Below are positions 1 through 41,567 of a stretch of 41,567 bases of DNA, in pieces. The notes beneath the pieces are model-generated. The model made no database searches. It was given only the letters and a program-made list of their open reading frames with translations, and was not told the origin of the DNA. Each line of letters begins with the position of its first letter. Within the stretch, counting starts at the first letter, position 1. The DNA comes from Caldifarciminota bacterium. GTDB taxonomy: Bacteria > Hydrothermota > UBA3072. Both the position numbers and the translations under genes were made by a program. The stretch spans positions 1 through 41,567 of the forward strand of contig JAGLZA010000087.1 of the NCBI GenBank assembly GCA_023131835.1. The letters are read 5' to 3'.

Positions 1-37
1 ATATTATTGCGAATTCAGATAAAAAGTCAGTTTTGTA

Positions 38-709
38 ATGTGGGTATATAAGAAGATATTTGCAGCTATAAGGCAGTATGATATGTTAGAAAGTGATGGT
101 AGACTTGCCATTGCCTTCTCTGGTGGTAAGGATTCTATGCTTCTTCTCAATTTCTTTCTTGATAATCCAATTGTAGAGGATCTCTTTATTATTCACATAG
201 ATCCAGGTTTTGGAGCTGATACCAGGGCAATGAGAGATTATCTTGAAAGTCAAGGAGTAAATTTCCTTATTCATAAAATGGATGTCAAAAAAGAGATTAA
301 AAGGGGTAGTAACCATCCCTGTTTTATATGTTCTTTAAAGAGAAGGGAATATCTATTTAGAATTGCTCATAAGAGAGGTTATAGGAAGATTGCCTTTGGG
401 CATCATAAGGATGATATTATTGAAACCTTTATGATGAATTTACTCTTTCACGGGGAGATTGCCACCTCTGTTCCTGTTCAGGAGTTCTTTGGAGGCAAGA
501 TAGAGATAGTAAGACCACTTTATTTTTTATGGGAAGATTGGATTGAGTGTTTCATAAAGAATAAGAATTTACCCTTATTCTCGTCATCCTGCCCTTATGA
601 AGGTAAGAGTAAAAGAGATGAAATAAGAAAATTCATCGAATCCTATCCTCATGCTAAGGCTAATCTATACAGAGCTCTATTCAATATAAATGAGGATTAT
701 CTCCCTTAA
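38..709 (+). CDS. TtcA-like PP-loop ATPase (tRNA thiolation family)
   Basis: This 223-residue protein belongs to the N-type ATP pyrophosphatase superfamily. It has the PP-loop motif SGGKDS at about residues 29-34 and the family's second signature, a GHHKDDIIETF segment at about 121-131, as in TtcA and TilS. A CFIC pair near residue 95 fits TtcA-type enzymes, which hold a 4Fe-4S cluster and make 2-thiocytidine at position 32 of some tRNAs. It is shorter than proteobacterial TtcA (about 300 residues). Several related archaeal and bacterial subgroups have unknown substrates, so the exact reaction is open. It is the only plus-strand gene in this corner. Its neighbours on the minus strand converge with it, so it says nothing about their function. 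The family is clear; the specific substrate is not. Confidence 0.8.
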   Translation: MWVYKKIFAAIRQYDMLESDGRLAIAFSGGKDSMLLLNFFLDNPIVEDLFIIHIDPGFGADTRAMRDYLESQGVNFLIHKMDVKKEIKRGSNHPCFICSLKRREYLFRIAHKRGYRKIAFGHHKDDIIETFMMNLLFHGEIATSVPVQEFFGGKIEIVRPLYFLWEDWIECFIKNKNLPLFSSSCPYEGKSKRDEIRKFIESYPHAKANLYRALFNINEDYLP

Positions 710-720
710 GATTTAATTCT

Positions 721-924
721 CTATTCGTTTTTTTCTTTCTTGAATCCTTTTAACCCAAGGGAAAGGGGAAGGAGTACAGCATAACCTAAAACGAGAAGTA
801 TCGGAGAGAGGGTTAATGATTCAAGTGCAAGGAATATATAACCTATTATAATGCAAAGTATTCCCATAGCAAAGATAATCCAGTTTATATTTGTTAAACA
901 AATAGTACTCTTTTTCTTTTTCAA
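721..924 (-). CDS. small two-helix membrane protein
   Basis: A 67-residue protein with a lysine-rich start and two hydrophobic segments, at about residues 13-34 and 38-57, followed by a charged tail. The start codon is TTG at 924, close behind a strong AGGAGGT ribosome site. It starts 8 bases after the end of the upstream lipoprotein gene, so the two are probably co-transcribed. It resembles short DUF3098-type membrane proteins in general pattern, but I cannot assign it. No catalytic residues are visible. Confidence 0.6.
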   Translation of the reverse strand: MKKKKSTICLTNINWIIFAMGILCIIIGYIFLALESLTLSPILLVLGYAVLLPLSLGLKGFKKEKNE

Positions 925-932
925 ACCACCTC

Positions 933-2417
933 CTATTTAATTGAATTGAATTTCCTGTTGTTAATTATGTAGAATGGCACTCTGGAATAGGGCTCTTCAA
1001 CACCAAGAGAACCTGCTGTAAGTGATATATTAAAACTTGAGAGGGGTTTGTTTGGATTTCGGAGAAGAAAACCAATAATATTTGCTGCATCAAATCCAAG
1101 GCAGGCATATCTATCAGGCTTCTCCTGATATACAAAGTTAAATTTCTCTCCGAAGTCCTTAGTTGGATTGTAGGGGTAATCTGTAAGAACCACTCCATTA
1201 AGATAGGCTTCATCAACCTGGTGGAAGAGCTCATTAGATTTCCAACCGTCTGCCCCTAATATCTGAGCTTTTATCTTGAAATATTTTATCTGGGGTGCAA
1301 TGAGTGGAATATCACCGGGTAAGGCAGGAATATATACAGCTTCAGGAGAATCCTTTTTTATTAATTGTAGTTCGTCCTTAAAGTCCGGGTCACCTTCTCT
1401 ATATGCTACACATGTCATTATTATTCCACCCTTCTTAAGGACTTCATTTTTGAATCGGTTATACAACGCTTCTCCGTATTCGGTTGCAGGGTAAAGAATT
1501 GAGAAAGTCTTAATTCCCAATTCATCCATTGCATAATGCACCATAGCCTCTGCCTGCATAGATAGAGACCTGTTTAAGATATATGTCATATTGCCCACCG
1601 AATCTATTAATTCTTCAGTGGCCGTAGGTGAAATCAGAGGTATACCAACATAATCGGAGAGACAGGCAACTGCAAAGCTATTCAGGGAAAGAAGTGGTCC
1701 TATAATACCTGAAATCTTTTCTCTTTTGATTAATCTGTAGGCTTCTCTATAACTAAGAAGGGGATTCCCCTTTGTGTTGGAATATATAGGTATAAATTTA
1801 TCCCGTGAACCTATCTCTATACCCTTTTTTACAGATTCCCCAATCTCAGAAAAGGGGCCGGTAAGCGGAAGCAACACCCCAACCTTAAATTCTCCCTTTG
1901 AGGGTTCTACATATCGTGCTTTTCTTGCATAGATAGTATTGGGGTATTTCTGAATAATCTGCTGGAAAAGTACAGAGGCTTTCTTTTCTTTTTCTGCAGT
2001 TTGATATTTTCTTGCAGCAAGATATAATAGGTATGGTTTTAAATCCTTTGGAGAATAAGCAACTCCCTTCACCAGTGATTCAATATCTGCATTGGGAGCA
2101 ATTTCTTTAATATTTTCAGAGCAATCAATTCCGTAATAACATGCCATTGCGAAGGCTTTAAGAGATGCGCCAAATCTACTAAGATCCCTATATATCTCAC
2201 CAAGATAAAAGAGAGACTTAGCCTTTACTTTGCGCTCCCCTGTATTATTAACTATAAATTCAAATAGTTCCCCAGCTTTCTTATACTCCTGCAGGGTGTA
2301 CGCTTCCATTGCTTTATCATATGCAATCTTGATTTCATCCGGAGAAGGCTTAACTCTGGCAATCTTCACACATCCAACTGATATCAATAAGAGAAGTAAT
2401 ATCGGTATTCGCTTCAT
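933..2417 (-). CDS. lipoprotein with TPR region and periplasmic-binding (type 1) fold
   Basis: This 494-residue protein starts with a lipoprotein signal (hydrophobic LLLLLISVGC, lipid-modified Cys at residue 16). Residues of about 28-165 read as TPR-like helices (YKKAGELFEFI, AEKEKKASVLFQQII). The rest is a type 1 periplasmic-binding domain of the Leu/Ile/Val-binding family: FKVGVLLPLTGPFSEIGESV opens the domain at about 178, followed by a SGIIGPLLS segment. The combination of lipoprotein, TPR and binding-protein fold resembles LpoA-type penicillin-binding protein activators and stand-alone amino-acid sensors. No ABC permease or ATPase for uptake lies nearby, so a structural or sensory role is as likely as transport. 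It sits between the ferredoxin gene and the small membrane protein gene, all on the same strand. Confidence 0.75.
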   Translation of the reverse strand: MKRIPILLLLLISVGCVKIARVKPSPDEIKIAYDKAMEAYTLQEYKKAGELFEFIVNNTGERKVKAKSLFYLGEIYRDLSRFGASLKAFAMACYYGIDCSENIKEIAPNADIESLVKGVAYSPKDLKPYLLYLAARKYQTAEKEKKASVLFQQIIQKYPNTIYARKARYVEPSKGEFKVGVLLPLTGPFSEIGESVKKGIEIGSRDKFIPIYSNTKGNPLLSYREAYRLIKREKISGIIGPLLSLNSFAVACLSDYVGIPLISPTATEELIDSVGNMTYILNRSLSMQAEAMVHYAMDELGIKTFSILYPATEYGEALYNRFKNEVLKKGGIIMTCVAYREGDPDFKDELQLIKKDSPEAVYIPALPGDIPLIAPQIKYFKIKAQILGADGWKSNELFHQVDEAYLNGVVLTDYPYNPTKDFGEKFNFVYQEKPDRYACLGFDAANIIGFLLRNPNKPLSSFNISLTAGSLGVEEPYSRVPFYIINNRKFNSIK

Positions 2418-2490
2418 TTAAAAACTAACCTATTCATTGAGATTCTTTTGTAGAAAGTGGCATTGGTTCTGATACCGACGCCACTAAAAC

Positions 2491-2766
2491 CTAGGATTCT
2501 ACTTCTAAAGCGTCTTCCGGACAGACGTTGACGCAGGCTCCACATCCTATACATGAAGGCATATCAAATTTCAGAATCAGAGTTGATGCGTCATTTGGTT
2601 CAACCTCGTCAAGGTATTTCTGTAAGACATCTTTGTTTGAAACCTCATCGTTCACCGGTTTACACCATCTTTCATTTTTGCTCGTATCCAGGATGTCAAC
2701 CGGACAGGCATCAGCGCATTCACCAGCACCGGTACATTTGCTAAAGTCATAAATAACTAGCGCCAT
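2491..2766 (-). CDS. ferredoxin with one altered cluster motif
   Basis: A 91-residue bacterial-type ferredoxin with two cluster motifs. The C-terminal one is canonical (CIGCGACVNVCP). The N-terminal one reads CTGAGECADACP, so the second cysteine of CxxCxxCxxxCP is alanine. This variant occurs in ferredoxins that bind a 3Fe-4S cluster or use another ligand. About 35 residues separate the motifs, longer than in clostridial 2[4Fe-4S] ferredoxins. The start is well supported by AAGGAGG a few bases before the ATG. It should carry electrons in the cytoplasm; its redox partner is not encoded nearby. Its stop is about 70 bases before the downstream lipoprotein gene. Confidence 0.88.
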   Translation of the reverse strand: MALVIYDFSKCTGAGECADACPVDILDTSKNERWCKPVNDEVSNKDVLQKYLDEVEPNDASTLILKFDMPSCIGCGACVNVCPEDALEVES

Positions 2767-2971
2767 CTAAACCTCCTTTTTTAATCTTGCCTTACGATGG
2801 TACTTACTTCCATCTTTCTCTATGAATACATCCCCCAAATCTAACGGTCTATTTATAGCGAAATCATCCATTCTGTCAAGGGGTAAATTCATCACCCTTC
2901 CCTCATTTATTAACCACAACCACACAGAGAACATTGATGTGTTGGTCAGTTGGTCGGTTAGTCTGTTGTTC

Positions 2972-2998
2972 GTAAGGGCACGATGCTCGTGCCCTTAC
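2972..2998. repeat. 12-bp perfect palindrome (REP-like or terminator)
   Basis: The arms GTAAGGGCACGA (2972-2983) and TCGTGCCCTTAC (2987-2998) pair perfectly around a three-base loop. It lies just downstream of the minus-strand secreted-protein gene ending at 3054. It could end transcription, although no clear U-run follows, or it could be one of the dispersed palindromes seen elsewhere in the window. The remaining bases from 2767 to 3053 show no gene. Confidence 0.6.
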
Positions 2999-3053
2999 TT
3001 AAAAGTAACAATTACTACATATAAGAAGGCTTTATGGTTTTATTCATCCACTA

Positions 3054-5012
3054 CTATTTGATCATTATCATTTTCTTTATCTCAGAAAACGCTCCTGCCT
3101 CTATCCGATAGAAGTATATTCCTTTTGATACATCCTTCTCGTTATCATCCTTGCCATCCCATTTAACGCTGTAATTACCTGCATTATTATGTCCGTTTAC
3201 CAGGGTTTTTATCAATTGACCGTTCACATTATAAATTTTGAGACTTACATTTGATTCCTTTGGCAGCGTGAACCTGATAGTTGTCCTGTCTGAAAAAGGA
3301 TTAGGAAGGTTCTGTGAAAGCGCAAATACCTTAGGGAGATTCCCATCTCTCTCCATAGCGATCCTTCTTTCCCTTTCCTCGTCGACAGGTGAACCTTTTC
3401 CACTGTAAGTAAATCTAATACAACCTTCATTTGTGGGATTGCTGGTCCAGGGAGTTCCAGCTGAACCCGATGGATTTTCTACCCCGATGGTTGTAGTTTT
3501 ATCATTTGTCACGCTTTTCCAATCATAATAAATAACGCCACTCTTATATATTTCCACCTGGAATGTCTGTTTATTGGAATTGCCATAATTGGGAACATTT
3601 TCATATCTTACAATAAAAAGGCTTGAAGAAGAATAATACTTGATAGAGCCGCCTTTAGAAGGATTGAGGTCTCTCCACAATGGAGCAATGAAATCATTTG
3701 GGTCTTTGCTATTAGGAATTGCATCTGGTGAGTAGTCAGTCCCATCTGATCCAAAAGTGAGGTAACCATTACTGGAGATCTTCACAGAGTTGTGGTTTAC
3801 GCCATAGAAGCTGAAAGTAAAGGGAAGAGAGATAGTCTTATAGCTATCATCGCCTGTAACCCCTGTAGATGTAAAACTGTAAGAAGGCCACCAATAGCCA
3901 GCTGTGGATACCGAATAGGAACCTCCCCCTCCCCCAGTAACGGTTAATTTGAGTTTATATAGGGGAATCAAGTTACTCTGCCCATATTCGTCTATCTTGA
4001 TGTAATATGTCCCTGAGCCCAATGACTTGGTGATTTTAGAGTAATAACCAGTGCCACCATCATCATTATATGCTATTTGTGATTGACTGGAATTGTATAA
4101 CCACATTCTGGTATCACACTTGTAAGGTCCCGAGGTTTCAATTGTGACATCCTTTGTCCCACTGATGCTGAATTTACAGTAATCAACATCATTTTTAGGG
4201 GAAATGCTATGTTTCTGTTCTTCACCATTCGATATCCAGTTTGCACTTCCGAAACTATTGTCTGACTCGTAGGGGTCCTGCGCAGCAATCAGAATGGCAT
4301 AGCCATCGTGATCACCAGTTGTATCAGTAGAGGTGTTATATTTATTACCCAGATATTTTGACTCTCCCTTCTTAAAACTGGTGTAGCTATTCAGATTGTT
4401 TGCAAGGGTATTTCTTGCAGTATTAAAGGAGATGTAGTGATGGAATGTTCCTGATTCACGGCTGAAAGCACCTATCCAATAGTATACATCTTCCTTTTTA
4501 CGTGGACCAAACATCCTGCCGTGGTTATTGGTAAATATAGCAGATCCATCGGAGAACGCTTGGTCATTCTCTGTTGGTTCCTGATTGTACCATATACCGT
4601 CCATCTTGCCGTGGTATCCATCACTATGTATACCCTGGTGGGGGAATTGGGCATCAGACAAAGCCGTTCTCATCCTACTCCTCGAATTACTTGACGAAGT
4701 TGCAAAACCGTCCATAAAGATTATATTTATGGGCTCCCAAATTGTCTTACCACCAAGTTTTTCTCCAAGCCAATGAGCTACTACATAATTCTCATCGTAC
4801 ATCCATTTATCTATAGAAGGCATACTTAGTGCCCTTGACAAGGGTTTTTCCGGTTCTATCTCTACTACATCCTCTATGTTTATCTTATCTTCTGAATATA
4901 GCTCGTTGTCTTCCTTGAAAACCTTTACTTCAAAATTCTCATTAGCCATTACTATATCGGTCACCATAAAGATACACGCTATCGTTAGCATCATTAATAA
5001 TGCTCTTTTCAT
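3054..5012 (-). CDS. large secreted protein with PPC-like domain and C-terminal sorting domain
   Basis: This 652-residue protein has a signal peptide (hydrophobic core at residues 5-20, likely cleavage near VMA-NE). Residues of about 85-250 form a domain I do not firmly recognise. It contains NIIFMDGFA, a segment rich in His and Asp, and a late HHYISFNTARN stretch; the order recalls LssY-type C-terminal domains. Residues of about 255-345 resemble a bacterial pre-peptidase C-terminal (PPC) beta-sandwich (DPYESDNSFGSA, DVDYCKFSISG). Next comes a nidogen- or Ig-like segment with ISSNGYLTFG. The last 85 residues are a FlgD-Ig/Por-secretion-type tail (LSQNLPNPFSDRTTIRF, KIYNVNGQLIKTL, KGIYFYRIEAG). 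It should be exported to the cell surface or outside. The ATG follows a GGGGG ribosome site. It is expressed from one of the four sigma-54-like modules. Confidence 0.8.
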   Translation of the reverse strand: MKRALLMMLTIACIFMVTDIVMANENFEVKVFKEDNELYSEDKINIEDVVEIEPEKPLSRALSMPSIDKWMYDENYVVAHWLGEKLGGKTIWEPINIIFMDGFATSSSNSRSRMRTALSDAQFPHQGIHSDGYHGKMDGIWYNQEPTENDQAFSDGSAIFTNNHGRMFGPRKKEDVYYWIGAFSRESGTFHHYISFNTARNTLANNLNSYTSFKKGESKYLGNKYNTSTDTTGDHDGYAILIAAQDPYESDNSFGSANWISNGEEQKHSISPKNDVDYCKFSISGTKDVTIETSGPYKCDTRMWLYNSSQSQIAYNDDGGTGYYSKITKSLGSGTYYIKIDEYGQSNLIPLYKLKLTVTGGGGGSYSVSTAGYWWPSYSFTSTGVTGDDSYKTISLPFTFSFYGVNHNSVKISSNGYLTFGSDGTDYSPDAIPNSKDPNDFIAPLWRDLNPSKGGSIKYYSSSSLFIVRYENVPNYGNSNKQTFQVEIYKSGVIYYDWKSVTNDKTTTIGVENPSGSAGTPWTSNPTNEGCIRFTYSGKGSPVDEERERRIAMERDGNLPKVFALSQNLPNPFSDRTTIRFTLPKESNVSLKIYNVNGQLIKTLVNGHNNAGNYSVKWDGKDDNEKDVSKGIYFYRIEAGAFSEIKKMIMIK

Positions 5013-5255
5013 TTCAACCCCCTTTTAGAGATTAAATTCCTTTCCTCAACATCTTTATCCTCTCCTGAGGGACTGAAGAGCACCTCTTTTTTTGAACTTT
5101 CGCTCCCAAGAGGCAAAGGAACATCTAATTTTATCCAGGCTTGATACACCTCCTTTCTTTGGATTAAACATACAATACGCCAGTATGGACTTTTTCATTG
5201 CTCTTTCTTTCTGTATGATGCCAATCATTCTTTTCCTATCCATTAATCCTCTACC
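5013..5255 (-). promoter_or_regulatory. conserved 5' leader, module A
   Basis: This is the 243-nt untranslated leader between the predicted transcription start (5255) and the ATG at 5012. It shares blocks with three other leaders in the window: AAGGAGGT preceded by TTTAAY (5148-5168), CCTCTTGGGAG (5103-5113), AAGAGGTGCTC (5078-5088) and AGGAGAGGATAAAG. The CCTCTT and AAGAGG arms (5108-5113 and 5083-5088) can pair. CCTCTTGGGAG is read in a different frame here than in modules B and C, which favours conservation as RNA over conservation as peptide. Confidence 0.65.
5055..5243 (-). CDS. possible leader peptide (uORF), module A
   Basis: A 62-codon ORF begins 12 nt after the predicted transcription start, behind an AGAGG ribosome site. 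Its first part contains CMFNPKKGG, matching FNLKEGG and FNLKQGG at the same position in the other three leaders. The rest covers the conserved hairpin and is out of frame relative to module B for about 20 codons, then returns to the same frame and the same TAA. Translation may be real only up to the GG motif. It could be an attenuation peptide or chance. Confidence 0.3.
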   Translation of the reverse strand: MDRKRMIGIIQKERAMKKSILAYCMFNPKKGGVSSLDKIRCSFASWERKFKKRGALQSLRRG

Positions 5256-5265
5256 CTATATTACA

Positions 5266-5282
5266 TACAAATTCCATTCCAA
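5266..5282 (-). promoter_or_regulatory. sigma-54-like -24/-12 promoter, module A
   Basis: The minus strand reads TTGGAATGGAATTTGTA. It matches the sigma-54 consensus TTGGCACG-N4-TTGCA with GG and G(T) ten bases apart; only the -12 C is T. The same 17-mer, with one or two changes, precedes the three other modules. It predicts a start near 5255. Confidence 0.72.
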
Positions 5283-5352
5283 AAAACTAAGATGCTAAGT
5301 GGTTCAAAATCAGGGTATTATAAGCCCAGATTTTTCAGGAGTTGGAAACTTA

Positions 5353-5468
5353 TTTGCCAGTGGTGGTAAATGATTTACCAGTGGTCGTGTAAGTTTTTGC
5401 AATTTAAGGAGATACGGAAAAGATAAAGTGGAAAGTCTTTTACCAGTAGGTGGGAAGTAATTTACCAG
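5353..5468. promoter_or_regulatory. enhancer-like palindromes, module A
   Basis: Two 15-bp inverted repeats lie here. GGTAAATGATTTACC (5365-5379) is perfect, and GGGAAGTAATTTACC (5452-5466) has one mismatch. They lie 110 and 197 bases upstream of the predicted start. Both are flanked by further TTTACCAG half-sites. Position and symmetry suit binding sites for the Fis-type domain of a sigma-54 activator. Confidence 0.68.
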
Positions 5469-5535
5469 TTATAGGTTGTCGAGGAATCTCAGTAATTCTG
5501 GGTGAGGGGATAAGATAACTAAACTCAATAGGATT

Positions 5536-5569
5536 AAAGGCACAGGTCCTTGGTAGAACCTGTGCCTTT
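5536..5569. terminator. 12-bp stem-loop after the metalloprotease gene
   Basis: AAAGGCACAGGT (5536-5547) pairs perfectly with ACCTGTGCCTTT (5558-5569) around a 10-base loop. It lies 20 bases past the stop at 5589. The U-run on the minus strand is weak (CCTTTAATCC), so termination may be partial. Confidence 0.6.
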
Positions 5570-5588
5570 CTTGATGAATAAATTCTTC

Positions 5589-7829
5589 CTATTTTATCAT
5601 CGTTATTTTAAGTGTCTTGGTGAAGGAATCTGCATTCATCCTAACGAAGTAAATTCCACCTGGCACTTTTGCGCCAGATATATCTGTGCCATTCCAGGAA
5701 ATTGTGTGGTATCCGGATTCTCTTTTTCCCTCCATAAGTACTTTTACCAATCGACCATTAGGATTGTATATCTTCAAACTCACATTCGATGATTTTGGAA
5801 GGGAATAAGCGAGATACACAGAGGATTCTACAGCAAATGAATTGCTTGAGGTCTCTAATGAATAGACTGTGGGTAGATCCTTACTATCTCTTGGAGGACC
5901 TTCCTCAGACACTAACTCTGGAGTTTCCACTGCTTCGCCTTTTGAACTACTTTTAACAACCACATCATCAATATACCAGCCTTCATAATTGTTATAAAGG
6001 CCGTCAATAGTATCAAAGTAGAACCTTATCTTTACATTTCCAGAATAGGCAGAGAGGCCAAGCGCCACTTTCGTCCATGAAGTAATATTGGCATCTCTCG
6101 CATCCCACTGTTTTAAAAGAGCCCAACTGGAGCCACCGTCTGTGGATATTTGGACACGACAGACATCATACGCACCGGCATAACTTTCTGTCCAATAACA
6201 ATGATAGAATTCCAATACTGGGTTTGATGGAAGAGTAACACTGAATTCTGCACCACCATAATTCCTTGAACCAGTATCATAATCATGGTCGCTTTCTTCA
6301 TTGTATGCCAATGAGTAAGAGGAACTGTGGTCCCTATATGAAGTAACATGCCAGAGACCGCTAAGCGCCATATCAGCACTTCCATCGTCAAAGTTTTCAG
6401 AATATCCGGTTCCTGCTGGGTCTTGCTGGATGGATAACTTATAACTACCGGAACCTGAATACCTGCGAACCAATATACCCACTCTCTTATTTGTGGGGGT
6501 AATTGTGCAAGTCTCGTCCGAATTCCCACCTCGATAACTTACATCTTCCCATTCACCTTCATAATAATGCTCATTATATATCTCTGGGACATAAAGCGAA
6601 CGGACATAGAGGTCAAAATCAGATCCAGAAGGAATATTGGTCATCTTTACCGTAAGCGGATTAACCGTATTCGCATCCACTACCACTGAGTACATCCTAT
6701 ACTTCTTTCCATCCGATGTTGTCCCCGGGCTCGGTATAGAAGAAGAATAAGTATCTCCAACTTTAAGAAACTGACTTGCATCCTCGAGTCTTGTATCACT
6801 TTCTGCCCATTCTATTGCATTCTCGTGGGAAGTATGGAAATTCGTTGCAAAGCCCGGGCAGCGCATAACAAGAGGATTGGTAGCGCACGAAATTATATCA
6901 TCTACCGTATCCCATATACCATCCGCCTCAGTATCATAAAGGTCCACGCAAGTTCGGTAGTGCCCCAGTTCATGCAAAAGTAGTTTCTTATCCTCGTTGG
7001 GGAAGCCATACACCTTAGTTAAAACAACAGTCCAATTCCACGGCTGATACCATCCCCTATGGTCAGCGCCAGGGTCATAATCAACGACTAAACGAACATC
7101 AAAATCAGGTTCGTCAGTAGGCCAATCATTATTGGGGAGCCACTCTATAGCGCCAGGGACAAAGACAGGTTTCAACCCATCATCATGAAATTTATTGCTG
7201 ATATACTGATAGGCTTCATAGCTTGGGTAAGAACAAACGTCTCCACCACAAGCATCCTGATGTCTATCTGTATACCATTCTTCGACCTCGAAACAAACAT
7301 CGTCATCATTTAGTTTCACCCATGCAAAGGAAAAATCTCCACTACCACTATATATAGTAACGCGAGCTTCCCACTCACCTGACATATCTGCTGTATAATG
7401 TATAACCTCTGTGTTGTCACCACCTTTTGTTGCCTTGGCTTTCTCAACGCCATTAGGGTTGTATAGATAGAGATCGAAATCGGATCCTTTAGGCGGTGTC
7501 ATGGTTAGAATCATCTCCTGCCCATTATCCATATTCCACTTGAACCAACGGTAATAACCAGGAGATAAATCATAATGTTCGATCCAGTAATAATAACCTC
7601 TTGTTCTTTGTATAAGTAGTCTTTCGCCTACATCTCGTAGCTCCTTAAAATCAATTGGTTTTTTCACTTCTGAAGACTTATCAACTGTCATCGAAGGATA
7701 CACCGCCCTATGCGTGGCGATTTTCTCATGGTTTTCAGTCTTACCCGGTATAGTTGGTCCCGCCTTAGCGTATGCACACAACATAACTAACATTATAGTT
7801 AGTGCCAAGAACCGTATTTTATCTAACAC
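5589..7829 (-). CDS. secreted HELGH metalloprotease with C-terminal sorting domain
   Basis: This 746-residue protein has a signal peptide (residues 1-23, ending AYAKA). A PPC-like beta domain spans about 75-172 (SDFDLYLYNPNG). The zinc-protease motif HELGH is at 286-290, followed by YRTCVDLYD, in a cysteine-containing domain of about 178-340. A second PPC-like stretch lies at about 345-445 (SDFDLYVRS). A MAM/immune-inhibitor-A-like jelly-roll covers about 450-615, ending EGWYIDDVVV. A FlgD-Ig/Por-type sorting tail occupies the last 80 residues. It is most likely an exported peptidase, active outside the cell. The start codon is GTG at 7829, five bases behind AGGAGG. It shares the tail style and the promoter module with the 3054-5012 gene. 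The peptidase family cannot be named with certainty from the motif alone. Confidence 0.82.
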   Translation of the reverse strand: MLDKIRFLALTIMLVMLCAYAKAGPTIPGKTENHEKIATHRAVYPSMTVDKSSEVKKPIDFKELRDVGERLLIQRTRGYYYWIEHYDLSPGYYRWFKWNMDNGQEMILTMTPPKGSDFDLYLYNPNGVEKAKATKGGDNTEVIHYTADMSGEWEARVTIYSGSGDFSFAWVKLNDDDVCFEVEEWYTDRHQDACGGDVCSYPSYEAYQYISNKFHDDGLKPVFVPGAIEWLPNNDWPTDEPDFDVRLVVDYDPGADHRGWYQPWNWTVVLTKVYGFPNEDKKLLLHELGHYRTCVDLYDTEADGIWDTVDDIISCATNPLVMRCPGFATNFHTSHENAIEWAESDTRLEDASQFLKVGDTYSSSIPSPGTTSDGKKYRMYSVVVDANTVNPLTVKMTNIPSGSDFDLYVRSLYVPEIYNEHYYEGEWEDVSYRGGNSDETCTITPTNKRVGILVRRYSGSGSYKLSIQQDPAGTGYSENFDDGSADMALSGLWHVTSYRDHSSSYSLAYNEESDHDYDTGSRNYGGAEFSVTLPSNPVLEFYHCYWTESYAGAYDVCRVQISTDGGSSWALLKQWDARDANITSWTKVALGLSAYSGNVKIRFYFDTIDGLYNNYEGWYIDDVVVKSSSKGEAVETPELVSEEGPPRDSKDLPTVYSLETSSNSFAVESSVYLAYSLPKSSNVSLKIYNPNGRLVKVLMEGKRESGYHTISWNGTDISGAKVPGGIYFVRMNADSFTKTLKITMIK

Positions 7830-8049
7830 TTAAACCTCCTCTTTTTATTGAATCCCTTCATCATCTTTATCCTCTCCTGAAGAGTTTGAGAGCACCTCTT
7901 ATTAACTTTACACTCCCAAGAGGCAAGAGAGCATATGTTTTATTTACCCTTGATACACCTCCTTCTTTTAGGTTAAACATATAATTTCCTAATTCTTCAT
8001 CTATCGTTCTACCTTTATTTGATTGACCACTCATTTTTTTCTCATTCAT
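7830..8049 (-). promoter_or_regulatory. conserved 5' leader, module B
   Basis: A 220-nt leader. It carries the same blocks as module A: TTTAACCTAAAAGAAGGAGGT, CCTCTTGGGAG (paired arms 7918-7923 and 7895-7900) and AGGAGAGGATAAAG. Its second hairpin uses CTCTC and GAGAG arms, where module A has CTCTT and GAGAG. An ORF (MNEKKMSG... to RRG, 7867-8049) covers it, but its ATG coincides with the predicted transcription start and has no ribosome site. Confidence 0.62.
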
Positions 8050-8059
8050 TATTACTATA

Positions 8060-8076
8060 TACAAATTTCATTCCAG
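8060..8076 (-). promoter_or_regulatory. sigma-54-like -24/-12 promoter, module B
   Basis: The minus strand reads CTGGAATGAAATTTGTA, with GG-N10-GT spacing identical to the other three modules. The predicted start is near 8049. Confidence 0.72.
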
Positions 8077-8158
8077 AGAATGAGAAATACAACTTGTTGA
8101 AATTCAAGCCCTTAGAAATTGGAGATTCCTGAAAGTGGTAACTTATTTATCAGTTATT

Positions 8159-8281
8159 GGTAAATGTGTTGCCAGTTGCAGTAAAAGTCTTGAGGTTCAG
8201 TGTGATAAGAGATAAGGGGAGGTGGTAAGTAATTTACCGGTGGTGGTAAGTAATTTACCAGGGGGTGGTAAGTGATTTACA
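8159..8281. promoter_or_regulatory. enhancer-like palindrome array, module B
   Basis: Four sites of the GGTAA-N5-TTACC class are present: a degenerate one at 8159-8173, perfect ones at 8224-8238 and 8245-8259, and a near-perfect one at 8267-8281. The last three are 21 and 22 bases apart, two helical turns, so they face the same side of the DNA. The site at 8159 lies 110 bases and the one at 8245 lies 196 bases above the predicted start, matching modules A and D. Confidence 0.7.
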
Positions 8282-8287
8282 AATCAA

Positions 8288-8401
8288 GAGTTCCTCAAGG
8301 AATTTCAGGAATTCTTTTCTCTCAGGGTAGGAATGGAAACATCTTTTTAATTCTTTATCATCGATGATGGATTCAAGTTCTTTGAGGATTTTTATTGCTT
8401 C
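8288..8401 (-). pseudogene. 3' remnant of a second PknK-like kinase gene
   Basis: The minus strand from 8401 encodes a 38-residue stretch beginning EAIKILKELES and containing PERKEFLKFLEEL. It aligns without gaps to the last 38 residues (1167-1204) of the kinase-TPR protein at 18605-22219, with about 28 of 38 identical. No start or upstream kinase sequence is attached: at its 5' side the homology passes directly into the last codons of the ABC ATPase gene, whose TAA lies inside the remnant in another frame. It is therefore the tail of a lost paralogue, not a gene. Confidence 0.75.
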
Positions 8402-9060
8402 TCAATCATTCCATCTTGAAGTGATATAACCCTTTTTGCCCTTTTGGCAATGCGAAGGTCATGAGATACGATAATAACAGTTCTCCCTTCTTCATTGAGA
8501 TAACCGAAAAGATTTAATATATTCAATCCTGTTTTTGTATCAAGGTTACCTGTTGGTTCATCTGCAAGTATGATATCCGGGTCATTAACTATTGCCCTTG
8601 CAATAGCAGCCCTTTGTTTCTCACCTCCTGAAAGTTCATTCGGTGAATGTAATGCCCTGTGTTCCATATCTACTTTCTTGAGTGCTTCATAAGCCCACTT
8701 TTCCCTCTTGTCTTTCTTTTCCCCCGCATAGAATAGAGGAACACCCACATTTTGTAGGATATTTATTCTTGGCAGGAGATTAAAGAACTGGAACACAAAT
8801 CCTATCCTTTTGTTCCTTATTCCTGCAATCTCCCTTTCACTAAGACCATCTACTCTTTTCTCATCAAACCTGTACTCTCCTTTTTTAGGTATATCAAGAC
8901 ATCCCAGGATATGGAGTAAAGTGGATTTACCCGAACCTGATGGACCTGTAATGGCTATATATTCACCCTTTTTGATTTTGAGATCTATTTCCCTCAAGGC
9001 TGTTACCTCTTGTGGCCCTTTGTTGTATATTTTCCACCCATTAGATATCGAAATAAGCAT
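8392..9060 (-). CDS. MacB/LolD-type ABC exporter ATPase
   Basis: This 222-residue ABC ATPase has Walker A GPSGSGKST at about 39-47, the signature LSGGEKQRAAIARAI at about 142-156 and Walker B IILADEPTGNLD at about 162-173. Length and sequence fit the LolD/MacB/FtsE group, which powers FtsX-type permeases that move substrates from the periplasm instead of across the inner membrane. It shares one base with the permease gene, and the operon continues upstream with an adaptor and a TolC-like protein. The last codons (EKQ and stop) coincide with the start of the kinase remnant, so its 3' end was probably redefined by a recombination event. Confidence 0.9.
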   Translation of the reverse strand: MLISISNGWKIYNKGPQEVTALREIDLKIKKGEYIAITGPSGSGKSTLLHILGCLDIPKKGEYRFDEKRVDGLSEREIAGIRNKRIGFVFQFFNLLPRINILQNVGVPLFYAGEKKDKREKWAYEALKKVDMEHRALHSPNELSGGEKQRAAIARAIVNDPDIILADEPTGNLDTKTGLNILNLFGYLNEEGRTVIIVSHDLRIAKRAKRVISLQDGMIEKQ

Positions 9061-10262
9061 TATTCGTACCTGAGCGCCTCTATCGGATCTAATTTACTTG
9101 CTTTGAAGGCAGGATAAAGCCCGGAGAGGATTCCCACAAAAACAGAGAATGTGACACCTATAAAGACCACTATCCAGGAAATTATAAAAGGAACCTGCAG
9201 GAGTGGTGCGGCTATCCAGGCAATGATTAACCCTACGATTATGCCTATAATACCTCCTGCAATGCATAGAATAATGGCTTCAATTAAAAATTGAAGAAGA
9301 ATATCGCTTCTCAATGCTCCCAATGCTATCCTTATTCCTATCTCTCTGGTTCTTTCTCCTACTGAAACAAGCATCACATTCATTATGCCTATACTACCCA
9401 CCAAAAGTGAAAGAAGGGCAACACCTCCTACGACAAGCGTAACAACCCTGATAATTTTGTTCTGCATTTTCAGATATTCCCCATAGGATTGTGCCTTGAA
9501 AATCTTCTTGCCCAATCTTCTGGATTGTAATATTGTTTCTATTTCGTAGGTTGCATTTGACAATCTATCTTCAGATACCGCTTTCGCATAATATCCTTTA
9601 TTCTCAGATCCTTCCTCCTCTAATACACTAATTGGCACATACACATCCATCATTTCAGTAAATCGTTGGATCCAAAATGCTTCTCTTTTTACCAGGCCGA
9701 CAATCCTGTAAGATCTGTTCCCAAAAGATACCAAATCGCCTATTTTGGGCGTTCCTTTAAGGGCTTTCTGTGCCACACGATTCATCTCTATTGCACAAAT
9801 ATTTCGCCTCATATCTATATCAATTCTGTTAATAAATCTACCCTGTAGTACGTTTACTATCGCGATATCCTGAAAGTCCACATCTATTCCCCATACAACC
9901 ACGCACTCTTTGCCCAACTCATGCCCTTTCTGTATCATCTCTGTAATGTTTCCTACTGAAGAAGCATTCTTCTTGATGGAAAGAAGATCATTCTTTGTTA
10001 AAGGAAATTGATCTGTAGTAACACTCACGCTATAATTTTCACTTTGTTCAAAATAGACCGGCTTTGGAAATATGCTTATGAGCTCTGTACCCATTTTTTT
10101 CAATTCCTTTCGTATCTTCGATTTGCTTCCTTCACCGATCGATGCAATTGTTACCACTGCAGTAATTCCTATTATGATTCCAATTAGAGACAGTGTGGAT
10201 CTCAATCGGTATACTCTCAGGTTATTAAAACCTATTGTTACAAATTCCCTAAAATCCCTCAT
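9060..10262 (-). CDS. MacB-type FtsX permease
   Basis: This 400-residue membrane subunit has the usual MacB order: a first transmembrane helix at about 20-42 (STLSLIGIIIGITAVVTIASIGEG), a periplasmic MacB-PCD domain of about 220 residues, then three helices in the last 130 residues with the conserved GERTREIGIRIALGALRSDIL loop. It ends in the typical GLYPAFKASKLDPIEALRYE. With the ATPase downstream and the adaptor upstream it should form a tripartite exporter. Substrates of this family include peptides, lipopeptides and macrolides. It overlaps the adaptor gene by 14 bases. Confidence 0.9.
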   Translation of the reverse strand: MRDFREFVTIGFNNLRVYRLRSTLSLIGIIIGITAVVTIASIGEGSKSKIRKELKKMGTELISIFPKPVYFEQSENYSVSVTTDQFPLTKNDLLSIKKNASSVGNITEMIQKGHELGKECVVVWGIDVDFQDIAIVNVLQGRFINRIDIDMRRNICAIEMNRVAQKALKGTPKIGDLVSFGNRSYRIVGLVKREAFWIQRFTEMMDVYVPISVLEEEGSENKGYYAKAVSEDRLSNATYEIETILQSRRLGKKIFKAQSYGEYLKMQNKIIRVVTLVVGGVALLSLLVGSIGIMNVMLVSVGERTREIGIRIALGALRSDILLQFLIEAIILCIAGGIIGIIVGLIIAWIAAPLLQVPFIISWIVVFIGVTFSVFVGILSGLYPAFKASKLDPIEALRYE

Positions 10263-11337
10263 AAAATGGTATACTCGGCTCTTTTAAAATGACACTTGTA
10301 TTGTTTTTGAGATATAAGTTATTTGAGATAATCACCTTCTCACCTGGTTTTAACCCATCAACAATTTCAACAAGTTCATTACTGCTAAGCCCGATCTTTA
10401 CTTCCCGCCTTTTTGCTTTGCCTGAATTATATACAAAGAGATAGGCATTGGATTCGCCATCGTAAAGCACTGCCTCTAATGGAACTCCTATGGCATTCTG
10501 CTTTCGTTGAGTAATTACCCTACCAAGAACATGACCTCCGATACGTAGAACAGTACTTGAGGGATTCTCAATGGAAACGGTTACTGAAAAGGCAGGCGCA
10601 CCAAAACCCATTGGTGTACCTGCTCCTTGCTTTGCTATCATACTTACCCTTTCCACTCTACCATTCAATTCTTCAGAGAACGCCTCACTCATTATCAGCA
10701 CTTCCTGCCCATTATGTATCCTTGCAACATCCTTTTCATTCGCATCCAATTCAGCAATCAAATGTTCCATATCACAAAAGGTAAAGAGTGGATCATCTCT
10801 CTTTACAATTTCTCCATTTTTTACTCTCATCTCTGAGATAACACTACTAAATGGTGCACTCAGCTTCTGGGGCATTAATTTTTCCTTTAACTCCTGAACG
10901 CTTATCTTCTGGCTCTCATAGTTCAACTTTTCCCGCATAAGTTCGTTTTCGGATATAGCCTTTAATTCAAAAAGCTGTTTGCTCAACGCAACTTTTCTTT
11001 TAGAGATTTCCAGTTCCGTTTCAGCCCTTTTGAGTTCATTCTGAATAGTCTGGGTCTCCTCTTCTGAAGTCTTTACCTCGCCTAAAAATTCTCCTTTAGA
11101 AACCTTTGCTCCAGCCTGTATAGGAGCAGGAACCTTTTGTATTATCCCATTAGATTTAGCATGCAATGTAATTATTTTTCGGGATGTTATTGCCCCCCAT
11201 GCATCAACCTGTGAGATAAATTCAGCAACTTCTACACCAAATACTTCTACTTCTACTGAAGCCCCTCTTGAGACCATCCATCTTGTTATTAGAAGAACAA
11301 TTATACAACCAAATATAAGAAAAAGCCATTTTTTCAT
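10249..11337 (-). CDS. periplasmic adaptor (MacA/HlyD-type membrane fusion protein)
   Basis: A 362-residue protein with an N-terminal membrane anchor (residues 4-22). It has a barrel-sandwich half near ITLHAKSNGIIQKVP, a coiled-coil hairpin of about 100-150 rich in Glu/Lys/Leu, the second lipoyl half (LSAPFSSVISEMRVKNGEIV) and beta-barrel and membrane-proximal parts ending with GLKPGEKVIIS. This is the RND/MacA adaptor layout, linking the FtsX permease to an outer-membrane channel. It overlaps its neighbours on both sides (4 and 14 bases), typical of a single transcript. Confidence 0.88.
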   Translation of the reverse strand: MKKWLFLIFGCIIVLLITRWMVSRGASVEVEVFGVEVAEFISQVDAWGAITSRKIITLHAKSNGIIQKVPAPIQAGAKVSKGEFLGEVKTSEEETQTIQNELKRAETELEISKRKVALSKQLFELKAISENELMREKLNYESQKISVQELKEKLMPQKLSAPFSSVISEMRVKNGEIVKRDDPLFTFCDMEHLIAELDANEKDVARIHNGQEVLIMSEAFSEELNGRVERVSMIAKQGAGTPMGFGAPAFSVTVSIENPSSTVLRIGGHVLGRVITQRKQNAIGVPLEAVLYDGESNAYLFVYNSGKAKRREVKIGLSSNELVEIVDGLKPGEKVIISNNLYLKNNTSVILKEPSIPFYEGF

Positions 11338-12755
11338 TTTGCCCTCCCCTCTATTATCTTTTCCCAGTCATACACATCTTCAAATTCACCCATCGATTTA
11401 AGAAGTCGTGCATTTAGCAGGACATGGTCGAATGTAGCATCATCTAAGGAACTCTGAGATAGTAGGAGTCTCTCCTCTGTTCTGTTAACATCATCCTGGG
11501 ATATGATGCCCAGTTTGAACTTTTCTTCTGCAATATAGAGTGCCTTTTTTGCAATCTTAACATTCCTCTTCAGTGATTCGAGTCTTTTCTTGTTCATCTG
11601 TAACTCATTATATATCTCCTCTACTTCCCTTTTTATATTATACTTCAATTCTTCATAGTCAATTTTTACAATGGTTAGATTACTTATTGCACTGAGAAAA
11701 CTTGCCTTATAGGTTCCGCCATCAATAATGGGAAATGAGAGTGATACATTGAAAGACCAATCTCTATTATTCTGAATATCTTCGAGATGAAACCAGGGAG
11801 ATGTTGACTCATCAGAGAATGAATGGGTGTAATTTAGATTAATGGATGGTTTATTCTTTGCTCCTGCCTCTTTATAGGAGAGTTCTGCAAAATGAACGGA
11901 TTCTAAAGAGAGTTTTATCTCTTTCCTTTTGTTTAATGCTATCTGAATGCAGTCTTTGAGTAAAAGAGAACATGGTTTAACCACGACATTTTCATCAAGG
12001 ATGAATTCTTCCATCTTTATCCCTAAGGTCCTGAGAAATCCTTCTTTCTGGTTTCTATATGAATTTTCCGTAACCATTATCTCATCCTCTTTGAGTGCAA
12101 CCTCTACCTCTAAATTCATTACCTCGTCTTCTGAAATCTCACCTCCTTTTGCCTTGAGCCTGGCTATATCTAACATCCTTTTACTTCGTGTAAGGCTGAT
12201 GCGGTTTCTATCCAATGACCTCTGTGATTTTATCAGGGTAATATATTTATACATCACAGTGATGACAAAGTCCTCAACAGAATTTTTAAAATTCACTTCA
12301 CCGTATTCTCTACTATGCTTTAACTGTTTGAAAATATTCCTATTATAGGCAATTTCAGCAAAGGATAGTGGTTGTGTGAGAGAAATAGAAACAGTAGGAG
12401 AATAAGTAACATCTGGATTACTAATACCAGTATTACTAATACCAGTATACCCGGATGATAATTGAATGTCACCCCCCAGTGGAGAAATGAAGGAATAGTC
12501 CAGGGTTACCCCTCCTTCGTGTGTCCTATTATCAGGAAATGAAGCATACTTTGAGTAATCATAATTGTAGGATAGGTCCAATTTAGGCATATAGCCTGCC
12601 CTTGCTTCCTTATAAAAAGCATTGGACTGGTTGTAGTATTCTATTGTCCTCAAGAGTTCTACCTTATTATTCAAGAGGGCAATCTCAATGGCTTGGTTGA
12701 GATTGAGAGTATCTGCATTTAAAGTAAATATAATAAAGAAGAAATTAATCCACAT
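11334..12755 (-). CDS. TolC-like outer membrane channel
   Basis: A 473-residue protein of the outer membrane efflux family. A short signal peptide (MWINFFFIIFTLNA) is followed by LNLNQAIEIALLNN, the standard opening of TolC repeats. Two OEP repeats follow, with long helices (SLDRNRISLTRSKRMLDIARLK; RREVEEIYNELQMNKKRLES) and strand segments of alternating Tyr/Ser residues. It should form the outer membrane exit duct for the adaptor and permease downstream. It is the first gene of the exporter operon and starts 98 bases after the small secreted protein gene at 12854-13246. No clear ribosome site precedes the ATG, so translation may be weak or coupled. Confidence 0.88.
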   Translation of the reverse strand: MWINFFFIIFTLNADTLNLNQAIEIALLNNKVELLRTIEYYNQSNAFYKEARAGYMPKLDLSYNYDYSKYASFPDNRTHEGGVTLDYSFISPLGGDIQLSSGYTGISNTGISNPDVTYSPTVSISLTQPLSFAEIAYNRNIFKQLKHSREYGEVNFKNSVEDFVITVMYKYITLIKSQRSLDRNRISLTRSKRMLDIARLKAKGGEISEDEVMNLEVEVALKEDEIMVTENSYRNQKEGFLRTLGIKMEEFILDENVVVKPCSLLLKDCIQIALNKRKEIKLSLESVHFAELSYKEAGAKNKPSINLNYTHSFSDESTSPWFHLEDIQNNRDWSFNVSLSFPIIDGGTYKASFLSAISNLTIVKIDYEELKYNIKREVEEIYNELQMNKKRLESLKRNVKIAKKALYIAEEKFKLGIISQDDVNRTEERLLLSQSSLDDATFDHVLLNARLLKSMGEFEDVYDWEKIIEGRAK

Positions 12756-12776
12756 ATTGCGTAGTTTAGGAAACTC

Positions 12777-12814
12777 TATCCCAATCCCTGCAAAACAGAG
12801 CTGGGATTGGGATA
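12777..12814. terminator. 12-bp stem-loop between small secreted protein and exporter operon
   Basis: TATCCCAATCCC (12777-12788) and GGGATTGGGATA (12803-12814) pair perfectly around a 14-base loop. On the minus strand there is no U-run after the stem, so it may attenuate or stabilise the upstream message more than stop it. If read through, the exporter would belong to module C. Confidence 0.5.
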
Positions 12815-12853
12815 TAGATTCATGATAGACAAATAGAAAAAGCCAAAAAACTA

Positions 12854-13246
12854 CTACAGATAGTATTTGGCTCTAAAGATCCAAGTGCCAGATCCCCTAA
12901 AAGGTATATTTATCCGCTGTATTATATTATTGTCGCGTTTGAAATCCACCGTATGTGAACCAGAGCTATTATACAGAACAACCCTGGTTTCCGTTTCTAT
13001 ATAACCCGTTGCACTTGTTACCTTTTCGGTCGTATTGGAGGTTGTTGAAACGTTTGTTTTACACTCAATCGCTTTGTTATTATTGCTAATAGTTTTACCC
13101 TTAACAAGATCCCACGATCTCTGGTAAAAGACACCTGTCCTTGATCCATATGGAGCCCTATAAACAGTATAGGTCGACGCATGTGCAGTGGAAACAAAAA
13201 CAAATAACATCATTACCACTACTATAACAGCTATTATCTTTTTCAT
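12854..13246 (-). CDS. small secreted protein of unknown function, module C
   Basis: I place the start at the ATG at 13246, giving 130 residues, because it has an AAAAGGAG ribosome site six bases upstream and opens a clear signal peptide (MKKIIAVIVVVMMLFVFVSTAHA, cut after residue 23). A longer ORF begins at 13459, but its first 71 codons cover the conserved leader. The mature part is about 107 residues, rich in Ser, Thr, Arg and Tyr, with a single Cys (IECKTN) and a beta-like pattern (RVVLYNSSGSHTVDFKRD). I do not recognise the family. It is the first gene after promoter C, and a MacAB-TolC-like operon follows it. Confidence 0.7.
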   Translation of the reverse strand: MKKIIAVIVVVMMLFVFVSTAHASTYTVYRAPYGSRTGVFYQRSWDLVKGKTISNNNKAIECKTNVSTTSNTTEKVTSATGYIETETRVVLYNSSGSHTVDFKRDNNIIQRINIPFRGSGTWIFRAKYYL

Positions 13247-13469
13247 AATTTTCTCCTTTTTATTTTCCTTCAACATCTTTACCCTCTCCTGGAGGATTGG
13301 AGAGCACCTCTTTTCTAATCTTACACTCCCAAGAGGCAAGAGAGTATCTAATTTTATCCAGGTTTCATAACCTCCTTGTTTCAGGTTAAAACTACAATTG
13401 GCGGGTATCGCTTTCCTCTTTTTACTTTCACTCATCATATTATCGCTTCCTTTATTCATCCGTCCTCCT
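13247..13469 (-). promoter_or_regulatory. conserved 5' leader, module C
   Basis: A 223-nt leader with the shared blocks: arms CCTCTT and AAGAGG (13331-13336 and 13307-13312) and a second perfect hairpin CTCTCC/GGAGAG (13284-13289 and 13299-13304). Its first 90 bases are nearly identical to module D. A leader ORF starts at 13459, ten bases from the predicted transcript start, behind AAGGAGG. It contains SFNLKQGG and stays open in frame into the secreted protein gene, unlike the other three leaders. Confidence 0.65.
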
Positions 13470-13479
13470 TCAACATATA

Positions 13480-13496
13480 TACAAATTTCATTCCAA
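13480..13496 (-). promoter_or_regulatory. sigma-54-like -24/-12 promoter, module C
   Basis: The minus strand reads TTGGAATGAAATTTGTA, with GG-N10-GT spacing as in the other modules. The predicted start is near 13469. Confidence 0.72.
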
Positions 13497-13547
13497 AGTA
13501 AATCTTATTGATATTCAATGAGTTATAAGAAATTCATTTATCAAAAG

Positions 13548-13638
13548 TGTTCCGATAGTGGAACATAGCTCGCAGATAAAGGAATAAATAGATTATGAAG
13601 TTCCATAAATGGAACACTTATTGATTTATCCGGATAAA
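13548..13638. promoter_or_regulatory. second class of enhancer-like palindromes, module C
   Basis: TGTTCC-GATAGT-GGAACA (13548-13565) is a perfect 6-N6-6 inverted repeat. AGTTCC-ATAAAT-GGAACA (13599-13616) is one base short of perfect. They are 51 bases apart and lie about 80 and 130 bases above the predicted start. A further perfect palindrome, TTTATCCGGATAAA, is at 13625-13638. None matches the GGTAA-N5-TTACC class of modules A, B and D, so a different activator is expected here. Confidence 0.68.
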
Positions 13639-13647
13639 GGAACTACC

Positions 13648-16600
13648 CTATTGAAATGGTATTAGAGGTTGCGTATTATCTTGATTTTTGAGTATTTGAA
13701 GTTCTTCTATTTTTCTGTATAATGTAGTTCTACCTATTTTTAATAATTTTGCCGCTTTTGACATATTATAATTGCATTGTTTTAAGACTAATGCGATATA
13801 TTCGCACTCCCTCTCTTTTATAAATTCATCCAACCTTACAATCTTATCAATTTCGATTGGTCTCGTTTCTCTTATTTCTTCCTTTAAATCATCAATTGTA
13901 ATAATCTCTTCCTCAGTTATTGCAACTAATCTTTCTATCTCGTGTTCAAGTTCACGCACATTCCCTTCCCAGGTGTAATTCGTCATTGTGTTCATTGCTT
14001 CCCCGGTAAATCCTTTTATATCCCTGCCAAATTTTTTGTTAAATATCTCCAGATAGTAATTTACCAGTAATGGTATATCCTCTTTTCGTTCCCTTAAAGA
14101 AGGTATTTTCATCCTTATAGTGGTGATCCTGTAGAATAAGTCTTTTCTGAACTCTCCTCTTGTGATTAATTCCTCAATATCCTGATTGATAGCTGAGATT
14201 ATGCGAACATCTACCTTCTTGTGTTTTGTTTCTCCCAATCTTCTGAAATTGCCCTCCTGTAATACACGCAGGAGTTTTGCCTGAATTGGAAGAGGAATTG
14301 AGGTTATTTCATCTAAAAAGATAGTGCCTCCATCAGCCTCTTCCAGTAATCCTGGTTTATCATGGATGGCACCGGTGAATGCACCCTTTTTATATCCAAA
14401 AAATTCTCCCTCAAATAAGGAGTATGGCATTCCACCACAATAGATAGGCACAAAATTCCCCTTCCTCTTACTATGAAAATGTATTGCCTTTGCCACTAAT
14501 TCCTTACCAACTCCGGTCTCACCCTCAAGTAATACCGCTATATCTGATCCGGCGCAGGATTTTATGAGATTATAAACCTTCTGCATAGCCTTGCTCTCAC
14601 CAATAATGTTGCCGAATTTAGTGGTTACCTTTTTTTTCTGCGAAAACTTTGTTGATGGCTCTCCGCGTAGTTTGAGATTTTCAATTCCTATTGAGAAGAT
14701 TGAACTCAGTAACTTTAAGAATTCTATTGTATCACGTTCAAATCTATTTTGATTTTCCCGATTATCCATATATAGAACACCCTTTATCGTTTCTTCAACC
14801 TTGATAGGAATACAGAGTATTAACCCTTTTTGGTTAAGTATTAATTTCTTTTTATTATAAATTAGTTTACAAAGATTGTTAATGTTTTCTCGTGTTTCTT
14901 TATCTATTTCTTCATTAGAATAAACCTTCTTTATATCCCCATCTTCAAAAACGATTACTGCGCTCATACCTATCTGCAGAGTGTTCTTCACGAGTATTAA
15001 TGCCTCCTCGATAAATCTATCCAAAGAGACCTTACTGCTAATAAGTTTTACTATTGGAGTTAATACATCAATCTCAAGCCCCATCCGCTTTGGCAGGACC
15101 TGGAGTAGTTTTTCAACATCTTCTATTGAATTTTCTACTTTTTTAAGCCAGTAAATCTCTCCTCTTTCTTGTAGAATCCCATTCGCCTGTAATAAAGTAT
15201 CAAGTGCATCCTGGTATTTATTCATTTCTATGTATAATCTACCCATTTCATAAAGGGTGTGTGCCTTTTCAGTTTTCAGGTAAGGTTTACTGAACGCTTT
15301 CAAACTATCTTTAAAATACCTTATGGCTTCCTCTGGTGAATCATTTTTTATAATTTTTGCCCTTACTCTATGACTTAAACCAAGTAACAAATTGTCTTTT
15401 TTATCCTTTATATACTCTTCTGCCTTAAGTAATAAGTTTTCAGCTTTTTCAAAATCGCCTTTATTGACATATATGTTTGATAGGAGAATGCGTGCCTCGT
15501 TTAATTCTGATAAATTATTTATTTTTTTTTCTAATTTCATCAATTTTTTACAATAGAAAATTGCACGATTATACACCCCACGGTAGAAATATACCACACT
15601 GACATTTATGTAGACAATCACTGTTAACCGTATATCCTCATATTCTTTATGCTTTATTAACTCCAGGGATTTATTACAATATTCTATTGCAAGGTCTAAT
15701 TCATTGATTTGAGCATACAGTCCCCCTATATTGGCATATATTAAAGATAAGCGTATTTTATCTTCCATTCTTTTTGTATACTCTAAAGCATACCTGAAAT
15801 ATTTAAGGGCATCATTTGACCTTCCTGTGCTTTGAAGAATCAATGCAAGATTATGGTATGCTATTGCTAAACCTTTTATATCTCCTGTTTCTCTGCTGAG
15901 TTCTATTGCTTTCTTAAAGTAAAATTCTTCTTCTCTGTGATTATGAATTCTTCCGTATGTAACTCCTAAGTTTAAATATAAAACCCCACGGGTTTTTTTA
16001 CTCTTCGTTAGTTCTAATGCTTCTTTCAAGTATTTTATTGCAATATTGCATCTGTCTCTATGAGTATAACTTAATCCCATTGCATTCTTCGTTTCTGCTT
16101 GAAGTTCTTTATCTCCTAATTTAACGCTTATCAATAGAGCTTCCTTGAGATAATTTATTCCTCTACGATGTTCACCTTTTGCGATTAGTATGCGTCCAAG
16201 GATTTTATAAACCTGCGCTTTTTGTATAGAAACGTCTTTACTTATTAACTTCAAAACACCTTCGCCAATTTTAAAGGCTTCCTTATTTTTACCTTGCAAT
16301 CTGTTAATCTTCATTAACTCTACCATTGCTTTTATCCTTAATTCATTTTGCTCTTCTTGTGAAATCACTTCTTTTAAATACTTTATGGATTTCTTAAAAT
16401 TACATACAATTCCACATACTTCCGCTAATTTAATCCTTATTTTCATCATTTTACTCTTATCTGTTGCAAATCTAAGTGCAGTTTCATAAAGTGGTATAGA
16501 TTCTAAATAGGCAAACTCCTTCTCTGCATTCTTTGCTGCCTTAAGAGAATATTTATAAGCCTTACCTCTGACCTCTGCCAGTGAAAAATGTTGAGCAAGA

Positions 16601-17850
16601 ATTGCATTTTCCAGAGGGAAATGTTTCTCTAACACAGGACCAACCTTCTTATGCAGTTTCTTTCTCTCATTCCCGGGTATTATTCGATATGCAACCTCTT
16701 TTATCATGGGATGAGCAAATTTGAATCTCTCTTTTCCTTCTATGGTTTCCTTTCGCAAGATCCATTGGTTATTCAATACTTTGAGTTCCCTGCGAATATC
16801 TTTATCCATAATCTCATTCAAGATTACACTATCTATATATTCACCACCCATAATAGATGCATATTGAATCACTCTCATTAACTTTTTATTGGGAACCCTC
16901 TCTAGTTTCTCCTGAATTATTTGTAGGATTGTCCCGGTTAACTCTATTCCGGATAATTTATCTTTGTCTATTATACAGGTATCTTCTTCTTTTGTTAAGG
17001 CTTTTCCCTCTATCAATAATCTTACGAAGTGTTCTATAAAGAGGGGAATACCTGCTGTCTTTTTGAAAGTTTTATCTAAAATAGATTCAATTGCATCTTC
17101 TTCTATTACATCTATCATAGAAGTTATAAACTCCCTTGTGGATTGAATACTTAATCTCTCAAGCAGAATCTTGATAAAATAGCCTTTTATTGCCTCTTCA
17201 AACTCAATAAGTTTATCAGTCTTTTCTTCCTCTCTGTAAGTAATAATGAAAATAATATTTGATGTGACTGGCATTCCGAGTGCCAGATATTTGAGAAACT
17301 CAATGGTCTCTTTTCCTGAATATTGGAAGTCTTCCAATGCTATTACAATATTCTTCTCTAATGGTAAATTTATGAGGAACTGCAAGAATCTCTCAAGGAT
17401 GTAGTGCTTCTCTATTTCTTTTAAGTGTTTAACCTTCCGTAGGTATTCTTTGTTCCTTAAATCTGGTGATAGGGTTATGAGCATATCTCCGTAAACCTTG
17501 ATGAATTCCTTATAATCTACTTCAAGTAGATTAATCAATGATTTGATAATCCTCCTGAAAGGTGCGTAAGACTCTTCTTCTTCTCTTTGGCATTCTACCT
17601 TTATAAAGATTGCGTTTTTTAGTCTACTATATTTATCAATCTCTTCTAATAACCGTGTCTTGCCAATACCTGCTTCCCCTGAAATAATAATGATTGGTTT
17701 ATGTGGGTTTTCACCTAATTTACTGAATTCTTCCTTTAAAAGGGTTAATTCTTCCTTTCTTCCCACAAGTGACTTTGGTCGGGTAAATGTAAGTTTACCA
17801 GGATGAGTTCTTAGTTTAGATTTATCTTGCTTCGCCAAAGTCACCTCCAC
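13648..17850 (-). CDS. ATPase-TPR-GAF sigma-54 activator (MalT-like sensor fused to AAA and Fis HTH)
   Basis: This 1400-residue regulator has an N-terminal AAA_16/STAND-type ATPase (VGRKEEL at 29-35, Walker A GEAGIGKT at 58-65) and a long TPR array from about 420 to 890. A GAF-like domain covers about 920-1065 and the sigma-54 interaction domain about 1078-1320, with Walker A GETGVGKE at 1110-1117, an intact GAFTGA loop at 1156-1161 and Walker B TIFLDE at 1176-1181. A Fis-type helix-turn-helix lies at about 1354-1383 (NMSKAAKLLKIGRTTLYRKI). It should remodel sigma-54 polymerase in response to a ligand or protein sensed by the TPR/GAF half. The start is GTG and overlaps the module D gene by 29 bases, so the two are co-transcribed. 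Enhancer-like palindromes and promoter C lie directly behind its stop. Confidence 0.9.
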   Translation of the reverse strand: MEVTLAKQDKSKLRTHPGKLTFTRPKSLVGRKEELTLLKEEFSKLGENPHKPIIIISGEAGIGKTRLLEEIDKYSRLKNAIFIKVECQREEEESYAPFRRIIKSLINLLEVDYKEFIKVYGDMLITLSPDLRNKEYLRKVKHLKEIEKHYILERFLQFLINLPLEKNIVIALEDFQYSGKETIEFLKYLALGMPVTSNIIFIITYREEEKTDKLIEFEEAIKGYFIKILLERLSIQSTREFITSMIDVIEEDAIESILDKTFKKTAGIPLFIEHFVRLLIEGKALTKEEDTCIIDKDKLSGIELTGTILQIIQEKLERVPNKKLMRVIQYASIMGGEYIDSVILNEIMDKDIRRELKVLNNQWILRKETIEGKERFKFAHPMIKEVAYRIIPGNERKKLHKKVGPVLEKHFPLENAILAQHFSLAEVRGKAYKYSLKAAKNAEKEFAYLESIPLYETALRFATDKSKMMKIRIKLAEVCGIVCNFKKSIKYLKEVISQEEQNELRIKAMVELMKINRLQGKNKEAFKIGEGVLKLISKDVSIQKAQVYKILGRILIAKGEHRRGINYLKEALLISVKLGDKELQAETKNAMGLSYTHRDRCNIAIKYLKEALELTKSKKTRGVLYLNLGVTYGRIHNHREEEFYFKKAIELSRETGDIKGLAIAYHNLALILQSTGRSNDALKYFRYALEYTKRMEDKIRLSLIYANIGGLYAQINELDLAIEYCNKSLELIKHKEYEDIRLTVIVYINVSVVYFYRGVYNRAIFYCKKLMKLEKKINNLSELNEARILLSNIYVNKGDFEKAENLLLKAEEYIKDKKDNLLLGLSHRVRAKIIKNDSPEEAIRYFKDSLKAFSKPYLKTEKAHTLYEMGRLYIEMNKYQDALDTLLQANGILQERGEIYWLKKVENSIEDVEKLLQVLPKRMGLEIDVLTPIVKLISSKVSLDRFIEEALILVKNTLQIGMSAVIVFEDGDIKKVYSNEEIDKETRENINNLCKLIYNKKKLILNQKGLILCIPIKVEETIKGVLYMDNRENQNRFERDTIEFLKLLSSIFSIGIENLKLRGEPSTKFSQKKKVTTKFGNIIGESKAMQKVYNLIKSCAGSDIAVLLEGETGVGKELVAKAIHFHSKRKGNFVPIYCGGMPYSLFEGEFFGYKKGAFTGAIHDKPGLLEEADGGTIFLDEITSIPLPIQAKLLRVLQEGNFRRLGETKHKKVDVRIISAINQDIEELITRGEFRKDLFYRITTIRMKIPSLRERKEDIPLLVNYYLEIFNKKFGRDIKGFTGEAMNTMTNYTWEGNVRELEHEIERLVAITEEEIITIDDLKEEIRETRPIEIDKIVRLDEFIKERECEYIALVLKQCNYNMSKAAKLLKIGRTTLYRKIEELQILKNQDNTQPLIPFQ

Positions 17851-18160
17851 CAGGCATTTGTAGTATTATGTATCTATTCACGATAATCTTCTCCTGTTTA
17901 CTAACTTTTCCTTTATTAGAATAATTATATGCAGTATTTTGTGAAGTCCAAAGCACATGGTTTATACTCTGGCGGAAAGGGTGTCTGGATTTGAAGTAGT
18001 AATCTACTTTATCCCCACTGTTTTGCACGACTACATATGCAGTTTCAGCTCCAGATACATCTCCTACAACATCTTTACTACCAGCACGCGAATTGAATGT
18101 ATTCTTGATATATATTCCCAAAAAGAGTAGAGGACATATTAACAATCTACCTTTAAGCAT
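17822..18160 (-). CDS. small membrane-anchored or exported protein, module D
   Basis: A 112-residue protein with a hydrophobic N-terminus (RLLICPLLFLGIYI, residues 5-18) that may be a signal anchor. The rest is polar and rich in Tyr, Asn and Ser, with no recognised domain. Although similar in size and style to the module C protein, I see no convincing alignment between them. An AAAAGGA ribosome site precedes the ATG. It is the first gene after promoter D and overlaps the activator gene, so it could tell that activator about the envelope state, but nothing in the sequence proves this. Confidence 0.6.
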   Translation of the reverse strand: MLKGRLLICPLLFLGIYIKNTFNSRAGSKDVVGDVSGAETAYVVVQNSGDKVDYYFKSRHPFRQSINHVLWTSQNTAYNYSNKGKVSKQEKIIVNRYIILQMPGGGDFGEAR

Positions 18161-18392
18161 CTTAATTTCCTTTTAAGGTTTTTCCCTTTCCCGACAACTT
18201 TATTCTCACCGTAAGGGTTTGAGGAACACCTCTTTAACACTCTTTCGTCCCCAAAAGGCAAGAGAACATCTAATTTTATCTATGGTTGATAACCTCCTTG
18301 TTTCAGGTTAAAACTACAATTGGCGGGTATCGCTTTCCTCTTTTTACTTTCAATTATCGTATTATCGCTTCCCTTACTCAAACGCCCTTCTT
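18161..18392 (-). promoter_or_regulatory. conserved 5' leader, module D
   Basis: A 232-nt leader with the shared blocks. Arms at 18253-18258 and 18229-18234 still pair, although CCTCTT has become CCTTTT: the change makes a G-U pair, which fits a folded RNA. The first 90 bases match module C almost exactly. Confidence 0.62.
18280..18381 (-). CDS. possible leader peptide (uORF), module D
   Basis: A 33-residue ORF starting with TTG, 11 bases after the predicted transcript start and behind AGAAGG. It ends just after NCSFNLKQGG, with TAG closing it before the conserved hairpin. In this copy translation would stop upstream of the hairpin, which suits an attenuation-type role. Confidence 0.3.
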   Translation of the reverse strand: MSKGSDNTIIESKKRKAIPANCSFNLKQGGYQP

Positions 18393-18402
18393 CTATTTTA
18401 TA

Positions 18403-18419
18403 TACAAATTCCATTCCAA
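18403..18419 (-). promoter_or_regulatory. sigma-54-like -24/-12 promoter, module D
   Basis: The minus strand reads TTGGAATGGAATTTGTA, identical to module A. The predicted start is near 18392. It would drive the small module D protein and the downstream 1400-residue activator. Confidence 0.72.
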
Positions 18420-18500
18420 AAAACCAGGATATTAAGTCCTTAAAAATCAGCAAGTTATAAATCCAGTTTTTTCAAAATTGGAAACTTAGTTACCAGTGGT

Positions 18501-18602
18501 GGTGAATGATTTACCAGTAACAGTTTATCTCTTTGGAATTCAAGGGGATAATAAAATATTGAAGTGGAAAGTCTTTTACCAGTAGGTGGTAAATGATTTA
18601 CC
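18501..18602. promoter_or_regulatory. enhancer-like palindromes, module D
   Basis: GGTGAATGATTTACC (18501-18515) has one mismatch; GGTAAATGATTTACC (18588-18602) is perfect. They sit 109 and 196 bases above the predicted start, as in module A. The distal one ends two bases before the kinase stop codon. The sequence between these sites and the promoter is strongly similar to module A, pointing to a fairly recent duplication. Confidence 0.7.
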
Positions 18603-18604
18603 AG

Positions 18605-21600
18605 CTATAGATTAGCGAGGAATTGGAGGAATTCCTTTCTTTCCGGGTGAGAACGGAAAGACCTTTTTAATTCCTCCTCTTCGATAAAAGATTCAAGTTC
18701 TTTGAGGATTTTTATTGCCTCTTCAAATAGGGAGAGTGCTTCGTTTTTCTTTCCTAAGAGGAGTTTGCATCTTCCGAGGTGATAGTCTGTTCTCCATCGG
18801 TATTCCCTTGTATTCATTTTATCAAAGTGTCTCTTTGCCTCTTCGAAATAATGGACAGAATGTTCAGGGCCTAAAAGACCCTTTGTTTCGTATTGAACTC
18901 TCCCCTGAAGATATAAAGAAATAGCGGATGGTAATCTCTGGCCTATCGAATCTGCAATTTGATTGCCCTGTATCCAGTATCTCTTCGCTTTCTCTTGCTC
19001 ACATAAGAAGAGATAATCGTTTGACATACAGAAATAAAATAGGGCCTTATCTCTTTTTTCCTCAACATCCTTTGCTTCTACTCTCTCCATCAGGGACAGA
19101 GCTCCTTCTTCGTCGCCTCTTATTTTCAATCCATAAGCTTTCAAAATGTCATTCTTTTCCTCTTTTGAAAGAGTCCCTGCTATTTTATTTGCCTTTTTTA
19201 ACGCTCCAATAGAACAATAGATATTCATTAAGACCGATAATAGTTCTATTTCTAACAATTTATTTTCCAAATCTCTTGTAATTTCGATTCCTTCATTTAC
19301 ACTCTCAATTGCCTTCTTATAGATCCCCTGGTCAAGATAAATTAAGGATAGATTTTTAAAGGTAAGTGGAAGGTTTAGTTTTTCCTCTGTTTTTTTTCGG
19401 ATTTTTAAAACTCTCAGGAGTTTTTTTTCTGTTTCGGAGTATGAACCCATAAGGTAGAAATGATAACTTATATTGGCAAGAAAAGCGGTTTTCAAGGAGA
19501 TATTTTTTTTGGAAAGGGATATTCCCTGCTTAAAAAGAAACAGCGCCCTGGAGTATTCACCTCTTTCTCCAAGTAGTGCACCCATATTTATCAAAAGTAT
19601 TGGAATATTCTTTATATCGCCTATCCTTTTCTTTATAAAAAGAGATTTATTATACCATTCCATTGCCAGGTTATATTCTCTATTTTGATAATAGAAATAA
19701 CCCAAATTTACATAAGCATTGGAAAGCATAAAGTTATCTTTTATTTCACTGTCCATTTCAATAACTTTTCTAAGCGCCTTAATGGCTTCTTTTAGGTTCC
19801 CTTGTGTATAATAGACGATACCAAGTTTTAAAAGTGTTAAAGCTTCTATTTTTATATCCTTTTTTAATTGAGAAATTTTCAATGCGTCCTGAAGATAAGA
19901 GAGTGCTTTTTTTGTCTTCCCCATTATACAATAAACCCTGCCAAGTTCTCCAATGATTTTAACATATAGTATATCTTTTTTATCACCGAGCAAATCAATG
20001 CCCTTTTCATAAAACATTAATGCTTTCATTCGTTGTCCCATAGTTTCAGAGAGTAAACCTAACTGGCAAGATATACTCGCCCTTTCCGGCCTGTTTTCTT
20101 CAAGTTCTAAAGTCTTTTCGTAGAATTTAAATGATTTAGAATATTGACCTAAAAGGAGATAAAGGTTTGCAATCTTTTCAAGGACATCTTTTTTAACATT
20201 TTTATCTTTTATGCAAGGTAAACTCCTTAGGAGTAATTTCAACATTCGTAAATTTTCAATTTTTAAAACCTCAGGGATGATCCTGCGTACACCTTCTCTA
20301 TTTCCTGCCTCAAGGTAATGATATAATATTTCTTCAAACCTTGATGGATAGGAATCTTCGAGAACCTTACCAATCTCTTTATGTAACTCTCTTTTTTTTG
20401 ACAGAGGTATAGATTGATAAAGAATATTCTGTAAGACAGGGTGGGTAAATCGAATTAAGCCCTTTTCTTCTGTGAGAATGCCATTTTCGATCGCCTTTTT
20501 GAGACCTTTATCATCCTTGGAGAATAATGAAATGAGCTTTCTGGGAAATTCTTCCCCAATTGCTGAAAAATACGATAAAAATTCATTGGTATCCTTATCA
20601 AGTTCTTCCAGCTTATGCTTGAAAAAAGTATCTATATCTTTCGAAAAGGAAATCTTATCACTTTCGAGATTTTCAATATTTGCATGATATACTCCTTCCC
20701 TTTCTTTAATTACACCTTCCCTTAGATAGAGATTGAGGGATTTCCTTATCAATAGAGGATTTCCAGAGGTCCATCTATATGTCCTTTCCGTAAGCTCATC
20801 AACCAGGGACATTTCACCAAAGTTTATAAAAAGTAATTCTTTGATATCTTCTGGTAGTAATCCAGGGAGTTTTATCTTTTTTCCTTTTATTTCTATTGAT
20901 TTCTTCAATAGATCAGGGTTTCCTGTGGCAATGATAATTGCTTTTTCGCATAAATTCTCTGAAAGAAAATTGAAAAGATTTATTCCATCCGGAAGTGAAC
21001 TATGCAGGTCGTCTATGAGTATTACATGGAAGTCTTTTATTTCTGATATCGCTTCATTTATGAAATAGATGATTTTCTTGAAATCAGTGGGTTCTCCTTT
21101 GTGGGGACCTCTGCCCTCAAATATATTGGATAATTCTGGATAGAATGTAATTAATTCATCTCTGTATCTATTTACTAAATTCAAAGATGCCCTCATACTC
21201 AGTTCTTTGATAAGGGTAAAAAGAGGAGGGTGAGTAGCACTCTCTCTTTCTCTTAAAACCTTTATCCCTTCTAACGAAAGGTTCTTTGCAAATTCTTTAA
21301 GTAATGCCGTTTTACCCATTCCTGTTCCCCCATAGATTAAAACCGTTGATGGTGCATTAAACCCTTTTTTTATCCTCTTTTCAATAGAATCCTTCATTTT
21401 TTTTAATATTTCTTCTCTGCCTACAAATGGAAGGGAGATTTTTTTTTCTATCTTCACTCCTGGAAAGAGTGCATTAATGACCTCTTTTGCATCAGTGAAG
21501 CGGTCTTGAGGAAAAGGTTCAAGTAGTTTCAAAATTACGTTCTGTGTCCTTTTGGGAACCTTGGGATTTATCTTCTCAATGGGGATATAGTTTTTTTCTA

Positions 21601-22219
21601 TCTGTTTTTTATATAATTCATAAATGCTATTTGCTTTAAAAGGAAGTTTTCCTGTAAGGATTTCATAAAGAAGAACTCCAATGCTATATAGGTCTGATTG
21701 AGGAGTGAATTTCCTTTTTTTAATCACCTCTGGAGGAATGTAGCCGATTGTCCCTTTAATATCATGGTTTGAAAATGTAATTGATGTTAGCGAGAAATCA
21801 AGGATTTTGGGGCTATTATTTCCGATGAAAAAGTTAGATGGCTTTATATCTCCGTGAACTAAACCCTGAGAATGGATATAGTCCAACCCTTCAAGTAGTT
21901 TCTTAACCAGGGAAAGAATTTCCTTTGTCTCTTTGTTCTTACAGTATGTGAGAATATCTTTTCCATTTATGTACTCCATAGTAAAATAGAATCTGTTCTG
22001 CCATTCTCCACACTCATACACCTTTACAAGGTTGGGATGAGAAAGTTCTGTCAGAAGAGAAAACTCTTCTTTAAGGGTTTCTGAAAAATGTTTGGTAAAT
22101 TTTAGGGCTACTATCTTCTCATTCTTTTTATCCCAGACCTTGTAGACCTCACCAAAAGACCCTTTGCCAAGGGGTTGGATGATTTTATATCTGTTATCAA
22201 AGTTCAATTTTATATTCAT
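18605..22219 (-). CDS. PknK-like Ser/Thr protein kinase-ATPase-TPR protein
   Basis: This 1204-residue protein begins with a eukaryotic-type kinase domain (about 10-252): glycine loop GKGSFGEV at 18-25, Lys40, the catalytic loop HGDIKPSN at 122-129, and DFS at 141-143 where most kinases have DFG. A STAND/AAA_16 ATPase follows (VGREEIL from 266, Walker A GGTGMGKT at 297-304, Walker B VILIDD at 399-404). The rest, about 650-1180, is a TPR array. The same order occurs in mycobacterial PknK and in larger kinase-TPR-sensor proteins. It probably phosphorylates or sequesters the neighbouring activator in response to a signal. It overlaps the activator gene upstream by 23 bases. Its 3' end abuts the enhancer sites of module D. 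Confidence 0.88.
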   Translation of the reverse strand: MNIKLNFDNRYKIIQPLGKGSFGEVYKVWDKKNEKIVALKFTKHFSETLKEEFSLLTELSHPNLVKVYECGEWQNRFYFTMEYINGKDILTYCKNKETKEILSLVKKLLEGLDYIHSQGLVHGDIKPSNFFIGNNSPKILDFSLTSITFSNHDIKGTIGYIPPEVIKKRKFTPQSDLYSIGVLLYEILTGKLPFKANSIYELYKKQIEKNYIPIEKINPKVPKRTQNVILKLLEPFPQDRFTDAKEVINALFPGVKIEKKISLPFVGREEILKKMKDSIEKRIKKGFNAPSTVLIYGGTGMGKTALLKEFAKNLSLEGIKVLRERESATHPPLFTLIKELSMRASLNLVNRYRDELITFYPELSNIFEGRGPHKGEPTDFKKIIYFINEAISEIKDFHVILIDDLHSSLPDGINLFNFLSENLCEKAIIIATGNPDLLKKSIEIKGKKIKLPGLLPEDIKELLFINFGEMSLVDELTERTYRWTSGNPLLIRKSLNLYLREGVIKEREGVYHANIENLESDKISFSKDIDTFFKHKLEELDKDTNEFLSYFSAIGEEFPRKLISLFSKDDKGLKKAIENGILTEEKGLIRFTHPVLQNILYQSIPLSKKRELHKEIGKVLEDSYPSRFEEILYHYLEAGNREGVRRIIPEVLKIENLRMLKLLLRSLPCIKDKNVKKDVLEKIANLYLLLGQYSKSFKFYEKTLELEENRPERASISCQLGLLSETMGQRMKALMFYEKGIDLLGDKKDILYVKIIGELGRVYCIMGKTKKALSYLQDALKISQLKKDIKIEALTLLKLGIVYYTQGNLKEAIKALRKVIEMDSEIKDNFMLSNAYVNLGYFYYQNREYNLAMEWYNKSLFIKKRIGDIKNIPILLINMGALLGERGEYSRALFLFKQGISLSKKNISLKTAFLANISYHFYLMGSYSETEKKLLRVLKIRKKTEEKLNLPLTFKNLSLIYLDQGIYKKAIESVNEGIEITRDLENKLLEIELLSVLMNIYCSIGALKKANKIAGTLSKEEKNDILKAYGLKIRGDEEGALSLMERVEAKDVEEKRDKALFYFCMSNDYLFLCEQEKAKRYWIQGNQIADSIGQRLPSAISLYLQGRVQYETKGLLGPEHSVHYFEEAKRHFDKMNTREYRWRTDYHLGRCKLLLGKKNEALSLFEEAIKILKELESFIEEEELKRSFRSHPERKEFLQFLANL

Positions 22220-24206
22220 AAAGTTTCTTTCTCAAGGTCTGCCTGGAGATACCAAGCGCAGTTGCTGTTCTGGATATATTTCCTTTGAGTGTGCGAAGTG
22301 CCTTTTCTATTTCCCTTCTTTCTGTTTCTTCTATAACCTCTTTTAATATTTTATGCCCATCCTTATGCAACTGTAAGGCGATATCTTTGTCGCTAATCTC
22401 TTTTCCTTTACCGATAATTACAGCCTTCTCAATCACATGCTTCAATTCTCTTACATTACCATACCAGGGGTGAGAGAAAAGTTCTTCTTTTGCTCCATCT
22501 GTGAAACCACAGAAGGATTTTTTATATATTCTGGCATAAATCTTGAGATAAAATTCTGCAATTGTTAAAATATCATCTTTTCTCTCTCTCAGGGGAGGGA
22601 TATTAAGAGTGAATGCATTGAGTCTATAAAATAGATCTTTCCTGAATCTTTCTGAACCGACCATATTCTCAAGATTCTTATTGGTTGCAGATATTACCCT
22701 TACGTCTATGGTTATTGGTTTGTCTCCACCGAGACGATAGATATTATTATCTTCTATGACCCTTAAAAGTTTTGCCTGGAAAGAAAGAGATATGTCGCCG
22801 ATTTCATCAAGAAAGAGAGTTCCTTTATTTGCAAGTTCAAACTTACCTTTTCTTTGTTTGATTGCACCTGTAAAAGAGCCCTTTTCATGACCGAAGAGTT
22901 CGTCCTCAAGAAGGTTCTCAGGAATTGCTGTGCAGTTCACTACTATAAAAGGTGCATCCTTCCTTTTAGATGATTTATGTATGCATCCTGCAATCAATTC
23001 CTTCCCAACACCTGTTTCTCCCAGTATTAAACAGGGTGTCTTTGATTTGGAGAAATCTTCTACTTGTTTCGATAATCCTCTATAGAAAGTAGAAACTCCT
23101 ACGATCTCTTCAGGTAGAGGTTGAGAATTGCGGTAATCTATTAGAGTAAATACCCCCCCACCCTGGTTTTTCGATAGGTTTAGAACATTCTCTACCTCAA
23201 CTATTAATTCTTCTTTAGTTGAGAGTCTTGTGCCAGGAAAGGATACGATTCCGATTGATGCGTTCAGGCTTATTTCCGCTTCATCAATCCTTTCAAAGGA
23301 CATTTTTATTTTCTCGAGTAGCCTTTCTGCCAGGGTTTTTGCATCTCTGGCATCGGTTTGAGGTAAGAATAGAATAAATTCATCTCCTCCAAAACGGGCT
23401 GCAAAGTCGGGTTTCCTCACGCTATCCCCAATCAGTTGCCCGACGGCCTCAAGGACACGATTCCCGAAAAGATAGCCATAAGTATAATTGATTGCCTTGA
23501 AATTATCTAAATCAAGCATAAGAACGGAAATATTTCCTCCGTATCTCTGAGCCCTTGAGATTTCTTCATCCAATTTCAGGTAAAACGAGGAGAGATTTGG
23601 AAGACCGGTGAGGGGATCGGTTAAGCTTGATTCGTATAATCTTGCATTCGTTATTGCAATACTTGCAAAATTAGTATATATCTCAAAGAGGTGTTTTTCC
23701 CCCTTAGTAAAGGATTTGACAGGAGTGATTGAATCAACATAGAGTGCACCAATGACATTCCCATTCGTTTCTAATGGGGCGGCAAGTATCATCTTTAATC
23801 CTAATTCTTTGATGCTTTTCTTTTCCTTGAATTCCTTTTCTTTTATTACATTCTCAATAAAAATAATTTCCTTCTTTTCCGCAACCTGGTTTATAACACT
23901 CATACTCAGGCAAAATTTATCTGAGGGAAGGGGAGAAAACTTTGAATCTATTCCTATCTTGTATTTCCAGACCCCTTTGTTATCACAGAGCATTATGAAT
24001 CCCCTGTCTGCATTGGTTAAATTAACTGCATTTTCCAGAACCAATCTCAGAACATCTTCAAGATTAATATCTCTGACGATTTGCGTTGCTATTTCAATAA
24101 GTGCCTTTAGATGCCGAGATTTTACATCTGAATCATCTTTTTTCTGTTTTTTATTGGATGATTTTAATTTCTGGATTTTTTTAATATACTTATCATACTC
24201 GGACAT
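22197..24206 (-). CDS. GAF-GGDEF sigma-54 activator
   Basis: This 669-residue regulator combines four domains: GAF (about 35-190), a GGDEF domain (about 197-355, RFGGDEF at 271-277), a sigma-54 AAA domain (Walker A GETGVGKE at 396-403, Walker B TLFLDE at 463-468) and a Fis-type HTH at the C-terminus (ISRTATALGISRQTLRKKL). The GAFTGA loop reads GSFTGA (443-448), a tolerated variant. In the GGDEF part the catalytic motif is intact, but the usual IND...GH..GD signature reads INYTYGYLFGN, so a guanine-contact Asp is Asn249. It may bind a nucleotide without making c-di-GMP efficiently, or act as a sensor. It is the first gene of the operon with the kinase. Confidence 0.88.
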   Translation of the reverse strand: MSEYDKYIKKIQKLKSSNKKQKKDDSDVKSRHLKALIEIATQIVRDINLEDVLRLVLENAVNLTNADRGFIMLCDNKGVWKYKIGIDSKFSPLPSDKFCLSMSVINQVAEKKEIIFIENVIKEKEFKEKKSIKELGLKMILAAPLETNGNVIGALYVDSITPVKSFTKGEKHLFEIYTNFASIAITNARLYESSLTDPLTGLPNLSSFYLKLDEEISRAQRYGGNISVLMLDLDNFKAINYTYGYLFGNRVLEAVGQLIGDSVRKPDFAARFGGDEFILFLPQTDARDAKTLAERLLEKIKMSFERIDEAEISLNASIGIVSFPGTRLSTKEELIVEVENVLNLSKNQGGGVFTLIDYRNSQPLPEEIVGVSTFYRGLSKQVEDFSKSKTPCLILGETGVGKELIAGCIHKSSKRKDAPFIVVNCTAIPENLLEDELFGHEKGSFTGAIKQRKGKFELANKGTLFLDEIGDISLSFQAKLLRVIEDNNIYRLGGDKPITIDVRVISATNKNLENMVGSERFRKDLFYRLNAFTLNIPPLRERKDDILTIAEFYLKIYARIYKKSFCGFTDGAKEELFSHPWYGNVRELKHVIEKAVIIGKGKEISDKDIALQLHKDGHKILKEVIEETERREIEKALRTLKGNISRTATALGISRQTLRKKLYEYKIEL

Positions 24207-24323
24207 AGATTGGTTTACTTTTTGGTTTTTATTTTTTTATAGGTTTCCTTGTTTTTATAATCTTATATTTTTTTAGATACCATACCATTGAATAAGTGCC
24301 AATTTTTATCTACCCCCCTCGTA

Positions 24324-24384
24324 TTATCGTACGGTAAATCAACAAATATATATTTAAAAATATGATTAATTTCCATTCTGTCAA
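24324..24384 (-). promoter_or_regulatory. putative sigma-70 promoter and palindromic operator for the activator-kinase operon
   Basis: On the minus strand TTGACA (24379-24384) is followed 16 bases later by TATTTT (24357-24362). Downstream, at 24324-24337, is a near-perfect 14-bp palindrome, TTATCGTACGGTAA. It contains GATTTACC on the minus strand, the same half-site found in the module A/B/D enhancers, so the activator may bind its own control region. No -24/-12 element of the module type is present here. Confidence 0.45.
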
Positions 24385-24552
24385 CCCCAATTGATTTTGG
24401 TTGTAAAAAATCAAGCACACGATGGTAGGGTTAGAATGATCAAGATAGAGCCAGGGTTTTTGAATTTTGCTTTCCCCTGCCTACCCTCAAAATTTTTGAG
24501 CTCAGACCCTGACAATACAGTAATTACAAAACTCAATAATGTATTTTTTCAT

Positions 24553-24580
24553 GTAGGGTCGTTTAATTAAACGCCCCTAC
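24553..24580. repeat. 28-bp palindrome with one mismatch
   Basis: The arms GTAGGGTCGTTTAA and TTAAACGCCCCTAC pair along 14 positions with one mismatch. It belongs to a group of small palindromes beginning GTAG and ending CTAC in this window. Confidence 0.6.
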
Positions 24581-24594
24581 AGTTGATAGGAGTA

Positions 24595-24610
24595 GCAGAG
24601 CTTGCTCTGC
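24595..24610. repeat. 16-bp palindrome, copy 1
   Basis: GCAGAGCTTGCTCTGC, identical to 32192-32207. In both places it is followed after a short spacer by a GGCAATTC palindrome. Confidence 0.65.
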
Positions 24611-24636
24611 GTTTTGGAAGGCGCAAGACTTGTAGA

Positions 24637-24654
24637 GGCAATTCATGAATTGCC
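24637..24654. repeat. 18-bp perfect palindrome, copy 1
   Basis: GGCAATTCATGAATTGCC, inside the longer context TTGTAGAGGCAATTC. The same element occurs at 32262-32289. Confidence 0.65.
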
Positions 24655-24866
24655 ACTACTCCGTGATAGTCGCGACTGGGAAGTCGCCCCTACTATTTAA
24701 CTATTTTCCCATTCAATTACTTAACTATTTTTCCTTTGTGCCCTCTGTGGTGAAATAGAGGGGTGGTGGTGGGTTCTTCCTCTTGAATTACAGATTAAAT
24801 GGGGTAGTGGTTGGGTTCTGCGTTAATCTGCGGTTAAAAAAATGGGGGGTAGTGTGGTACCCCCCC

Positions 24867-24912
24867 TTGACAAAAAGTGAAAACATGGTAACATATAGAC
24901 GCCTATCTATAT
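24867..24912 (+). promoter_or_regulatory. ArsR promoter with inverted-repeat operator
   Basis: TTGACA at 24867-24872 is a good -35; TAACAT (24889-24894, 16-base spacer) is a possible -10. Overlapping the expected start is the inverted repeat ATATAGA (24893-24899) and TCTATAT (24906-24912) with a 6-base spacer, the usual form and place of an ArsR-family operator. It suggests that the regulator represses its own operon. Confidence 0.6.
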
Positions 24913-24930
24913 AAACAATAAGGAGGTTAT

Positions 24931-25194
24931 ATGGAATTGGCTAAGGTTTTAAGGATATTGAGTGATGAGACGCGTTTTAGGATATTGAAGTTGCTTAGGG
25001 AAGGGGAAAGGAGTGTTTCGAGGATTGTTGAGGTTTCGAAGCTCACTCAGCCTACGATATCGCATCATCTGATGAAATTAGAGGAAGCGGGTTTGGTGGT
25101 CAAGAGACGATATAAGAAATGGGTATTCTACAAATTAAATGAGAGTTCCTTAAAAGAGTTTATGAGGGAATTAGGGGTCAGGTTAAAGCTCTAA
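24931..25194 (+). CDS. ArsR-family winged-helix repressor
   Basis: An 87-residue protein covering little more than the winged helix: LRILSDETRFRILKLLREGERSVSRI, the recognition helix TQPTISHHLMKLEEAGLV and a wing with RRYKKWVFYKL. It contains no cysteine, so it cannot use the classic metal-binding cysteines of ArsR or SmtB; its effector is unknown. AAGGAGGTTAT gives a strong ribosome site. It leads the operon with the radical SAM protein and sits directly behind the palindromic operator. Confidence 0.88.
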   Translation: MELAKVLRILSDETRFRILKLLREGERSVSRIVEVSKLTQPTISHHLMKLEEAGLVVKRRYKKWVFYKLNESSLKEFMRELGVRLKL

Positions 25195-25212
25195 AAGGGG
25201 TAGGCGGTCCTT

Positions 25213-25344
25213 ATGTCTAACCTATGTTGCGTTTATAACAAAGACCTATATTATGCATTTATGGAGAAATATAAAGAGGGAGGGGAATTCAACCTGGAGG
25301 AATTTCATAAGAGGGGAAATATAGAAATTAAGGAGGCAGTATGA
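25213..25344 (+). CDS. 43-residue small protein, coupled to radical SAM gene
   Basis: A short ORF, MSNLCCVYNKDL to IEIKEAV, starts 18 bases after the ArsR stop and overlaps the radical SAM ATG by four bases (ATGA). It has an adjacent Cys pair near its start, a GG pair at residues 23-24 and many charged residues. The overlap suggests translational coupling. A small ORF before a radical SAM gene could be a modified peptide precursor, or just a coupling ORF. I do not recognise it. Confidence 0.45.
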   Translation: MSNLCCVYNKDLYYAFMEKYKEGGEFNLEEFHKRGNIEIKEAV

Positions 25345-26807
25345 AGATCTTAAAAAAAGCAACCCTTAAGACCCTTACATCACTTATACCTTTTGCGATT
25401 AATAACAAATGGATAAGACCATGGCTTTTAAAGAATATGGAAAATAGGATTTACAAGGATCTCATAAAAGAAAACCCTGATAATAGGCCTTTGAAGGTTC
25501 AGGAGGATAAATACTATATGGGCAGGGCTATATTCAGGAGCATTGACCGTGCTATCAAAAAAGGTAATCTATCAGAGAGATCCATCAGAGGACTTATAAG
25601 AGTATTTCTCGGGAATGTTTTCTTCGGGGGTTTCTATCAGAGGATTGGATATGTAAAGGAATTTGGGGAGCGTCCTCCTGTTTTTATGACCTTGAGTCCT
25701 GGTAAGCAGTGCAACCTTCGTTGTAAGGGATGTTATGCTGCATCAGGAGCAGAATTCAAGGAAAAATTATCCTGGGATGTGTTGACGAAGATAATAGACC
25801 AGGCAAGAGAACTATGGGGTATGAGGTTCTTCGTTATCTCAGGTGGGGAACCGCTTATGTATAAGAGTGACGGAAAGGGAATACTGGACCTATGTGAGAA
25901 ATATGATGATTCCTACTTTCTTATGTATACCAATGGAACCTTAATCAACAAAGAAGTTGCAGAGAGGATGGCAGAACTGGGTAATATTACCCCGGCTATC
26001 TCTGTGGAAGGTATGAAAGAGGAAACCGATTATAGGAGAGGCGAGGGTGTTTTTGATAAAATTCTGGAAGCTATGAGTAATCTAAGAACCGCAGGGGTTC
26101 CGTTTGGTATCTCCATAACGGCAACAAGGAATAACCTTGATGTCATTACAACCGATGAGTTCAGGGATTTCTTCTTCCATAGAATGGGTGCTATATACGG
26201 TTGGATATTTCAGTATATGCCTATAGGTCGTGAATTTACCCTTAATCTAATGCCTACACCGGAGCAGAGAACTGGTCTGTATGAATGGGAATGGAAACTA
26301 CTCAGAAAAGATGATGTTTTTGTTGCAGATTTCTGGAGCACTGCTACGGCTTCTGATGGTTGTATTGCAGGAGCTCGACCTGGTGGATATTTCTATATAG
26401 ACTGGAATGGCGATGTAATGCCCTGTGTCTTTGTTCCTTATACGGTTGACAATGTAAACGAGGTCTTTGCAAAGGGTGGGACCCTGAACGATATCATCCA
26501 TTCTGATTTCTTTAAGTCAATAAGAGAATGGCAATTTGATTACGGCTATAAGAGGAAACCTGAGGAACACGGTAATTGGATAATGCCCTGCTTTATCCGT
26601 GACCATCACGAAAAGTTCCTCAAGGTCGCAGAAGAATTCGGAGTCAAACCTGCTGATGAGGATGCTGCGGTTGCCCTTCGGGATAGAGGATATAACGAAG
26701 GGCTGATTAAGTATGATAAGAGGCTGCAGGATTTGACTGATCCTGTATGGGAGGGTCATTATCTCTTCCCGGATAAAGAAAAGGTTTCGAAAGAGGCAGA
26801 AAAATGA
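25341..26807 (+). CDS. radical SAM protein with extra C-terminal cysteines
   Basis: This 488-residue protein has the radical SAM cluster motif CNLRCKGCYA at about 128-137, preceded by MTLSPGKQ, and the SAM-binding FFVISGGEPLM. Cysteines later in the protein (SDGCIAG, DVMPCVFVPY, WIMPCFIRDH) resemble a SPASM/Twitch-type auxiliary cluster region. The first 100 residues are basic and unlike simple peptide-maturase rSAMs. The family occurs as an uncharacterised radical SAM/SPASM group; its substrate is unknown. AAGGAGG precedes the ATG. It overlaps the small ORF and the phosphoglycerate mutase gene by four bases each, so all are probably made from the ArsR-controlled transcript. Confidence 0.82.
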   Translation: MKILKKATLKTLTSLIPFAINNKWIRPWLLKNMENRIYKDLIKENPDNRPLKVQEDKYYMGRAIFRSIDRAIKKGNLSERSIRGLIRVFLGNVFFGGFYQRIGYVKEFGERPPVFMTLSPGKQCNLRCKGCYAASGAEFKEKLSWDVLTKIIDQARELWGMRFFVISGGEPLMYKSDGKGILDLCEKYDDSYFLMYTNGTLINKEVAERMAELGNITPAISVEGMKEETDYRRGEGVFDKILEAMSNLRTAGVPFGISITATRNNLDVITTDEFRDFFFHRMGAIYGWIFQYMPIGREFTLNLMPTPEQRTGLYEWEWKLLRKDDVFVADFWSTATASDGCIAGARPGGYFYIDWNGDVMPCVFVPYTVDNVNEVFAKGGTLNDIIHSDFFKSIREWQFDYGYKRKPEEHGNWIMPCFIRDHHEKFLKVAEEFGVKPADEDAAVALRDRGYNEGLIKYDKRLQDLTDPVWEGHYLFPDKEKVSKEAEK

Positions 26808-28018
26808 TAGATCCTTTATCTATATTGCAGGATATTGTAAAAGAAGGAGATACAAAGATAGTCCTTCTTATTCTTGATGGTCTTGGTGGATTACCCCTGA
26901 AGGGGAAAACTGCCTTAGAGGTTGCCCACACACCAAATCTTGACCGTCTTGCCTCGCTGAATTCAGTAGGATTGATTGATCCTGTCCTCCCTGGGATTAC
27001 CCCGGGGAGTGGCCCTGCGCATCTGTCGTTGTTTGGATATGACCCTATTAAGTACCAGATAGGTAGAGGAATACTGGAGGCATTAGGAGTGGGGATGGAG
27101 GTGGAAAAGGGAGACCTTACTGCCCGTGGTAATTTTTGTGTCACGAAAGATAATGTTGTAATAGATAGGAGGGCAGGTAGGATATCAACAGATATAAACA
27201 AGAAGTTGGTTCTAAAACTGAATGAAGAGATAAAAGAGATCGATGGGATAAGGATTGCCTTTACGAGTGGAAAGGAACATCGTTTTGTTATTCGTTTCCG
27301 AGGAGAGGGTCTTTCTGAACAGGTTACTGATACTGACCCTCATATTATCAACAGAGGGATACTTAAATCAACTTCCACGATAGATGATGAATCCGCCCAA
27401 AAAACAGCCAATATTATCAACAGGTTAACCGAAGAGGCTTCGAGGGTACTCAAGGGACTGGATGAACCGCCCAATGGGATATTACTTCGTGGTATTTCCG
27501 GATATCCTGAGATTCCACAGTTCCCTTTAATCTACAGATTAAAAGCCCTCTCTATTGCTACCTATCCAATGTACAGAGGTTTAACTCAACTCCTTGGCAT
27601 GGATGTTGTCACCGATGTCCATTCAAATGAGGAAGAGATAGGGATATACGAACAATCATACAATGATTATGATTATTTCTATATCCATATAAAGAAGGTA
27701 GATTCCTATGGAGAGGATGGGAATTTTGACAGCAAGGTTAAGGAGATAGAAGAGGTTGATAGATTAGTTCCAAGGATTATGAAATTGTCCCCGGATGTCT
27801 TTGCTGTAACAGGAGACCATTCAACACCTGCCACCTATAAGGCTCATTCCTGGCATCCTGTTCCACTGCTCATTAGATCCAACTGGACGCGTATAAGTGG
27901 TGTGTCTGGATTCAGTGAATCAGAATGTGCAAAGGGTGATATAGGAAGGATTCCCGCTTTATATCTCACCTCCCTACTTCTTGCCCATTCCGAGAGATTG
28001 GATAAGTTTGGTGCATAA
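26804..28018 (+). CDS. apgM: 2,3-bisphosphoglycerate-independent phosphoglycerate mutase, archaeal type
   Basis: This 404-residue protein is of the ApgM family in the alkaline phosphatase superfamily and interconverts 3- and 2-phosphoglycerate in glycolysis. Visible features are the metal-binding start VLLILDGLGGLP, TPNLDRLA, the nucleophile serine region PGSGPAHLSLFGYDP, GRGILEALGVG, and the late metal site TGDHSTPATYKAHSWHPVPLLI. The length is normal for the family. Being placed behind ArsR and radical SAM genes is unusual; it may just be operon packing. Its 3' end runs 45 bases into the converging glycosyltransferase gene on the other strand. Confidence 0.92.
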   Translation: MIDPLSILQDIVKEGDTKIVLLILDGLGGLPLKGKTALEVAHTPNLDRLASLNSVGLIDPVLPGITPGSGPAHLSLFGYDPIKYQIGRGILEALGVGMEVEKGDLTARGNFCVTKDNVVIDRRAGRISTDINKKLVLKLNEEIKEIDGIRIAFTSGKEHRFVIRFRGEGLSEQVTDTDPHIINRGILKSTSTIDDESAQKTANIINRLTEEASRVLKGLDEPPNGILLRGISGYPEIPQFPLIYRLKALSIATYPMYRGLTQLLGMDVVTDVHSNEEEIGIYEQSYNDYDYFYIHIKKVDSYGEDGNFDSKVKEIEEVDRLVPRIMKLSPDVFAVTGDHSTPATYKAHSWHPVPLLIRSNWTRISGVSGFSESECAKGDIGRIPALYLTSLLLAHSERLDKFGA

Positions 28019-28852
28019 ATAGCGGATTTCACCGATTACAATCAGAAACACCCCGATAAACAAGAGACTAACAGGATGATGTTTTCTCAAATAAGCAATG
28101 AGATCCTTATGGAATATGCGAATCCTTTCTGAACCGAGGTTTTTAGTTGTTCCTCCCCTGATGTGTATTGCTGAGGCCTCTGGTAGATAGCGCGTTTTGT
28201 AGTGTTTTAATAGACGTTTCGAGAAATCTACATCAGAAAAGTAGAGGAAGAATCTTTCATCAAAGAGACCAATCTCTTCAATTGCTTTCTTTTTTACAAG
28301 AAGCGCACAGGACATCGGCTGTTCTACTTCCTGCTCTTTTGAATAATCAAAATGCGGGAGTTTCCATGGTCTAAAGAATTCTCTTCCTGGCAGGAACCTT
28401 GAACCTCCGATTGCCTCCCAGAGAAATGAAATAGGAGACGGGATTGCTCTTATCGATGGAATGGTGGAGCCTTCCTTATCCTTTAGGCGCGGTGCAACCG
28501 CACCAATATAATCCTCTGTTAGTAGTTCGATCATCCTGTTTACTGAACCAATTTCAAGAAAGGTTGTCGGTGTAAGAAGAAAGATATATTTTCCCTTTGC
28601 TTTTTTTATCCCTTGATTCACTGCGATTGGGTATCCGAGATTTTTCTTGTTTACAACTAAATATACATTAAATCTTTTTATTATTTCTAAGGAATCATCG
28701 GATGAGCAATTATCTATTACTATACATTCTGAATCGCCCCCCTGTTCCATTATAGAAGAGAGACATTGGGATAGATATTCTCCCCCGTTATAATTTATAA
28801 CTACAAAACTGATGAGAGGAGATTTGAGTATTTCCTTGCTGAATTCTCCCAT
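27974..28852 (-). CDS. GT2-family glycosyltransferase with altered DXD site
   Basis: A 292-residue GT-A glycosyltransferase of the rhamnosyl-transferase-like GT2 group: SFVVINYNGGEYLSQCL at about 15-31, VIDNCSSDDS at about 45-54, and NKKNLGYPIAVNQGI at about 68-82. The nucleotide-sugar metal site, usually NPDT or DxD, reads LLTPTT, so the Asp is missing. The acceptor-side motif YFSDVDFSKRLL is intact. A C-terminal hydrophobic helix (LLFIGVFLIVIGEI) could tether it to the membrane. It overlaps the GT4 gene by 52 bases. It would add a sugar to a surface polymer, or it could be impaired by the altered site. Confidence 0.8.
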   Translation of the reverse strand: MGEFSKEILKSPLISFVVINYNGGEYLSQCLSSIMEQGGDSECIVIDNCSSDDSLEIIKRFNVYLVVNKKNLGYPIAVNQGIKKAKGKYIFLLTPTTFLEIGSVNRMIELLTEDYIGAVAPRLKDKEGSTIPSIRAIPSPISFLWEAIGGSRFLPGREFFRPWKLPHFDYSKEQEVEQPMSCALLVKKKAIEEIGLFDERFFLYFSDVDFSKRLLKHYKTRYLPEASAIHIRGGTTKNLGSERIRIFHKDLIAYLRKHHPVSLLFIGVFLIVIGEIRYLCTKLIQSLGMGKK

Positions 28853-29943
28853 GAGAACTCCCTATAATTATCTGCTTGTTTGAATGAATGAGGATTATCG
28901 GTTATATGAAGTAGGGCTTCTGCAATAGCCTCTGGGCTGTAATCACAACACATGCCTGAGGTTCCAATAAGTCCTTCAATTTCTTTATTATCGGTTATTG
29001 CAATAATTGGAATGCCTGCTTTTAGATATTCATAGAGTTTAGATGGGATTATCGCTTTATCCTGGGGGCCCTTAGCCCCCAGCAGAATAAGGATATCTGA
29101 GTCTATCAGTTCTGTAAGTGCCTCTTTGTGCGGAAGATATCCTGTTCTTATAATCTCTTTAATTCCCGGAATCTTCCCTAATTGATTAAGGTCAAATCCT
29201 GTTGAATGGCCTATATGTTTGAATACTATCCTTGATTTCATTTCGGGTTTTTTATTGAATAGTTCCTCAAGACCCTTAAAGATTGGCTGGGGAGGAAGGA
29301 GTTTGTTAAATGTTCCCATATAAGTGATAACTATATCTTTATCCCTTTTCCTTTCTAACTGTGCAGGGAACTCTTTTTCACTATAGCCGTTCCTAATTAA
29401 ATGTATTTTCTTTCTGCATTGTGGGTAACGATTGCAAAGAGAATGTTGATGATGGTTTGTTACTGTTACCACAAGGGAAGCCTTTTCGCAGGAGTATTTT
29501 TCAATGGTGGTGGCAAGTTTTTCTTCCCAGGAAAAGAGATATTTACCAAGGTAACTTCCTACCCAGGGATCCCTGAAATCAATGACCCACGGAACATTTC
29601 CCTTAAACTGCCCTAAAAGGAGTAATGAAAAGGGAGGAGAGGATGTTACAATGACATCCACATTCGCAAGGGCCCTGTAAAGGAAAGGAAGCCAGAAGAC
29701 CTTATTGTCCGGGAAGGAAAGAGTATCACGTTTTCCGCCACCCATTCCGGAACTCCGTTTTCCTATTATGTGTAATGGGTCAGGACAGGGTGTTCTTGTC
29801 ACAGAAAGGGAAGTTTTATCGCTGAAGGTATTATCCTTTATATAGGAACCTGGTGGGTTTGGGGTATAGATCATTACATTCCACCCCAATTTTTTAAGGA
29901 ATTGCGGAATATAAAAAACCCTCTGAATCCCACCCATTCCCAT
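28801..29943 (-). CDS. GT4-family glycosyltransferase, start codon uncertain
   Basis: A GT-B glycosyltransferase of 380 residues from the first ATG. The N-terminal GMGGIQRV is the normal acceptor loop of GT4. The C-terminal half has ITYMGTF, HIGHSTG, TGYLPHKEAL, IIPSKLYEYLKAGIPIIAI and the end EFSWENSARKYSNLL. In frame upstream of the ATG are 15 more codons reading TIAWITYYFPP, exactly what usually precedes this loop, but no ATG, GTG or TTG before a stop. An ACG at 29988 lies eight bases behind AGAGG, so the gene probably starts there. A hydrophobic first strand would otherwise be lost. Confidence 0.82.
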   Translation of the reverse strand: MGMGGIQRVFYIPQFLKKLGWNVMIYTPNPPGSYIKDNTFSDKTSLSVTRTPCPDPLHIIGKRSSGMGGGKRDTLSFPDNKVFWLPFLYRALANVDVIVTSSPPFSLLLLGQFKGNVPWVIDFRDPWVGSYLGKYLFSWEEKLATTIEKYSCEKASLVVTVTNHHQHSLCNRYPQCRKKIHLIRNGYSEKEFPAQLERKRDKDIVITYMGTFNKLLPPQPIFKGLEELFNKKPEMKSRIVFKHIGHSTGFDLNQLGKIPGIKEIIRTGYLPHKEALTELIDSDILILLGAKGPQDKAIIPSKLYEYLKAGIPIIAITDNKEIEGLIGTSGMCCDYSPEAIAEALLHITDNPHSFKQADNYREFSWENSARKYSNLLSSVL

Positions 29944-30005
29944 CGGTGGAAAATAATAGGTTATCCAGGCTATGGTCGGTTTATGCGTTTAGTCTTCCTC
30001 TTTTT

Positions 30006-30794
30006 CTATTTCTTTTTTTTCTTCTCTGCTGGTTTTTTAGCTGTAGTTCCTTCCGTAAAGGCCTTAATGAAAGGTTTGAAAAGATCTATCGGTATAGGGA
30101 AGAGAATTGTTGAGTTCTGTTCTGCAGAGATCTCACTCAGGGTTTGCAGATATCGGAGCTGAATGGTGACAGGTGATTTCTCCATTAATTGGGCAGCGGC
30201 TAAGAGATTCTTTGAAGCCTGGTATTCTCCCATTGCGTGGATTACCTTTGCCCTCCTATCCCTCTCTGCTTCTGCCTGACGAGCCATAGCCCGTTGCATA
30301 TCAGAGGGGAGGTCAACATGTTTGATCTCTACCATTGTTACCTTGATACCCCAGGGGTCTGTTTCCTTATCAATGATGCTCTGGAGTTCTTTGTTCAGTT
30401 TTTCTCTTTCCGAGAGTAGTTCATCCAGTTCTGCACCACCAACAACGCTCCTCAGGGTGGTCTGAGCTATCTGAGAGGTTGCAAATAGGAAATCTTCTAT
30501 CTCAATTATTGCCTTTCCTGCATCCATTACCCTGAAATATACAACCGCATTTACCTGGACTGAGACATTATCCCTGGTTATCACATCCTGGGTGGGGACA
30601 TCGTAAGTGACTACTCTGAGACCAACCCGGACTAATTTTTCTATAAATGGAATAATCAGAACGAAGCCAGGACCTCTTATACCTACAAATCTACCGAGTC
30701 GGAATATAACACCCCTTTCATACTCCTGCAGGATATTTATGGCATTTGCAAGAAGTATGAGGACTATTACTACGATAACTATTAATGGACCCAT
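30006..30794 (-). CDS. slipin (stomatin/SPFH membrane protein)
   Basis: A 262-residue SPFH-domain protein. A membrane hairpin at residues 3-20 is followed by [22 protein letters not shown], the standard stomatin opening, then [42 protein letters not shown] and [39 protein letters not shown] lysine-rich tail ends it. Slipins form membrane rings and scaffold proteases. The gene touches the NfeD protease gene upstream (shared base), the common stomatin-NfeD pair. It is a housekeeping-type membrane quality control unit. Confidence 0.92.
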
Positions 30795-32056
30795 TATTCC
30801 TCCTTTTTTCTAACCGTGAGTTTTAACCGTTGAATTTCTACTATCTCTACTTCTTCTCCTTCCTTGATATCTTTATCACTAATTGCGTTCCAGTATTCCC
30901 CGTGGATGAAAACCTTCCCATCTTTAGAGTCTATATCACTAACTGCTGTGCCTATCTCGTGGAGCATTCCTTCCTTTCCTGTAGATGGTTTGCGTCTCAT
31001 TGCCTTTATTATCGCACCCAGAGCAAAGAGGAAGAATGCAGCAGTGGTTCCAACGACTGCTGCAATTATTGGTCTGGATATCTGCAAGAATGGTACATCA
31101 GTATTTATAAGCATCATAGATCCTAATGCCATAGCTACTATTCCTCCCATAGTTAAAGGTCCGTAGGTTGGAGTTAGAACCTCCATTACAAACATAGCTA
31201 TCCCCAGTATAATAAGTCCTATCCCTGTATAACTAATGGGAAGTGTCTGGAAAGCAAAGAATGCAAGCACAAGGCAGGTTGCGCCAATAAGGCCGGGGAT
31301 AATAGCACCTGGATGGGTTATTTCGAATATTAGACCGTAAAATCCTAAAATAAATAAGATGTATGCAATATTTGGGTTGGACAAATTTTGAAGTAATTTC
31401 TCTTTCCAGTTCATTGGAATCTCTTTGGTCTCTGCCTGAGCAGTATTGAGTTTCTTTTTCCCTGAGGGTAATTCCACCTCCATTCCATGAACCTTTTTGA
31501 GGAGATCATCTACTGATTCTGCAATAAGGTCAATTATATTCAGTTTTAAGGCTTCTTCGGCCGTTGCAGATACTGATTTAATTACAGCCTGTTCAGCCCA
31601 CTCTGCATTCCTGCCTTTTTTCTCGGCGATAGAGCGTATGTAGGCTGCAGCATCCTGAGTCATCTTCTCTTTCATTGTTTCATCTATTCCTTTCCCTTCC
31701 CCCTGCCCTCCTGGAGAGATAGCTACAGGGTGTGCTGCTCCTATATTGGTTCCAGGGGTCATAGCAGCTATATGAGAAGCCAGTGTAATAAATACCCCTG
31801 CAGAAGCATCACGTGCACCTGAAGGATGGACATAGACTATTATGGGAACCGATGCATTTAATTCTTCCTTAATTATATCTCTCATTGCCTGATCCAGTCC
31901 CCCTGGTGTATCTATAATTAAGATTAATGCCTCTACCTTGTTCTCTTCGGCATTCCGGATTATTTTTGTTACATAGTTTGCCGTTACAGGGCCAATAATA
32001 CCTTCTATTTCACCTATCATTACAGTGGTGGAAAGTAATAATAATACTAAATTCAT
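30794..32056 (-). CDS. NfeD-type membrane serine protease
   Basis: This 420-residue protein is a full-length NfeD1b: a signal peptide, a ClpP-like serine protease domain (about 15-215; [15 protein letters not shown], the SAG serine region [17 protein letters not shown]), four or five membrane helices (about 235-340) and a C-terminal OB domain ([25 protein letters not shown]). The protease cuts near the C-terminus of stomatin and may act on other membrane proteins. It forms an operon with the slipin gene. A strong promoter lies six bases before the ATG, so the transcript seems leaderless. Confidence 0.92.
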
Positions 32057-32062
32057 ATAACA

Positions 32063-32091
32063 ATATTAAATCCCTTCAGCCTAAAAGTCAA
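32063..32091 (-). promoter_or_regulatory. sigma-70-like promoter of the NfeD-slipin operon
   Basis: On the minus strand, TTGACT (32086-32091), 17 bases, then TAATAT (32063-32068), with the ATG six bases further. Its -35 box lies in the end of the left inverted-repeat arm. Confidence 0.7.
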
Positions 32092-32155
32092 CCCCACAAT
32101 AGTCGCTTCGCTCCATTGAAAATTGCAGATTGCAAAGTGCAAAATGCAAAATTCC
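32084..32155. repeat. left arm of a 72-bp inverted repeat around radC
   Basis: Aligned to the reverse complement of 33853-33924, 68 of 72 bases agree. Mismatches are at arm positions 15, 40, 54 and 57. The arm begins AAAGTCAACCCC and contains TAGTCGCTTCGCTCC and GCAAAATGCAAAATTCC. Confidence 0.75.
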
Positions 32156-32191
32156 TCTCCACCCAACCGTTTATTCGCAGATTTTGGAGTA

Positions 32192-32207
32192 GCAGAGCTT
32201 GCTCTGC
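32192..32207. repeat. 16-bp palindrome, copy 2
   Basis: GCAGAGCTTGCTCTGC, identical to 24595-24610 including the preceding AGTA. Confidence 0.65.
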
Positions 32208-32261
32208 GCTTCTCGAGGCGTTTACCCCATTAGATATGAAATTATCTAACAGGGCAGGCTT

Positions 32262-32289
32262 GTAGAGGCAATTCGTGAATTGCCTCTAC
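32262..32289. repeat. 28-bp palindrome, copy 2 of the GGCAATTC element
   Basis: The arms GTAGAGGCAATTCG and TGAATTGCCTCTAC pair except at the centre. It follows the 16-bp palindrome in the same order as at 24595-24654. Confidence 0.65.
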
Positions 32290-32426
32290 TCCATTTTAAT
32301 CAGTGGGAATCTGTGGCAAAAAAGGGGTTTGGGCTCTGGAAGGGACTCTCGACTCACGACTCTTTCTTAATCAGTGCAAATCAGTGTCAAAAAATTACCC
32401 TCGAATCCCCCATTTTTCACCACATC

Positions 32427-33101
32427 TTACAGTAAGTTATTCTCTTTAAAACTGAAAAACTTATCGCCTCCGATTATCAGATGATCAATTAGTGCAACAT
32501 CTATATGACTGAGTGCTTTCTTTATCTTCTTGGTTACATCCCTGTCATCCCGGGAAGGAGTTGTGTCTCCTGACGGATGATTATGGACAATGATGATTGA
32601 TGTGCTTTTCAAACTCAGAACCTTCTTTATTAACTCCCTGACATATATAGCGCTCCTATCTATTGTCCCCTTGAAAAGGAGTTCCACATCAATCACTCTA
32701 TTGGAAGAACTTAGATAAACAACTATGAATTCTTCAATATGTTTCCCCTTGAAATGAAACTTAAAATACTCATACACTTCTTTAGGGGAATTTAGCGAAT
32801 GTCTTGCAAGGATGTCCTCTTTCAGGTGAAAGTCCCCAACATCCTTGAATAGTTTTATTAAAACCGCTGTCCTCTCACCTATGCCATCCACTTCAAGCAG
32901 GGATTCAAGAGGTGCATTCATCGATTCCGTAAGACTACCAAATCTCTTCAATAGTTTTCTTGCAAGGTCCTTGGTATCTTTCCTTATGATTGAATATGAA
33001 AGCATAAGCTCCAGAACCTCATAATTGTGAAATCCCTTCAATCCATCCTTTTCGTATCTTTCTCTTAATCTCTTCTTATGTCCTTTTGAACTCCCTTCCA
33101 T
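32427..33101 (-). CDS. radC: RadC-family JAB-domain protein
   Basis: A RadC protein with helix-hairpin-helix region (LLEVDGIGERTAVLIKLF) and the C-terminal MPN+/JAMM metal site HNHPSGDTTPSRDD. I start it at the ATG at 33101 (224 residues, beginning MEGSSKGHKKRLRERY). An in-frame TTG at 33137 would add 12 residues, but that TTG is part of TTGACA, which with TATAAG (33111-33116) looks like a promoter. The biochemical role of RadC is still debated; homologues are frequent on mobile elements. It is the only gene between the two inverted-repeat arms. Confidence 0.88.
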   Translation of the reverse strand: MEGSSKGHKKRLRERYEKDGLKGFHNYEVLELMLSYSIIRKDTKDLARKLLKRFGSLTESMNAPLESLLEVDGIGERTAVLIKLFKDVGDFHLKEDILARHSLNSPKEVYEYFKFHFKGKHIEEFIVVYLSSSNRVIDVELLFKGTIDRSAIYVRELIKKVLSLKSTSIIIVHNHPSGDTTPSRDDRDVTKKIKKALSHIDVALIDHLIIGGDKFFSFKENNLL

Positions 33102-33137
33102 TATTGTATTCTTATAAATTAACCGCTCTGTTGTCAA

Positions 33138-33852
33138 TAGTTATTCGTTTTTTTTCTATCCCCCCTTTTTTAACCACAGAGGACACAGAGCCCACCACTC
33201 CCTTTTAACTTTGTAATTAGAAAGAAGGAAAAGCACACAACCCTTCCATTAAATTTTTAACCGCAGAGGACGCAGAGATAGTCGCTTCGCTCCAACGGAG
33301 AAATAGTTAAATAGTTGAATGGATAAATAGTTAAATCGGAATCCCCTCTCCCTTCCCATTTTTAGCCACGGTTTCTTCACGGTTTATTTAAAATTCCTTG
33401 TTACCCCTTCTCCCATCCCTTTTTTTTGACACTGATTTTCACTGATTGAACTGATTTAAAGATTTCCCACTACTTCCCCCAAAAGACACTGATTTTTTTA
33501 ATTTATTTTTTTATCAGTGATTATCTGTGTTATCTGTGTCAAATTCTGGGTAAATCTCAAGCAAAAGGAATTAGTTGAATAGTTAAATGGTCGAATAGTT
33601 AATTAGGAACGAACCTGACAAACTTAATGAACCCCGTGAACCCTACGAACTCCACGAACTCAATAAACTTAGTTTTTTAGCCACGGTTCCTTCACGGTTT
33701 TTATTCTTACACTTGAACCCTTATCACATATAACATATAACCCTACGAACCCAATGAACTCAATAAACCCAGCTTTTTAGTCACGGTTCCTGCACGGTTT
33801 TTGAGTCTGTTTGAAAATGTAAAAATGTCACAAAGTCAAGGACCGGGCTAAT
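33138..33852. other. intergenic spacer of word-like direct repeats
   Basis: No gene is supported. The stretch contains families of short imperfect direct repeats: CACAGAGGACACAGAG and GCAGAGGACGCAGAG; three copies of GCCACGGTT..TCACGGTTT near 33365, 33680 and 33781; CACTGATTTTCACTGATTGAACTGATTT; AATAGTTAAATGG variants; and CCTACGAACTCCACGAACTC with a near copy at about 33742. A third copy of TAGTCGCTTCGCTCC occurs near 33280. Their origin is unknown. Confidence 0.6.
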
Positions 33853-33924
33853 GGAATTTTGCATTTTACAATTTGCAATCTGCATTTTTCAATGGAGCGA
33901 AGCGACTAATGTGGGGTTGACTTT
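33853..33924. repeat. right arm of the 72-bp inverted repeat around radC
   Basis: Reverse complement of 32084-32155 with four mismatches. It starts GGAATTTTGCATTTTAC and ends GGGGTTGACTTT. The final TTGACT serves as a possible -35 box for the next gene. Confidence 0.75.
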
Positions 33925-33944
33925 ACCGATATTGTGTTTATTTT
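33917..33944 (+). promoter_or_regulatory. putative promoter of the 207-residue protein gene
   Basis: TTGACT (33917-33922), 16 bases, TATTTT (33939-33944), then six bases to the ATG. This mirrors the NfeD promoter on the other side of the inverted repeat and again predicts a leaderless transcript. Confidence 0.5.
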
Positions 33945-33950
33945 AATATT

Positions 33951-34574
33951 ATGAAAGGATTTTATTTCTTGATACCTTTATTTTTTATTATTACTTGTAA
34001 TGTTGATACACCATATTTTGATGGCTCCGTTGGAGTATATGATGATTCAGAGAGGATATTCTGGGCTACCATTACAACTCCTAACCACCAGCATATTGAA
34101 GACGCTGTTATTACACTGGATACCGTTTATACTATTACTTTTAAAACGGAGAATGGTGGATACTACAGGGACGGAATCAGCCGACTGAGATATAACTCTT
34201 CTCATACCATCCAGGCAGATGTAGAAGATAATGATATTATCTATGTGACTGTGGAAATTCCGTCATCCTTCGGTTTGGATGTGGAGAGTTCTATAAATGC
34301 CGGAGATTCATTGATGATTGGGTGGACCCATGCTGATTCAATGGGCACTTCTCCTGATAGATGGCGAATGAGAATAGTGAATAGCTATAGCCATGATACC
34401 ACACGCTATAGTTTTTCGAAGGATGAGAATCAGTATAAGGTTCCCTCAGAGGTTTTGTATCACAACATTGAGATAATAATGGATGCGATTAAATATGGAG
34501 AGGTTTCAGGTGCCAGAGGAGGTTCAGTATTTGTTGGGGTGGTGAGGAAGTCGGCAAATGTTAATGTTAACTGA
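33951..34574 (+). CDS. exported protein of unknown function, possibly a lipoprotein
   Basis: This 207-residue protein starts with a hydrophobic segment followed by Cys (LIPLFFIITCNVD, Cys at 16). The residue before Cys is Thr instead of the usual Gly, Ala or Ser, so lipid attachment is uncertain. The remainder is beta-rich with many Thr, Asp and Ser residues (TTPNHQHIEDAVITLDTVYTITF; WTHADSMGTSPDRWRMRI) and no known motif. It has no ribosome site, consistent with a leaderless message. It converges with nrnA, overlapping it by eight bases. I cannot name a family. Confidence 0.65.
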   Translation: MKGFYFLIPLFFIITCNVDTPYFDGSVGVYDDSERIFWATITTPNHQHIEDAVITLDTVYTITFKTENGGYYRDGISRLRYNSSHTIQADVEDNDIIYVTVEIPSSFGLDVESSINAGDSLMIGWTHADSMGTSPDRWRMRIVNSYSHDTTRYSFSKDENQYKVPSEVLYHNIEIIMDAIKYGEVSGARGGSVFVGVVRKSANVNVN

Positions 34575-35508
34575 CTATTCTATCTAATTTCTCTGTTAGT
34601 TCCTTTTTTAATTTTTCCAGGTCTCCCACAGTAACAAAACCAGATGCTGTTTTATGACCACCACCACCATATTCTGCTGCAAGGTTCTGCACATTTATAC
34701 CATTCTTAGAGCGCAGTGATACCTTTAATTTACCACCCTCCCTTTCCTTGATTATAGCACAGGCTTTAATACCTTCTATAGAGAGACCATAATTGACGAA
34801 TTCCTCTGTATCTTCTTCCTTCGCATTCCTCCTTTTTAGCATATTCCTTGTTACATACATAATACTGAAGTTGTCATATAGTTTTATACTCTGTAGAACA
34901 TCTCCCAATAATTTTATCCTTTTCGGTGGATCTGTGAACCATATAAATTCTGAAACCTGTGAAGCAACTACACCATAATCTACCAGCTTTGAGGCAACCT
35001 TTAAGGAATGTGATGTTGTATTGGGATAACGAAAGGAACCGGTATCGGTGAGTATTCCGATGTAAAGATAGGTGGCAATCTCTTTATCCAGTTCAACTAT
35101 CCTGGACAATAATTCATATATAATCTCTGCTGTGGAGGAGTGATTAGGTTTTACGATATTGATACTACCAAATTTTTCGTTGCTTATGTGATGGTCAATA
35201 TTGATGACCGGTTTAGTTAGGTCCATTTCATCCCTTGCTGAACCGATTCGATCGATCTCTGCCGAATCCAGAATAAATATTACTTCCTCATCAAATTCCT
35301 TTTTGCCAGTATGGATAAGTTCTGCTCTATTGAATCGAGCATATCTATTTGTTGGTGGATCCTGATTGAGAATATAAGTTTCTTTGCCCATTTTTTCAAG
35401 GCCAAGAGCAAGGGCTATCTGGGAGCCAATGGAATCACCATCAGGGTTTGTATGGGAGATGATAAGGAATTTATTGTTTTTATTTATCATATCAATTACT
35501 TTTTTCAC
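34567..35508 (-). CDS. nrnA: DHH/DHHA1 phosphoesterase (NrnA-type)
   Basis: A 313-residue DHH-family enzyme: SHTNPDGDSIGS at about 18-29, FILDSAE, IDHHISN at about 108-114, the ILTDTGSFRYPNTT segment, and the DHHA1 glycine motif GGGGHKTASGF near the end. Such proteins degrade very short RNAs and in many bacteria remove phosphate from pAp. It is the last gene of the translation operon, overlapping rbfA by 17 bases, the same place as in Firmicutes and Thermotogae. Confidence 0.88.
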   Translation of the reverse strand: MKKVIDMINKNNKFLIISHTNPDGDSIGSQIALALGLEKMGKETYILNQDPPTNRYARFNRAELIHTGKKEFDEEVIFILDSAEIDRIGSARDEMDLTKPVINIDHHISNEKFGSINIVKPNHSSTAEIIYELLSRIVELDKEIATYLYIGILTDTGSFRYPNTTSHSLKVASKLVDYGVVASQVSEFIWFTDPPKRIKLLGDVLQSIKLYDNFSIMYVTRNMLKRRNAKEEDTEEFVNYGLSIEGIKACAIIKEREGGKLKVSLRSKNGINVQNLAAEYGGGGHKTASGFVTVGDLEKLKKELTEKLDRIVS

Positions 35509-35851
35509 TTTCTTCCTCTCTTTCCCCTTTTAATAAGAATTCAATACGTTCAATCCTTTCTAAAGCAGGATTGTATTCGAAATGTATCTTAGGGGTATAT
35601 CTTAGATTTAATCGTTTTGCCAATTCACACTGAACAAATCCGCTAGCACGATTCAGCAATTTTTCGTTTTTCTTGCCTTCCTCTTCCCCTCCATGGACAG
35701 TAAAGAATATGTTGGTGTGCCTCAGGTCAGAACTGGTTTTTGCGGATATGATTGTGACGAGTCCTATTCTCGGGTCTCTGATTTCTTTTTCAATTATTTC
35801 AGAAACCGTTTCCATTATAAGGGAGTTTACTCTCTTTTGTTTGAATCGCAT
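35492..35851 (-). CDS. rbfA: ribosome-binding factor A
   Basis: A 119-residue RbfA with the KH-like pattern: RVNSLIMETVSEIIEKEIRDPRIGLVTIISAKTSSDLRHTNIFFTV, then GFVQCELAKRLNLRYTPKIHFEYNPALERIERIEFLL. It helps mature the small ribosomal subunit at low temperature or during assembly. It overlaps both the DUF503 gene (53 bases) and nrnA. Length is normal. Confidence 0.9.
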   Translation of the reverse strand: MRFKQKRVNSLIMETVSEIIEKEIRDPRIGLVTIISAKTSSDLRHTNIFFTVHGGEEEGKKNEKLLNRASGFVQCELAKRLNLRYTPKIHFEYNPALERIERIEFLLKGEREEESEKSN

Positions 35852-36131
35852 AATTTACTTCAATAGAAGAATCTATTATACTAACATCTCCTTTCCTGTT
35901 GATAGCATCAATTACCTTCTTCAACATAAATTCCATAAATCTACTGTCATTACTTATTCCAACAATTCCGAGGAGAGATCGTTGCCATTTATCCAGGTAA
36001 TCAATCTCACTTATGGACACATTAAATTGTTGCCGGATCGTTGCCTTTATGCTATTTATTATTCGGCGTTTAGCCTTTAATGAATTTATTCCAGGGAGAT
36101 ATAATTCTACAGTGCTAATACCAACAATCAC
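35799..36131 (-). CDS. DUF503 (YlxP-like) protein
   Basis: A 110-residue protein of the DUF503 family: IVGISTVELYLPGINSLKAKRRIINSIKATIRQQFNVSISEIDYLDKWQRSLLGIVGIS matches the typical opening. YlxP-like genes usually sit between infB and rbfA, exactly as here, and are thought to take part in ribosome or RNA metabolism; the molecular role is unsettled. The C-terminal 20 residues (DSSIEVNYAIQTKESKLPYNGNGF) overlap the rbfA start. Confidence 0.85.
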   Translation of the reverse strand: MIVGISTVELYLPGINSLKAKRRIINSIKATIRQQFNVSISEIDYLDKWQRSLLGIVGISNDSRFMEFMLKKVIDAINRKGDVSIIDSSIEVNYAIQTKESKLPYNGNGF

Positions 36132-36139
36132 CTTGCAAC

Positions 36140-38245
36140 CTAAAGGGTTTTTTCGCGTTCTACAATTTTATAGGTTTCTATTATATCTCCTTCTTCAATA
36201 TCCTCAAAATCCTTCAATTTGATGCCACACTCAAAACCTTCACTAACGCTCTTTACATCCTTCTCGAATCTTTTAAGAGATTCCATCTTCGTCTTTATTA
36301 TTTCTTCGTTATTACGCAATAACACAGCTATGTCTTTATTGTGAACTTCTCCGCTTTTTACATAACATCCTGCTATTATGCCAATTCTGGAACCCGTAAA
36401 TATCTTCCTTACTTCTATTTCTGCTGTTTTCTCTTCTTCCTTTTCTGGCTCCAATAAACCTACCATAGCCAGTTTTATTTCCTCTATTATTTCAAAGATA
36501 ACATCATAGATTCTAATCTCTACATCGTGATTCTTTGCTTCTTTCCGGGCCCCTGAATTAGGGTGAACCTTATAGCCGATAACTAATGCATTGGAGGCAG
36601 AAGCCAGCATTATGTCGTTTTCTGTTATAGGCCCAACCCCTGCGTGAATGACCTCTATTTTAACCTCATCTGTAGAGAGTTGTTCTAATGAATCGGATAA
36701 TGCTTCAATAGAACCAGCATCGTCACCCTTGATCACAACCTTCAATGATTCTGTCCCTTCCTCTTCTATCTTCTCATAAAGGGATTCAAGGCTGACTGTT
36801 TTTTTCTGTCCTAATTCTCTTTCTCTCTCTGCTGTTTTTCTTGTATAAGAGAGAATCCGTGCAGTTTTTTGGTCATCTACTACTCTCAGGGTATCTCCAA
36901 CCTCAGGAAGTTCATTGAAACGGGCTATAAGAATTGCTGATGAAGGCAATGCCCTTTTTAAACGTTTGTCATTTTCGTCAAGGATAAGACGTACTATACC
37001 ATAGGTGGAGCCAGCGACAAAGGAATCATTCTCTTTTATCTCACCTTCCTTTACCACTACTGTTGCAGCATTGCCCAACCCCTTCTTTATCTTTGCTTCT
37101 AATATGAATCCCATCCCGGGTCCTTTTGAAGGAGCTGTGAGTTCGAGGTCTTCAGCCTGGAGTAGTATTATATCTAATAATTCATCAATACCCGTTCCTT
37201 TCAGGGCGGATATCTCTACTGCCAGTACTTCACCACCATATTCATGCACTATTATACCTCTTTCAACAAGTTCATTCCGAACCCTTTCTGCATTGGAAGC
37301 AGGTAGATCCATTTTGTTTATTGCTACGATGACAGAGGCACCAGCTGCCTGTGCGTGGGCTATTGCCTCTACCGTTTGAGGTTTGATTCCTTCATTTGCT
37401 GCCACGACTAACACAACTATATCCGTAATATTAGCACCCCTTGCCCTCATTGCTGTAAATGCTTCATGTCCTGGCGTATCAATGAAAGTTATTGATTTTT
37501 CATTATATTTAATGTGATATGCTCCAATCTTCTGGGTAATACCTCCTGATTCCTGAGATGCTACTCTTGTATTTCTAATATAATCAAGCAGTGTAGTCTT
37601 TCCGTGATCAACATGTCCCATTACAGTGACAATCGGTGTCCTTGGCTGCACATCGTAACATTTCCCTTTCACGATTGGTATATCGTATCCTTCTGAGAGC
37701 TCGGCGGCGTAACCAAATTCATCCGCTATGATCGAGGCGGCGTCAAAGTCTAATCGCTGATTTATTGTCACCCGCATTCCAAGGTTAAGGCAAGCACTTA
37801 TTATCTCATTGGGTGTTGTTTTTATCAAATTTCCTAATTTGGAAACAGATATTCCCTCACCAATGCGGATTACATTAATCTCTTGTTTTTTCTCTTCCTT
37901 CTTTGTTTTCTTATATTTTTTCTTTTTGCCTCTGCCTTCTATATGGGCAATGACCTGTTGAACTGTCTTTTTGGCCTTTTTCTGTTTTTCCTTCTTCTTC
38001 CCTTTTACTACCTTTACCTCTTCGGGTTTTTTAATTTTTTCTGGAACCTTTTCTTTCTTTGTTTTAATAAGTTCTTCTGAGATTTTCTTCTTTGCCCATT
38101 TTGCTTCTCTGGGTGAAAGGGCACTCATATGAGATTTAACTGTTATCCCCTCCTCTTTCAAAAAGGATAAAAGTTCCTTGCTGGATATACCCAGGTCTTT
38201 TGCTAATTTAAATACCCTGATTTTTTTATCCTTAGATGTTCCCAT
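36140..38245 (-). CDS. infB: translation initiation factor IF-2
   Basis: A 701-residue IF-2: a short N-terminal IF2_N domain ([24 protein letters not shown]), a lysine-rich linker of about 65-120, a second IF2_N-like region, then the GTPase domain with G1 GHVDHGKTT (about 208-216), the switch 2 DTPGHEAF and NKMD, followed by domains II, III and IV ([41 protein letters not shown]). It brings fMet-tRNA to the ribosome. Overlaps nusA by 14 bases. Confidence 0.95.
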
Positions 38246-39518
38246 GTTCTTGATTCATCGCCTTATGGATTGCAGTAAAAATTTCATCTACAGTTTTATT
38301 TCCCATGCCCTTTATTTTCAAAAGTTCTTCTCTGTTTAAAGACACAATGTCTTGAACATTTTTGATACCCGCATCCTTAAGGAGTTTCTTTTTATGCGCG
38401 CTCAGGAGTAAGTTCTTTACTTTAATCATCTTCCTTTTCCCGACTTCTTTTTCCTTGTGATAGTCGGTTCGACCCTTTATCTCTATCTCCAACTCTGTAA
38501 GTTGGGCAGCAAGGGTTACATTTTCACCGATCTTACCTATAGCTCCTGTGATTTCATCATCCGGAACGATACAGAGGACTTTTTTCTCACCCAATAACTC
38601 TGTTCCAACTACCTCTACAGGTGAGAGTGCTTCTGCTGCATACTGTGCTTTATCCGTTTTCCACCTTATTATATCAACCCTTTCACCTGCAAGTTCTCTA
38701 ACAATCGATTGAATTCTGTTTCCCCTGTGTCCCACACAGGAACCAACAGCATCTATCTTTTCGTTATTTGAATAGACCGCTATCTTTGTCCGTTTGCCAG
38801 GGACTCTAACGATTCCCTTTATCTCTACCTCAGAATGTAGGATTTCTGGTATTTCAAACTCAAGCAAACGAATAACGAAATTCTGGTCAATGCGTGTTAA
38901 ATATATGACAGGGCCCTTTATCCGAACCCTCTCTTCATCTCCTTCCTTTGGATGTTTAGTTACCTCCTTTATAATGGCTTTAATAGGTGCACCCTTTCGT
39001 AACCTTTTTTCAGGGATCTGTTCTTCTCTGGCCAGGAATGCCTCTACATCTCCTACCTTAATATATGCTCCTGTGGAATAAAGCCGTGCTACTGTTCCAC
39101 TGACCAATTCGCCAATCTTTTTTCTGTATTTTTCATAAAGTATCTCTTTTTCATTTGTTTTAATCTTTTGAATGAGTGTATTCTTAATTACGGTTATTGC
39201 ATTTCTACCGAATTCCTCAATGGGGATCTCTTCCTTAAAGATAGTACCAATTTCAATCGTTGGCTTTATTTTACGAGCCTCATCAAGGGATATCTCATTT
39301 ATTGGATCCTCTACTTTTTCTATAACCTTCTTTTCCTTATATAGAGTTATTACTCCAGAAGCCTCCGATATTTCACATTTCAGGTTATCTAAGTTCCCAA
39401 ATTGTTTTTTGGCTGCTGCTATTATGCTCTCTTTTAATGTTTCAAGAATAAAATCTTTTTTTAGTTCTCGTTCGGTGGAAAGTTCCGAAAGTATTGAAAC
39501 AATTCCTCTATCAATCAT
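38232..39518 (-). CDS. nusA: transcription elongation factor NusA
   Basis: A 428-residue NusA: N-terminal RNA polymerase-binding domain (1-130), S1 domain (GELVSGTVARLYSTGAYIKVGDVEAFLA, about 137-200), KH1 and KH2 (SCVGHRGNRIQSIVRELAGERVDIIRW; IGKIGENVTLAAQL), and a C-terminal helix-hairpin-helix (LKDAGIKNVQDIVSLNREELLKIKGMG). The length matches NusA without the proteobacterial acidic repeats. Its ATG overlaps the rimP stop in ATGA. Confidence 0.95.
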   Translation of the reverse strand: MIDRGIVSILSELSTERELKKDFILETLKESIIAAAKKQFGNLDNLKCEISEASGVITLYKEKKVIEKVEDPINEISLDEARKIKPTIEIGTIFKEEIPIEEFGRNAITVIKNTLIQKIKTNEKEILYEKYRKKIGELVSGTVARLYSTGAYIKVGDVEAFLAREEQIPEKRLRKGAPIKAIIKEVTKHPKEGDEERVRIKGPVIYLTRIDQNFVIRLLEFEIPEILHSEVEIKGIVRVPGKRTKIAVYSNNEKIDAVGSCVGHRGNRIQSIVRELAGERVDIIRWKTDKAQYAAEALSPVEVVGTELLGEKKVLCIVPDDEITGAIGKIGENVTLAAQLTELEIEIKGRTDYHKEKEVGKRKMIKVKNLLLSAHKKKLLKDAGIKNVQDIVSLNREELLKIKGMGNKTVDEIFTAIHKAMNQEHGNI

Positions 39519-39787
39519 TTTCCCTCCTCTTCGATTCCTGGGGAAGAGACCACAAGCCTATATGGCCCCTGTAGAGGATCAGATATATCGAGATGGACCG
39601 AGAATTCTTTTGATATTCTGGTGCAATCCTCAACCGTTATACCACCTGGCTTATCTATAAAAACCTTTATTAGTCCCTGACGGGGGTTATCTTTTACCTC
39701 TAAATTCTTTATCTCGAATTCTTCACTCAGCCCATCGAGCACGGTGTTTAGTATTTCTCTAACCTTATCTTCTGCATTGATTTCCAT
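39515..39787 (-). CDS. rimP: RimP, N-terminal domain only
   Basis: This 90-residue protein matches only the first domain of RimP: VFIDKPGGITVEDCTRISKEFSVHLD and LVVSSPGIEEEGK. Normal RimP has about 150 residues; it continues after SSPG into a second, SH3-like domain. Here the gene stops there and nusA starts in the same four bases, so no C-terminal domain is hidden by a frameshift. RimP helps mature the small ribosomal subunit. It overlaps proS by 40 bases. Confidence 0.85.
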   Translation of the reverse strand: MEINAEDKVREILNTVLDGLSEEFEIKNLEVKDNPRQGLIKVFIDKPGGITVEDCTRISKEFSVHLDISDPLQGPYRLVVSSPGIEEEGK

Positions 39788-41460
39788 AATCTATCTATCT
39801 CTTCTTTTATTTTTTCAGGAGGAACTTCCATTCTTTCCTCGGTTCCTCTAATCTTTATTTCAATAATTCCCCTCTTTAGCCCTCTGTTTCCAATTATTAT
39901 CTGAAGGGGAATCCCTATCAAATCAGCGTCATTAAACTTGTATCCCGATCTTAAATCCCTGTCATCATAGAGAATTTCATATTCTCTATTTAATAATTTA
40001 TATAAATCTTCCGATAGTGCAACCCCCTCTGGATTTGTGGGGTTAAGGTTTATTATAATTATATGATAGGGGGCAATCTGAAGAGGCCATATAATGCCCT
40101 TTTCATCGTGGAATTGTTCTATTGCGGATGCCATTATTCTTTCAACTCCTATCCCATAACTTCCCATAACAATGGGCTTCTCTTTGCCATCTTCATCAAG
40201 GTAGAATGCACCCATTGCTTTGGAATATTTTGTGCCAAGTTTATAGATGTGTCCAAGTTCTATCACATTCTTCCATTCAAGAGGGGTGGAACATTGAGGA
40301 CAGAGGTCACCTTCCCTGTATTCACGAATATCAAGATAATCCTTTATCTTTATATCTCTTTCTGGAGCAATACCCATAAAATGGTAATAATCCTCATTGG
40401 CACCGCTTATCAACCCTACTATTCCCCTGATGGAGAAGTCTGAATAGACCAGGTATTTCGATCCCATAGGACTGACATAACCCGCCTGAGCACCCACCAA
40501 TTCGCAGACCTCTTCTTCTGATGCAATCCTTATATCTGTGAATATTCCTTGTAGTTTTTCTTCATCAATATCATAATCTCCTCTTATGACGATCCATATT
40601 GGTTCTTTCTCTCTTATATAGAGAATACTCTTCATTAGTTGTGAGGGTTTAACATTGAAGAATTTTGCAATCTCTTTTACACTTCCTGAAACAGGGGTGT
40701 GAACCTTTTTCAGGTCACCACCCTTGAAGGCAACCTTGCTTGGCAGTGGATCTGCTACTTCGATATTAGAGGCATATCCACAATGAAGACATTCAACTAT
40801 CCTATCCTCACCTGAATCTGAAGCAACCATAAATTCCTTTGACTTCGAACCTCCCATAAGACCGCTTAAAGCCTCAACCACTGTGGTTTTAAGCCCACAG
40901 GATGAGAATATTCTTGTATATGCTTCTGCATGTTTTAAAAAACTTATTTCAAGACCTTCTCTATCCCTATCAAAGGAATAGGAGTCTTTCATAATGAAGG
41001 TTCTGGCACGAAGGACTGCCCCTCTGGGTCTCTTTTCATCCCTGTATTTCACCTGGATTTGGTACCAGACTTGTGGAAGGTCACGGTAGGATTTTATCTC
41101 GTCGCGGAGTATAGCAGTGATTACCTCTTCGTGGGTTGGAGCCAGAGCCATATCACTATTCCTTCGGTCGGTCAGCCGAAACATTTCATCGCCGTATTCT
41201 TCCCATCTGCCTGTTTCCTCCCAGATGGAGGCAGGTGTAAGTGCTGGCATTAACAATTCCTGAGCTCCTATTCGATCCATTTCTCTGCGGATGATGTTCT
41301 GTATCTTCATAAGCACTTTCCACCCCAGTGGCAGGTAGGTATAGATTCCCGATGAGAGGGGTTTTATCATACCTGCTCTCAACAGAAATCTATGAGAAGG
41401 ACTTTGTGCCTCTCTGGGCACCTCTTTTCTTGTTGGTATAAAAGCATTACTCCATTTCAT
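39748..41460 (-). CDS. proS: prolyl-tRNA synthetase, bacterial type
   Basis: A 570-residue ProRS with class II core: motif 1 (IQNIIRREMDRIGAQELLMPALTPASIWEETGRW), motif 2 (VKYRDEKRPRGAVLRARTFIMKDSYSFD) and motif 3 (GSYGIGVERIMASAIEQ). Between motifs 2 and 3 is the YbaK-like editing insertion (about 225-385; FNVKPSQLMKSILYI, LVGAQAGYVSPMG). A C-terminal anticodon-binding domain (QIAPYHIIIINLNPTN, YDDRDLRSGYKFNDADLIGIPLQIIIG) closes it. It is the first gene of the translation operon, with a promoter seven bases before the ATG. Confidence 0.95.
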   Translation of the reverse strand: MKWSNAFIPTRKEVPREAQSPSHRFLLRAGMIKPLSSGIYTYLPLGWKVLMKIQNIIRREMDRIGAQELLMPALTPASIWEETGRWEEYGDEMFRLTDRRNSDMALAPTHEEVITAILRDEIKSYRDLPQVWYQIQVKYRDEKRPRGAVLRARTFIMKDSYSFDRDREGLEISFLKHAEAYTRIFSSCGLKTTVVEALSGLMGGSKSKEFMVASDSGEDRIVECLHCGYASNIEVADPLPSKVAFKGGDLKKVHTPVSGSVKEIAKFFNVKPSQLMKSILYIREKEPIWIVIRGDYDIDEEKLQGIFTDIRIASEEEVCELVGAQAGYVSPMGSKYLVYSDFSIRGIVGLISGANEDYYHFMGIAPERDIKIKDYLDIREYREGDLCPQCSTPLEWKNVIELGHIYKLGTKYSKAMGAFYLDEDGKEKPIVMGSYGIGVERIMASAIEQFHDEKGIIWPLQIAPYHIIIINLNPTNPEGVALSEDLYKLLNREYEILYDDRDLRSGYKFNDADLIGIPLQIIIGNRGLKRGIIEIKIRGTEERMEVPPEKIKEEIDRLWKSMQKIRLEKY

Positions 41461-41467
41461 AACGGTA

Positions 41468-41495
41468 TATATAATGTTTTTTTGGAATTAGTCAA
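41468..41495 (-). promoter_or_regulatory. promoter of the proS operon
   Basis: On the minus strand, TTGACT (41490-41495), 16 bases, TATATA (41468-41473), then seven bases to the ATG. No ribosome site fits in that space, so the transcript is probably leaderless. Confidence 0.65.
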
Positions 41496-41567
41496 CCGTA
41501 TAGCAGATATCACCACACTACCCCTTTTTTTAACCGCAGATGAACGCAGATGAACACAGAAGAGAGT

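Follow-up and report, generated by a model that had tools for sequence, protein, structure and literature searches.

Sigma-54 activators acting in series are known from the Vibrio flagellar cascade, which leads from FlrA through FlrBC to class III (PMC6504787). The enhancer-binding proteins (EBPs) of Myxococcus form a cascade around Nla28 in which EBPs activate EBP genes (PMC9765219, citing Giglio et al. 2011). The EBP motifs reconstructed for Desulfovibrio vulgaris are inverted repeats whose TGT...ACA half-sites are spaced by 9, 11 or 12 bp. Many of the activator genes there adjoin their sigma-54 target; in one case of ten, the target promoter comes after the activator gene, and similar HTHs do not always go with similar motifs (PMC4641369).

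The locus compared here with these systems lies in a window of 41,567 nucleotides, the whole stretch of DNA that was analysed. Along the minus strand, the order is a 669-aa activator, a 1204-aa kinase protein, four GGTAA sites, promoter D, a 112-aa ORF, a 1400-aa activator, two TGTTCC sites, promoter C, a small secreted protein, a TolC/HlyD/MacB/ABC exporter, five GGTAA sites, promoter B, a secreted protein with a HELGH motif, four GGTAA sites, promoter A and a last secreted protein. The features, in order of coordinate, are as follows.

3054–5012, minus strand: module A product, secreted, with a FlgD/Por-type tail
5264–5282, minus strand: module A sigma-54-type promoter
5343–5467: module A operators, four of the GGTAA class
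5589–7829, minus strand: module B product, secreted, with PPC and FlgD/Por-type C-terminal domains and a HELGH motif
8058–8076, minus strand: module B sigma-54-type promoter
8136–8282: module B operators, five of the GGTAA class
8392–12755, minus strand: module C genes 2–5, for a TolC-type outer-membrane protein, HlyD adaptor, MacB/FtsX permease and ABC ATPase
12854–13459, minus strand: module C gene 1, a small secreted protein whose signal peptide starts MKKIIAVIVVVMML, with the shared leader upstream in frame
13478–13496, minus strand: module C sigma-54-type promoter, TTGGAATGAAATTTGTATA
13548–13565: operator C1, TGTTCCGATAGTGGAACA, promoter-proximal, TGTTCC-N6-GGAACA with no mismatch
13599–13616: operator C2, AGTTCCATAAATGGAACA, 51 bp upstream of C1, one mismatch to TGTTCC-N6-GGAACA
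13648–17850, minus strand: putative second-tier activator, 1400 aa, with AAA_16/STAND, TPR, sigma-54 AAA+ (GAFTGA) and Fis HTH (GRTTLYRKI)
17822–18160, minus strand: module D gene 1, a 112-aa ORF overlapping the start of the 1400-aa activator gene
18401–18419, minus strand: module D sigma-54-type promoter
18479–18603: module D operators, four GGTAA-N5-TTACC with centre spacings of 22, 65 and 21 bp, then 70 bp to the GG
18605–22219, minus strand: Ser/Thr kinase, STAND ATPase and TPR protein, 1204 aa
22197–24206, minus strand: putative first-tier activator, 669 aa, with GAF, GGDEF (with RxxD), sigma-54 AAA+ (GSFTGA) and Fis HTH (SRQTLRKKL)
24357–24384, minus strand: candidate sigma-70-type promoter of the first-tier operon, TTGACA-N16-TATTTT

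We consider it likely that C1 and C2 are the UAS of the 1400-aa activator, with the first tier acting on A, B and D and the activator encoded in D acting on C. The cascade logic itself is that of FlrA and FlrC: one sigma-54 activator leads to the gene of a second, and this to a later set of operons, here as a prediction. The sensors and targets, however, are of new kinds. FlrC is a two-component response regulator, whereas tier two here would be a STAND-TPR protein of 1400 aa and tier one a GGDEF protein; secreted proteins and an exporter take the place of the class III flagellar set of Vibrio as targets. In the Myxococcus cascade, targets are dispersed over the genome and linked to development, whereas here both tiers and every target found lie mostly within 20 kb, and each tier has a distinct operator. 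Compared with D. vulgaris, the downstream position of the target recurs, and half-site and helix co-vary. What is new is a recurring activator-operator-promoter cassette of giant STAND-TPR activators, its covariation, and the building of a cascade by placing one such cassette inside another. A literature search under 'WOR-3', a guessed name for the phylum, returned no paper combining WOR-3 with sigma-54.

STAND activators of the MalT/LAL type have a LuxR-type HTH as output. The 1400-aa protein resembles them in its N-terminal AAA_16/STAND part and MalT-like TPRs (matches to AAA_16 and TPR_MalT), but its output is a sigma-54 AAA+ domain with a C-terminal HTH_8 (Fis-type) instead of the LuxR-type domain. 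Both activators have the sigma-54 interaction AAA+ domain (PF00158; E=1.5e-68 for the 1400-aa and 3.4e-67 for the 669-aa protein), a GAFTGA-type loop in their translations (GAFTGA and GSFTGA, respectively) and a Fis-type HTH (PF02954) at the C-terminus. Their recognition helices differ, as the initial annotation had quoted: ...KIGRTTLYRKI... in the 1400-aa protein against ...GISRQTLRKKL... in the GGDEF protein. A TTG just past the listed GTG may be the true start of the 1400-aa protein. In the 669-aa protein, GGDEF is kept, RxxD lies five residues upstream, and the fusion to a sigma-54 AAA+ domain and Fis HTH is unusual; judging from these residues, the domain may make or bind c-di-GMP. One relative of this activator (54% identical; L280:3333-5216) stops before the Fis HTH and keeps the gene of the kinase-STAND-TPR partner. 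A gene for a small ArsR-like HTH regulator lies on the opposite strand at 24931–25195, upstream of the first-tier operon.

A sigma-54-like promoter, TTGGAATGRAATTTGTATA, is common to modules A–D in near-identical form (minus strand, at 5282, 8076, 13496 and 18419), and the genome encodes rpoN (PF04552 at C147, E=3.5e-44). These promoters read TGGAATG-N4-TTTGTA and deviate from TGGCAC/TTGC, with GG kept and GC replaced by GT; other cassettes in the genome have TGGCAC...TTTGTA or TTTGCT. All four modules have a 5' leader of ~200–250 nt between promoter and first gene (5021–5262, 7830–8056, 13262–13475 and 18161–18399), 83% identical between C and D. Part of it also follows the sigma-54-like promoter of the target of another long activator (L034) and recurs at C37:5403-5539. 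An Rfam search of 4900–18700, A–D leaders included, gave no match. The leader could be an RNA element; a short leader ORF is another possibility.

The 1400-aa activator is indeed encoded in module D, behind D's sigma-54 promoter (18419–18401) and the operators at 18479–18603. It is the one activator gene of 25 examined with a sigma-54 promoter upstream, and this promoter is of the GGTAA class. No recognised sigma-54 promoter was found within 700 bp upstream of the activator genes of 18 relatives, or of the five other long activators and the GGDEF activator of this genome. Most other activator genes examined have TTGAC-type promoters, and no TTGACA box comparable to those of its relatives precedes the 1400-aa gene. 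A GGTAA/sigma-54 promoter without a TTGACA box, together with the TTGACA-N16-TATTTT match of the first-tier operon, is what one would predict were the second activator produced only once the first had acted. The two-step cascade proposed by the initial annotation thus draws support from the 1400-aa gene being alone behind such a promoter, but its first step is assigned by position and the strictness that it implied is weaker.

Basal 1400-aa protein, made from a weak promoter or by read-through, might instead suffice, so that module C would answer a signal of its own independently of the first tier. The protein does have a STAND/TPR sensor part of its own, and a sigma-70-like match (9 of 12 positions) lies within the 112-aa ORF, at chance level. 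However, the gene lacks the TTGACA-type promoter seen before its paralogues, and D's sigma-54 promoter is near-identical to those of A–C. We therefore regard such parallel inputs as unlikely.

The TGTTCC-N6-GGAACA sites reported between 13548 and 13616 are both present, the proximal one perfect and the distal one with one mismatch, and their restriction to module C holds: a scan of the window at up to two mismatches found no copies beyond C1 and C2. A lone degenerate copy is unsurprising, with 1.6 expected per window at two mismatches. C1, however, has no perfect counterpart elsewhere in the 3.9-Mb genome. Taken together, C1 and C2 outscore 99% of shuffled flanks, and across 147 genomes from the phylum their exact tandem arrangement turned up at this locus alone. 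A wider scan of a genome collection for tandem TGTTCC sites gave chance or repeat matches in unrelated taxa and was uninformative. Among the 147 genomes, we found no relative that has TGTTCC sites yet lacks the second activator, but only because these sites are private to this genome.

C2 and C1 lie 51 bp apart, and the centre of C1 is 62 bp upstream of the -24 GG. Alternatively, the two palindromes could be hairpins at the 3' end of the 1400-aa mRNA, or weak terminators for it, module C being expressed by read-through or from a promoter that does not depend on them. A loose scan does flag the stems as terminator-like, and the stretch separating module C from the 1400-aa gene showed no strong terminator, so read-through from D to C is possible. 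Against this, the stem is of 6 bp with three G-C pairs, and its tail, CTTTTGATAA, has no T run. The tandem same-class arrangement, the fixed 17/18-bp frame and the covariation with the helix recur in other genomes, at similar distances to the -24 element. We think it very unlikely that the palindromes serve merely as hairpins.

The assignment of C1 and C2 to the 1400-aa activator gains from its relatives. Including the 1400-aa protein, six long sigma-54 activators (1380–1620 aa) are encoded in this genome, each directly followed by a sigma-54-like promoter. Four of the six have two or three tandem palindromes of a private class between gene and promoter; L034 and L038 have one, or two weaker ones. 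The classes are as follows.

Window activator (1400 aa): TGTTCC-N6-GGAACA
L035: AGTCTC-N6-GAGACT
L039: TGTGAC-N6-GTCACA
L040: TGTTTC-N5-GAAACA
L034: TGTTCA-N5-TGAACA, single and clear
L038: TGTCC-N7-GGACA, weaker

Half-sites related to TGTTCC are found with three paralogues of the 1400-aa protein (62–67% identical): TGTTCA, AGTCTC and TGTCC. The helix GRTTLYRKI and the paralogues' GRATLYRKL, SRTTVYRKI and SRDTLYRKI pair with TGTTCC, AGTCTC, TGTTCA and TGTCC. Since related helices go with related half-sites among these proteins, TGTTCC is unlikely to belong to the GGDEF activator. The target of the C70 activator (L040:10537-15725) comprises a radical SAM protein and then a CAAX-protease membrane protein, and is possibly a peptide-modification operon.

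Across the phylum, long sigma-54 activators of the STAND-TPR type, many of them fused to a kinase, often have two or three tandem palindromes of a private class downstream. In the remaining genomes of the phylum, blind scoring of tandem same-class palindromes in 79 3' flanks of long activators gave at least 6.5 in 37%. No control stretch reached this score, either among 68 lying a further 700–1000 bp away or among 79 taken from coding sequence, whereas 0.9% of 1580 shuffles did. Related genomes push the flank counts up; the fair measure is the non-redundant test. In over half of the 79 flanks, a tandem palindrome is not detectable. A frequent geometry is a palindrome every 70–72 bp, the last ~73 bp before the -24 element.

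Placed in a single 17/18-bp frame, nearly all operators read TGTnnnA...TnnnACA; C1 becomes TGTTCCA-N4-TGGAACA. Variation in the half-sites correlates with variation in the Fis recognition helix (Mantel r=0.41, P=0.0001), also in a partial test on AAA-domain identity (r=0.38, P=0.0001) and among 13 non-redundant proteins (r=0.36, P=0.006). The Mantel test leaves aside L102, an AT-rich entry, and L101 and L258 are imperfectly framed by the 17/18-bp rule. Like helices have like half-sites even across families: SRRTIER, NRKTIQR and DRKTIQR go with TGCGACA, SRRHLYRLL with TGTGACA, SRQHLSRLL with TGTCACA, PRRTLY with TGTGCA, SRPTL with TGTAAA or TGTAAC, and SRFGLQKK with TGTCAAC. Among flanks that score below the threshold, eight have the half-site that their helix predicts (L252, L072, L241, L232, L098, L243, L251 and L260); in four others (L081, L087, L093 and L096) the expected site is absent despite a familiar helix. 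The positional rule, this covariation and the paralogues' related half-sites all point to the 1400-aa activator, and C1 and C2 are very probably private docking sites of this protein, encoded just upstream.

GGTAA-N5-TTACC, at up to two mismatches, is found 38 times in the window against 19 expected, a count that none of 100 shuffles reaches. Its clusters at 5343–5467, 8136–8282 and 18479–18603 precede A, B and D, one each as the initial annotation had it, and none precedes C. The three share their geometry (centre spacings of 21–22 and 65 bp, 70–71 bp to the -24 GG), unlike that of C (51 and 62 bp). The two palindrome classes of the initial annotation nevertheless share a single operator frame, TGNnnnA, of 17/18 bp, of which each is a variant. 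Tandem GGTAA operators at up to two mismatches occur in this genome only, apart from a probable chance match in G078.

That the GGDEF activator binds GGTAA was a further part of the proposal. The sites follow the GGDEF/kinase operon with shared geometry, but the link is mainly positional and no relative carries both. Relatives of this activator are rare (matches in 6 of 147 genomes at the cut-off), no GGTAA operators were found at those of their loci that were examined, and neither the TGTTCC nor the GGTAA class is present in relatives. From position and geometry, we infer that the GGDEF activator acts on GGTAA sites.

Outside the window, at ~5400–5700 of C37 (L347), a protein like the module A product lies behind TGGTATGGAATTTGCA, with two degenerate GGTAA-class sites ~21 bp apart and ~70 bp from the -24 GG by hand count; this module may also belong to the first-tier regulon. 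Also on C37, CGGGTAAATTTTACCCG lies ~25 bp past a response-regulator sigma-54 activator with helix SRKTLRNKL; it is found in three genomes (L316, L317 and L318) and is missing where the helix is DRKTLREKL. We set it aside as support for pairing the GGDEF activator with GGTAA, its spacing being N3 against N5, and treat it as a hint only.

Both proteins have a Fis HTH, and auto-regulation is common among activator genes. The assignment could then be swapped, with the GGDEF activator on TGTTCC before C and the 1400-aa protein on GGTAA, where it would activate its own module D as well as A and B; yet the positional rule and the paralogues' half-sites tie TGTTCC to the 1400-aa protein, the GGTAA sites likewise follow the GGDEF/kinase operon, and we give the exchange very little credence. 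It is just as improbable that another regulator acts in trans on TGTTCC, be it a repressor or one of four further Fis-HTH sigma-54 activators of ~450 aa in the genome, since their helices differ and the TGTTCC pair is unique in the genome and adjoins the 1400-aa gene.

Returning to the two-tier reading, we infer binding, activation, time order and signals from the sites, promoters, gene order, domains, positional rule and covariation read in the sequence. The co-encoded kinase-STAND-TPR partner would most likely control the GAF-GGDEF activator, which would act at the GGTAA operators and turn on A, B and D. Module D, with the 1400-aa gene as its second gene, would supply the second activator. 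Dimers of this protein would bind C1 and C2 as an enhancer (UAS) through the Fis HTH, and its AAA+ domain would open the -24/-12 promoter at 13496–13478. Module C, the small secreted protein and the TolC/HlyD/MacB/ABC exporter, would thus be switched on by the second tier. The STAND/TPR half of the second activator suggests that it additionally requires a signal of its own, module C coming on only once this sensor part is satisfied.

More generally, and with moderate confidence, we propose that the giant sigma-54 activators of the kinase-STAND-TPR type in this candidate phylum belong to self-contained cassettes, each made up of an activator gene, a private tandem operator, a sigma-54 promoter and a target, with co-evolving operator and helix and an orthogonal address for each new copy. 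Two such cassettes would here be linked serially by placing one activator gene under the operator of another. A guess about a single locus thereby becomes a testable rule, that the palindromes downstream of a giant sigma-54 activator gene form that activator's own address, and this address is partly predictable from nine residues of the recognition helix. If the cassette reading is true, the set is a natural recognition-code table for Fis-type HTHs. It offers a large natural data set on orthogonal specificity of enhancer-binding proteins after duplication, in uncultured bacteria with little known regulation, and many insulated activator/operator pairs that could potentially be moved into laboratory hosts.
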